Made by a program: the position numbers and the translations under genes
From: a virus
DNA length: 41,166 nt
Direction: 5' to 3' (one strand)
Virus record (IMG/VR): IMGVR_UViG_3300032311_000374
Location: 1-41,166 of that record
Part shown: positions 1-41,166 of the stretch, one piece after another
Layout of the letters: every line of letters begins with the position of its first letter
How positions within the stretch are numbered: position 1 is the first letter of the stretch
Notes under the pieces: model-generated
What the model was told of the DNA's origin: nothing
The model's database searches: none
Seen by the model: the letters and a program-made list of their open reading frames with translations, nothing else

Positions 1-1164
1 CTTAGTGTAAGCTGAAGCAGCTGCTGCGTTAGTATCAATAGAGAATCCAGCACCATTCCAATCATATCCTACTTTAGAAGACCAGTAGTCAGTTGTGAAA
101 GCGTTTTGTTGTAACATTTCTAAGATTTCTAAATCGATTTCTAAAGAGATGTACTCACTTAACATTTGAGTCAATTCCGCTTCTGCATCTACAGAGTGGT
201 ATGCGTTCAAATCTTGTGCAAGTTCAGGAGTCCAAATTGCTTTTAACTTACGAGTCTTAGCAACGATTGGTTCTGATTTCAATTCTAATTCGATTTCTGG
301 AATAACTAAATCAATACCTCTATCTTCAAAATCTCCACGAGAAATATCAGTAGGTTGTTTGTGGTATGATAAAGATACACCAACAGTAGATAAGTTAGAT
401 AAACCAGTTACAGTTGCAACGAATTCAACGTTAGAACCATTTTTAGTTGTGTATTGAGGATAAACTCCTGTTACAGAACCTGTTAATAAAGTTGGTTCGA
501 AAGCTCTGATACCATTCCAATCAGCGTCAGCTGGTAATGCTACAACGATTTTCTTCAATGTGTTACCTGCATAAGATGCAGAAACTGAACCTGAAGTTAA
601 ATCGTAATCGATATCAGCTAAAGATGCTGAAGCGAATGTTGCAGTGATTGCTGCAGTTGAGTTGTTGATTGTATAACCAAAACGTCCTGCACCATATAAA
701 CCACCTTCAGCTGCTTGAGTTGAACCTAATTTGTTTGTGTTTTGGTCTAAAGAATCTTTACCAAAAGTACCACTCTTACCAAATAAAGATGAACCTGTGA
801 AATCTGGATTACCCGCTGGGTTAGTACCATATTTGAAGTCCATATAGAAGATAAGACCTGAAGGTAAGTTCATTGGTTGAACCGAAACGAATTCTTTCGC
901 TGCGATAGAACCGAAGATACGTCTTACCAAAGGTAATGCTACACCAGCCCACTCTTCAGAACCTGAAGAAGTACCTGTTCTTGTAGCCTCATCCAATAAT
1001 TGTTTTGCTTGGTTTTCTAACATTACTGCCATACCATGCTTAGTTGTTTCAGAACCTACGTTCTCTAACAAACCTGTTTTTTCCCACTTAGCTTTCAAAC
1101 CTCTTGTTTGCTCTAACATAAGAGTCTGAGGATTTGCGCCAGTCATTAATTTTTTTAAGTCCAT
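1..1164 (-). CDS. 23: Major capsid protein, T4 gp23-like (partial, C-terminus beyond window)
   Basis: The frame is open from an ATG at 1164 to the window edge, giving 388 residues; T4 gp23 has 521, so the C-terminus is missing. It forms the hexameric shell of the prohead. The family signature is visible around residues 300-350, where TRKLKAIWTPELAQDL is followed by an acidic DAEAEL stretch and a segment like the gp23 'LAQDLRAVHGMDAEAEL' region. The motif LLDE-A at residues 56-60 fits the T4 prohead-protease rule ([LI]xE before a small residue) and lies near the gp23 maturation cut at residue 65, so E59/A60 is the likely cleavage point. It is the last gene of the packaging-portal-protease-scaffold-capsid series and begins 33 bases after the scaffold stop. 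The leader is A/T-rich with no Shine-Dalgarno. Confidence 0.93.
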   Translation of the reverse strand, partial: MDLKKLMTGANPQTLMLEQTRGLKAKWEKTGLLENVGSETTKHGMAVMLENQAKQLLDEATRTGTSSGSEEWAGVALPLVRRIFGSIAAKEFVSVQPMNLPSGLIFYMDFKYGTNPAGNPDFTGSSLFGKSGTFGKDSLDQNTNKLGSTQAAEGGLYGAGRFGYTINNSTAAITATFASASLADIDYDLTSGSVSASYAGNTLKKIVVALPADADWNGIRAFEPTLLTGSVTGVYPQYTTKNGSNVEFVATVTGLSNLSTVGVSLSYHKQPTDISRGDFEDRGIDLVIPEIELELKSEPIVAKTRKLKAIWTPELAQDLNAYHSVDAEAELTQMLSEYISLEIDLEILEMLQQNAFTTDYWSSKVGYDWNGAGFSIDTNAAAASAYTK

Positions 1165-1197
1165 TTTAAATGAATTTATTTGTTTTTGTTTGATTAA

Positions 1198-2487
1198 TTA
1201 TTTAATAATACCTGCTAATTTCTTAAATCTGTCAGAGAAATTTGTAGATTCAGCAATTACTTGCTTAGTTACTGCTGGCTTAGTAGATTTTGTTACTTTG
1301 CTAGCGATTCCTTCAGAAATAGATTTTTTAGTAGATTTGTTAGAAGTTGTGTATTTGAAATTCTCTGCTAATGTAGAGTAAACCAATTTCACTTCTCTAA
1401 CTGAGTTAGTTCTGTCTAAAGTTTCAATTACTTTCACTTTTTGTTCGTTAGTCATGTTATGAGCTCTAAACAATTTGTTAGCGAATAATAATTTAGCGTT
1501 CAACAAATTAACTTCATTGATTGTTTTTTGTAAAGATTTGATAGTGTTGTAAGCTTCGTTCAATTCAGCTTCTTTTTCAGATTCTTCAGCTTCATCAACT
1601 TTTTCTGCATCATCTTTCATATCAGCTTCCATTTCTCTTAAAATTTCTTCTAAGTCGATAACTTTCTCACCATCTTTATCAGTACCGGCTTCAGCACCAT
1701 CAGTATAGTTTTCTTTCTTTACTGATTTTTTTGCTTCAGTAGCTGCTGGCTTCTCTTCTTCAGCATCTTCACCTTCTAATTCAGCTAATTGTCTTTTTAA
1801 TTCTGCAATTTGTGCCGCATTAGGGTCTTCAGCTGGAGCTTCTTCACCTGCTTCTTCTGAACCATCACCACCATCTAATTGAGCTTCTAACTCACGGATG
1901 ATAGCTTCTAAATCCATGTCATCTTCTGATTCTTCATCATCAGAATCCATTTCCATTGAATCCATACCATCAGCTTGTGCTGCAAACGGGTCTTCTTCTT
2001 CAGTACCCATTTCCATACCAGCCATTGGTTCTTCTTCAGAATCTTCTCCTTCTAATTCTGCTAATCTAGCTTTCAATTCTGCAATTTCTGCATCTTTGTC
2101 ACCTTCTTGGTCAGCGAAAGGATTTTCTTCTTCTTCGTTGATATCTGCTACTTTAGTGTAGTCAGTACCAGCTTGTTCTGGCTTACCACCATCTTTAGTT
2201 ACACCTACTGATAAATCAGTGTCTGCATCTAATGTTGGTTGTGCACCAGGAGTTTCAGCGTTATCAACTCCTACTTTAGAGCCAATACCATCTGAACTTA
2301 ATTCCTCGTCTACTTTTTCAGCATCCATATCCTCTGCTTCAGCTTCTGCTCTCATCTTTTGAGATAAGATAGATTGAAGTCTAGGAGTAAATGCTTCTTC
2401 AAGCGCAAGTTTTGCGTTTGCTAATGCAGTTTCTTTAACGGCTTTAGCATCGGCGATTGCTTCTTTCAATAATTTTGAATTTGCCAT
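1198..2487 (-). CDS. 22: Prohead core scaffolding protein, T4 gp22-like
   Basis: This 429-aa, strongly acidic protein is the internal scaffold around which the capsid assembles; in T4 it is later degraded by gp21. The N-terminus (1-50) is helical and begins MANSKLLKEAIADAK, with an LKE-A site fitting gp21-type cleavage. Residues 50-300 are Glu/Asp-rich low complexity with an internal A-B-A-B duplication. The C-terminal third (305-380) is the conserved part: a coiled coil (INEVNLLNAKLLFANKLF) followed by NSVREVKLVYSTL, as in other T4-like gp22 proteins. It lies directly upstream of the capsid gene, as in T4. The leader contains AAGGA about ten bases before the ATG, one of the few Shine-Dalgarno-like strings in the window. 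Confidence 0.9.
   Translation of the reverse strand: MANSKLLKEAIADAKAVKETALANAKLALEEAFTPRLQSILSQKMRAEAEAEDMDAEKVDEELSSDGIGSKVGVDNAETPGAQPTLDADTDLSVGVTKDGGKPEQAGTDYTKVADINEEEENPFADQEGDKDAEIAELKARLAELEGEDSEEEPMAGMEMGTEEEDPFAAQADGMDSMEMDSDDEESEDDMDLEAIIRELEAQLDGGDGSEEAGEEAPAEDPNAAQIAELKRQLAELEGEDAEEEKPAATEAKKSVKKENYTDGAEAGTDKDGEKVIDLEEILREMEADMKDDAEKVDEAEESEKEAELNEAYNTIKSLQKTINEVNLLNAKLLFANKLFRAHNMTNEQKVKVIETLDRTNSVREVKLVYSTLAENFKYTTSNKSTKKSISEGIASKVTKSTKPAVTKQVIAESTNFSDRFKKLAGIIK
1612..2091 (-). repeat. Internal A-B-A-B duplication in the scaffold gene
   Basis: Unit A (IAELKxxLAELEGEDxEEE) occurs at residues 133-153 (2029-2091) and again at 225-245 (1753-1815). Unit B (DLExIxRExEA) occurs at residues 192-206 (1870-1914) and 278-292 (1612-1656). 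The alternating order shows that a block of about 90 residues was duplicated. Both units read as short amphipathic helices, so the repeat probably lengthened the helical, acidic core of the scaffold. Confidence 0.8.
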
Positions 2488-2681
2488 CTTGTTTTTTCCT
2501 TAAATTTGTTTGTGAAGTTATTCTCTTGGGAACTCCAATGTAATTATGTTGATTGTTCGGTCACACCTTATAGAGAAGGGTATTCATTAATCAACTATTG
2601 TCTTAAAAGTAATCCCATATGAATGGGATATTTGATAATAAGTATGTAAATTTTTTAGAAAACTAAAGAAAAATAATAAAA
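2488..2681 (-). promoter_or_regulatory. Leader between bS21 and scaffold, with a hairpin
   Basis: This 194-base stretch has no credible gene and is the longest non-coding gap in an otherwise packed module. It holds a perfect 7-bp inverted repeat, ATCCCAT - 4 bases - ATGGGAT, at 2612-2629. A weaker CCTT/AAGG hairpin lies near 2570, and an AAGGA lies just before the scaffold ATG. On the coding strand the main hairpin is followed by TACTTTTA, too weak a U-tract for a confident terminator. It is probably the promoter and 5' leader for the highly expressed scaffold and capsid genes, or a processing site separating them from the bS21 message. The role is inferred. Confidence 0.4.
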
Positions 2682-2861
2682 TTACAAAGAATATTTATTT
2701 TTTCTTTTAGCTTCTTCGAGTTGTAACCTCTTTTTAACTGATTTTTTTGTAAATTCTTTTCGTTCTCTCAGTTCTTCTACTTGCTTTAATTTTTGAACTT
2801 TTCTCTTATATTCTTTTAAAGCCGTTTCTATATTTCCATTTTTGATATTAACTATCAACAT
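2682..2861 (-). CDS. rpsU: Phage-encoded 30S ribosomal protein bS21
   Basis: This 59-aa ORF starts MLIVNIKNGNIETALKEYKR. It has the bS21 layout: an N-terminal beta-strand with a basic and Gly/Asn turn, the 'IExALKxxKRK' helix (11-24), an 'ELRERKEFTKxSVKKR' segment (30-45) and a basic tail. Family members run from about 58 to 70 aa, so it is full length. bS21 sits next to the 3' end of 16S rRNA and takes part in initiation; in Bacteroidota it helps hide the anti-Shine-Dalgarno. The ATG is three bases after the preceding stop (2865), so it is co-transcribed with the prohead genes. Phage bS21 genes are known from freshwater and Bacteroidota phages. A phage copy could swap into host ribosomes late in infection, which is inference. 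Confidence 0.88.
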   Translation of the reverse strand: MLIVNIKNGNIETALKEYKRKVQKLKQVEELRERKEFTKKSVKKRLQLEEAKRKNKYSL

Positions 2862-2864
2862 ATA

Positions 2865-3158
2865 TTAACCTAATGCGTTTTCTAATGCTCTTTCGTATTT
2901 AGCTTCAATTCTATCTAAGAAATCTTTAGCTTTAGATAGATTATTTTGATTAGCTTTCAAATTAGTTAAAGCTTTTTGTCTATCTTCTTCAGTTTTTGCA
3001 CTAAAATATGGTTTAGATAAATCTTTCTGTCTATCTGATAGAGTTTGGTATTTAGCCAATGCTTCTAAATATTCTTTTGCAATTGGGTTAAATGCTCTAA
3101 CTTCTCTTTGAGATGGTCCTTCAGCTTCTTTTAATGGTATTAAATTTACTAATTTCAT
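2865..3158 (-). CDS. Small coiled-coil head-associated protein of unknown function
   Basis: The protein has 97 aa and is almost wholly helical and charged (many K, E, Q, A), with no recognised domain. Its first eleven residues, MKLVNLIPLKE, nearly match those of the otherwise unrelated protein at 8847-9383 (MKLINLIPIKE). Both end in [LI]KE, the T4 prohead-protease consensus. Together with its place between protease and scaffold, this suggests an internal head or core protein whose N-terminal tag is a targeting and cleavage signal. It lies 3 bases upstream of bS21 and 1 base from the preceding gene. The function beyond that is unknown. Confidence 0.75.
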   Translation of the reverse strand: MKLVNLIPLKEAEGPSQREVRAFNPIAKEYLEALAKYQTLSDRQKDLSKPYFSAKTEEDRQKALTNLKANQNNLSKAKDFLDRIEAKYERALENALG

Positions 3159-3159
3159 A

Positions 3160-3531
3160 TTATTGATGATTTACCAATTTGTATTTAGTTCTATATAAAA
3201 GAGATACAACAGTATCAATATCATTTTGAATCCAACTATCTTGTAATTTTGGGTTTGTTCTTAATTTTGCAACTAAATTACATAGAGTTTCAAAATATTT
3301 GATGATATTTTTGATATCATTATTTTTATCTAATGTTCCAATGCCAGATAATTGAATCAATCCTTCTTTACCCTGATAAGTTTCTACTAACCCATCAATT
3401 AATCCACCTATTGTATCATAGTATTCACCCAATGCTAAGTGCGCTGAATGAGAACCTATACCTCTAACACCTAAATGGAATGAATGAGTTTGTGTTCTAC
3501 TTTGTAACAACAATGATGCTAATTCTTCCAT
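3160..3531 (-). CDS. Dps/ferritin-like small protein
   Basis: This 123-aa helical protein contains H16-S-F-H19 followed by H28-S-A-H31-LALGEYYD and LIDGLVETYQG, spaced as in the first two helices of Dps/ferritin-like proteins, where His, Glu and Asp bind iron. The C-terminal DTVVSLLYRTKYKL also fits the last helix of that fold. It is shorter than a bacterial Dps (about 160 aa) and resembles the DUF5856-type proteins of T4-like phages. It abuts the next gene with no spacer (start 3531, stop of upstream gene 3532). A role in protecting or binding DNA in the head is possible but not shown. The family assignment rests on motif spacing. Confidence 0.55.
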   Translation of the reverse strand: MEELASLLLQSRTQTHSFHLGVRGIGSHSAHLALGEYYDTIGGLIDGLVETYQGKEGLIQLSGIGTLDKNNDIKNIIKYFETLCNLVAKLRTNPKLQDSWIQNDIDTVVSLLYRTKYKLVNHQ

Positions 3532-3975
3532 TTATTTTAATTTTGTTTTGTTACAAGATTTACATTCTCTTAACCCCAATCTTTGCTTCATAACATCTTC
3601 TGATAAATCTGCTATTTCAAAATATCTTCCTAAAACATGTCCCATATCTTCATATAGAGCTTCCAATCTTTGTTGTTGAGCCTTTGCTTCTACTGCTTCT
3701 TTTTCAAAGCCTGATTGTAATTTTTTTAATTCGTTCATGTTACGTTTGATTGTAACTCTATCGAACCAATCACCACCTTCTCTCAAAGTGTATTCTTGTG
3801 CTGCATCTGCGATTCCACCCAATGTTTCTGCTATTTGCATAATATCGGATTTTCTACTCATTCCTTCTCTATGCTGATTATATGTTGAAATGATTTCTAA
3901 GAAATGCTTTTTCAATTCAGTTGGAAGTTGTTGAAACTCTTCGGTTTCGTTTAATAAATCTCTTAAACGTATCAT
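3532..3975 (-). CDS. Head-module protein of unknown function with C-terminal CxxC
   Basis: The protein has 147 aa and no recognised domain. The N-terminus MIRLRDLLNE-T ends in LNE, fitting the [LI]xE rule for gp21-type processing, like several neighbours. The middle (75-125) is a predicted coiled coil (KKLQSGFEKEAVEAKAQQQR). The C-terminus holds a single C-x-x-C (ECKSCNKTKLK), too little alone for a zinc finger. It sits directly downstream of the prohead protease (4-base gap) in the same operon. It may be a minor prohead core or internal protein, judged from context only. Confidence 0.65.
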   Translation of the reverse strand: MIRLRDLLNETEEFQQLPTELKKHFLEIISTYNQHREGMSRKSDIMQIAETLGGIADAAQEYTLREGGDWFDRVTIKRNMNELKKLQSGFEKEAVEAKAQQQRLEALYEDMGHVLGRYFEIADLSEDVMKQRLGLRECKSCNKTKLK

Positions 3976-3979
3976 ATTA

Positions 3980-4570
3980 TTAATTTAATTCAATTATAAT
4001 TTCTCTCATCAAATCTTGTGAACGACACCACTTACCACATTCATCTGCTATTTTTGCCCATTGCTTTGATTCATTCATTGGTGCCATAAATGCTCCATGT
4101 GTAGATGGGTTTGATACAAAATCCCACCCAACTAATTCAAAGTCTTCCTGAACCATTACAGTCCCGTCTGATAACTCTTTTACCGAACCCAATCCTCTAC
4201 TACTAATACCTAAACGAATATTGTTTTTTAATAATTCTTTTAGAATATTTCCAGATGGAGTTGAAAGAATTTCTACTACACCACAAACATCATCGCCTTC
4301 CCAATATATTTCTCTAATATTATGAGAAACATTTTTTAAGTTGATAACCGGAGAATCTGGATGGTCTAATTCGCCTAATGCTCTTCTTTCTTTAATAAGT
4401 TGTTCGTATTTTTTACACTCTCTTTGTAAGATTTCTTTTGGATATCTTCTATGGTTTTGATTTGGAGCACCTGCTCTTTGTAAGATTCCCTTAACCAAAT
4501 AAGTTCCATTTTCCTCTTGCTGAAGTTTTGCTTCAAACAAATGAGTTTCTATTAATAATCCTTTATTCAT
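3980..4570 (-). CDS. 21: Prohead core protease, T4 gp21-like
   Basis: This 196-aa serine protease (U9/S78-type, herpesvirus-assemblin-like fold) cuts scaffold, capsid and internal proteins during prohead maturation. The family motifs are present: GELDHP at 66-71 with catalytic His70, GISSRGLG at 121-128 with catalytic Ser at 123 or 124, and VGWDFVSNPS at 147-156. Its own start, MNKGLLIE-T, and LFE-A at 11-14 fit self-cleavage sites. T4 gp21 is slightly longer (212 aa). It lies before scaffold and capsid as in T4, with five small genes in between. Its presence explains the [LI]xE motifs seen across this module. Confidence 0.92.
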   Translation of the reverse strand: MNKGLLIETHLFEAKLQQEENGTYLVKGILQRAGAPNQNHRRYPKEILQRECKKYEQLIKERRALGELDHPDSPVINLKNVSHNIREIYWEGDDVCGVVEILSTPSGNILKELLKNNIRLGISSRGLGSVKELSDGTVMVQEDFELVGWDFVSNPSTHGAFMAPMNESKQWAKIADECGKWCRSQDLMREIIIELN

Positions 4571-4571
4571 C

Positions 4572-4976
4572 TTACTTTATATCTTTTTTAACTTTTTCTA
4601 TTGCCTTATCAGTTATTGATTTATCAGACCAAGACTTTAAGAATATAGTTTTTAGTTGATTTTCTAATTCCGTTTGACTTAATTTACCATTTGTACTATC
4701 TACCATTTTTATAATTTGGGTTTGTACATATGGTAATTTAACTATTCTATCAGCAGTTGAATTATCAATTCCTCGTTTTGGTTCAATCATATTGGTTACT
4801 TTATCTATAAAACTAGCATTATTAGATAAAGAACTTAATATTTTTTTCACCGGTTCTTTATAATCTTTATTAGCCGTAAGATATGCTATACCTTTTTCAG
4901 CTAAACTTATAATATAATAAAGAACAATTTTACCAATGATAACGCTTCCTAAAAGAGCTGCGATATCAATGGCCAA
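4572..4976 (-). CDS. Membrane-anchored or frameshift-expressed protein of unknown function
   Basis: The frame encodes 134 aa. A hydrophobic stretch (IAALLGSVIIGKIVLYYII, about residues 5-23) could be a transmembrane helix; the rest is charged and helical. The only start in frame near the N-terminus is a TTG at 4976, and the first in-frame ATG comes more than 60 codons later. The frame also stays open upstream into the poly-A stretch that ends the preceding gene. A -1 slip on A AAA AAG (4988-4994) would join the two proteins into one of 241 aa. The ATG at 4984 directly after the preceding stop is out of frame and dies after eleven codons. The protein may therefore be made as a fusion, from TTG, or the homopolymer may be misread. 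Confidence 0.6.
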   Translation of the reverse strand: MAIDIAALLGSVIIGKIVLYYIISLAEKGIAYLTANKDYKEPVKKILSSLSNNASFIDKVTNMIEPKRGIDNSTADRIVKLPYVQTQIIKMVDSTNGKLSQTELENQLKTIFLKSWSDKSITDKAIEKVKKDIK

Positions 4977-4984
4977 ATTCTCAT

Positions 4985-5296
4985 TTACTTTTTTTTTTTA
5001 ACCGATTCGTTTTTAGCTCTCAATGCTGCTAAATCCGAACCTTCAATCTCACCATCCTTATCTACATCAATTTCTTTTTGCTTATCAGTTAATTCTTCAG
5101 GTAAACCTTGTAATCTACCTTCATTCTTAGCTTTATATGCTTTATCTACTGCATTAAAGAATTTACTTTTCTCCATATCTGACATATCATTTAAGCCTTT
5201 ATGGGTTTTTTTAAGCATATAAGAAAATAATTTATTATAATCACTTTCTTCTTGCATAACTTGCTTAATAAGTTCTTTTAATTCTGAGTGCTTCAT
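4985..5296 (-). CDS. Small protein with a single EF-hand-type calcium loop
   Basis: The protein has 103 aa. Residues 77-88 read DVDKDGEIEGSD, a complete 12-residue EF-hand or dockerin-type loop with Asp at 1, 3, 5 and 12, Gly at 6 and Ile at 8, followed by a helix (LAALRAK). The N-terminal 60 residues are helical, with DYNKLF and KSKFFNAVDKAY segments like those of small head-module proteins in other T4-like phages. It starts with ATG overlapping the upstream stop (TAATG at 5294-5298) and ends in four lysines coded by an 11-A run, which may act as a frameshift site. It may be a calcium-stabilised structural protein; its partner is unknown. Confidence 0.7.
   Translation of the reverse strand: MKHSELKELIKQVMQEESDYNKLFSYMLKKTHKGLNDMSDMEKSKFFNAVDKAYKAKNEGRLQGLPEELTDKQKEIDVDKDGEIEGSDLAALRAKNESVKKKK
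4988..4994 (-). other. Candidate -1 ribosomal frameshift site (A AAA AAG)
   Basis: The coding strand at the end of the EF-hand gene reads GTT AAA AAA AAA AAG TAA. The in-register heptamer A AAA AAG is the slippery sequence used by Escherichia coli dnaX. A -1 slip changes the next codons to GTA AAT GAG AAT TTG, exactly the frame of the downstream gene, which has no ATG of its own. No stimulatory stem-loop was established. A plain 11-A homopolymer miscount is the main alternative. Confidence 0.5.
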
Positions 5297-5892
5297 TATT
5301 CTGATATTTGTCTGATTTTTTGGTCTAATTTCAATAATCTTTCTTGTATACTATAAATATGGCTATTTGTTCTTTTCCAATAAGATTTATTATTTACACC
5401 ACTTTCGTTTTTAATTTTACCATACCAATTGAGAAATCTTTCCATTTCTCTTAATTGTTTATTGATATTAGATATACCTCTACCTATTTTTGATTGGGCA
5501 GTTGATTCTTCATTTTTTAAATCTAACCAACGATTTTCACTAACAACTGTATATCCAGTTAAATCTGCTTGTTTTTTACCTTTGGTTTTTTCATCATCTT
5601 TACCACTAAATGCAAATGGAGTATTATATCCCTCAACCCCCCCAGTTGTATTCATCTCATCAATCATTCTTTCTCTAATCATATTACGAATGATTTCTTT
5701 AAGTTTGTTGATTTGTTCTGTTTTTTTATCAGGTAATCCTTTATGAGATGTTGATGCGAAATCTTTGGCATCTTTATCACTCATTGAATCAGCTGCTTTT
5801 GAAACTTCTGGAGATGGATTTTCCATATCGCCCTTTTGAGCGGCATGTACCATACCCATAAATCTTTGTTGTGCTTTAGATACTGCTGGCAT
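5296..5892 (-). CDS. DUF3008-like N-terminal domain protein
   Basis: I place the start at ATG 5892, giving 198 aa. An alternative start at 5961 would add 23 residues, overlap the preceding gene and look non-native. Residues 1-55 (PAVSKAQQRFMGMVHAAQKG, then SKAADSMSDKDAKDFASTSHKGLP) match the DUF3008 pattern of a short basic helix-rich module common in phages and some bacteria. The remainder (60-198) is charged and helical with no recognised domain, including NKLKEIIRNMIRERMIDEM. Its stop overlaps the next ATG by one base. A structural or DNA-associated role in the head is a guess from position. Confidence 0.75.
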   Translation of the reverse strand: MPAVSKAQQRFMGMVHAAQKGDMENPSPEVSKAADSMSDKDAKDFASTSHKGLPDKKTEQINKLKEIIRNMIRERMIDEMNTTGGVEGYNTPFAFSGKDDEKTKGKKQADLTGYTVVSENRWLDLKNEESTAQSKIGRGISNINKQLREMERFLNWYGKIKNESGVNNKSYWKRTNSHIYSIQERLLKLDQKIRQISE

Positions 5893-5903
5893 TTCTAATT
5901 GGT

Positions 5904-6128
5904 TTAAGCTAATACATAAACAGAACCACCATTGGTTACTGCTATACTTTTTACATGACAAGGAAATGGTTCACCTGCTGTCAAATGTGCCAATGAAATG
6001 GTTGTATTACCCTCCAATGTAACCGTACCAGTTACACCACTTACAGGCATTATGCCCCAAACTCTATCTATCAATGCAGCAGAACCAGATGTTACTAATT
6101 TTGCGTTAAATGCTCTATAATTTACCAT
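5904..6128 (-). CDS. Small beta-rich protein, possible capsid decoration or head protein
   Basis: This 74-aa protein is rich in Val, Thr, Gly and Ala with alternating hydrophobic residues (GVTGTVTLEGNTTISLAHL, CHVKSIAVTNGGSVYVLA), typical of a small beta-sandwich. Starting MVNYRAFNAKLV, it lacks the acidic helical style of its neighbours. It lies between the conserved helical protein at 6133 and the DUF3008-like gene, inside the head operon. Small beta proteins in this position are often head decoration or stabilising proteins, but I do not recognise the family with certainty. Confidence 0.6.
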   Translation of the reverse strand: MVNYRAFNAKLVTSGSAALIDRVWGIMPVSGVTGTVTLEGNTTISLAHLTAGEPFPCHVKSIAVTNGGSVYVLA

Positions 6129-6132
6129 TTTT

Positions 6133-7005
6133 TTATTTTTTTATCGATTGTTTTAATTCACTTAATAATTCATATGTCATCATTAATGCCGATAAGTGTT
6201 GTTCTTTAATTCGTTTAACTGATTTTACTTTTCTTACATTAGAAATAGTTTCAGCTAATTTTATTTGAGTTACTTTATCGGTAATTTTAGAACCTACTTC
6301 TTTTAATCCGGTAATTAATTTAGTAATTTCATTTGAAACGTACTCATTTAATTTACCTGTGTTATTGATATTATTAATATATTCTCTTAACAATCCTTTT
6401 TGTTCACTGGTAAGATTTTTATATTTGTTATTAAATGATTCTACTAATAATTTATAAGAAACTGCTCTCAAATCTTCATCTTGCTTTCTATATTCTTCCA
6501 TAACCATATCTTTAATTTTCATATCCTTATTTTGAATAGAAGAATTAATAATACTTTCGGTTATTGTAAAACGAGAACTTACAATATCAGTTGGGTCATA
6601 TTGTTCATTAGTACTAGCTACTTCAAATATTTTATAAATAGATGCTAATGTTTTATAATTAGAAATTGGAGATTTTATAAATTCATCCAAATTGTAAGTA
6701 TCTTTAATTTCTTTTACAAGATTATATTTTTCTCTTGTAAGTTTGGTTTCATCCAATCTTTTACGAGCTTCTAATATTGTATCTATGAATTTTTCAGCTT
6801 TTGATTCTGAATTATATTTTTCATTAATTAAATATTGGTATAATTTTAATTCTTTTGAAAGTTCTTTTTTAGAATTAAAGTGTTCTTTTAAAATCTTTTC
6901 GGCCACAGACTTATTAGCAGACATGATTTCTGATGTAATCTGTCTTACTAATAATTCAAATATGAACCCAGTATTTTTAAATTTCGAATGTTTTATTTTT
7001 TTCAT
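6133..7005 (-). CDS. Conserved head-module helical protein, function unknown
   Basis: I start it at ATG 7005 (290 aa); a TTG one codon earlier is unlikely. The N-terminus KKIKHSKFKNTGFIFELLVRQIT is a pattern I associate with a conserved hypothetical protein between portal and protease in T4-like phages. The rest is a long run of amphipathic helices rich in Lys, Glu, Ile and Asn with no catalytic motif. In T4 the genes between portal and protease (67, 68) encode prohead core proteins, so a core role is plausible from synteny, but this protein is larger and no sequence likeness to gp67 or gp68 is evident. Confidence 0.7.
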   Translation of the reverse strand: MKKIKHSKFKNTGFIFELLVRQITSEIMSANKSVAEKILKEHFNSKKELSKELKLYQYLINEKYNSESKAEKFIDTILEARKRLDETKLTREKYNLVKEIKDTYNLDEFIKSPISNYKTLASIYKIFEVASTNEQYDPTDIVSSRFTITESIINSSIQNKDMKIKDMVMEEYRKQDEDLRAVSYKLLVESFNNKYKNLTSEQKGLLREYINNINNTGKLNEYVSNEITKLITGLKEVGSKITDKVTQIKLAETISNVRKVKSVKRIKEQHLSALMMTYELLSELKQSIKK

Positions 7006-7052
7006 CAAATTGTATGATTTATCAGATATAAATATATTTTTCTATTGGTTTC

Positions 7053-8798
7053 CTACTTTTTATTCAAATCTTCTGTCAAAATTCTCTTTTTACCACCTTT
7101 CATATCTTTAAATATCTCTTGATAATTAGTTCTTGGTTTGTATTTTACCGAGCCTTCTTTTTGTTTAAGAGTTTTAATACCCAACGGGTCTCTTCCTTCT
7201 GGATGGTCATCTTTACCATATCTAACTGGGTCTTTAGGTCTACCAACTCCTTCTTCTTCTAATTCACTTTTAATTTTTTGAATTTCTTCTTCTACATTAG
7301 TGGGGCCATCGGTACCTGTTTCTTTAGCAGGGTCTACACCCTGTGTTTCGATTGATGTTAAACGGAACATTTGTTTTGTATCATCCAATACTTGTAATGT
7401 AATTTCATCTTGCTCATCTTTAGCCATTTTCATTACTGCTTCATACATCCATTCTTTAGAGAACATTTTTGTTTGTTGCATTTGTTGAATTAGAGCTACT
7501 TTTGAAGTATATAATTCAACTTGCTCTTGCTCATAAATTTTAGATGGAATAGTAAGTTCTAATGTAAAGTTTGTTAAACGGTCATCATCTATACCCTGTG
7601 CATATAAATGTATGATTGCAATTTTAGTTAATTCTGAAATTAATACTCTTTGAACTCTTTCGATTGTTTTTGCAAAACGGATATCCATTGCTGCCAATGT
7701 TGCTTTACCATTGGTATCTTCTTCATATCCTAAATAAGCTTTTGGTATTTTTAAAGATGCCATCATTTTACCTTTTAGGTAATTGATATCATCAATCATA
7801 TTATATTCTAAACCTTTCAAAGTATCAATTGAAGTGCCATTATCACTACCACGAACTGGCATATAATAATCTTCAATAAGGTTTTGCATATTGTACTTTA
7901 AATTATACTCACCGGTTCTTTCATCAACAAATGGAACTTTTTTAGATGAGTTAATAATTTTTTGCATGTAGTTATCCACTTCATTTGGTGGAATATTACC
8001 AACATCTACTTTAAAAATTCTCTTTTCAGGAGCTCTCATTACTCTATGAATTAACATTGCATCTTCCATCAACATTAATTGTTTCCAAACTCTCCTAGCG
8101 CCTTCTATCATTGATTTACCATATGGTAAAAAATTTGAATCTGAATTTAAACGGAAGTGAGCCATCTCATAGTTTTCAAATTCTTTCTTTGGACTCATAC
8201 CATATGCTCCTAATGGATTTTGGTATGGTGCATAAACGAATTTAACTCGTTGAGGATTTTGCATATCAAACCCTTCCACTCTACTAACTTCATAGGTTGA
8301 TAATGGCATTACGTTTACAATACCAATACCTTCTTCTTCTGCTATTTCCAATTGTAAAAAGAAATCACCATATTTAACCAAGTTTCTTGTCCAAGGCCAT
8401 AAGTTAAATTCCACATTAAGAATATCGTAAAATAAGTTTTCTAAAATTTGTTTGATATTATCATCTTCGTGATGTATTTTTAATACATTACCCATCTCAT
8501 TTCTAGCAGTTGTTTCATCTGCGTACACATCTAATGCGGATGCTAAAATTGGGTCAGTATCCATTGAATCATAATCTCTAAACAAGTCAATTCTAACTTG
8601 CTGATATGCCATTGATGATTCTAATTGACCCGTACCATAATTAGTAACCTTTAGTTTCATAAAACGGTCTACTAAGTTTGTAGTCATATTTTGATACTCA
8701 TCGGTATCAATGACTTTAACTCCATCTGCTGTTTTACGAACTATGGTATTTGTTGAGAATAATTTTTGTAACCTACCTAATATTGATTTATCTGCCAT
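7053..8798 (-). CDS. 20: Portal vertex protein, T4 gp20-like
   Basis: This 581-aa protein forms the dodecameric ring at the unique capsid vertex through which DNA is packaged and to which the neck attaches; T4 gp20 has 524 aa. Family features include DTDPILASALDVYADE (about 80-95), WPWTRNLVKYGDFFLQLE (about 133-150), LMEDAMLIHRVMRAPEKRIFKVDVGN (about 242-267), and further on DYYMPVRGSDNGTSIDTL and KGKMMASLKIPKAYLG. The acidic/Pro-rich C-terminal tail ends RILTEDLNKK with an LTE site. It lies downstream of the terminase with one small gene between, as expected apart from the missing tail genes 18 and 19. The leader is A-rich. Confidence 0.95.
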   Translation of the reverse strand: MADKSILGRLQKLFSTNTIVRKTADGVKVIDTDEYQNMTTNLVDRFMKLKVTNYGTGQLESSMAYQQVRIDLFRDYDSMDTDPILASALDVYADETTARNEMGNVLKIHHEDDNIKQILENLFYDILNVEFNLWPWTRNLVKYGDFFLQLEIAEEEGIGIVNVMPLSTYEVSRVEGFDMQNPQRVKFVYAPYQNPLGAYGMSPKKEFENYEMAHFRLNSDSNFLPYGKSMIEGARRVWKQLMLMEDAMLIHRVMRAPEKRIFKVDVGNIPPNEVDNYMQKIINSSKKVPFVDERTGEYNLKYNMQNLIEDYYMPVRGSDNGTSIDTLKGLEYNMIDDINYLKGKMMASLKIPKAYLGYEEDTNGKATLAAMDIRFAKTIERVQRVLISELTKIAIIHLYAQGIDDDRLTNFTLELTIPSKIYEQEQVELYTSKVALIQQMQQTKMFSKEWMYEAVMKMAKDEQDEITLQVLDDTKQMFRLTSIETQGVDPAKETGTDGPTNVEEEIQKIKSELEEEGVGRPKDPVRYGKDDHPEGRDPLGIKTLKQKEGSVKYKPRTNYQEIFKDMKGGKKRILTEDLNKK

Positions 8799-8846
8799 TT
8801 TTTTTATATTTTTTTAAAGATACGGAAATTTTTTGGATTTACCAAA

Positions 8847-9383
8847 TTACCATTTCCTACAACTCCAATATCTTGCTTTATGTCTTGGACCTGGAGTATC
8901 ACAATTATGTCTTGCTCTAAAAGATTTTCTTGCTTTTGGGTTAGATTTTCTAATTTTCATTGTTTTCTCACCCTTAGCTGCAGCGGATGTTCCACCATGT
9001 CCAAAGTTTACTTTAACAACATTTCCTGCTGGATTCTTTACATATACTTTGAATTTTTTAACATCACCTCTCATTGGTTTACCCAATGGAACATTTCTTC
9101 CCTGATATTCAGCTTCTCTTAAACATTGACATCCTTCATTTAAACTTTTATCATATCCTCTTATAAAAGCAATAAAGTCGGCCATATCTTCATCTTCAAC
9201 ATCGTATTCTTCTTCAGGTTCTACATATCCGTAGTTCACATCATCATCTGAATTAATATCTTCTTTAACTGGAACACAATTTGGTACTTCTTTACCATCT
9301 TTTTTCTTTGTACCAACCATTTCATATCCTTTCCAACAAGGATTTTCCATTTCTTTAATTGGAATTAAGTTTATTAGTTTCAT
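8847..9383 (-). CDS. Conserved phage structural protein with Cys/His-rich C-terminus
   Basis: The protein has 178 aa. The N-terminal tag MKLINLIPIKE matches the protein at 2865 and ends in IKE. Residues 15-38 form a conserved CWKGY...GTKKK...VPNCVP element. An acidic middle (45-70) is followed by a basic C-terminal domain (95-178) containing GKPMRGDVKKFKVYVKNP, IRKSNPKARKSFRARHNC and HKARYWSC. The last two resemble a conserved C-terminal block in many marine T4-like phage proteins, where Cys and His may bind a metal. It sits between terminase and portal. The tag suggests it enters the prohead and is trimmed. Function is not known. Confidence 0.8.
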   Translation of the reverse strand: MKLINLIPIKEMENPCWKGYEMVGTKKKDGKEVPNCVPVKEDINSDDDVNYGYVEPEEEYDVEDEDMADFIAFIRGYDKSLNEGCQCLREAEYQGRNVPLGKPMRGDVKKFKVYVKNPAGNVVKVNFGHGGTSAAAKGEKTMKIRKSNPKARKSFRARHNCDTPGPRHKARYWSCRKW

Positions 9384-9417
9384 ATTACAATAGTTTCAAA
9401 TTATAAATATATAAAAA

Positions 9418-11025
9418 TTAACGAAGTAACCAAGTTAAATTTTCAACTTCACCTTTCCCCAATTCCATTTCATATGGATTTCTACTTAAATGGCCTGTTG
9501 ATATCAATCCTTCGTATTTATTTATCTGAGAAGCATTCAACATACTCTTAGTCAAATCAATACCTTCTTGTCTTAAACGGAGTGCAGTATTACGAACCCA
9601 AAGTCCGATTGCTAATGCCATCGTCAAGTCATCATTGTAACCCTTCATAGCTTCTGCTCTACCACCATTCCAAATAAATGTAAATAATTCGTCTATGAGT
9701 CTCTGTGAACGTATTAGAATATCTTTATCATTCATATATGTATCCAATGCTGATATAATAAGAGGACGGGTTTTAGATGTTGTAGAGAATCCGGCAACCA
9801 TTTGTCTCTCATCTCTATAATATTTGTTACTCATTTGTCTTTCGGTATCTATATAGTGTAAATCGTTACTCATATAGAATAAGTTAGGATATGCTCTATT
9901 GATAATTTGTTGAATAGTTGCCCAACCTACATTTGAGTTCTCTACTACTAATAAGGCATTGTTATATTCGGTTGCCAAACTTACTAAAAAGTTTCCAAAA
10001 TCTTTTGTTTCGATTTTACCTTTATATTCTGCGACTTGAGAACTATCTTCGATATCAATTACTTGTACCGTTGAAAAATCGGCTCCATCTCCACGTGCAA
10101 CGTCGGCGGATACCATATATTGTCTATTATAGTTAGGATGTTCCCATACCCATAAATTACCATCAAATCCTCTCTTCTCAACCGGCTCTTGTACATAGGT
10201 ATCTTTATACCAAGTCAGTAATGCCGGGTCTATTACGGTATCACCTGAACCGATAAAGTCACAATCACATTCTTGTGCTGCTCCTTTGACCCCTAAGATA
10301 CGGGTTTGCTCATCTCTCCACGCTTGATTTCTTTCGGGGTGTACAGTCCAATGTAGATTAATACAATTAAAACCATTTTGACCGGCTTCACCTGCTACCC
10401 AAGTTTTATGAAAGAAATTACCAACACCATTTGGTGTAGAAAGAATTACAGCAGAACCACCCGTTGATAGAGTTGATTGTGCTGATAACCAAATTTCATC
10501 AATATCTCTAATAAATGCCGCCTCATCCACAACTAATAGGGATAGGGCTTCCGAACGTCCTGCATCTGGAGAAGATGCGATTGCTTTTACTTGCGAACCA
10601 TTCTTTAATTTAAGAGAAAGTTTATTATCTTCTACTGAACTATTACCACCATCTCTTAGCCAAACAGGAAGTAAGTCGTGCATAACTCTTACCTTTTCAA
10701 CCAAGTTCTTTGCAACCGTTACTTTTGTTGCAATAACCAATGCATTAAAATCTTGGTTGAATAACATTTTCCAAAGAATAAATCCTGCAGAAAGTGTTGA
10801 TAATCCTAGCTGACGGGATTTTAAAATAATATTAAAACGATTATCTTTAAAATCTGTCAAACATTCTTCCTGGAAAGGATAAAGGTGAAAGGGTATTTTT
10901 CCTCTCACCGGGTGTTGAATAACACAATACTTCTTCATAAAGTAAATGGGGTCTTGCCCACATTTACGATATTCTTCAGCTATTATTTCTTTTAATGACT
11001 TCTTTGGTTGCCCTTGAACTGACAT
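9418..11025 (-). CDS. 17: Terminase large subunit, T4 gp17-like ATPase/nuclease
   Basis: This 535-aa packaging motor docks on the portal, cuts concatemeric DNA and pumps it into the prohead. ATPase domain: SRQLGLST at 70-77 is a deviant Walker A (Leu replaces the usual Lys, as in many phage terminases), LLVVDEAA at 163-170 is Walker B with the catalytic Glu, and STPNG at 196-200 is the coupling motif. Nuclease domain: acidic residues in VSADVARGDGAD (D308), VVENSN (E362) and GYNDDLTMA (D465/D466) form the RNase H-like metal site. T4 gp17 has 610 aa. The ATG overlaps the stop of the upstream membrane-anchored protein by one base (TAATG). Confidence 0.96.
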   Translation of the reverse strand: MSVQGQPKKSLKEIIAEEYRKCGQDPIYFMKKYCVIQHPVRGKIPFHLYPFQEECLTDFKDNRFNIILKSRQLGLSTLSAGFILWKMLFNQDFNALVIATKVTVAKNLVEKVRVMHDLLPVWLRDGGNSSVEDNKLSLKLKNGSQVKAIASSPDAGRSEALSLLVVDEAAFIRDIDEIWLSAQSTLSTGGSAVILSTPNGVGNFFHKTWVAGEAGQNGFNCINLHWTVHPERNQAWRDEQTRILGVKGAAQECDCDFIGSGDTVIDPALLTWYKDTYVQEPVEKRGFDGNLWVWEHPNYNRQYMVSADVARGDGADFSTVQVIDIEDSSQVAEYKGKIETKDFGNFLVSLATEYNNALLVVENSNVGWATIQQIINRAYPNLFYMSNDLHYIDTERQMSNKYYRDERQMVAGFSTTSKTRPLIISALDTYMNDKDILIRSQRLIDELFTFIWNGGRAEAMKGYNDDLTMALAIGLWVRNTALRLRQEGIDLTKSMLNASQINKYEGLISTGHLSRNPYEMELGKGEVENLTWLLR

Positions 11026-11675
11026 TATTTTTTAAGTTTTATTTTCCAAAACACACCACCACCAATAAATGGAGATAAAGCACCATTGGTGCCATCAGTT
11101 CCAACTTTATTAGCAACTCCTATACCTAATTGATATATTTTATCACTTTTACTTTTAATTAATATACCTGCGCCAATATTAGAAACTACATCTGCTTTGT
11201 TAAATCCACCTGTAAATCCATAGTATACTTGAGTTTTAGGTAATTCTTTAACAATCATAGTTTCTTTAATAGTTCTTTGTTTAACATTTGCATTAAATGT
11301 TCTACCAAATATTTTATTTTGAGATATTGTATCGGTTACATCAACTGTTCCTAATGAGTCAGGTAATACTAATACATCTTTGTATAATACTTTAGAATAG
11401 TAATCCTTTAATAATGCCGCCGTATCTACTACCGCAGGAATTATTACTTCTTTCTCAACAATTGTTTCGTGATAAATATCTTCACCCTTTTTAGTTACTA
11501 CTTTTGTTTTAACTACTTCAACCGTATCAATTTCATGTTTGATAAGTTCATATTTTTTACCATCAACTTTTACAATTTCACCAGTTCCTTTTTTCTTTCC
11601 ACCACATTGTTGGAAAACTACTATTGCAACTAAAACTGCTATTGCAATGTTTTTTAAATTCAATAATTTTTTCAT
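11025..11675 (-). CDS. Membrane-anchored or lipoprotein-like protein of unknown function
   Basis: The protein has 216 aa. The N-terminus is Lys-Lys then a hydrophobic helix (IAIAVLVAIVVF, 11-22) followed by QQCGGKKK. The Cys could be lipidated, although QQ before it is not a classic lipobox. The middle is strand/coil with VVKTKVV repeats, and the last 80 residues (YGFTGGFNKADVVSNIGAGILI, then SPFIGGGVFWKIKLKK) look like amphipathic beta-strands ending in an aromatic/basic residue pattern, as in small outer-membrane proteins. This could be an envelope protein or a spanin-like lysis component. It is translationally coupled to the terminase gene, an odd partner, and no family is recognised. Confidence 0.65.
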   Translation of the reverse strand: MKKLLNLKNIAIAVLVAIVVFQQCGGKKKGTGEIVKVDGKKYELIKHEIDTVEVVKTKVVTKKGEDIYHETIVEKEVIIPAVVDTAALLKDYYSKVLYKDVLVLPDSLGTVDVTDTISQNKIFGRTFNANVKQRTIKETMIVKELPKTQVYYGFTGGFNKADVVSNIGAGILIKSKSDKIYQLGIGVANKVGTDGTNGALSPFIGGGVFWKIKLKK

Positions 11676-11680
11676 AATTT

Positions 11681-12349
11681 TTATTTTTTTATTAATTCGA
11701 TGTGATTTAATTCTGTTAATTTTTGTTCTAATAATGTTTTTCTATGAATCAATAATTCAATTGCTTCATATGCATTATCAATATCTTTTTGTATATCTGC
11801 TTTTACTTTTTCAATATCAACATCCCAAGTCCAAGTTTGTAATGTTCCATCTTCATTTAAAAATTCAATTTGTTTTGAAACACCACTCAAAGCCTCTTCA
11901 TATCTATCTTTCATTTCTCTAATATAAGCTAACTTATTTCTAGTTATCTTATAATCTTCATAAAATGGATATGTACCATCATCCTTTAATCCCTGTTCAA
12001 ATTTAGCCAAACAAGTAACACACATTCCAGTTTTACGGATTAATTTTTTATCCGCATTACTATATTGAACAGTTTTACAATCTTCTTTAGAACAATTACT
12101 TAATGTATTTAAGTATGCTCTAATATCATCCATTCTGGTTACATTTGTTTTATACCCTTCTTTTTGCTCCCACTCTTTACCATCTTTATCGGTCCAAATT
12201 TCACCAACTTCTCTTTTCTTTTCAGCTTCACCTTCGTAACCAAATTGTGTTTGATTATTATCCGTTCTTCCAAAAACCGTGTCTATGATGAGTTTACGGG
12301 ATTTGTGCATCCCTTTTGATTTCTCATCAAAACTTTTTCTTTTTGCCAT
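11681..12349 (-). CDS. Protein with a Cys4 putative zinc site, function unknown
   Basis: The protein has 222 aa. The N-terminal 30 residues are basic, followed by GRTDNNQTQFGYEGE and a GEIWTDKDGKEWEQKEGYK element. Two cysteine pairs, CSKEDC (about 91-96) and CVTC (about 114-117), are spaced as in a zinc ribbon. The C-terminal half is a coiled coil. In T4 the small terminase gp16 lies immediately upstream of gp17. This gene is one position further upstream and has a coiled coil, so a packaging role is conceivable, but a Cys4 site is not a gp16 feature. I leave it unassigned. Confidence 0.65.
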   Translation of the reverse strand: MAKRKSFDEKSKGMHKSRKLIIDTVFGRTDNNQTQFGYEGEAEKKREVGEIWTDKDGKEWEQKEGYKTNVTRMDDIRAYLNTLSNCSKEDCKTVQYSNADKKLIRKTGMCVTCLAKFEQGLKDDGTYPFYEDYKITRNKLAYIREMKDRYEEALSGVSKQIEFLNEDGTLQTWTWDVDIEKVKADIQKDIDNAYEAIELLIHRKTLLEQKLTELNHIELIKK

Positions 12350-12394
12350 ACTATTATGTTTTAATAACTGATTGTTTATATTATATATATCAAA

Positions 12395-15300
12395 TTAAGC
12401 GTAAAAAATACCAAGTATCTGATTTAGTGGTGCAAATGTACCTGTAAGTTTATATGTTTTACCACCATAGAAGAATACTAATCCTTCACTAGCTACAATT
12501 CTGTCTACTCCACCTAATTTGTTTAATCTTGCTAATTCTGATTTTAATTTTGCTATTTGAGCAGGATTTCCTGCTGTTCTAACTTGAGCCGCAACTGATT
12601 TAAATTTATCCTTCATAGCTCTAATTGCTTTATCAGGATGTACAGTTAATACTGAACTAACAAAATCTAATATATCTGCACCAACTCCTAAGAATATTTC
12701 TTCAAATGGTCTGATATTATCTTTTTGTTGTTTTGCAACATTAACTTTATCATTATTGATTGCCCAAGCTAAAATCTTTTCGTTTGTGATATTATTTTTA
12801 TCTAACCTAAATGCTTTTTCACCAAATGCCCATCTTCTAACCAACGCATCTCTTGTTAATTTATCAACTTTCTCAGGTGATTTAGTATTTATGAAATTTT
12901 CCCACCAAGCTTGATGATAATTTGCTACGTTATCTCCATCGGATAACCCAAATTGAGATTGTAATTTAGATAATCTACCCAAATACTTTCCTTGCTTACT
13001 ACTTAGGTTTTCATTCTTTGGTATTGATGTTACCGGCGGGCCTTGAATTGTATATTTAGATTGTACATCTGCATTAACTTGCTTAATCATTCCCGCTAAT
13101 TGAGATGCAGCTCCCTGATTTGCTCCAATAGCAGTTCCCTTATCATCATAACAAGTTGTATTATGGAATACTAATATTGCTTGTCCATAAGGAATAACAT
13201 TAACTGATGTTGGCCATATTACTTCCAAATTCATAAAACATCTACCATCATTAAATATTTTCTTTCGTTGAGCTTCTGATAATGAACTAATTGCTGCTGT
13301 TAAATCTCTCATTGCGAAATTATATGCATCAGTCAATGCACCTCTACCACCAAACTTAGATGCTACATCAGCTATTCCCATTGCGCCTGCTCCTGCGTTT
13401 GCTAAATGTGATTTGTTACGAGCTGCAATTAATCTACCATTTTTCCAACTGATTGCCAATGCTTGTCCATCGGTTTTTTCTCTTACTACTCCTAAATCAC
13501 CATTAAGTGCTTTTGAAATAATATTCTTTAAATCACCAAAAGTTAAATCCATATCATCAAATGGATGGCTCATATGTCCATATGCTCCACCTTCTAATAA
13601 TAATGATTCGTTAAGAGTTTTTTTTTCTACAAACTCATGTAATCCTAATTTATCAGTATAATCCGTTACTTCTCTATAACCACTATATCTTAATTCCCTT
13701 GCAACATCGTTTCTAGTTGCTCGAGGATTAGCACAAACTGCTGCTCCTATTTTTTTTCTACCGAATGAACCTGCTTTATCCCACAATTTCATAATTGCTT
13801 TAAAATGCCAATCGGAAGCACTAACTTCATCTGTTGATTTAAAAACGTTTTGTCCCTTATCACCCATTCTAAATGTAGTCGCCACTTTACCATTTATTGT
13901 TGGCATTCCGTGGTCATCTTTTCCAAAATCTTTAACGGTAACTTTTTTATTTTTAAATTTACCCATCAAAACAGTATCACCTTTATCAACATCTATATTG
14001 ATATCTTCTGTATAGATTTTCTTATTGATTCTACCATATTCTCTCATTAAAATTCCAGCTACTGCATGTGCATTGTTTTCAATTGGAGAACCATCGTTAC
14101 CATCGGATTCATTTTTCACTAATCCCATTTCATCTTGCTTTCTATGAACCATTTCATGTGCAATAGTTCTAAGAATATCTGCTCCCAATCTTCCTTCAAT
14201 TGCTACATATATTTCTTTAGTTTGTGGATTATACCCACCCAATGAAGTTTTTGTTTCTGCAAATTCACCACCACCTATTAGATTTACTTTTGGTTGTTCT
14301 TTTAATTTCAAACGACCCGTTGCCCATTCTACAAAGTGTTGAATAGATTTTTGTTTTGTTTCTGAAATATTTTCTTTTAATAAATCTTCTAAATCTTTTT
14401 TAGGTTTATTTTCATTATATTTTCTTATAGAATCTAACATTTGTTGATTAGACATTTGATATGTAGAAAGTTTTTCTAATGTTTTAGATACAACTTTATC
14501 TACAAACTTAGCACCACTATCATCTCCTTCACCTTCCATTAAATGCCCAATCACACCAACAGCGGCTGTTGCGCCAGCAGCACCAGTTCCACCCAATCCC
14601 ATTGTTTCAAAAAATGAGTGTTTGGCTAAATCTTTTCCAAGATGGGATGCAAATCCAGCTGCTCCATGATGTACCAATCCGGTTACACCATGTACTGCCC
14701 CATGTCCGGCTCCGTGTGCAATTGCCGTACCAACACCATGTGCACCGGCCGCTTTTGCAGCTGCGATACCACCACCTATTGCTCCACCAATTGCAGCTGC
14801 TCCAATCATAGATGCTCCTAATAATACAACATCTTTTGCTAAATGCTTTAATGCGTGCTTTTGTTTATGATGTGCTTCTTTACTATATTCGTACTTTCCT
14901 GTTTCTTCGTTTTTTACATAACCCAATTTACCGCCTGAATTGATAAGAGATTTAACACTATCAACGCTTCCTGTAACCATTTCTTTTTTCTCATGTGCCC
15001 AATGTTTTGCACCATCCCACAATCCTTCTCCTTTTTTCTTAAACCAATCACCAATATTTTTGGCAGTTGATTTTCTACTTTCGGAATTAGGGTCATTCAT
15101 TTCTTTTGCAGCCGATTGGTCTTCTTTTGATAACTTGGCAACTTCTTTATCCAACTGTTGCTTCGTGTCACGTTCTCTCGGGTCTACCGGCGGCTTTTCT
15201 GCCGATGATTTTAATTCGGCTCCACTTAATTTATTTGGTGGTGGTAATTCTTTTTCAGCTGCACCATCTCCTTTAGCTTTATCCGATTTACCTTGAGCGG

Positions 15301-16390
15301 TTTGGTCTTTCTTAACAGGTTGACCTGGTTCAGCTGGCTTAGCCGATTGAGCTGCTGCTTTTCCAGGTTGTTCTTTTGGTTTTGGTTCATTTACAGGAGC
15401 ATCATCTGGTCCTGCTATTTTTGCTGCTTGAATATGCGCAGGATGTTCTTTTGGTAATCGTAAGGCATCTCTTGCTTTAATTTTCTTTTGTTCTCCTTTA
15501 CTATTTGTATAAGATATATCAACATCCAATGCTTTATTTCCAGCTTCATTGAAATATTCACTAACAAAATCTTTAAATATTTCTTCGGCCGCTACTCTAC
15601 CTAATAATTCTGAAATTGGGTCATATGGTGCTTTGTTTCCGTCAAATGCTTTTTTCTCATCTTCTGGATGTTCGGTTTCATGTCTTGTAGGATGTGGCTC
15701 AGGTCTAAAAGCAGAAGATGGTTTTGTGTTATTACTTTCATTTGTAGAACCCGTTGGTGCTCCATTAATGTATCCGCCTGGAAGATTTAATCCAACACCT
15801 ATTCCACCTGGCATTCCATCTTCGTTTAATTTGCCTGTTATCATTTTGTATATATCTTTATCAAATTTTGGATATGCTTTTAAGAAAAACTTCTTTGATT
15901 TTTCTTTATCATCGCTTCCCAAACCATTACGAACATCAGTTCCACTAATTGGATTTTGTTCAGCTGGTACTGGGTATACATAACCAATTTCATCATAACC
16001 ATATCCCATTTTATTTTTATATGGTTTAAAATATTTACCATGTAATCTATTAGCATCCTTTTCGCCAACTGCTGCAATATATTGAGTAGTTTTACCATCA
16101 AATTTAGAAAGTATTTCTTTAGGAGCATATGGATTTCCAACTCTAATAAATTTAGATGATGGAATTCCAAACATTGTAGTTGCTATTTTTTTCTTCTCAT
16201 TAAAATTAAATGGAGATTTATCAGAACTTGTATCGTTTGATGTACCTATGTAAACATTGTTAGCACCAAATTGTGATACTAATTTTGAATAAGTAGCATA
16301 ATGTCCTTTATGGAATGGTTGAAAACGACCTGAGTATACAACTACTAGCTTCGTTACTTTTGGTTTATCTGCTTCGTTTATTGAATTCAT
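12395..16390 (-). CDS. Giant multidomain protein: cytidylyltransferase-like, zinc-peptidase-like and KxDG ligase-like domains
   Basis: The protein has 1331 aa. Residues 12-185 are an HxGH nucleotidyltransferase domain: GRFQPFHKGH at 21-30, NNVYIGTSND at 44-53 and ISGTDVR at 148-154, the counterpart of the ISSTxIR motif. Residues 190-450 are hydrophilic linker. Residues 517-620 are Gly/Ala/His-rich and partly hydrophobic, perhaps membrane-active. Residues 738-760 hold AHEMVHRKQDE, an HExxH zinc-peptidase motif. Residues 965-1331 look like an ATP/NAD-dependent nucleic-acid ligase core: EKTDGQ at 971-976 (KxDG lysine K972), NLEVIW at 1054-1059, EGLVFF at 1302-1307 and KLTG at 1314-1317. [LI]xE sites (INE-A at 4-7, LNE-D at 188-191, LNE-S at 927-930) flank domains, so cleavage by gp21 is possible. 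It is probably an internal virion protein; the reactions are unproven. Confidence 0.8.
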   Translation of the reverse strand: MNSINEADKPKVTKLVVVYSGRFQPFHKGHYATYSKLVSQFGANNVYIGTSNDTSSDKSPFNFNEKKKIATTMFGIPSSKFIRVGNPYAPKEILSKFDGKTTQYIAAVGEKDANRLHGKYFKPYKNKMGYGYDEIGYVYPVPAEQNPISGTDVRNGLGSDDKEKSKKFFLKAYPKFDKDIYKMITGKLNEDGMPGGIGVGLNLPGGYINGAPTGSTNESNNTKPSSAFRPEPHPTRHETEHPEDEKKAFDGNKAPYDPISELLGRVAAEEIFKDFVSEYFNEAGNKALDVDISYTNSKGEQKKIKARDALRLPKEHPAHIQAAKIAGPDDAPVNEPKPKEQPGKAAAQSAKPAEPGQPVKKDQTAQGKSDKAKGDGAAEKELPPPNKLSGAELKSSAEKPPVDPRERDTKQQLDKEVAKLSKEDQSAAKEMNDPNSESRKSTAKNIGDWFKKKGEGLWDGAKHWAHEKKEMVTGSVDSVKSLINSGGKLGYVKNEETGKYEYSKEAHHKQKHALKHLAKDVVLLGASMIGAAAIGGAIGGGIAAAKAAGAHGVGTAIAHGAGHGAVHGVTGLVHHGAAGFASHLGKDLAKHSFFETMGLGGTGAAGATAAVGVIGHLMEGEGDDSGAKFVDKVVSKTLEKLSTYQMSNQQMLDSIRKYNENKPKKDLEDLLKENISETKQKSIQHFVEWATGRLKLKEQPKVNLIGGGEFAETKTSLGGYNPQTKEIYVAIEGRLGADILRTIAHEMVHRKQDEMGLVKNESDGNDGSPIENNAHAVAGILMREYGRINKKIYTEDINIDVDKGDTVLMGKFKNKKVTVKDFGKDDHGMPTINGKVATTFRMGDKGQNVFKSTDEVSASDWHFKAIMKLWDKAGSFGRKKIGAAVCANPRATRNDVARELRYSGYREVTDYTDKLGLHEFVEKKTLNESLLLEGGAYGHMSHPFDDMDLTFGDLKNIISKALNGDLGVVREKTDGQALAISWKNGRLIAARNKSHLANAGAGAMGIADVASKFGGRGALTDAYNFAMRDLTAAISSLSEAQRKKIFNDGRCFMNLEVIWPTSVNVIPYGQAILVFHNTTCYDDKGTAIGANQGAASQLAGMIKQVNADVQSKYTIQGPPVTSIPKNENLSSKQGKYLGRLSKLQSQFGLSDGDNVANYHQAWWENFINTKSPEKVDKLTRDALVRRWAFGEKAFRLDKNNITNEKILAWAINNDKVNVAKQQKDNIRPFEEIFLGVGADILDFVSSVLTVHPDKAIRAMKDKFKSVAAQVRTAGNPAQIAKLKSELARLNKLGGVDRIVASEGLVFFYGGKTYKLTGTFAPLNQILGIFYA

Positions 16391-16411
16391 ATGTATAAAT
16401 ATCCTAAAATA

Positions 16412-16537
16412 TTAGAAACTCTTATAAACAAACGGGTCTCTTTTTTTAAGTTCTTCCAATTTTTTCTTAAATCTTTGTTTTCTTTTTCTTTCTTCGTATA
16501 ATTTTACAAAGAATGATATTATTGGCCAATTTTTCAT
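16412..16537 (-). CDS. 41-aa basic protein of unknown function
   Basis: This short frame runs from ATG 16537 to TAA at 16412. Its start overlaps the stop of the HAD gene as ATGA, a sign of translational coupling. The protein begins MKNWPIISFFVKLYEERKRK and continues as a basic helix ending in ELKKRDPFVYKSF. The composition (KR-rich helix, no Cys) suggests a nucleic-acid- or membrane-surface-binding peptide. It is the last gene of the sugar operon and lies just before the 1331-aa gene. Nothing in it points to a particular role. Confidence 0.65.
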   Translation of the reverse strand: MKNWPIISFFVKLYEERKRKQRFKKKLEELKKRDPFVYKSF

Positions 16538-16902
16538 AATAATGATTTTAATTTTATTTTTGCTTCATCTAATCCCATTGCTTTATCATCTATAAGTAAA
16601 TCATAATGTATTTTACCCATATATAATCCATTATGCTTTACACCCCATTTTTCTAAACTATTCAATGTTATATCGTATAACTTTGCGTAGATTTCTTTAA
16701 CATCCCCATTCAATGTATGCATACCTCTTGCAGTATAAATATATATTGTATGTCCTTTATCGTATAAAGAGTTTGATAAATCTATCATTTCTTGTATTGG
16801 TTCGCAATAATTGTATTTATCTATGCCCAATGATTCTTTTTCTTTTGGACGAAAACATAATGTATCATCCAAATCAAATGCTAATATTTTTGTATTATCC
16901 AT
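16534..16902 (-). CDS. HAD-superfamily phosphatase, polysaccharide-biosynthesis type
   Basis: The protein has 122 aa. FDLDDTLC at 9-16 is HAD motif I (nucleophile D10, acid/base D12), YTARG at 56-60 is motif II, K97 is motif III and YDLLIDDKA at 100-108 is motif IV. This compact type without a cap, with the LYMGKIHYDLLIDDKA ending, is common in capsule and LPS loci, where it removes phosphate from a sugar phosphate intermediate. It is coupled to the GatZ-like gene (TAATG at 16900-16904) and to the 41-aa gene. In this operon it could act between the barrel protein and the kinase/nucleotidyltransferase, which is inference. Confidence 0.85.
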   Translation of the reverse strand: MDNTKILAFDLDDTLCFRPKEKESLGIDKYNYCEPIQEMIDLSNSLYDKGHTIYIYTARGMHTLNGDVKEIYAKLYDITLNSLEKWGVKHNGLYMGKIHYDLLIDDKAMGLDEAKIKLKSLL

Positions 16903-17843
16903 TATGGTAAACTATTTAATTTAATTTGTATTTTTTCTTTTATGATTGAATCAATATTTGGTAATTCGTATAAATCATAACAATAATGTCCACATACTTG
17001 TATCAACTTATGTTTATCATTTATATCAAAATCACTCTTAACCCATTTTTCCCATTTTTTAGAATCAAAGCATATTTGATAAAATTCATTAATTTGAGTT
17101 TCATCCATATGTTCTAAATAAGTTAATGTTTGTATTTGTGCAATTTCAGGTCCTATATTTAAACTATCAACGCCATTATCAAATCTAATTTTTAATTCAT
17201 CATTGGTTAAATAATCACCGTTGTGTTCTTTAGTTTTTTTATCAAATCGTTTACAAATATCAACCATAGATTTCAATCTTTGTAAATTAAAACGGCCTGA
17301 ATTTTTCATATTAACCAAATCTAATCCAACACCGGATTGTATTACAACAAATTCTATATTTGAAAATATTTCTTCTTTTAAATTATCATTTAAAAATCTC
17401 AATATATTATTCAATTCAAATTCTTCAATACGGATGATTGCTTCTTCGGTTAAAATTTCATATTTTAAATTAGGGTTTATATGATATAAATAATTCATAG
17501 TATCAAATGTTTGAGCTATACCTATTGATTTATCATTTCCCGTAATTTTCCAAGGGTCTATATGAATTATATCAAAATATTTTGCATCATTAACATAAGA
17601 CATAAACCCATCATCTTCAATTTTTCCTTGATTTGGACCGGAATGGTCTCTTTCTAAAATAATATCACTTTTGCTTTTGACATATTTATGAAATTCCGTA
17701 GTATCCCATCCATTTACATACCCACCATCAAAATCAATTTGCCTACGAGTTGGTAGTAATCCAAATCTATCCGATTGTAATTCTAATACAGAATCTACAA
17801 TTTGTTTAGACATTGGACATATAAAGTATTTAGGAGTTTTCAT
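16902..17843 (-). CDS. GatZ/KbaZ-like TIM-barrel protein (tagatose-bisphosphate aldolase non-catalytic-subunit family)
   Basis: The protein has 313 aa, against about 420 for bacterial GatZ/KbaZ. Motifs in order: GLLPTRRQID at 28-37, GGYVNGW at 40-46, ERDHSGPNQG at 64-73, FDIIHIDPWK at 90-99, LTEEAI at 131-136, IQSGVGLD at 168-175, KEHNGDYL at 205-212 and DSLNIGPE at 226-233. These match the PF08013 family, whose known members support a class II aldolase but have also been found in surface-polysaccharide loci, where they may act on other ketose phosphates. The start overlaps the AroE-like gene by 14 bases. An aldol or retro-aldol step forming a polyol or deoxy-sugar precursor is possible; the substrate is unknown. 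Confidence 0.75.
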   Translation of the reverse strand: MKTPKYFICPMSKQIVDSVLELQSDRFGLLPTRRQIDFDGGYVNGWDTTEFHKYVKSKSDIILERDHSGPNQGKIEDDGFMSYVNDAKYFDIIHIDPWKITGNDKSIGIAQTFDTMNYLYHINPNLKYEILTEEAIIRIEEFELNNILRFLNDNLKEEIFSNIEFVVIQSGVGLDLVNMKNSGRFNLQRLKSMVDICKRFDKKTKEHNGDYLTNDELKIRFDNGVDSLNIGPEIAQIQTLTYLEHMDETQINEFYQICFDSKKWEKWVKSDFDINDKHKLIQVCGHYCYDLYELPNIDSIIKEKIQIKLNSLP

Positions 17844-18474
17844 AATCTATGCCTGTGTATATTTTAAATTGATGTTTAGCTTGTTCTCTATGCAACATAG
17901 TTCCACTTTCAGTTTCAACTAAACAATCTATATATGTGTTTGTTAAATCGGGTATTAATGTGAGAGGAGTACAATTGAAAATAAATTTATTTTTTAAAGT
18001 ATATAACATATCCCAATTATCTCTAACAATATTTTCAATATTTAATCCTAATTCAGTAGCTGCTACTTTAACCGATGATGCCAATCCCCCGTTTCCTAAA
18101 ACATATAAAGTATCAAAATCATTATTGTAATGGTTTATCAATTTTAAGGCGGCATAATAATCAGTATTATACCCAATCATTTTATCCGAAGTCATCAAAA
18201 CAGTATTAATATTACCTACTTTTTTAGCGGCATCATCTACTTCATCCATTAAACTAAATGCAGTAACTTTAAATGGCATTGATATTGCACAGCCTGAAAA
18301 TCCTAAGTATTGTGCCGATATGAGTGCTTTTGATATATTATTTACTGAAAATGATTTATACACCGAATTTATACCATGTCTTTCAAATGCGGCATTAAAG
18401 AATTTACATCCCATACTACCAGCTCTTTCGCTTAGAGAACCATATATTTTAGTATCTCTATTTATTGTAATCAT
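17830..18474 (-). CDS. Shikimate-dehydrogenase-like (AroE family) NAD(P)-dependent reductase
   Basis: The protein has 214 aa, against about 270 for AroE. The N-terminal substrate domain is well kept: YGSLSERAGSMGCKFFN at 11-27, SGCAISMPFK at 60-69 with catalytic K69, VGNINTV at 86-92 with N90, and GYNTD at 101-105 with catalytic D105. The nucleotide domain is shortened but has VLGNGGLA at 125-132 and FNCTPL. Since the catalytic pair is intact, it probably reduces a ketone in a shikimate-like or polyol substrate. With no other aromatic-pathway genes nearby, coupling on both sides to sugar-activation genes points to cyclitol or polyol synthesis. The truncation lies in the cofactor domain, so cofactor preference cannot be read. 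Confidence 0.8.
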   Translation of the reverse strand: MITINRDTKIYGSLSERAGSMGCKFFNAAFERHGINSVYKSFSVNNISKALISAQYLGFSGCAISMPFKVTAFSLMDEVDDAAKKVGNINTVLMTSDKMIGYNTDYYAALKLINHYNNDFDTLYVLGNGGLASSVKVAATELGLNIENIVRDNWDMLYTLKNKFIFNCTPLTLIPDLTNTYIDCLVETESGTMLHREQAKHQFKIYTGIDYENS

Positions 18475-20365
18475 ATAGCATTTCTATTGATTTAAACCAT
18501 AACATATTTCCGAATTTACCGTCATGTAATGGTGACATATTTAAAAATATAATGGCAGTTAGTAATTTAACTTTGTTTAAATCAAATCCATTATTTATTA
18601 TCCATTGTTCGTACACTTCTTTGAATTTTACTAAATCTTCGGATACGTCATAACAATATTTTACAGAATAATCACCTTGAACAAATATGATATTATCTTC
18701 ATTTTTCATTTTATCATATGGTATAATACATCCACCATACATTTTTGCTAAATCATAATAAATATCACCACCCAATGTGTATCCACCAAAAGATTCTCTC
18801 CAATCTATATAAGTAAATTTCTTTTGATTTGAATTGTATACAATATTATCAAATTGCAAATCACCATGAAATGCGGTATAAAATGGATTTGTATCAAATT
18901 GTTTAAAATCTATTTTAGAAAATATGGATTCCATAGATGGATACTCTTTACCATTTATGTTATGCTTTGCTAAATAATAACTTATATTTGTTTTATCTAT
19001 AAATAACTTTAAACGTTCATTTGTTTTATCTACATAAAATTTCTTAATATGTTCTACCGAAGTTGTTGATTGTGTCGATATATTAGATTTTAATTCTTCT
19101 AAGAATTTAACATATAATTCAAATATATCAATTTCATATAAAGTACTACCTTCTTGCCATTTATATGATATAAAATTATTAGTGTATTTAAAATTATCAG
19201 GTATTTTATTTCCTAATTTTTTAGCTCTAATAATTCTATTATTTAAAACTGAATTATTTGGTGTGAATTTTATAAATGTATTGCCTTCTTTATACGTTAT
19301 TTCTGAATTATCTTTTTGTAAAGAAAGAGGTTTATCATTTAAATATTCTTTGGTTTTATTTAAATCATCTAAATTACCAGTATCTAACCATTTCAATTTT
19401 TTTGCTTTAAAGGTGGGATAGTTCGATGGAGTTTTAAATGCTGATACTATTTCACCATCTATAATATTATCTTCTAATTGCTTCCAAAACACCCCATAAT
19501 CCCATATTCCAGCCAATCCTATAAATGCCATATCATATCCATTCTCATTTTTATTAGAATAACCAATGATATCATTTCCACTTAATTGTACAGTTGAATA
19601 TTTTTCAGGATATGATGTAGGTTGTATTCCTAACCAATTACCATCTAAATGTGGCATTGGAGAATCTATTAAACAATCACAAGTTGCTATATAAAATGGT
19701 CTTTGTAAGAATTCTTTACATTGTAATGCAGAATAGCCTGGACCAGATGCATATCCATCTACATTATCAATATCTACAAATGTAAATTTATGAGTTGGAA
19801 ATGCTAATTCGCAATATTCTTTAATAGCATCTCCCTTATAACCAACTGCTATAATAAATTCATATTCTTTTGGGAACTTGTCAATTATATGCGAAATAAT
19901 TGCACGATTGTTAATTGGTAATAAAGCCTTATTGATTTCCTTGGTCAGATTTCCCAATCGAGTTCCTAATCCAGCTGCCAATATTAATACAGCAGGTGTT
20001 TGATGTTCGCCTTCAATTTTACCATCTGCTCTTGCAAACTCATCATTAATACGGATAACATCATCTACTTCGGGAGTTGATACTTCTTGTAAGATAATAT
20101 CGGTTAATGCAATAACTCTATGTTTTTTAGGAGGTGTAACATTAAAATATTCACCAGCTTTCATAATTTTCTTTTCAACAATACCTTCATCGTTTTCTAA
20201 CCAAATCTCAGCTTCTCCTGATATGATGAAGTTTGTTTCTCTTTTAAAATTATGATATTGGTATGAGGTTTTATAACCGGCATTAATGTATATTCTTTTA
20301 TAGCAATATGCATCATTTAATTCTAGCCATTCTTCCTTTCCCCAAGGTTTTATTATTGTTTTCAT
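18458..20365 (-). CDS. Three-domain sugar activator: cupin, nucleotidyltransferase and APH-like kinase
   Basis: The protein has 635 aa. Residues 1-115 form a cupin of the phosphomannose-isomerase type II kind (KPWGKEEWLE, then INAGYKTSYQYH and AGEYFNVTPPKKHRV). Residues 125-345 are a sugar-1-phosphate nucleotidyltransferase (LILAAGLGTRLGNLTKEINKALLPI at 127-151, with the signature GxGTRL and the Lys that binds phosphate; TCDCLID at 228-234). Residues 370-635 resemble aminoglycoside/choline kinases (HGDLQFDN at 500-507 with catalytic Asp, YIDWRESFGG at 519-528). Phosphorylation and nucleotidyl transfer on one chain would convert a free sugar, polyol or amino alcohol to its NDP form. The gene leads the coupled operon 20365-16412. 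The nucleotide used and the substrate are unknown. Confidence 0.85.
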   Translation of the reverse strand: MKTIIKPWGKEEWLELNDAYCYKRIYINAGYKTSYQYHNFKRETNFIISGEAEIWLENDEGIVEKKIMKAGEYFNVTPPKKHRVIALTDIILQEVSTPEVDDVIRINDEFARADGKIEGEHQTPAVLILAAGLGTRLGNLTKEINKALLPINNRAIISHIIDKFPKEYEFIIAVGYKGDAIKEYCELAFPTHKFTFVDIDNVDGYASGPGYSALQCKEFLQRPFYIATCDCLIDSPMPHLDGNWLGIQPTSYPEKYSTVQLSGNDIIGYSNKNENGYDMAFIGLAGIWDYGVFWKQLEDNIIDGEIVSAFKTPSNYPTFKAKKLKWLDTGNLDDLNKTKEYLNDKPLSLQKDNSEITYKEGNTFIKFTPNNSVLNNRIIRAKKLGNKIPDNFKYTNNFISYKWQEGSTLYEIDIFELYVKFLEELKSNISTQSTTSVEHIKKFYVDKTNERLKLFIDKTNISYYLAKHNINGKEYPSMESIFSKIDFKQFDTNPFYTAFHGDLQFDNIVYNSNQKKFTYIDWRESFGGYTLGGDIYYDLAKMYGGCIIPYDKMKNEDNIIFVQGDYSVKYCYDVSEDLVKFKEVYEQWIINNGFDLNKVKLLTAIIFLNMSPLHDGKFGNMLWFKSIEMLYDYNK

Positions 20366-20387
20366 GCTCGTAACTTATTTAATATAA

Positions 20388-21116
20388 TTATAAGAAATTT
20401 TTTATTCCCAACCATTCGTTTTCATAATATTCAATATTTCTATTCTCATCATTTAAGTTATACCATCGATATGGTGCCCCTTCATTACCACTAAATAATC
20501 CTCTATACATTATATTATTTTTAGTTAAAAACTTAGCCATTTCAATTTGCCAATCAGATTCATTATTTATTAATCTTTCAAAATAATAGTTTACAACTGT
20601 ATCAAATATGTTAGTTTTTGCAATCCATAAAACATCTTCAAATTTATTATGATTTATTACATTTGCAAAATCTAAAGTATATATTGTATTTTCATAATCC
20701 GATTGCAATATTGATTCTAATTCATTTCTTAATCTATATGATGGATTATAAATAAAATCAGGTCTTATTTTTATAGTAAAGTCATAATAATTTCCTGTTT
20801 CGTTTTTTAGCCTATTACATTCCATAATAGAATGAAATAATGGTTCTATTCGTATATTTTTATTTACCCATTTTTCATAATTTTCAATTATCATTTTTTT
20901 AGGATGCCATATATCTGAAAATTGTTGAAATAAAGAATCCGATTCTTTAAATGGAATACCAGCTATACTTAAATCGGATGAGGTTTGTGTTATACTATCC
21001 CAAGTATGAACAAATATATCACACTTATCAATCATATCACCTATAAAATTTAAAATATTTTTAGATGTTAAAACTCCAGTTCTAATTTGTCCACTAAAGC
21101 ATAGTGCTATTTTCAT
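20388..21116 (-). CDS. Putative glycosyltransferase of the 'SGQxRT' family, member 1
   Basis: I start it at ATG 21116 (242 aa), where the family N-terminus MKIALCFSGQIRTG begins; a TTG upstream adds only a Cys-rich tail. The three family marks seen in all five copies in this window are KIAxCxSGQxRT at 2-13, DIFVHTWD at 33-40, and K-I-R-P-D-F at 116-121. A weaker fourth mark, EDVLWIAKT, lies near residue 157. The pattern, a Rossmann-like start plus an Asp motif on a strand, fits proteins found in surface-glycan loci and usually annotated as putative glycosyltransferases, with no demonstrated reaction that I know of. It is followed in transcription by the activator gene at 18458-20365. Confidence 0.65.
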   Translation of the reverse strand: MKIALCFSGQIRTGVLTSKNILNFIGDMIDKCDIFVHTWDSITQTSSDLSIAGIPFKESDSLFQQFSDIWHPKKMIIENYEKWVNKNIRIEPLFHSIMECNRLKNETGNYYDFTIKIRPDFIYNPSYRLRNELESILQSDYENTIYTLDFANVINHNKFEDVLWIAKTNIFDTVVNYYFERLINNESDWQIEMAKFLTKNNIMYRGLFSGNEGAPYRWYNLNDENRNIEYYENEWLGIKNFL

Positions 21117-21163
21117 ATCTACTAAGATACTACATTTTTTACAATTTTCCAAATAAATTAGAC

Positions 21164-21191
21164 AAAAAAATACCCACTAATTTGGTGGGTA
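21164..21191 (-). terminator. Rho-independent terminator after 21214-21975
   Basis: The perfect 7-bp stem TACCCAC/GTGGGTA with a 7-base loop lies at 21171-21191. On the minus strand it is followed at once by seven T (21164-21170), a classic intrinsic terminator 22 bases after the stop at 21214. A T-run on the plus side (21193-21198) means it could also work in the other direction. Confidence 0.85.
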
Positions 21192-21213
21192 ATTTTTTAA
21201 ATAAATAAGTTTA

Positions 21214-21975
21214 TTATATCGTTGGAACATTCAATCCACAATGAGATTTTACATCATCATTAAAAAATTCTGGATTCATTGGAAATTGAATACTAATTCC
21301 GTGGCTATTAGCAGGTGCATCATGGTAATCTCTAGCATTAAATGCGGTTGCTCTACAATCAATTGGATATATCACATCTTCAACATTATCATAAATAAAT
21401 AACGTTTTAGTAGGTGATATTATTAAATGTAATTTATAAGTATTTTTAATATATTCATCATAGTTATCACCTTGTTCTTCTTTAATAACTGCTTCAAAAT
21501 TTAAATCTAATCCATTATAAATTGGATTTACATCTTCTTCTTTATTGACAATTTTAAATCCTTCTTTTTCAAGTAGTATGTTATGAATTGAACCACCATC
21601 TAATAATTCTTTATAATTTAATGGTAAAGAATTTACGGCCGTTAATTTTTCTAATTTAGGTTGCCAATCTTGGTGTAATAATACAATATTCACATCTTCA
21701 GGGGAGTATCTGATATTGAATGGTACACCTTCTTTACAAAATAATTTAATGTATTCCATTGTCAATGGTAATGCTTCTTTTTGGCGTTCTTGAAATGCTT
21801 CATCAATATTCCAATCAAATCCATTATATCCAACAAATACTTCAGCTCCTTCGGTATCTTGCTTAGCTCTGTAAGCTTCCATTTCTTCTAATGCCGCTTG
21901 TAATTTAGCTTCATTTATAAATTTTTCTAATGAGATGAATGGAACTTTATTTCCATTTTCGATTAATCCTATCAT
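21214..21975 (-). CDS. Protein of unknown function, monocistronic
   Basis: The protein has 253 aa and is not recognised with confidence. The N-terminal 100 residues are helical and charged. The C-terminal part contains KLHLIISPTKTLFIYDN, then VIYPIDCRATAFNARDYHDA and PANSHGISIQFPMNPEFF. A beta-rich segment with H...N then SIQF recalls the second half of double-stranded beta-helix (2-oxoglutarate oxygenase or cupin) proteins, but I could not place a full HxD...H triad. It has its own divergent promoter region (21976-22061) and its own terminator, so it is expressed apart from the operons on both sides. Confidence 0.6.
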   Translation of the reverse strand: MIGLIENGNKVPFISLEKFINEAKLQAALEEMEAYRAKQDTEGAEVFVGYNGFDWNIDEAFQERQKEALPLTMEYIKLFCKEGVPFNIRYSPEDVNIVLLHQDWQPKLEKLTAVNSLPLNYKELLDGGSIHNILLEKEGFKIVNKEEDVNPIYNGLDLNFEAVIKEEQGDNYDEYIKNTYKLHLIISPTKTLFIYDNVEDVIYPIDCRATAFNARDYHDAPANSHGISIQFPMNPEFFNDDVKSHCGLNVPTI

Positions 21976-22061
21976 AATATTAATTTTTTGTAGTTGAACA
22001 TATGTTCCCTAATAAATATAAAATTATTTACAAAGTATATATTTATTTAAAAGTTTACATA
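21976..22061. promoter_or_regulatory. Divergent promoter region with a 12-bp palindrome
   Basis: This is the only divergent intergenic stretch in the window, between the minus-strand gene starting at 21975 and the plus-strand cassette starting at 22062. It holds the perfect palindrome GAACATATGTTC at 21996-22007, placed where an operator could serve both directions, and very A/T-rich DNA beyond it. No clear -10/-33 Bacteroidota promoter was fixed. The operator role is inferred. Confidence 0.45.
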
Positions 22062-22610
22062 ATGAGTTATAATAAATGGGATGAGTTTGTAATAACACCA
22101 TCTAAAAAATTTGGATTTGAAGTTCCATCGTATCAACCATCTGTATTTAGAGAATATAGAGGTGAGATATTTACAACCTTTCATTCAGAAGAACATCCGG
22201 TAATGAATCAAATTCACTATGATAAAGAAAATCTTTCTATTCATAGTAGATTTTCACGTTCATATAAAGGTGTTTTAAGAGGATTGCATGGAGATGATAA
22301 GACTTGGAAATTAGTACAAGCGGTTGTAGGAGATATTTATTTAGTTGTAATGGATATGAGAGAAGGTAGTTCTACATTTGGTGATTGGGAATCATTTATT
22401 ATATCGGAAAGAACAAGAAATCAAGTATTAGTTCCGCCAGGGTTTGTAAATGGGCATTATGCATTAACTGATTGTATGTTTCATTATACGTTATTATATA
22501 ATGGTTCTTATGTGGATTCACCTCAACATAAAGTTGTTAAATGGAATGACCCGGAGTATCAAATAGAATGGCCTACTAATAATCCAATACTTCAAACGAA
22601 AGACAAATGA
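22062..22610 (+). CDS. dTDP-4-dehydrorhamnose 3,5-epimerase-like (RmlC family) protein
   Basis: The start at ATG 22062 gives 182 aa, the usual RmlC size; an upstream ATG-like start at 22002 would read through the promoter region. Family marks: SRSYKGVLRGLH at 65-76 with catalytic His76, KLVQAVVGDIYLVVMDMR at 83-100, GSSTFGDWE at 102-110, VPPGFVNGHYAL at 124-135, and the closing WNDPEYQIEWP. RmlC enzymes epimerise C3 and C5 of NDP-4-keto-6-deoxysugars in a cupin fold. The partner that makes such a keto sugar is the SDR two genes on. Its stop overlaps the next start (ATGA). Confidence 0.85.
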   Translation: MSYNKWDEFVITPSKKFGFEVPSYQPSVFREYRGEIFTTFHSEEHPVMNQIHYDKENLSIHSRFSRSYKGVLRGLHGDDKTWKLVQAVVGDIYLVVMDMREGSSTFGDWESFIISERTRNQVLVPPGFVNGHYALTDCMFHYTLLYNGSYVDSPQHKVVKWNDPEYQIEWPTNNPILQTKDK

Positions 22611-23239
22611 TGAATTATTTAAAATCACATCCAATTGTAAGAGAAGCTCAATATACAAAGGATGATTTAATAAAATTTGAAAGATTGATTGCAGACCATT
22701 GGGAAGCAGGTAAAATACAAGGACCTGTACATTTGAGTGGTGGTAATGAAAATGAGTTAATCGAAATAGGAAAAAGAATAGCTCCAACTGATTGGGTGTT
22801 CTCAACATGGCGTTCGCATTATCATGCACTAATTAAAGGTATTGAACCTAAGTGGTTAGAAGAAGAAATATTAGCAGGTAGAAGTATTACGATTGTAAAT
22901 AAAGAACAACGATTTTATTCATCAGCAATAGTTGGTGCAATCATACCAATCGCCGTTGGAGTGGCAATGGTTAATAAAGTAGAAAATAAAAACGATAAAG
23001 TTTGGTGTTTCATTGGAGATATGGCGTTTGAAACGGGTGGCTTTTATGAAATGCACAAATATGCACAAAGATACAATTTACCAATTCAATTTGTTGTAGA
23101 AGATAATGGAGTATCGACTAACACACCAACGGATGAAACTTGGAATGGTGTAAAGAGAGATATTCCAACGGATGTTATTTGGTATTCATATGAAAAAAAA
23201 TGGCCGCATTACGGAACAGGAAAATGGGTAGTGTTTTAA
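22607..23239 (+). CDS. E1-alpha-like subunit of a thiamine-diphosphate enzyme
   Basis: The protein has 210 aa, against about 320 for pyruvate-dehydrogenase E1-alpha. PVHLSGGNENELIEIG at 40-55, DWVFSTWRSHYHALIKG at 62-78 and RFYSSAIVGAIIPIAVG at 102-118 match the E1-alpha core. The ThDP motif is G137-D138 followed 29 residues later by N167 (VVEDNG). The C-terminus ends just after the ThDP domain (KKWPHYGTGKWVVF), so the usual extension is missing. No E2 or E3 partners are present, so a sugar-modifying C-C lyase or ligase (transketolase-like) is more likely than an oxidative dehydrogenase. The matching beta half lies two genes downstream. The 3' end overlaps the SDR by 16 bases. Confidence 0.8.
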   Translation: MMNYLKSHPIVREAQYTKDDLIKFERLIADHWEAGKIQGPVHLSGGNENELIEIGKRIAPTDWVFSTWRSHYHALIKGIEPKWLEEEILAGRSITIVNKEQRFYSSAIVGAIIPIAVGVAMVNKVENKNDKVWCFIGDMAFETGGFYEMHKYAQRYNLPIQFVVEDNGVSTNTPTDETWNGVKRDIPTDVIWYSYEKKWPHYGTGKWVVF

Positions 23240-24234
23240 TTACAGGTATAGCAGGAATGGTTGGTTCTCATTTAGCTGATTTTCTATTAGAAAATACGGA
23301 TTGGAAAATTTATGGCGTTTGCCGTTGGAATGACAACTTAGAAAATATAGAACATCTATCTGATAGAATTAATAAAAAAGATAGGATTGAATTGATATAT
23401 GGTGATTTGAATGATTTGGCATCTATGATTAATGCTGTAAATATTTCAAAACCAAAATATGTATTTCATTTAGCTGCTCAATCTTACCCACAAACTAGCT
23501 TTACGGCACCAAATGAAACATTAAATACTAATATATTAGGTACAACTAATTTATTAGAAGCATTAAAGAATTCGGATTATAAAAATTCTATAATTCATAT
23601 TTGTTCTTCATCGGAAGTATTTGGAAAAGTACCTAAACATAAATTACCAATAGATGAAGAATGTAATTTTCATCCAGCTTCTCCATATGCAATTTCAAAA
23701 GTTGGTACGGATTTGATTGGTAGATATTATGCAGAAGCATTTAATATGTGTGTAATGACAACTCGTATGTTTACGCATACTGGTCCAAGAAGAGGTGATG
23801 TATTTTCAGAATCAACATTTGCTAAACAAATTGCAATGATTGAAGCAGGAATCCAAGAACCTAAAATATATGTTGGTAATTTAGAATCACTTAGAACATA
23901 TGCGGATGTTAGGGATGCAGTTAGAGCATATTACATGTTAGTAACGATTAATCCAATTAGTGGGGAATATTATAATATAGGTGGTACATACACTTGCAAA
24001 ATATCTGATATGCTTAATTATTTATTAAGTAAATCTACTACACAAAATATAGAAATAGTTACAGATGTTAATAGATTAAGACCTATTGATGCTGATTTAC
24101 AAATACCAAATACTACTAAATTCAAAAATCATACAGGATGGGAAGTTGAAATTCCTTTTGAAAAAACAATGGATGATTTATTAGAATATTGGAGAAATAA
24201 AATTAAATTAGGTAGAAAGTTTTTAAATAGATAA
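23224..24234 (+). CDS. NAD-dependent sugar epimerase/dehydratase, GDP-mannose 4,6-dehydratase-like
   Basis: The start at ATG 23224 gives 336 aa, typical of extended SDR sugar enzymes; the GTG or other starts upstream would only add residues read inside the previous gene. The Rossmann motif GIAGMVG at 8-14 is followed by GDLND at 60-64, HLAAQSY at 82-88, CSSSEVFGK at 127-135, and the catalytic YAISK at 155-159. TRMFTHTGPRRG and ESLRTYADVRDAVRAYYML are characteristic of GDP-mannose 4,6-dehydratase (GMD). It would give a 4-keto-6-deoxy sugar for the RmlC-like or ThDP enzymes. It lies between the two ThDP halves, separated from the beta half by one base. Confidence 0.88.
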   Translation: MGSVLITGIAGMVGSHLADFLLENTDWKIYGVCRWNDNLENIEHLSDRINKKDRIELIYGDLNDLASMINAVNISKPKYVFHLAAQSYPQTSFTAPNETLNTNILGTTNLLEALKNSDYKNSIIHICSSSEVFGKVPKHKLPIDEECNFHPASPYAISKVGTDLIGRYYAEAFNMCVMTTRMFTHTGPRRGDVFSESTFAKQIAMIEAGIQEPKIYVGNLESLRTYADVRDAVRAYYMLVTINPISGEYYNIGGTYTCKISDMLNYLLSKSTTQNIEIVTDVNRLRPIDADLQIPNTTKFKNHTGWEVEIPFEKTMDDLLEYWRNKIKLGRKFLNR

Positions 24235-24235
24235 T

Positions 24236-24784
24236 ATGAGCACACCGGAATATACTCCATACAAAGATGCATTGGTAAATTCAATGAATTATTTGGGAGA
24301 TAAACAAAATACAATATTCATAGGTCAACAAGTTAAATGGCAAGGAAATCCAATGAGTACTACTATTGGTGGAGTATCAGTTGATAAGTTAATTGAAGTG
24401 CCTGTAATGGAAGAATCTCAAATGGGTATGAGTTTGGGTATGGCAATGGCTGGTAAATTTGTAATCACATTTTATCCTCGTTGGGATTTCTTAATATGTG
24501 CAACAAATCAATTAGTAAATCATGTGGATAAGATTGGTGTGATGAGTGTAGGTGCTTGGAAACCAAATATGATTATAAGAGTTGGTAAGGGTAGTGATAA
24601 ACCTCTGGACCCAGGCCATCAGCATAGGGGAAATTATTTCAATGAATTTAAATCATTATGTCCTAATATTCAATTTTATGATTTACTTAAACACGATGAT
24701 ATTGAATCGGTTTATAAAAATGCGTATGAGTTGGGTGGAATAAGTGTAATTGTAGAATATCCCGAATTATACTATATTAATTAA
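24236..24784 (+). CDS. E1-beta-like (transketolase pyrimidine-domain) subunit of a thiamine-diphosphate enzyme
   Basis: The protein has 182 aa and corresponds to the N-terminal domain of E1-beta; the usual C-terminal transketolase domain is absent (full E1-beta has about 325 aa). NTIFIGQQV at 25-33, VPVMEESQMGMSLGMAMAG at 55-73 with the activating glutamate at 59 or 60, and the His-rich GHQHRG at 127-132 are visible. With the alpha-like protein at 22607-23239 it would build a minimal ThDP site. It ends the plus-strand cassette, and its 3' end overlaps the convergent gene at 24777 by eight bases, leaving no room for a terminator between them. Confidence 0.8.
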   Translation: MSTPEYTPYKDALVNSMNYLGDKQNTIFIGQQVKWQGNPMSTTIGGVSVDKLIEVPVMEESQMGMSLGMAMAGKFVITFYPRWDFLICATNQLVNHVDKIGVMSVGAWKPNMIIRVGKGSDKPLDPGHQHRGNYFNEFKSLCPNIQFYDLLKHDDIESVYKNAYELGGISVIVEYPELYYIN

Positions 24785-25460
24785 TTTTAGGTCTAATTAC
24801 ATGACATTTATGAAATGGATGTATATCATTTGTAATTAAATTATTTTTAAATAAATAATTTCCTAATGTAATATGTGGAATCCATTCATATTCGGTAAAT
24901 GGGTTTGGTAACCCATTAATAAATCTTCCCATTATTTTTTTACTACCACAAAAAAATAAATCATCTGCAACGTATACCATTCCATCTTCTGAAGTATTTG
25001 ATTTACGAATTCTTAATAATTCATTAGAATATAATGTATTTCTATCAAAATCCCAGTCATCTATATCGCTTAAAGATTCGCTCATAGTAAATCCTTTAGC
25101 TAAAATTTGAAACGATAAATCAGTTCTAATTAAACATATTAAATCATACTCTTTGTTAGAATCTTGTAATAATTTGAAACAATTTTTCCAATGAAATATC
25201 ATTTTATTAGAATTTTTAGTTTCGTTTGGAAATATATTTGATTCATCTAAAATTTCATAAACACAATTTGGTATATAATCCGTAATCATATTTGGAGTTA
25301 CTTTAAATTTTTTATACGAATCATCATTTTCATATTTTTGATTAGAAGTATTCCAAGTAGACATATAAAAATCATATTTTGTAAGATTTTGTACTTGTAA
25401 ATGAGTTGTTACAAAATCAAATTCTCTATACATACCTGTTATTAAAAATGCTATTTTCAT
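24777..25460 (-). CDS. Putative glycosyltransferase of the 'SGQxRT' family, divergent member 2
   Basis: The protein has 227 aa. It keeps the family plan in weakened form: KIAFLITGMYRE at 2-13 in place of KIAxCxSGQxRT, YDFYMSTWN at 29-37, LIRTDLSF at 110-117 and DDLFFCGS near residue 166. It has lost the GQ and the RT, so activity could differ. Its ATG overlaps the stop of the SGNH gene upstream (ATGA at 25457-25460), and its 3' end overlaps the convergent plus-strand cassette. It is the last gene of the long minus-strand run that begins beyond 41166. Confidence 0.6.
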   Translation of the reverse strand: MKIAFLITGMYREFDFVTTHLQVQNLTKYDFYMSTWNTSNQKYENDDSYKKFKVTPNMITDYIPNCVYEILDESNIFPNETKNSNKMIFHWKNCFKLLQDSNKEYDLICLIRTDLSFQILAKGFTMSESLSDIDDWDFDRNTLYSNELLRIRKSNTSEDGMVYVADDLFFCGSKKIMGRFINGLPNPFTEYEWIPHITLGNYLFKNNLITNDIHPFHKCHVIRPKIN

Positions 25461-26245
25461 AATGTATGGGATATGTGCTCATAAAATGAATTAGCAAATT
25501 GAATATGCCAATTTTCACCAGGATGTTCACAATCTCTCGCCAATGAATCATTTTTATAACAATTAATTGGTTCAAAAAATGTATTTGGATTTATAGTTGA
25601 ATTTAAATATAATTTTAATTCTTTAAATACATCGTAATAGTATCCAGCAATAGTGTGATAAACTTTTATATTATTAAGTTTTGCAATCGTTTCCACCAAT
25701 GTATATGCTTCCCAAAATATCATTAAATCCTGATAATCGTTTCTTAATTGAATAAATAAAGTATCTTCATCTTCATTTTTCCAAACAATATCAGTAGAAC
25801 GTGCTTGCCTAAATCCACCTACTTTTTTAAACGAACCATCTTCTTTTATATAATCTCTTCTACTAAATCCAGGCCACATTATAAATGTAATATCTGGAGA
25901 AAATTCAGATGAAACAAATTTATGAAAAGTTTTTGCTATAAATGAAGTGGATACCCCATAGTTTCCATAATTAAATAAAGTTCCTTTTCCAATTTTATTT
26001 ACTAATTGAGTTGGCCAAATGTTTTCATTTTTAACACCAATTCCCATAGTCCAAGAACAACCTAATGTTAATATATTGAAATCGGATTTATCTTTTAACG
26101 AATTAGAACGATACCCATGTTCATTCATACTATATATGATAGAACCATCATCAACTGTATCGGTAGCTAATGTTTTTAATTTTTTGTTTGTATATAATTT
26201 ATTTACAAATATATTATTGGATAATATTAAATCTACATCTTTCAT
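25457..26245 (-). CDS. SGNH-hydrolase-like protein 1
   Basis: The protein has 262 aa. LTLGCSWTMGIG at 59-70 is block I of SGNH hydrolases with nucleophile Ser64, where Cys replaces the usual Asp of GDS. GNYGVSTS near 95 suits block II, and FIMWPG near 121 the strand before block III. CEHPGENWH at 239-247 gives the catalytic His in block V. Such enzymes hydrolyse or transfer acyl groups, often O-acetyl on polysaccharides. No signal peptide is seen, so it would act in the cytoplasm or on virion glycan. Coupled at both ends by ATGA overlaps. Confidence 0.7.
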   Translation of the reverse strand: MKDVDLILSNNIFVNKLYTNKKLKTLATDTVDDGSIIYSMNEHGYRSNSLKDKSDFNILTLGCSWTMGIGVKNENIWPTQLVNKIGKGTLFNYGNYGVSTSFIAKTFHKFVSSEFSPDITFIMWPGFSRRDYIKEDGSFKKVGGFRQARSTDIVWKNEDEDTLFIQLRNDYQDLMIFWEAYTLVETIAKLNNIKVYHTIAGYYYDVFKELKLYLNSTINPNTFFEPINCYKNDSLARDCEHPGENWHIQFANSFYEHISHTL

Positions 26246-27660
26246 AATACTTTATATATGAAGTTGCTGAATTCCTTAATTAATTCTTCACCAAATATCT
26301 TTGTTTTATTATAGTTTAATAATGTTCTATGATTGTGTAATAATATTTCTTCCATAGACCAATACCATTCGTGTAATTCTTCTTTACTCATTTTACACAA
26401 CTTATTAATTTCTTTATTAATTAGTTGGATTCTAATAGAATTATCAGTTTCAGTATCATAGCTTTCATCTATAAATCCTTCAAATGTTTTAAATCCTAAT
26501 TCTTTTAATAATTTTAAAGCGCCTGGAAATGCTACAAATATAAATGGTTGAAAATTTATTAACGGCTTAAATACTTTTTCAGTTAAAGATTTACAATCGG
26601 TATGTATGAATGTTTCAAAGCATATTTCAAAATAGGAATCAATGTGTGGTTTAAATTCATTATCAGTCCAAGCATTAACTTTATCATACTCTGCATTTTT
26701 CTCACTTTTTAATAAATGAGGAGCGGTATCATACATATTTTTTACTTTACCTAAATGTAAATCTTCTAACTTATATCTTTCAAGTATATGCCCAACTTGT
26801 ATTGTATTATATCCATTTGGTGATAAAAATGACCAATCACCAAATTGTAGTAAATCATCGCTTACCATTTTATATAAAACTGCTAATCTATGTTCTCTCG
26901 CGTTTCTGATTTTCATTAGAAAATGATTATCTCGTATTGTATCTTTTGTATTATAGAAATCAGTTTCAGTCATACATACTCCGATTTTTCGTTGAATACA
27001 ATCGTTGTAATACCAAGAACTATGGTCTAAACAAAATGGTAAATTTCTAACTGCTAATTTTCTTTCATTTTCTGGAAAATAACTTTCATATAATTCTTTA
27101 GCATTAAAACTATTTATTCCCATTATAATACTACCATCTGGTATACCACTTCCATTTAAAGATGTATGTATATCTAAATATGTAGCTTTATCTACAAATG
27201 GCTCCATAGAGTAATCTATAAAAATTTTACATCTTTTATGTAAAATAGATTCCATTGCTTTTTTAGAAATAAATTTCCAAAAATGTTCTCCTTGCATTTT
27301 TTTAGAATGGCCTGGGTTTATTCCCGTAAATTCCCCTAATACTGCATTTGGTTTTATTGGATATATAAACCCATTTGAATTTCTTTGAGTAAAATATAAA
27401 GCATTTTCCGTATAATCTATCACATTACCATAAACTTGTGCTTGATAAAAATAACCTGTTGCTGAATTGGGCATACTGCCCAATTGTCCATCAAACATAT
27501 CACCTAATGAAATATATTGTTCAAAAGCAGTTGCATTTTGAGCTTTTAATGAATGCATTGATGCCATATAGTTTATAATTCCCAATTCAGTCATAGTTGC
27601 GTTTGGCAATATAAATGTTGGAAATATATAATCAAATGCAAAGTTAATTTTATGTTTCAT
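26242..27660 (-). CDS. Putative glycosyltransferase of the 'TEK[TV]' type
   Basis: The protein has 472 aa. The recognisable part is C-terminal: LTEKVFKPLINFQPFIFVAF at 359-378, PGALKLLKELGFKTF at 379-393 and FIDESYD at 396-402. This arrangement (TEKxFKP, QPF, then GFKTF...IDESYD) recurs in phage and bacterial proteins annotated as glycosyltransferases and resembles the acceptor/donor end of GT10/GT47-like folds. The N-terminal 250 residues show no clear domain, although ATG and overlaps are regular. It lies between SGNH genes, with an ATGA overlap to the next. The donor and acceptor are not readable. Confidence 0.65.
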   Translation of the reverse strand: MKHKINFAFDYIFPTFILPNATMTELGIINYMASMHSLKAQNATAFEQYISLGDMFDGQLGSMPNSATGYFYQAQVYGNVIDYTENALYFTQRNSNGFIYPIKPNAVLGEFTGINPGHSKKMQGEHFWKFISKKAMESILHKRCKIFIDYSMEPFVDKATYLDIHTSLNGSGIPDGSIIMGINSFNAKELYESYFPENERKLAVRNLPFCLDHSSWYYNDCIQRKIGVCMTETDFYNTKDTIRDNHFLMKIRNAREHRLAVLYKMVSDDLLQFGDWSFLSPNGYNTIQVGHILERYKLEDLHLGKVKNMYDTAPHLLKSEKNAEYDKVNAWTDNEFKPHIDSYFEICFETFIHTDCKSLTEKVFKPLINFQPFIFVAFPGALKLLKELGFKTFEGFIDESYDTETDNSIRIQLINKEINKLCKMSKEELHEWYWSMEEILLHNHRTLLNYNKTKIFGEELIKEFSNFIYKVL

Positions 27661-27661
27661 A

Positions 27662-28453
27662 TTAGAATGTTAAACTATGGTATACTTTATTGTATTTTTG
27701 GGCAAATTTAGAAACAAATGATTCGGCTTGTTGTTTCATATTATTTTTTACATAAATGGATTCGGCATATTCATATCTTCGTTTTGATATGGGTGTATCA
27801 AATTCCGGAAACTTTTCTTTCATGTAAGTATAATGTATTAATTGAGTTGGATGCGAATCGGTATATCCCTCATCTTCATAGTAATAAAAATCATCAGGAT
27901 ATTGAAAATTCCTATTTTGCCATGTCTGCATTGATTCCGAATCATCTAATAAATTTTCAAATTCTTTTTCCATTTTAATAGATAATCTATTATATAACGT
28001 ATCATCAAAATTTCCATTATTAAAGATTGCATTTACTCCTAATAGTAATTTATGCTTTATTCCTTTTAATGTTAAAATTTGTTTTATAGTATTAATTGCT
28101 ATCCAAGAATTATAAATTCCTTGGTCTTCTGTCCACATATTATTTACAAATTCTTTAAAATGCGCAGGATTATTAAATACACTTCCCGAACAATTCCATC
28201 CGTATTTATTAAAAAATGAAAATCTACTAAAAGATGTGAACATTACAACTATATAATCATCTTTTGAATTAAAATTATATCGTGTATCTGCTTCTATAAA
28301 TTTATTTAATACATAAGTGTTACAAGCCCCACCTCTTCCAAAATTATAAAATTCATTGAAATTTGCACCTAAATAATCAGCCCATGTACCGGTAATATGA
28401 CCGGTAAAAGAGCATCCAAACGTAAAGCATCTATTGTGAGTTGCACCAATCAT
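27662..28453 (-). CDS. SGNH-hydrolase-like protein 2
   Basis: The protein has 263 aa. FTFGCSFTGH at 10-19 is block I with Ser15 as nucleophile (GCS in place of GDS). YNFGRGGACNTYVL near 36-49 resembles block II with its Gly, and YTDSHPTQLIH near 210-220 supplies the Asp-x-x-His-like dyad. It has the same GCS[FW]T variant as 25457 and 30106, so these three are closer to each other than to 28431 and 29231. It overlaps the next gene upstream (28431) by 23 bases. Acyl esterase or transferase activity on a glycan is likely from family and context. Confidence 0.7.
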   Translation of the reverse strand: MIGATHNRCFTFGCSFTGHITGTWADYLGANFNEFYNFGRGGACNTYVLNKFIEADTRYNFNSKDDYIVVMFTSFSRFSFFNKYGWNCSGSVFNNPAHFKEFVNNMWTEDQGIYNSWIAINTIKQILTLKGIKHKLLLGVNAIFNNGNFDDTLYNRLSIKMEKEFENLLDDSESMQTWQNRNFQYPDDFYYYEDEGYTDSHPTQLIHYTYMKEKFPEFDTPISKRRYEYAESIYVKNNMKQQAESFVSKFAQKYNKVYHSLTF

Positions 28454-29231
28454 TTTGTTTAATTTTTTTTAATACAGTTTCATACACAACTCGTTGTCCC
28501 TCCGCCGATGTATGTAGTGTGTTTAAATCATCAGGATATTTTTCGGATAATGTATACCAATCTACATTTACTAAATTTTCTTTTGGAACATACATAGTAA
28601 ACTCACCATCGGATGTTAGTATTAAATGATTTATTCCTTTACTTTTTAATAAGTTATGAGCCATTACAGTCAATCCCATATCCGATTGTCTTTGTATTTG
28701 GTCATCAAATATTTCTGCGTAGAAATTTCTAAGCAATGTCATACGTTCTGCTCTTTCTTTTTTAAACTTAGCAAAATAATCACCGGCTCCTCTTTTTTGC
28801 GTTAATACATTATCAACATAATCAACTACTCCATAGTAATTTTCAGTAAACATCTGTCCTTTATATTGTGGGTCATCTTTCATAGGATTTTCTAAAAGAT
28901 ATGGATAAGTATCTTTTCCATATGGAGGATATTGGTGATAATTTACATTAGATAAGTGTATATGATTATGAACGGGTTCTACATTTTCAGGAAACCAATC
29001 AACTCTATTGTAAGATGTTACACCTATACAAAGTAAATCTATATCAGGGTTTTTTTCAATTGCATATTTTACTTGCAATAAAATAGATAAATTTGTACTT
29101 GAACCTTTTGAATAATTTACAATATCTTTACCCAATTCTTTTGATAATAACGAACCATATGGTTCATTTTTTAAATCATGACAACCAATCCCAATACTGA
29201 ATGAATCGCCACATATAACTACTTTACCCAT
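28431..29231 (-). CDS. SGNH-hydrolase-like protein 3
   Basis: The protein has 266 aa. VVICGDSFSIGIGC at 4-17 is a canonical GDS block I with Ser10 as nucleophile. NYSKGSSTNLS near 38-48 fits block II, CIGVTSYNRVDWF near 67-79 the central strand, and LHTSAEGQRVVYE near 241-253 the last block with a His. Unlike its two GCS neighbours it keeps the Asp. The TAATG junction at 29229-29233 couples it to the next SGNH gene. A role in esterifying or de-esterifying the phage-made glycan is inferred from family and clustering. Confidence 0.7.
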   Translation of the reverse strand: MGKVVICGDSFSIGIGCHDLKNEPYGSLLSKELGKDIVNYSKGSSTNLSILLQVKYAIEKNPDIDLLCIGVTSYNRVDWFPENVEPVHNHIHLSNVNYHQYPPYGKDTYPYLLENPMKDDPQYKGQMFTENYYGVVDYVDNVLTQKRGAGDYFAKFKKERAERMTLLRNFYAEIFDDQIQRQSDMGLTVMAHNLLKSKGINHLILTSDGEFTMYVPKENLVNVDWYTLSEKYPDDLNTLHTSAEGQRVVYETVLKKIKQNDWCNSQ

Positions 29232-30106
29232 TATAATAAATTATTTGTTTCTATGTAATTTTTAAGTTCTTTTGCCCAAACCATATGCGATTGTGGCGAA
29301 GGATGCCATCCATAATATACAGGCTCTACATTTGATTTTTCCATAAATCTTTTAAATGTATTATCGGGTTGGTCTTTTTTATAAAAACGAATTGGGTCAA
29401 CTGTATCCCATGCTGAAACGTACTCATTTTGATAAACGTGTCTACCTTTATGTGTAGATATTTGATGCGGCGAACCATGTAAATTTAATCCAATCAATTC
29501 ATTTCTAACATCTAAATCATTCCAATCTTGTGGATTTTTACCAGGTGTTTGATAGAATGAATTATAACACATCCATTTTATATTATGTGCATTACAAAAG
29601 TTTTGTAATTGTAATACATTCATTACATATCTCGGTAAATATTCTTCCGGATTCCATAAATATGTTACATAAAAATCCCAAAATTCTTTTTGTTGAGGCG
29701 CATCAAAGTGTTGTACTTGTGGCCATAATCTAAACTTAGAATTAATCTTATCATCTTTATACCAAAAATGATTTCTTTCGGGCGATGACCATCCGATTAT
29801 TACAAATAAATTATCAGTAGGGATTTTTTTAGCTAAATAATTTGAACTTATATATGTTATAGTTCTATTTACAATAGTACCATTATCATCGGCAGGCCAA
29901 GCTAAATTAGTAACTTCCGCATCCATTATTTTAGCTAAATGCGTTGTGAATATTTTTGGAATTCTATACTCATCGTTTTCTTCCATCCAATCATATTTGC
30001 CAGGATGAATTGTACCATCGTATCTTTTACTAATTTCTGGGTCAGCTATTTCTGAACCGAATACCCAAGAATCCCCATCACAAATTATTTTTAATTTTTT
30101 TTCCAT
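29231..30106 (-). CDS. SGNH-hydrolase-like protein 4
   Basis: The protein has 291 aa. IICDGDSWVFGSE at 8-20 is block I (GDSW, nucleophile Ser13). NLAWPADDNGTI near 68-79 occupies block II, VIIGWSSPERNHFW near 98-111 is a strand with a conserved Trp, and YYGWHPSPQSH at 264-274 carries the catalytic-His block. It is the longest of the five, with an aromatic insertion (residues 110-170) rich in Trp, Phe and Tyr, perhaps for binding sugar rings. TAATG junctions couple it at both ends. Confidence 0.7.
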   Translation of the reverse strand: MEKKLKIICDGDSWVFGSEIADPEISKRYDGTIHPGKYDWMEENDEYRIPKIFTTHLAKIMDAEVTNLAWPADDNGTIVNRTITYISSNYLAKKIPTDNLFVIIGWSSPERNHFWYKDDKINSKFRLWPQVQHFDAPQQKEFWDFYVTYLWNPEEYLPRYVMNVLQLQNFCNAHNIKWMCYNSFYQTPGKNPQDWNDLDVRNELIGLNLHGSPHQISTHKGRHVYQNEYVSAWDTVDPIRFYKKDQPDNTFKRFMEKSNVEPVYYGWHPSPQSHMVWAKELKNYIETNNLL

Positions 30107-30750
30107 TATATAATTTTAGTTAAAATTTTATACATAGTATCCGAAAAATCTCTATGTCCATTAAACGACCAATGCGCATCTTTAATTACACCATCAGTTT
30201 GCATTTGTATTGTTTCATATTTTGTATAATAATCCAATACATCCCATTGAACAGTTCGTTTTACACCTCTATATTTAAATAATTTTTGAAAAAAATCAAA
30301 TCGATTATTAATTCTTAAATCATTTGATTCGCCATCTATACACCACATTGTATATAAAATTGCTTCAACTTCTTTTTTAGTATAACCTTGATTTAATAAA
30401 GCTTCCGTAGATGCTGGAGTAATTGTTAAAAAACTTTTATCTCTATTCATATATGGTTCTAACTTATCACGTCGATATCCTATATCTATCCTATGTGTAA
30501 ATGTTTTTTGAATTATTACAATATCGCCTGAATCAATCATATCAAATGAGTTAATCATAGAATCTAAGATTTTATCATTTGAATATGCACCCATACCATA
30601 ATTGTATAATTTAAAACCAAGTTTTTTAGCTATAATTTCAGGCCAAATTAAATCATCTTCATTTTTATAATATTGAGTATAATATTCATTTACAGGTAAG
30701 CACCCATTTCCATGTGTAAAAGAACATCCGTATACAAATAAGTTATTCAT
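30106..30750 (-). CDS. SGNH-hydrolase-like protein 5
   Basis: The protein has 214 aa, the shortest of the five. LFVYGCSFTHGNGC at 4-17 is block I with Ser10 (GCS variant). YNYGMGAYSNDKIL near 53-66 fits block II and IVIIQKTFTHRID near 78-90 the strand before block III. DAHWSFNGH at 191-199 gives the C-terminal His. It overlaps the preceding putative glycosyltransferase gene by eight bases. Like the others it lacks a signal peptide. Confidence 0.7.
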   Translation of the reverse strand: MNNLFVYGCSFTHGNGCLPVNEYYTQYYKNEDDLIWPEIIAKKLGFKLYNYGMGAYSNDKILDSMINSFDMIDSGDIVIIQKTFTHRIDIGYRRDKLEPYMNRDKSFLTITPASTEALLNQGYTKKEVEAILYTMWCIDGESNDLRINNRFDFFQKLFKYRGVKRTVQWDVLDYYTKYETIQMQTDGVIKDAHWSFNGHRDFSDTMYKILTKII

Positions 30751-31996
30751 TGTTTAATATAAATTTTATTAGTTTTTCATTATTATATGGTTTAACCAAA
30801 TATTCCATAAATAAATTATAATTATTTTGCATCTTATCACTATATAATGATTTTAATTCTAATTGAGTTTTATCTAAATCGGAATTATTATTTTTATACA
30901 ATTCTAAAATATATTCTATACTTTTAAATATTGAATTTTTCATATTTTCTGAAGCCTCATCTATAAATTTAGTTTTTGAAAAATCAAAAAATTCTGAATT
31001 TAAAAACCAAAATCCCATTTCATGCAATTCTATAAAATTAAATGGATTCATATCCATAATAAATGGAATATCCATTTTAGAATATAAAATTGCTTTTAAT
31101 GTTTTTTCCGTAATATATTGTCTATTTAAACTTTGATATGGAAATATAAATTCTTCAAAATTTGTAGTTTCAAATCCAAATGCACATACGGATGTTATAT
31201 AATCTAAATAAGATGTAGTGTGACATTTACTATCCCAAACAGGTGTATGTAGGCAATTAAATTTTGTAAAAAAATCAGGTCTTTTTGATTCTTTATATAT
31301 TTCTAATAAATTAGTATCTACATTTTTATTTATAAATTCAGTTTGAATATTTTTATACATTTCATCTCTTGATACTTTATAATTTTTCTTTAAATACATT
31401 CCAATTAAATTTTGTTTTTTAACATCCAATTTATTGTATGGATAAAAATCAAAACCATATTGATAGTATGAATATATTAAATTTAAAAATGGCTCATAAT
31501 AAAAATTATTATTATTATAACTTATATTACTGCATGATATTACTTTTTTATCTTTTAGAAAATTTCTTAATGTATTATTTCTTGTATGAATAGCTTCACT
31601 TACATTTAAATAAATTACTTCTAAAATGTTTTTATCTATATTTGTAAAATCATTTTTTTCAACACCTTCTATAAATAACCTTCTAGCAAATAAAAATACT
31701 TTATCATACCCTTCTTGTTGAGTTTGTTCTTTTGCAAATTGTATGTATGCATTTATATCTTCATATGATTGTACTACAAATTTAAAATCAATTTCAGTAT
31801 TTTCAAATTTAAATTTATAAAATTTATCAATGTTTTCTAATGTTTGTGATTCTTGTTCATACCATCTTTGAATTGGTATTTGTGGCGTATCATTTGGATT
31901 TATTTCAGCAACCCCTCTTTCTACAATATACGGCATAAAATATGATAACATCATACCATCTATTAAACTATTTGCTATAAATAAAACTTTTTTCAT
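30743..31996 (-). CDS. Putative glycosyltransferase of the 'TEK[TV]' type, second copy
   Basis: The protein has 417 aa. YITEKTLKAILYSKMDIPFI at 294-313 followed by FNFIELHEMGFWFLNSEFFD is the same C-terminal plan as the gene at 26242 (TEKxxK, P-F, GF...), but with F-W-F-L in place of K-T-F. The N-terminal half begins KKVLFIANSLIDG, a Rossmann-like strand-loop, and includes a VFLFARRLFIEGV strand. Amino-acid composition is dominated by Lys, Asn, Ile, Phe and Tyr, in line with very AT-rich DNA. TAATG with the next gene upstream, and an eight-base overlap downstream, keep it in the run. The family is tentative. Confidence 0.6.
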   Translation of the reverse strand: MKKVLFIANSLIDGMMLSYFMPYIVERGVAEINPNDTPQIPIQRWYEQESQTLENIDKFYKFKFENTEIDFKFVVQSYEDINAYIQFAKEQTQQEGYDKVFLFARRLFIEGVEKNDFTNIDKNILEVIYLNVSEAIHTRNNTLRNFLKDKKVISCSNISYNNNNFYYEPFLNLIYSYYQYGFDFYPYNKLDVKKQNLIGMYLKKNYKVSRDEMYKNIQTEFINKNVDTNLLEIYKESKRPDFFTKFNCLHTPVWDSKCHTTSYLDYITSVCAFGFETTNFEEFIFPYQSLNRQYITEKTLKAILYSKMDIPFIMDMNPFNFIELHEMGFWFLNSEFFDFSKTKFIDEASENMKNSIFKSIEYILELYKNNNSDLDKTQLELKSLYSDKMQNNYNLFMEYLVKPYNNEKLIKFILNNE

Positions 31997-32913
31997 TATA
32001 TAAGTCTGTTTCCTTTCATCGCGGCTTCCTTTTTTCTAGCTTCCTCCATCCCATATCCATTATAATACCAATCGCTATGTAATTCTTGTATTTCTTTCCA
32101 ATCATTTATACTATGTAATCCCTTTTCTTCTGCTACCTTTCTAACAACATAATATGGATTAGCATGGTCTGCATATGGGTGAATATTCCAATTAGTAAGG
32201 TATTTATATAATAATGTACCCGGTCCATAATAATATTCTGGATTATCTACAAATTCTTTCTTTTGTTGTTGTGCCAATCCTTTATCCATTATATCTCTAT
32301 ACCAAAAATAAATATTTGATATTAAATCCATTGTAGGTGAATCTGCGTAATAAAATACATCATCAAAACAGCTTTGATTAAATTCAGTTGGAAATCTCGT
32401 TGGAGTTGGAGAAGATGCGTATGCTGTCAAAGGTCTTAAAACGTGTGGGTGTAGTTTAGAAATTGGTTCTCCGTATCTATTTATACCTTCTTGTGGAAAA
32501 TTTATATCTAATCTGCTTTTTACAACCATATCGTATGATATATTGTTTTCCAATTCATATTTTCGTTTTAAATTAACACTTCTCATAAAACTATAAAATA
32601 ATCCAGACCAAGCGTGTAAATGCTTTGATGCATCATATTTTTCGTATTCCATTGCGGCTGGTATAAATGTTAATTTAATATCTTCTTCTTCGGATGGATT
32701 TTCAATTTTATAATCTTTATTTTGCCATCTTGGTTCATTTTTATCTCTGTAACTATTCGTATCCCAAGTATGTATAAAATAATCTACACTAACTCTAATA
32801 TTTCTTTCAACACATATTTTTGTATTAAAAAAGTTTAAAATATTATCACTTGCGGTTTTCCAAGTTCTTGGTTGACCACTTAAACAAACTGCTATTTTAA
32901 ATAATTTATTCAT
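31996..32913 (-). CDS. Putative glycosyltransferase of the 'SGQxRT' family, member 3
   Basis: The protein has 305 aa. KIAVCLSGQPRTWK at 6-19, VDYFIHTWDTN at 43-53, VVKSRLDINF at 130-139 and DDVFYYADS at 184-192 are the family marks in full. It is the first of three tandem copies when read from the low-coordinate end; the pair with 32917 is closest (SGQPRTW, DYFIHTWD, F-Y-A-D-S shared). A C-terminal extension (Asp/Tyr-rich, ending KKEAAMKGNRLI) is unique. TAATG overlap with the glycosyltransferase at 30743. Confidence 0.65.
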   Translation of the reverse strand: MNKLFKIAVCLSGQPRTWKTASDNILNFFNTKICVERNIRVSVDYFIHTWDTNSYRDKNEPRWQNKDYKIENPSEEEDIKLTFIPAAMEYEKYDASKHLHAWSGLFYSFMRSVNLKRKYELENNISYDMVVKSRLDINFPQEGINRYGEPISKLHPHVLRPLTAYASSPTPTRFPTEFNQSCFDDVFYYADSPTMDLISNIYFWYRDIMDKGLAQQQKKEFVDNPEYYYGPGTLLYKYLTNWNIHPYADHANPYYVVRKVAEEKGLHSINDWKEIQELHSDWYYNGYGMEEARKKEAAMKGNRLI

Positions 32914-33702
32914 ATATTATCGTCTTACTTCTGGGTCTATTTTTACTTTGGATGTACCAATATGAAACATTCTTGCAAAATATACAAACATTTCTTCCAA
33001 TTTTACATCAGGTTTAAATATAAATGGGTCTAATTGTGGTAACCAATTATACATAGATGATATTATATCATATGTTTCTGAATCAGCGTAAAAGAAGATA
33101 TCACCAATTGCATCATAAGGCATTTCTTCAGTAGTATACCCATGACATGAAAAAATTGTTTTTGGTCTTGGTTTAGAAAATTCAAATGATAATATTCTTC
33201 TATTTAATTCATTGAAATACAAATCGGGTCGTAATCTAACACACATATCATATTTAAATTCATTATCCAATTCGTATTGTCGTTTTAAATGCCCAGCCAT
33301 CATTATACCATATAATTGACTTGATGCCCAGCTTAATGGGCACCATTGCACACTATTTGTTCTAAATTGAGTTCTAATATCTAAACTATCCTTTGTAGAT
33401 AAACTTTTAGCTTCACTTTCAATTAAAAATTCTTTTGGTTGAATTGTTTTAATATAATCGAGAATTTCATCGGATGTTTGATAATCGGCAGGTGGTGCTA
33501 TAAATCCATCCATACCCCATCTTTCTCTCGTCCATACTGAATATGGTTTGCTATTAAAATCCCAAGTATGAATAAAATAATCAACTTCAATATCTTCTTC
33601 TCTTAAATTTTCATTTCTTTTTAAATCCTTAAAAAGTAAATTCCAACTATCATAACATTGCCTCCAAGTTCTTGGTTGTCCACTTAAACAAACTGCTATT
33701 TT
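32860..33702 (-). repeat. 39-base near-identical repeat at the 5' ends of two tandem SGQ genes
   Basis: Bases 32860-32898 and 33664-33702 are the same over 39 positions except one (A/T at the 16th). They encode the shared KIAVCLSGQPRTW segment. Codon-for-codon identity over this length, in genes otherwise diverged, suggests recent duplication or gene conversion rather than protein-level constraint alone. The corresponding starts of 33702-34607 and 20388-21116 are visibly similar but less so. Confidence 0.8.
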
Positions 33703-33705
33703 CAT
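32917..33705 (-). CDS. Putative glycosyltransferase of the 'SGQxRT' family, member 4
   Basis: The protein has 262 aa. KIAVCLSGQPRTWR at 2-15, VDYFIHTWDFN at 41-51, CVRLRPDLYF at 155-164 and GDIFFYADSE at 201-210 match member 3 closely. A Trp/Cys-rich WCPLSWASSQLYG at 121-133 precedes a KRQYELDNEF also found in members 3 and 5 (KRKYELENN, KQQYELDNKF). The 5' end of the gene is nearly identical in DNA to that of member 3 over 39 bases. It overlaps the next member by an ATGA. Confidence 0.65.
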   Translation of the reverse strand: MKIAVCLSGQPRTWRQCYDSWNLLFKDLKRNENLREEDIEVDYFIHTWDFNSKPYSVWTRERWGMDGFIAPPADYQTSDEILDYIKTIQPKEFLIESEAKSLSTKDSLDIRTQFRTNSVQWCPLSWASSQLYGIMMAGHLKRQYELDNEFKYDMCVRLRPDLYFNELNRRILSFEFSKPRPKTIFSCHGYTTEEMPYDAIGDIFFYADSETYDIISSMYNWLPQLDPFIFKPDVKLEEMFVYFARMFHIGTSKVKIDPEVRR

Positions 33706-34607
33706 AATTGATTTTTTAAATCTTCTAAATAATATTTTGTATTAGTATTTAAAGATATTTCTTTTTGTTTTAATTTTTCATTAAAATCATCTATAAATAA
33801 TCTATTTAATGGATTACTACCATGACCTGAAAAATAATAGTTTTCTAATTCTTGCATTTTTTCAAATGTTTTAAAATCTATTGGTATAGTATAATCAATC
33901 TTATCTAAAAATTCATCTCTTAATAATAAAAATTTATCTATAAATTCTATACGATTTGTTTCTATGTTATTTTGTATTAAATAATGTGGTAAATTTATAT
34001 ATGAAATATTATTATCAAATTGCTTAGCCATTTCCCAAAAATAATTAGAAGCTATATCCATTTCTTTTGATTTTGAAATAAACACAACATCATATGATAA
34101 TCTATCTTTTGGGGTTTGGTGTAGCGTTGAATCATATCCATTTATATAAAATGTATTTTTTTTTATTTTTTGCAATTCATTTTTAATAGATACTTTATCA
34201 TTTAATAAAGTAAGTACGACATCATATCTTAGTTTTATAATACAATCGTATTCAAACTTATTATCTAATTCATATTGTTGCTTATATTGTATACTTTTTA
34301 AAAATGAATACCATAAAGGCTCTATACCCATATATTTACAAATACTATAACCATATGATATATCAGAATCTTCTACATACATTTTCTTTGGGGAATATAA
34401 TTTATAAATTTTTTCAAATTTACTATTTGATTCTTTGTATGGTTTTTTTCTGATATTGGATAAGTTATATGTTTTATATGAACAATCATCCCAACAATGC
34501 ATGAAGAAATCACAATCATTGTAAACCTCTCCTAAAAAATTTTTAATATTTATAAAATTTTCAACAGCGGTTCGAACTTGTCCACTTAAACATACTGCTA
34601 TTTTCAT
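33702..34607 (-). CDS. Putative glycosyltransferase of the 'SGQxRT' family, member 5
   Basis: The protein has 301 aa. KIAVCLSGQVRTAV at 2-15, CDFFMHCWDDC at 32-42, CIIKLRYDVVL at 122-132 and DVVFISKS near 167-174 show the family plan. In the second motif HTWD has become HCWD. The remainder is Lys/Asn/Ile-rich with a charged C-terminal helix. It is separated by one base from the LamG-like gene upstream. It is closer to member 1 at 20388 (both have KPYKES/PFKES and YSPKKMYVED/WHPKKMIIEN segments) than to members 3 and 4. Confidence 0.65.
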   Translation of the reverse strand: MKIAVCLSGQVRTAVENFINIKNFLGEVYNDCDFFMHCWDDCSYKTYNLSNIRKKPYKESNSKFEKIYKLYSPKKMYVEDSDISYGYSICKYMGIEPLWYSFLKSIQYKQQYELDNKFEYDCIIKLRYDVVLTLLNDKVSIKNELQKIKKNTFYINGYDSTLHQTPKDRLSYDVVFISKSKEMDIASNYFWEMAKQFDNNISYINLPHYLIQNNIETNRIEFIDKFLLLRDEFLDKIDYTIPIDFKTFEKMQELENYYFSGHGSNPLNRLFIDDFNEKLKQKEISLNTNTKYYLEDLKNQL

Positions 34608-34608
34608 A

Positions 34609-35367
34609 TTAGTAATGTGTTACATTATCTACATATAGTTGTGGAAAATTACCAGTAAATGCATAATTCCATATTTTATAACGACTCATTTTTTCAAAGT
34701 CACAAAAGAATGTAAATTCTTTGGTTAGTTCCCAATCTTTTTTTAAAATTAAATTATCTTCAAAAATGGGTTCGCAGTATTTTGTTTTATAATTTTCAGT
34801 TATATCCTCTATCTCATCGATATCTAATGCAGTTCTTACTGAAAATGCTAAATCGTATTCAAATTCACCATCTTGCTTTTCACCATCCAATAACATACTG
34901 CCACATCCAAACCAATATGGTGAGTTATCATATAAAGCAGGTAACTCATCTTCCTTATAAACGATTTCACCTATAATAGTACCATTATAATAACAAAATA
35001 TACTACGTTGTTCTTTACTATGGATTAATGCTAAATCCATATATGAATCAATATCATTATCTTCTATTTTATGATGTACTTGTCTAACATCTAATTTTGG
35101 AGTAGATGTACTATTATCCCAAATCCAATAAGAATATTGTATATAAGATGTAAATTGATAAACATCAGTTAAAGCGGATATACCAGAATGGGCACCACTT
35201 CTACTTATAATAAATTTATCAGTTTTAGTTAATTTATCAGGATTCAATTTTGCTCTAACAAATAAAGTAAAATCATTGGCCATTGAATCATCAGAATTAT
35301 TATCATCAAAATAACCATTTTTAGGATTCATCATAAAGATATTATCCTTATTTATTTTTAAACTCAT
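34609..35367 (-). CDS. Stand-alone LamG/concanavalin-like lectin-fold protein
   Basis: The protein has 252 aa. DFTLFVRAKLNPDKL at about 32-46, FIISRSGAHSGIS, YQFTSYIQYSYWIWD and SYMDLALIHSKEQRSIFCYYNGTIIGEIVY at about 107-136 give the strand order of a LamG/concanavalin-A-like jelly roll; YWFGCGSM and EFEYDLAFSVRTALDIDEI follow as in the LamG tail. It has no signal peptide. The same fold appears as an insertion in the two GT7 genes at 36782 and 38188, suggesting that the domain was copied within this cluster. The radical SAM gene overlaps its start by ATGA. Confidence 0.65.
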   Translation of the reverse strand: MSLKINKDNIFMMNPKNGYFDDNNSDDSMANDFTLFVRAKLNPDKLTKTDKFIISRSGAHSGISALTDVYQFTSYIQYSYWIWDNSTSTPKLDVRQVHHKIEDNDIDSYMDLALIHSKEQRSIFCYYNGTIIGEIVYKEDELPALYDNSPYWFGCGSMLLDGEKQDGEFEYDLAFSVRTALDIDEIEDITENYKTKYCEPIFEDNLILKKDWELTKEFTFFCDFEKMSRYKIWNYAFTGNFPQLYVDNVTHY

Positions 35368-36779
35368 AGTTTTATTGTTTTACAAAAATTATAAAATTCT
35401 TCTAATTCAGGAAATGTTTCAACGAAATTAGTACCTCTTCTCTTATCATGTTCTTCGAAATGTTTAGCAAAATTATATTGATTTTGCAATTTCATAGAGC
35501 CATCTTGTGGTGCTACCATCCAATCATAAATCCTTCTTACTTTTTGAACTTCTACATCAGCGTATCCAATATGCCTTGCATCAAAAGAGGGTGCTGATAG
35601 ATATGATACCAATTTGGCTTGGTCTAAAACGTAATGTGAAAAATCATATGGAAGAACTTGTACTGTTTGATGTGTTGGATATCTCAAATATGAAGAATCT
35701 AAGAACGTTGCTGAATTCCAATATCTATCCGTACTTGCATATGTTTGTTTTAATTTATAAACTTCATTTATAAATTTACCATAATTAAATACACTCAATG
35801 CATTATACGTTGCCATAAATGTTACAATAGTTCTTGATGATGATGCTAATATTTTATTAACATTATCCCAAAAACGATTGAATTCTAATCCCGTTCTAAT
35901 ATATTCAGCTTGCTTACCCCAAGTATCAGTTGATGTAAATATGATAATTTCTTCAACTCTACCCTCATCCTCTATTCTTTTAATTTTTTGAATCAATCTA
36001 TCTATTAATTCATCTGGAGCTCCTAAGTTAGAATTAATTGCTAATTTTAATTTTCTATTTGGATTCGGATGTTCAATAATATAATCTAATACTTTCCATG
36101 TATCTTTTGATAATAGGGGTTCTCCGCCTGTTATTCTAAAGGTATGTAATTCGTTATATAATTCAGGCCACCACTTCCAAAATGCTTCAGTATATGGATT
36201 ATATTCTGAATGCTTAATAGGCATTTTGTTTTCTCTAATCATCCATTGAATATCATTAAAATTATCAGTAGTTGGATATCCACCATTTTTTTCAATTTCT
36301 TCTACCCACTTAGAACTAAAGGATGGTCCGCAATACATACATTTAAAGTTACAAGCATTTGAGAATGCAACCTCAACGTATTTTGGATTATAATCAGCTC
36401 TCCAATCCGATTCAAATATTTCTTCTTTATATGGAAATGACCAGCTTTCTGCTGATTTAAATACTCTATCACTAAACCTATCTGAGTTATCTTCAACATT
36501 CCAACAATATTCACATTCCTCAGGTCTAGCACCCTGTAACATTTCTTTTCTACGAAGTTTTTTATACTTTGTATTATGTAATGCAGATGGATTTCTTGCT
36601 ATTTCAGTTTCAGAAATTTTATGTGTTGTTGGGTGGTGACAAGAATGGTTATGACCACTTTGTAATTGTAAAGTTACTTGTGTCCACTTTGCTAAACACA
36701 TTCCTTTACCAATTGAATCCAAATCCTTTTTCATACTAACGTAGAAAGGATTTTCTAAATTTATTTTTTTATCTGCCAT
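35364..36779 (-). CDS. Radical SAM enzyme, twitch/SPASM-like type
   Basis: The protein has 471 aa. The radical SAM cluster motif is C143-x3-C147-x2-C150 within FSNACNFKCMYCGPS. FRITGGEPLLS near 214-224 is the Gly-rich SAM-binding motif. N-terminal extra cysteines (C28, C47, and ECEYC at 89-92) could bind a second iron-sulfur cluster; here the usual C-terminal twitch cysteines are replaced by this N-terminal set. Phages often carry related twitch-domain proteins of unknown substrate. Lying between a LamG gene and two LamG-bearing galactosyltransferases, it may modify a sugar or a peptide in the glycosylation pathway. Substrate unknown. Confidence 0.85.
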   Translation of the reverse strand: MADKKINLENPFYVSMKKDLDSIGKGMCLAKWTQVTLQLQSGHNHSCHHPTTHKISETEIARNPSALHNTKYKKLRRKEMLQGARPEECEYCWNVEDNSDRFSDRVFKSAESWSFPYKEEIFESDWRADYNPKYVEVAFSNACNFKCMYCGPSFSSKWVEEIEKNGGYPTTDNFNDIQWMIRENKMPIKHSEYNPYTEAFWKWWPELYNELHTFRITGGEPLLSKDTWKVLDYIIEHPNPNRKLKLAINSNLGAPDELIDRLIQKIKRIEDEGRVEEIIIFTSTDTWGKQAEYIRTGLEFNRFWDNVNKILASSSRTIVTFMATYNALSVFNYGKFINEVYKLKQTYASTDRYWNSATFLDSSYLRYPTHQTVQVLPYDFSHYVLDQAKLVSYLSAPSFDARHIGYADVEVQKVRRIYDWMVAPQDGSMKLQNQYNFAKHFEEHDKRRGTNFVETFPELEEFYNFCKTIKL

Positions 36780-36781
36780 AA

Positions 36782-38188
36782 CTATGCTTTTACATTTATC
36801 ATTTTGTGTCTATTATATATAGTATCTACCGATAATAATTCATATTTCATTGAATTGATTCCATCGGATTTATAATCTATTTTTCCTTGCTGCATTTGTA
36901 GAATATATCGTTCTTCATTTTTTGCAGTTGTTTCACCCTTTGCCCATTTATCGATACCATCTACCTTAATTAAACCTTCAGTCTGATGTGGTAAGCATTT
37001 AAATCTACCATCACGTCTATACGGTAATATTGTATTTGGTATTTCTATTTTTTCTTTTTTTAATTTTATATTTGTTCGATTTCCAAAATCTAAATTCATA
37101 CTAAATAAATCTAATACTAAATTATCTTCGGGCATTTCTTTATGAAGATTTTTAATTTCAGTTTTAGATAAACACCTATCCCACATTTGTATTTGTGCAA
37201 TTCCACCTTTAAAATATGTTTCACCATTTCCTGCCGAATATCCTATTTGGAATGGCTCCATACCATATTTTTTTAATGGTTCTGTATATTGTAATGGCGA
37301 AGATGTTCCAGTCCCTAATCTGGCATCACTTTCTTTTCCATTTAAATAAAAATGAATAAACTTTTTTTCAGCATTTACAGCCAACGTTATCCAAGTCCAT
37401 TGATTTTCATATCTTTTAATCCATTGATATAAATGTGTTTTTATTCTATCCCATAGCATTACAGTATATGCTCTACTATTGTTGAATGATAATCCCCAAT
37501 CATATCCTGGCTTTCTAAATATGGGATACTCTACGAATTTACGTTCCGAATCTCCTATTAACCAAATTGGTATTTTTTCTATTTGCTGGTCTGCTTTTAC
37601 TAATATAGAAACTGTATGGGAGTTTGATATTGCGTTTCTTTGTTCTCTACTTGGAGTAAATTCAATTTTAGAATCTACGCCATTAAAATATGCTACATAT
37701 TCTTCTCCATCATAATCTAATTTAGTTTTTTCAGCATATCCTTCCATTACACATCTCCAAAACAAATCATCATCTTCCATTCCCCAATCCCAATAATCGT
37801 TTGAATATCCGTTAGTTCGTTCCACCTGTTCCTTTGAAAATAAAACTGCACCACCAAAGTATTCCTCATACTTCAATTGATAATCTGATTGTGAGATACG
37901 AACTGCAATGTGTTGGGGGTTATCATTTGGAAAGGAATAATCACAACTCTCATCTTCAGGAACCATATCAATATCATGCCAAACTATGTAATCACATCCA
38001 TCATCAAATGCGTGTTTAGCAGCAATGTTCTTCATTAAACCTCTATTAAAAAGTTTATCATCACATTGATGTGCTAAATAGATTGTATGTTCAATTCCTC
38101 TATCTTCTAAAAATTTTGTAACATGGGGAACAAATATATTCATATGTTCCTCTCTATTTCTATATGGTACGCATACTCCTAATTTCAT
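36782..38188 (-). CDS. GT7-type galactosyltransferase interrupted by a LamG-like domain, copy 1
   Basis: The protein has 468 aa. Residues 1-155 are the catalytic half of a beta-1,4-galactosyltransferase family (GT7) enzyme: VPYRNREEHM at 7-16, FNRGLMKNIAAKHA at 47-60, DYIVWHDIDMVP at 66-77 with the metal-binding DxD (72-74), EEYFGGAVLFS at 108-118 and NGYSNDYWDWGMEDDDLFWRC at about 126-146, shown here as separate parts of one block with EDDD at 138-141. Residues 165-355 are a LamG-like jelly roll (STVSIL..., WTWITLAVNAEKKFIHFYLNG, GGIAQIQMWDRCLSKTEI). Residues 388-468 resume the GT7 C-terminus (PYRRDGRFKCL, then DYKSDGINSMKYEL and the final MINVKA). The insertion lies between conserved catalytic blocks. 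Confidence 0.8.
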   Translation of the reverse strand: MKLGVCVPYRNREEHMNIFVPHVTKFLEDRGIEHTIYLAHQCDDKLFNRGLMKNIAAKHAFDDGCDYIVWHDIDMVPEDESCDYSFPNDNPQHIAVRISQSDYQLKYEEYFGGAVLFSKEQVERTNGYSNDYWDWGMEDDDLFWRCVMEGYAEKTKLDYDGEEYVAYFNGVDSKIEFTPSREQRNAISNSHTVSILVKADQQIEKIPIWLIGDSERKFVEYPIFRKPGYDWGLSFNNSRAYTVMLWDRIKTHLYQWIKRYENQWTWITLAVNAEKKFIHFYLNGKESDARLGTGTSSPLQYTEPLKKYGMEPFQIGYSAGNGETYFKGGIAQIQMWDRCLSKTEIKNLHKEMPEDNLVLDLFSMNLDFGNRTNIKLKKEKIEIPNTILPYRRDGRFKCLPHQTEGLIKVDGIDKWAKGETTAKNEERYILQMQQGKIDYKSDGINSMKYELLSVDTIYNRHKMINVKA

Positions 38189-39621
38189 TATATTGAAACA
38201 TTTACATGGGTTTGATTATTAATAGTTGTATTACTATGTTCTCTATATTTACAATCGGATAATCCATCTAATTTATAATTACGATATCCTTGCTCCATTT
38301 CATTATGAAATTTTAATTGATTGTATCGAGTGGTTACATCTTTCCACGAATTTCTAACATAGCCATTTTCATCATGTGATAACAGTAAAAATGTACAATC
38401 TCTTCTATATGGTATTTGTATAATTTTTGTTTCATCATATGATAGACCAACAATTTCACATTTAGATATTTTTCCATTATTTCCCTTACCTGATAAATCC
38501 ATAAGTTCATATCCTTTGATAAATTTCGCATCATAGTATAATTTTAAATTATCTGCCGATTGATATTCACCAAAATTTTGAGTAAGTCCAAAATATTTAT
38601 TTGTAGATATTTCTTTTATTTCTTTTTCAGAAAGTATACCATCATATATTGCAAATGAATTTATTAAACCTTTAAAGTATGTTTCATCCAATGTACTTAA
38701 TGTATCTATATTAGCACATCCTAAATAAAAATATTCTTCTCTATTATAATTGTATAAAGATGTTTCATAATATTCATATCCTATTAAATTTCCATCTTGA
38801 TACATTTGTATCAATTTTAATGTTGGGTCAATTGTAACTACTATATTTGTTTTATAATTTGGTTTTATATCCGAATTGATATAAATAATTTCAGAATCTC
38901 TGGTGAATATTTCAGTAGCATATCTTCTAAATCCATTGTAACTTATTCTAAAATCATAACCAGGTATAGAAAATATAGTAAATATATCATTCATTTTTTT
39001 ATGGTCACATATTAATTCATCTGGATAAAAAGATACAAATATACTAAACCTTTGAGTTATGTTTATAATGTTTTTAGCAGCTATATGTGCATCTATTCCA
39101 TTAAATTTTAAAGCCGCAGTATTACTTCCGTTTATAACTATTTCTTTAGAATCCAATGGTATATTAGCTAATTTACATCTATGTAATAAATCATCATCCT
39201 CATATCCCCATCCCCAATAATCGTTAGAATATCCATTGATAACTTCAAACATTTCTATGGGAAATAGTGTAACACCTCCAAAATATTCATCAAATACAAT
39301 TCTTTTAAAATTTGGGTCTTTTGATAAAAATTTAGAAGATAAATGAGTTGGTGTTTCTGAATATGAGTAATCCACATCAATTGGTATCATATCTACATCG
39401 TGAAATGCGACATAATCACAACCTAGCTTTTTAGCATACTTAAAGCCAATATTTAATAGTTTTCCTCTATTAAATAATTTGGCATCATCTTGTTCAATTA
39501 TTATCAATTCATATTGAATATTTTGTTTGTTCAAATATTCAACTATCTTTGATTTAAATTCAACTAAGTGTTCGTACCTATCTCTAAATGGAACTATTAC
39601 ACCAAGTTTATGCATTTGCAT
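38188..39621 (-). CDS. GT7-type galactosyltransferase interrupted by a LamG-like domain, copy 2
   Basis: The protein has 477 aa. The GT7 half comprises VPFRDRYEHL at 10-19, LFNRGKLLNIGFKYA at 49-63, FHDVDMIP at 73-80 with DxD at 75-77, EYFGGVTLFP at 112-121, and WGYEDDDL at 138-145. LKFNGIDAHIAAK at 171-183 opens the LamG-like part (to about 345), with IVVTIDPTLKLIQMYQDG and INSFAIYDGILSEKEI as its typical late strands. PYRRDCTFLLLSHD at about 397-410 and YKLDGLSDCKYREH resume GT7. The order matches copy 1, so the insertion predates their duplication. The end overlaps the next start by one base (TAATG). Confidence 0.8.
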   Translation of the reverse strand: MQMHKLGVIVPFRDRYEHLVEFKSKIVEYLNKQNIQYELIIIEQDDAKLFNRGKLLNIGFKYAKKLGCDYVAFHDVDMIPIDVDYSYSETPTHLSSKFLSKDPNFKRIVFDEYFGGVTLFPIEMFEVINGYSNDYWGWGYEDDDLLHRCKLANIPLDSKEIVINGSNTAALKFNGIDAHIAAKNIINITQRFSIFVSFYPDELICDHKKMNDIFTIFSIPGYDFRISYNGFRRYATEIFTRDSEIIYINSDIKPNYKTNIVVTIDPTLKLIQMYQDGNLIGYEYYETSLYNYNREEYFYLGCANIDTLSTLDETYFKGLINSFAIYDGILSEKEIKEISTNKYFGLTQNFGEYQSADNLKLYYDAKFIKGYELMDLSGKGNNGKISKCEIVGLSYDETKIIQIPYRRDCTFLLLSHDENGYVRNSWKDVTTRYNQLKFHNEMEQGYRNYKLDGLSDCKYREHSNTTINNQTHVNVSI

Positions 39622-39835
39622 CTATATCTGTTTCATTCTTTTTAACACTATTATGCCATTCAGCTAAATAATATTGAAGTCTATCACTCCATTCATCTTT
39701 ATTAATTTCTTCGAACCATACAGTTAAAGCATCCATTGTATTAGCAATTTTTTCTAAAGCTTTTACTTTACGCAATTCTAACATTAATTGTTCGTTTTGT
39801 TCGTTGTTTGACTCGGTTTTTTTAATTGTTGCCAT
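39608..39835 (-). CDS. 75-aa acidic helical protein, function unknown
   Basis: The protein has 75 aa, no Cys, and reads as two amphipathic helices (LMLELRKVKALEKIANTMDA, then LTVWFEEINKDEWSDRLQYYL). The Trp/Tyr-rich end could bind a partner protein. It overlaps the GT7 copy 2 start by 14 bases and lies after a 47-base gap from the GT2-like gene, so it probably belongs to the GT7 unit, perhaps as an accessory or regulator. No family is recognised. Small helical proteins of this kind are seen in marine phage glycan clusters. Confidence 0.6.
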   Translation of the reverse strand: MATIKKTESNNEQNEQLMLELRKVKALEKIANTMDALTVWFEEINKDEWSDRLQYYLAEWHNSVKKNETDIDANA

Positions 39836-39882
39836 ATTCTTTTATTTTTATAAATTTACGATTTTTATTTGGTAATACCAAA

Positions 39883-40737
39883 TTATATTGATACTATTTT
39901 TTTAAATAATTTATTCCAATTTTTATAATTTTCAAAATTTGATGTAGGGCAATATTCAAACATATAATCCGTATCATTCACATCAATTTTAAATCTACAT
40001 TTTGATAATTGCCTGTACATTATTCTATATTCTTCTGAATAAGCGTAATCTTTTTGTATATTTGCTACATCTCTAATTCTTTGTCCAGCGGTACTATCCC
40101 ATTTAAAATGATGAACCTGAACCGAATATCTATCTATTGGTGCAATTAGTGGATGATTCCAACCTTGCCATCTCCAAGTAGTATGTCCTTCCAGTGTAGC
40201 ATAATGTTGTCCGGATGTTATTGGTATTGAACCTTTTACTAAACATATTTTATTTGGACAAGCTCCACTCATTGGATATCTAAAAAATCCAGCTAATGGA
40301 AATTGTTCAAATATGTTTACATCTTCTTTTAATTCTACAAATTCACCATCTTTACCAATTCTATCCACAAACCCGCCTCTAACAGCATCCCATCCGTTAG
40401 CTTCACAATCAGCTATAATTTCGTGCAATGGTTTTGAATATGAATGAAATTCATCATCATCGGATACAACCCACCAATCATTTGGATGAGTTAGTTTTGT
40501 TTCATTATATAGTTGTGTAACATATTCCCAATTAAATTTTTCTTTTATTTCTCTCCTAACTATTTTTGCATTAGAAAATTTAGAAACAATTTCTTGTACT
40601 GAATCATATGTACTAAATCCTTCCCATTCATATACTACCACATGAATTTCATCTACTAAATTAGTATAATGTTTCAACATATGAGAAAGTGTATTGGTAC
40701 GAGAACCTGTTACTGTAACTAATCTTAATTTATTCAT
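39883..40737 (-). CDS. Glycosyltransferase, GT2/GT92-like
   Basis: The protein has 284 aa. The GT-A plan is visible: LVTVTGSRTNTLSHML at 6-21, DEIHVVVYEWEGF at 29-41, then WWVVSDDDEFHSY at 88-100 with a DDD metal/nucleotide motif on the central strand. HPLIAPIDRYSVQVHHFKWD at about 200-220 supplies the late His residues often seen in the acceptor side of GT92-like enzymes, with Trp-rich HTTWRWQGWNHP before it. It probably transfers a sugar to a glycan. It follows the methyltransferase gene by a four-base gap. Donor unknown. Confidence 0.8.
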   Translation of the reverse strand: MNKLRLVTVTGSRTNTLSHMLKHYTNLVDEIHVVVYEWEGFSTYDSVQEIVSKFSNAKIVRREIKEKFNWEYVTQLYNETKLTHPNDWWVVSDDDEFHSYSKPLHEIIADCEANGWDAVRGGFVDRIGKDGEFVELKEDVNIFEQFPLAGFFRYPMSGACPNKICLVKGSIPITSGQHYATLEGHTTWRWQGWNHPLIAPIDRYSVQVHHFKWDSTAGQRIRDVANIQKDYAYSEEYRIMYRQLSKCRFKIDVNDTDYMFEYCPTSNFENYKNWNKLFKKIVSI

Positions 40738-40741
40738 TTTA

Positions 40742-41166
40742 TTACTTTCTTGTTAGTAGTGTTATTCCCGTTGTTGCAACTTTTTTATCAAACATACGAA
40801 AATTATTTAACTTTACCAAATTCCATTCCTGATTTTCTTCTAAATCTTTTATAAATTGTGCAGGCCCATCAAACGGAACAAAATCTTTTTTAGCATTTTC
40901 AGTTACTAAAAATGTATCGTGATATTTTTGGTCGGTATCATGTATGGTTATAATACCATTTTCAGACATAATAGTTGAATATAAATCAAAATCATTTTTA
41001 ACTCCATTATAAGAATGGTCTCCATCTATATGTAAGTAATCTATTTTTATATCTTGTCTTACAAAATAATCATAGAAAGCCCTTTCAGATGTTTCTAAAA
41101 TAACTTGAGGGTCAAAATGTTGTCTTAGAAAAGAATTCTCTTCTGTCCAATCGGTAAACCCACCAA
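40742..41166 (-). CDS. Class I SAM-dependent methyltransferase (partial, N-terminus beyond window)
   Basis: The frame stays open from the stop at 40742 to the window edge (about 141 codons), so the internal ATG at 40969 is not the start. Just upstream of that ATG the frame reads IDYLHIDGDHSYNGVKNDF and continues DLYSTIMSENG, IITIHDT. The IDGDHSYxGVxxDF and IIxIHDT pattern is typical of the Methyltransf_24 family, which O-methylates sugars and other small substrates. The N-terminal SAM-binding GxGxG block lies outside. It is the most upstream gene of the minus-strand glycan run that is visible here. A sugar O-methyl step is inferred. Confidence 0.85.
   Translation of the reverse strand, partial: GGFTDWTEENSFLRQHFDPQVILETSERAFYDYFVRQDIKIDYLHIDGDHSYNGVKNDFDLYSTIMSENGIITIHDTDQKYHDTFLVTENAKKDFVPFDGPAQFIKDLEENQEWNLVKLNNFRMFDKKVATTGITLLTRK

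Follow-up and report, generated by a model that had tools for sequence, protein, structure and literature searches.

Why should a phage keep a gene for a ribosomal protein among its head genes, and what would that protein do to the ribosomes of the host? bS21 is the commonest ribosomal protein in viruses, and a gene for it lies within the head-gene cluster of a 41-kb IMG/VR fragment (record IMGVR_UViG_3300032311_000374, positions 1 to 41,166), analyzed here as one stretch of 41,166 nucleotides and hereafter called the window. In Bacteroidota, the anti-Shine-Dalgarno (anti-SD) is locked by a pocket of bS21, bS18, and bS6, and Tyr54 of Bacteroidia bS21, stacked on A1534, guides the 16S 3′ tail into this anti-SD-hiding pocket (PMC9976891). 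Chen et al. (2022, ISME Commun 2:31, PMC9723584) proposed that phage bS21 redirects the ribosomes of Bacteroidetes late in infection.

The 59-aa open reading frame (ORF) originally called as bS21 is real, running from ATG to stop on the minus strand (the plus-strand translation of the same interval is interrupted by stops), and its identity was borne out by Pfam, PHROG, and PDB sequence matches (Table 1). The match to Ribosomal_S21 (E 2.6e-11) was above the gathering cut-off of 27, the PHROG family is annotated as “ribosomal protein S21”, and the top PDB sequence match was Flavobacterium johnsoniae bS21 (7jil_z, E 6.8e-9, over 51 residues). As the frame is retained in ~100 related viral loci and is under purifying selection, it is not a chance ORF. 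Modeled alone with AlphaFold2, the protein formed a single long helix (residues 11–58; pLDDT 84, pTM 0.45), but an isolated model is uninformative about the two-helix fold adopted on the 30S platform, which is probably set by rRNA. The SVKKR motif and N-terminal helix bear out the claim that the bS21 motifs are complete; the C-terminal contact with the anti-SD does not, as Tyr54 is replaced there (Arg53 in the phage numbering).

Along the minus strand, terminase and portal gp20 come first and are separated by several small genes from the S77 protease; three small genes then precede bS21, and a 194-nt gap lies between bS21 and a 429-aa scaffold-like gene, with capsid gp23 last. Portal, prohead protease, capsid, and large terminase (TerL) all passed Pfam cut-offs, which confirms the capsid-operon setting of bS21. 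Its more precise location, between a probable internal head protein and the scaffold, was right as to placement; the 97-aa gene upstream of bS21 belonged to no family in the Pfam search, and “scaffold” is a positional name for a protein without a Pfam match above cut-off or any PHROG match. Since bS21 starts only 3 nt after the 97-aa gene, it is probably carried on the upstream head-gene transcript. Elsewhere in the window, a 1331-aa protein (12395–16390, minus strand) encoded beside the head genes is an unusual fusion: its N-terminus is a cytidylyltransferase-like domain (PF01467), and its C-terminal third shows, by eye, a ligase-like EKTDGQA motif. A big block of sugar-nucleotide, shikimate-dehydrogenase-like, TPP-enzyme, radical SAM, and SGNH-type genes (16902–41164) recalls glycan-modifying phages, with Pfam matches for some of the genes and the SGNH call made by eye.

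Table 1. Features of the bS21 locus in the window, and positions of the leader RNA in related records
Feature	Position	Strand	Evidence or remark
Major capsid protein gp23	1..1164	minus	PF07068, 128.8 bits; 3′ end beyond window
Scaffold-like gene, 429 aa, acidic	1198..2487	minus	Named by position; same-slot homologues in relatives
Conserved structured leader RNA, bS21–scaffold gap	2487..2665	minus	Covariance model R1, 188.8 bits; covariation; no Rfam match
AAGGA Shine-Dalgarno of scaffold gene	2497..2501	minus	AAGGAG in many relatives
Leader hairpin 3 (GGAGUU/AACUUC)	2513..2537	minus	G-U to A-U change in 6 sequences
Leader hairpin 2: covarying outer stem, invariant internal loop, inner CCCUU/AAGG stem	2548..2595	minus	
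Leader hairpin 1	2612..2629	minus	5/7 pairs covary
Phage bS21 gene, 59 aa	2682..2861	minus	Pfam PF01165, 43.5 bits; PHROG 21469; dN/dS 0.08–0.38
Codon 53 = Arg, place of F. johnsoniae bS21 Tyr54	2703..2705	minus	Alignments
97-aa gene immediately upstream of bS21	2865..3158	minus	3 nt gap; weak PHROG 2113, E 0.0037
Prohead protease (S77)	3980..4570	minus	PF03420, 102 bits
Portal gp20	7053..8798	minus	PF07230, 234.7 bits
Large terminase	9418..11025	minus	PF03237, 30.5 bits; PHROG 2
Leader in relatives	L155:18316-18483; L166:15757-15930; L201:7210-7381; L050:14880-15009		

To place this gene among its relatives, a first scan yielded 46 viral loci, of which ten (L002–L011) have the window's gene order with bS21 on the head-gene strand; in nearly all of the others, bS21 lies opposite the head genes and the portal is only 37–42% identical to the window's. 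These opposite-strand loci fit the bS21 phages that Chen et al. described (PMC9723584) and are referred to as Chen-type. Scans by portal alignment and by leader motif then enlarged the window's clade, which is T4-like and separate from the Chen-type phages, to 102 comparable bS21 loci, a few of which are overlapping pieces of the same contig and so counted twice. Wherever a clade locus includes both bS21 and head genes, as the window does, the two lie on the same strand.

Throughout this clade, the residue at position 54 has changed. The alignment runs without a gap from the invariant Ser-Val motif (S41-V42...R45) to position 54, which across the 102 loci is Arg in 97, His in 5, and Tyr in none; because some of the loci overlap, it is safer to count distinct proteins, of which 61 have Arg and 4 have His. 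By comparison, Tyr occupies this position in 36/36 Chen-type loci and in 65 of 76 Bacteroidia copies (Phe 3, His 1, others 7), so that about one in ten Bacteroidia copies is non-aromatic there, and the residue is aromatic in all 61 phage bS21s of Chen et al. (PMC9723584). The original prediction had invoked the help that bS21 gives in sequestering the anti-SD, which was not borne out as written: with Tyr54 missing clade-wide, the phage protein would be expected to release the anti-SD and not to help hide it. Loss of the rRNA-contact residues had been named as grounds for refuting the idea; such a loss was seen at position 54 but is not apparent elsewhere in the protein. A search of 10 records for a phage bS18 that might restore the pocket found none.

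In the bS21 tree, the window's clade forms one group (100/91) that joins the Chen-type phages (99/83) beside Flavobacteriia-like, Tyr54-bearing sequences, although finer branching is unreliable in a tree of 64 columns. The two phage groups stayed together when column 54 was removed (SH-aLRT 94), and Tyr54 was thus probably lost en route to the window's clade. The phylogeny against Flavobacteriia hosts, another check proposed at the outset, therefore traces the phage protein to a Flavobacteriia-like lineage that bore Tyr54. From this tree, the SD-less genes described below, and relatedness to Flavobacterium immuto phages, the host appears to belong to Bacteroidota. Farther T4-like relatives (L155, L165, L191, L195, L199, L200, L202, and L206) also have a bS21-like gene directly ahead of the scaffold gene; position 54 is Arg, Ala, or Leu in these proteins, some of which carry a long basic tail. 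In the tree they fall on long branches away from the clade, and bS21 may therefore have entered this slot on more than one occasion.

Would a released anti-SD find messages to pair with? The AAGGA described ahead of the scaffold ATG is present, and most window genes do lack an SD, as had been stated: gene starts are A-rich and Bacteroidota-like, and the mean SD-ASD energy is −0.78 kcal/mol, vs −1.95 kcal/mol in mock windows. General SD use by the phage genes was accordingly rejected, since their SD affinity falls below that of mock windows; the same method gave 56% SD use vs 4% mock in Microcystis phage Mel-JY01, a positive control. The scaffold is the one gene of the clade with a conserved SD, which reaches −5 kcal/mol or lower at 73% of unique sites (vs 8% for other genes and 15% for mock windows) and −8 kcal/mol or lower at 48% (vs 1.7%). 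The suggested link between this SD and bS21 was not supported by co-occurrence: among 16 relatives without bS21 ahead of the leader, AAGGA is kept in 94%, so its conservation does not need phage bS21, and one bS21-bearing subgroup (L208/L250/L274) has lost it. In seven records without bS21 at the scaffold slot, including ones of 198 kb and 245 kb, no bS21 was found elsewhere in the available sequence. Host rpsU is marked by an SD of < −13 kcal/mol (PMC9976891); at −5 to −8 kcal/mol, the scaffold SD falls short of this. The SD of the window's bS21 gene itself reaches −3.1 kcal/mol, and a strong one (−8 kcal/mol or lower) was seen at 0/43 unique clade sites vs 22% in hosts, which places phage bS21 outside the SD-based autoregulation of host rpsU.

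The scaffold SD sits at the end of a conserved leader RNA for which the strong evidence is comparative only, as the single-sequence fold of the 194-nt gap is unremarkable (z −1.5). Across 32 aligned leaders (31 distinct), 99.8% of cells were paired and 7 pairs had changed on both sides, vs pairing of 35–47% and 0–1 both-side-changed pairs in a control with slid partners. These leaders were selected by an exact 25-nt motif, and that choice partly accounts for how invariant the inner stem and loop are; the same element is present in ten loci found via bS21 alone. A covariance model recovered it from the corresponding position ahead of the scaffold gene in L134 and L142 (in the latter with an inner stem that is changed but paired), in more distant phages such as L155, L166, and L201, and weakly in immuto. 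The records in which it was found span 81 to 245 kb, and each has a single copy. Rfam gave no match at gathering score, and a search of the region at E up to 10 gave chance-level matches only, outside the leader. The element is apparently an undescribed RNA of the scaffold-capsid operon of T4-like Bacteroidota phages and, since it also occurs where bS21 is missing, does not serve bS21 specifically; more likely, it controls or stabilizes the scaffold-capsid message. In L219, L281, L317, L319, and L322, the leader joins the scaffold gene interior at varying points, as if the scaffold 5′ end had been deleted, either as an assembly artefact or in reality.

Our best explanation, tentative and somewhat short of an even chance, is that a working bS21 enters the host 30S subunit during head-protein synthesis and that loss of Tyr54 loosens the anti-SD, biasing initiation. 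Mechanistically, the phage protein would most likely fill newly made or bS21-stripped subunits and so create a phage-modified ribosome, in which Arg in place of Tyr54, like the basic residue at this place in Escherichia coli bS21, would hold the anti-SD more loosely. Initiation would then shift from the host state to messages able to pair with the 16S tail, and the scaffold-capsid message, with the sole conserved SD, would be the obvious candidate beneficiary. We infer 30S incorporation, late timing, anti-SD release, and an effect on any message. Published findings in favor of this reading are that a pelagiphage bS21 was incorporated into E. coli ribosomes (PMC6375957), a related phage bS21 was transcribed along with late structural genes (PMC9723584), and F. 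johnsoniae Y54A ribosomes made ~3 times more protein from the strong-SD rpsU, with SD-less tuf normal (PMC9976891). On a weak-SD mRNA, Y54A ribosomes performed worse than wild type, not better (PMC9976891). Also counting against loosening, some Bacteroidia are non-aromatic at 54 too, and the pocket residues of host bS18 and bS6 would be untouched. A fuller version, in which the Tyr54-less bS21 opens the host-locked anti-SD and the scaffold-capsid message benefits through its SD and dedicated leader, giving specialized ribosomes clade-wide, seems unlikely to us; the bS21–scaffold SD coupling is unproven, because the SD is kept in bS21-less relatives and is weaker than those that Tyr54-mutant ribosomes exploit. 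If true, it would be a natural two-part orthogonal translation system.

The proposal of Chen et al. offers a plainer substitution, in which phage bS21 displaces host bS21 and favors phage mRNA via a divergent N-terminal helix, Arg54 being neutral and the other pocket contacts sufficient. We consider this somewhat unlikely, although it would account for Val at 23 and Gln at 28, which are common to the window's clade and the Chen-type phages and rare or absent in sampled hosts, and although a freed anti-SD would help few of the SD-less phage genes and some Bacteroidia cope without Tyr54. Neutral drift from a Tyr ancestor, however, should have given more variety than the observed absence of Tyr54 in 102/102 loci, with Arg in 97. 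Alternatively, bS21 might shut off the host by entering its ribosomes and impairing initiation on host mRNAs, with the leader RNA or some other feature protecting phage messages. E. coli ribosomes with pelagiphage bS21 kept only ~5% of GFP synthesis (PMC6375957), and F. johnsoniae ribosomes whose bS21 lacks its C-terminus are poor at initiating on SD-less mRNA (PMC9976891), but the phage messages have the same SD-less, A-rich Bacteroidota starts and would suffer too, and the leader stands on the scaffold message only, which makes this account quite improbable. Simple supply, with the phage topping up an exchangeable bS21 or replacing host bS21 lost to defence or degradation and leaving specificity unchanged, would suit a late-assembling, dissociable protein (PMC9976891) made free of host autoregulation for want of a strong SD; it gives no reason to expect position 54 to change across the clade and is quite unlikely. 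That bS21 acts outside the ribosome, binding the adjoining downstream leader RNA to control scaffold-capsid expression, is in keeping with an RNA-binding protein encoded next to a highly conserved leader but very unlikely, as both leader and SD are intact in relatives for which records of 198 kb and 245 kb contain no bS21.

Bacteriophage bS21 in capsid clusters and its proposed late redirection of Bacteroidetes ribosomes are already published (Chen 2022, PMC9723584). What is new here is the clade-wide loss of the residue that locks the anti-SD and a single conserved SD with a dedicated leader. About 100 phage loci carry a natural change at Tyr54, a residue whose mutation is known to alter message choice, beside the sole phage gene with a conserved SD, and the idea of virus-specialized ribosomes becomes testable via one residue swap in F. 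johnsoniae, for which strains, reporters, and in vitro assays are available.

By portal (48%), the nearest annotated genomes are Flavobacterium immuto phages (MW353176) and Microcystis phage Mel-JY01 (PP395634), which have a similar head-gene order. bS21 was sought in the immuto genome and none was found, in contrast to the window, while Mel-JY01 carries rpsU on the same strand in the corresponding region but differs in that its bS21 is very divergent, has Lys at 54, and accompanies genes that use SD. In Mel-JY01, with a portal near those of the Flavobacterium phages, this RpsU (L051:14731-14958) is followed by a 388-aa gene (L051:14977-16143) with YRAVS / YVSTT / ESE motifs, ADP-ribosyltransferase-like by eye and with no Pfam match. 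Pelagiphage HTVC008M (Mizuno 2019, PMC6375957) is likewise a myovirus encoding bS21, and ribosome entry was shown for its protein; that bS21, however, comes from a Pelagibacter host and was tested in E. coli, where anti-SD sequestration is not involved. F. johnsoniae bS21 (7jil; McNutt 2023, PMC9976891) is homologous over 51 residues, but its rpsU has Tyr54 and an extended autoregulatory SD, and the phage copy has neither. The closest parallel is with the huge phages of Chen et al., whose bS21 is also Flavobacteriia-like, lies among TerL, portal, prohead protease, and capsid genes, and shares one phage group with the window's (99/83), even though the window's portal is only 37–42% and its TerL about 28–34% identical to theirs. 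The same study surveyed 900 published bS21 phages for context only (PMC9723584), and members of the window's clade may be among them. In the phages of Chen et al., bS21 is encoded on the opposite strand and is always aromatic at 54, whereas in the window's clade it lies on the same strand and carries Arg (97) or His (5).

Follow-up and report, generated by a model that had tools for sequence, protein, structure and literature searches.

Beta-1,4-galactosyltransferases of the GT7 family, such as B4GALT1, B4GALT7 and the short bacterial GT7s, have in common an N-terminal half with DxD and WGxEDDD motifs, a C-terminal strand bearing a His residue and a DGxxSxxY block. In the plain GT7s compared here no domain lies between EDDD and the His strand, and most homologues without a LamG, cellular and phage alike, have about 210-300 aa. 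Like the proteins described below, B4GALNT3/4 (LacdiNAc synthase), a eukaryotic Golgi enzyme, combines a glycosyltransferase with an extra all-beta carbohydrate-binding-like domain. However, that domain has a PA14 fold and is directly connected to the catalytic domain rather than located between its blocks; the activity of B4GALNT3 needs it (PMC11254600). The polypeptide GalNAc-transferases, POMGnT1 and MGAT4A are also GT-A enzymes whose lectin domains guide or modulate catalysis (PMC4432651, PMC9296478); that of MGAT4A modulates it (PMC9296478). Those lectin domains are N- or C-terminal, have other folds and belong to enzymes of other GT families. As for phage virion-type LamG/ConA-like proteins (PF13385), they belong to the same superfamily as the domain reported here and some are encoded in the same contigs, but they have the canonical strand order.

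In this work, we describe two adjacent phage proteins, each of which is a GT7 enzyme (beta-1,4-galactosyltransferase type, GT-A) with one circularly permuted LamG domain inserted. They are encoded in the window, the whole stretch of 41,166 bases of an IMG/VR virus record that was analysed, in which sugar-related genes are abundant. The portal, large terminase and major head protein of the window match T4-type PHROG families, and the cultured phages with the portals closest to its own, at about 48% identity, are Microcystis phage Mel-JY01 and Flavobacterium phage immuto. The two genes and their parts are as follows.

36782..38188, minus strand: GT7-LamG copy 1 (P0001, 468 aa; from the ORF list, Pfam and AlphaFold2)
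37721..38188, minus strand: copy 1, GT7 N-terminal catalytic half, residues 1-156, with DxD at 72-74, Y110, W135 and E138-D141
37019..37720, minus strand: copy 1, inserted LamG, about residues 157-390, with the invariant signature EYPxxRxxGxxxGxxxNNSR...KR...W at residues 220-264
37040..37126, minus strand: copy 1, displaced first jelly-roll strands (circular permutation), residues 355-383
36782..37018, minus strand: copy 1, GT7 C-terminal block, residues 391-468, with RxGxFxCLPH (C398 and H401 at the metal-ligand positions) and DGINSMKY
38188..39621, minus strand: GT7-LamG copy 2 (P0002, 477 aa; from the ORF list and Pfam)
39142..39621, minus strand: copy 2, GT7 N-terminal catalytic half, residues 1-160
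38407..39141, minus strand: copy 2, inserted LamG, about residues 161-405
38422..38562, minus strand: copy 2, permuted strand motif DNLKLYYDAK...MDLSGKGNNGKI
38188..38406, minus strand: copy 2, GT7 C-terminal block, residues 406-477

The order of domains in both copies is GT7 N half, LamG/ConA-like jelly roll and GT7 C-terminal block. The Pfam families GT7N and GT7C (PF13733 and PF02709) and Laminin_G_3 (PF13385, LamG/ConA-like) were all matched above their curated cut-offs, with 63.1, 68.8 and 43.5 bits, respectively, for copy 1 and 78.2, 59.5 and 33.6 bits for copy 2. The first 150 residues of the two proteins match B4GALT1 and B4GALT7 (best E values 5e-31 and 1e-32), and residues 425-456 of copy 1 give a weak second sequence match to the B4GALT-type DGxNSxxY block. 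The copies are 32% identical to each other over their full length (E=1e-63). The catalytic motifs listed in the preliminary description of this DNA are present, with DxD at 72-74 and 75-77 and WGxEDDD in the forms WDWGMEDDD and WGWGYEDDD, and so are the jelly-roll strings that it quoted for both copies, whose LSxxEI ends read LSKTEI and LSEKEI. Among its C-terminal motifs, PYRRD occurs in both proteins, but DGxxSxKY fits copy 1 only (DGINSMKY), because copy 2 reads DGLSDCKY. Its estimate of 190-230 residues for the insert was too low: the insert has about 235 residues in copy 1, and the medians of three paralogue groups, counted between the positions equivalent to P0001 residues 156 and 389, are 243-254.

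The AlphaFold2 prediction for copy 1, for which 75 homologues served as input, gave a confident single-piece model (pLDDT 91.8, pTM 0.86), and this pTM value argues for one well-defined domain arrangement. In PDB searches, the catalytic half resembles B4GALT7 and B4GALT1 over about 150 columns (1.2-2.3 A, 32-39% identity), indicating a GT-A fold, and the middle region of copy 1 matches the LamG folds of PAPP-A and pentraxin. We found no full-length match to copy 1 in the PDB or BFVD, where GT7 and LamG were matched separately; the best BFVD TM-score by query length was 0.35. The suggestion that the middle region might be part of a known GT7 variant is thus not borne out, as the matches in these libraries are split between plain GT7s and LamG/pentraxin-type proteins and none spans both. 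The C-terminal block, in turn, most probably belongs to the catalytic half, as proposed: it has its homologue in the C-terminal end of GT7s lacking a LamG, occupies the correct position and is part of the predicted arrangement.

Alignment with LamG-free GT7s locates the insertion point in one hairpin, between '...RCxxxGxxxxR' and 'RxGxFxxLxH'. The strand that follows the EDDD helix precedes the insert, and the strand with the C-terminal metal-ligand positions comes after it. LamG-free GT7s that align to both halves are found in Parachlamydiaceae, Simkania, Planctomycetota, Chitinophagaceae and Proteobacteria (mostly 220-310 aa), as well as in other phages (204-279 aa). The latter were recovered using an alignment of cellular GT7s as the query, whereas a single short Parachlamydiaceae GT7 yielded no match in viral contigs. 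An HMM of the phage C-terminal block also finds its counterpart in many LamG-free GT7s, at their C-terminal end and immediately behind the N half. Together with the alignment to plain GT7s, this rules out a terminal rather than internal position of the LamG. A terminal ricin-type lectin of the GalNAc-T kind is not present, the lectin-like part being the internal LamG. The catalytic domain is therefore interrupted by an insertion of about 235 residues, while those of the LamG-free GT7 members compared here are all continuous. Since the other GT7 features tested are found in copies 1 and 2, and since these proteins form a clade among plain GT7s, we consider them a GT7 variant.

The predicted active sites of copies 1 and 2 are intact. 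The columns of D72, D74, Y110, W135, E138, D139 and H401 are invariant in 160/160 copy-1 and copy-2 sequences, and C398 is kept in all 85 copy-1 sequences. E138-D141 are all unchanged in copy 1 and, apart from the D140 column, which differs in 10 of the 75 sequences, in copy 2 as well. H401 of copy 1 aligns with the B4GALT1 metal ligand His347 and C398 with Met344. At the position of B4GALT1 Tyr289, where Tyr favours Gal over GalNAc, all 160 sequences have Tyr. A galactosyl specificity is suggested by family membership and by this invariant Tyr. In the third paralogue present in some loci, several catalytic residues have been lost, H401 being kept in 13/27 sequences and D139 in 15/27; this paralogue is probably in part a pseudo-enzyme. 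Third copies, such as L035:4762-6240, often lack catalytic residues at the D139, D140, H401 or W135 positions, with the LamG still present.

The LamG insert does not follow the canonical strand order, in which LxxyxF...DlSGNGNnG precedes the FNG strand. In canonical LamG proteins of the same or related contigs (five ORFs, e.g. L098:1915-2622), a 'LivLlDs...YDLSGyGhNa'-type motif comes before the jelly-roll head. In GT7-LamG proteins, the strand motif comes after the head in 480/480 ORFs that have both matches, a total that includes duplicates, as do other ORF totals beyond the first 107 loci, because virus contigs overlap between scans. The motif also follows the head in 112 other ORFs, mainly stand-alone LamG proteins. 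From the displaced motif, the insert and the stand-alone protein of the window appear to have a circularly permuted LamG in common; judging from this motif and from the strands of the two models, the displaced part and the head would complete one jelly roll. The termini of a permuted LamG should be close, and the domain would therefore fit into a hairpin. In a set of 17 diverse copy-1 sequences, the LamG parts have a mean identity of 44%, and H191, E220, R225, N236, N237, S238, R239, K258, R259 and W264 never vary. These invariant polar residues, mostly specific to copy 1, look as would be expected of a binding face or interface. Median dN/dS values, which are rough because dS is near 0.9, are 0.05 for the N half, 0.18 for the LamG and 0.12 for the C block, indicating purifying selection throughout.

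The architecture is widespread, with carriers among uncultured T4-like phages numbering in the hundreds, and the preliminary description had called for a search for it in other phages. The order GT7 N half, LamG and C block was found in 244 ORFs of 107 environmental phage loci, and this identical order in so many ORFs and loci rules out a chance or assembly fusion. No complete ORF with a GT7 N half but without LamG was found in those 107 loci. The tandem pair is nearly universal among them, and a third copy is present in about a quarter. In a GT7 tree built without the LamG columns, 30 LamG-bearing rows form one clade relative to 38 plain GT7s (bootstrap 99, SH-aLRT 95), and separate trees of the GT and LamG parts yield identical copy groups; L063:6559 groups with copy 2 and not with the third copy. 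The single clade and the matching copy groups therefore indicate one insertion followed by duplication, and rule out an independent insertion in each copy. No relative was found in cultured phages of INPHARED at E 1e-5 for P0001 or 1e-2 for P0002. Outside phages, the carriers identified are two related bacterial MAGs (L113:409-1884 and L114:5941-7431), whose proteins are 78% identical; among 151 genomes searched of that bacterial phylum, only these two had a full-length match. The L114 contig has clear chromosomal genes. Genes for an SNF2 helicase and an LRR kinase flank its GT7-LamG gene on one side, and the opposite flank encodes GT2 enzymes, an HlyD-like protein and two ABC transporters. 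No T4-type terminase resembling that of the window was found in the two MAG genomes. An architecture strictly restricted to phages is ruled out by these two related MAGs and the chromosomal context of L114. The L114/L113 GT7-LamG looks as if it were shared between phages and a bacterial surface-glycan or export cluster.

In the phages, the GT7-LamG genes are part of a fixed cassette composed of a methyltransferase, a GT2-like enzyme, two or three GT7-LamG proteins, a twitch radical SAM protein and a stand-alone LamG. In the 107 loci, the methyltransferase is present in 100, the GT2-like enzyme in 104, the radical SAM protein in 102 and a LamG-only ORF in up to 85 (by BLAST or HMM), and the genes flanking the cassette differ from locus to locus. 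The other genes of the cassette region in the window are as follows.

34609..35367, minus strand: stand-alone permuted LamG protein (P0003, 252 aa), a distant relative of the insert
35364..36779, minus strand: twitch-domain radical SAM protein (NCBIfam NF033640, 339.7 bits for a cut-off of 170)
39608..39835, minus strand: small protein of 75 aa, conserved across many loci, whose ORF overlaps the beginning of copy 2
39883..40737, minus strand: GT2_4-like glycosyltransferase (weak Pfam match below the cut-off)
40742..41164, minus strand: Methyltransf_24 methyltransferase, truncated by the window edge

The stand-alone protein had been described as a copy of the inserted domain. It is indeed of LamG type, with a confident model (pLDDT 92.8, pTM 0.91) and a probability of 99.5% when its family profile is compared with that of the insert using hhalign. 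Nevertheless, it is no copy in sequence, as it has no Pfam match and only 12% identity to the insert, which rules out a recent origin from it. We read its Foldseek matches to clostridial neurotoxin binding domains as reflecting a common jelly-roll fold only, and not a specific relationship. The 75-aa protein has the core KALEKIANSxDALTxWFEEIxKxEWSxRxQYYLAEFH and no Pfam match; it may serve as a subunit, or else be a modified peptide.

Several variations were found in and around the cassette. At L014:4175-6919, copy 1 and the radical SAM protein form one 914-aa ORF, by natural fusion or loss of a stop codon, and L021 and L022 have five radical SAM paralogues in a row downstream of copy 1. Upstream of the cassette in L098 (1-5789) are genes for four consecutive canonical-type LamG proteins, probably virion adhesins and possible acceptors. 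Near the cassette in the window, positions 20388-34607 encode five MKIAVCLSGQxR-type and five SGNH-like YGCSFT-type proteins, families that are replaced in other loci by RmlC-like and split transketolase-type genes. Positions 16534-24784 hold a phage-encoded set of sugar and central-metabolism genes, including those for a shikimate dehydrogenase N domain (214 aa), a fusion of MannoseP_isomer and NTP transferase (635 aa), a GDP-mannose dehydratase type and a two-gene transketolase/E1-like pair.

How might these enzymes work? Most likely, the LamG binds or positions the acceptor; the role proposed in the preliminary description, that it could hold the growing glycan or select the acceptor, is plausible. 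Copies 1 and 2 would be working inverting transferases, with UDP-galactose as the probable donor. About nine residues separate the insertion point from the metal-ligand positions on the strand that follows it, and the LamG is therefore expected next to the active site, on its acceptor side, where it might serve as a built-in module for binding and positioning a glycan or glycoprotein. The two enzymes would add successive sugars in the cassette pathway, whose product probably decorates the virion, and the stand-alone LamG may recognise the same or a related acceptor. The intact catalytic columns, the polar invariants of the LamG, purifying selection, the fixed cassette and the precedents of lectin-type glycosyltransferases are all consistent with this scenario, as is the neighbourhood of the L114 bacterial member, with its GT2, ABC-transporter and HlyD-like genes. 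Conversely, conservation is lower in the LamG than in the catalytic half, and proteins, not sugars, are the ligands of many LamG domains. Taken as a whole, active GT7s with an acceptor-gripping LamG in a virion-decorating phage pathway are the explanation that we tentatively favour, with nearly even chances of being right.

Alternatively, the inserted and stand-alone LamGs might bind each other or a common partner, so that the two GT7s, the radical SAM protein and the GT2-like enzyme form one complex, with no need for carbohydrate binding. The same LamG type is found inside the GT7s, alone and, in L100, L101, L104, L107 and L108, as a LamG-like domain resembling the stand-alone one at the N-terminus of radical SAM proteins of 699-706 aa; the L014 fusion, the fixed gene order and the third copies that retain a LamG but often lack catalytic residues point the same way. 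On the other hand, the radical SAM fusions are limited to a few related loci and the L114 member has no other cassette genes nearby. We consider such docking rather unlikely. An assembly line for glycans, in which the permuted LamG has spread over the GT7s, the radical SAM protein and the stand-alone protein as a common acceptor tag and the degenerate copies are binding or scaffold subunits, seems similarly doubtful. Another possibility, which appears quite improbable, is a LamG devoid of binding function, either a lid with a structural or regulatory role or a passenger that is tolerated, which entered once at a permissive hairpin and was kept since its removal would unfold the enzyme. The insertion was single, the permutation should bring the termini close to each other and thereby ease a permissive insertion, and the LamG evolves faster than the catalytic half; nevertheless, its dN/dS is about 0.18, its polar residues are invariant in copy 1, and complete ORFs with a GT7 half are never without it in the 107 loci. 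Finally, the enzymes might transfer a sugar other than galactose, such as GalNAc or one made by the phage's own nucleotide-sugar genes. The GT7 family includes GalNAc transferases, and the window encodes a GDP-mannose dehydratase type and a nucleotidyltransferase with a mannose-phosphate-isomerase-type cupin, but the Tyr found in all copy-1 and copy-2 sequences at the B4GALT1 Tyr289 position speaks against it. We regard this, too, as quite improbable.

No report of a LamG-GT7 protein or of a permuted LamG was found in the literature searched, most subscription papers lying outside the search. With respect to that literature and the libraries searched, a LamG inserted within a GT-A catalytic domain is a new architecture. 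The circularly permuted LamG suggests how an insertion into a catalytic fold can be tolerated, and it opens the question of whether a lectin-like module inside such a fold can set acceptor choice. The cassette, present in many large aquatic phages with no cultured representative found in INPHARED, also hints that these phages make a glycan by a pathway not yet described, one that includes a radical SAM step.
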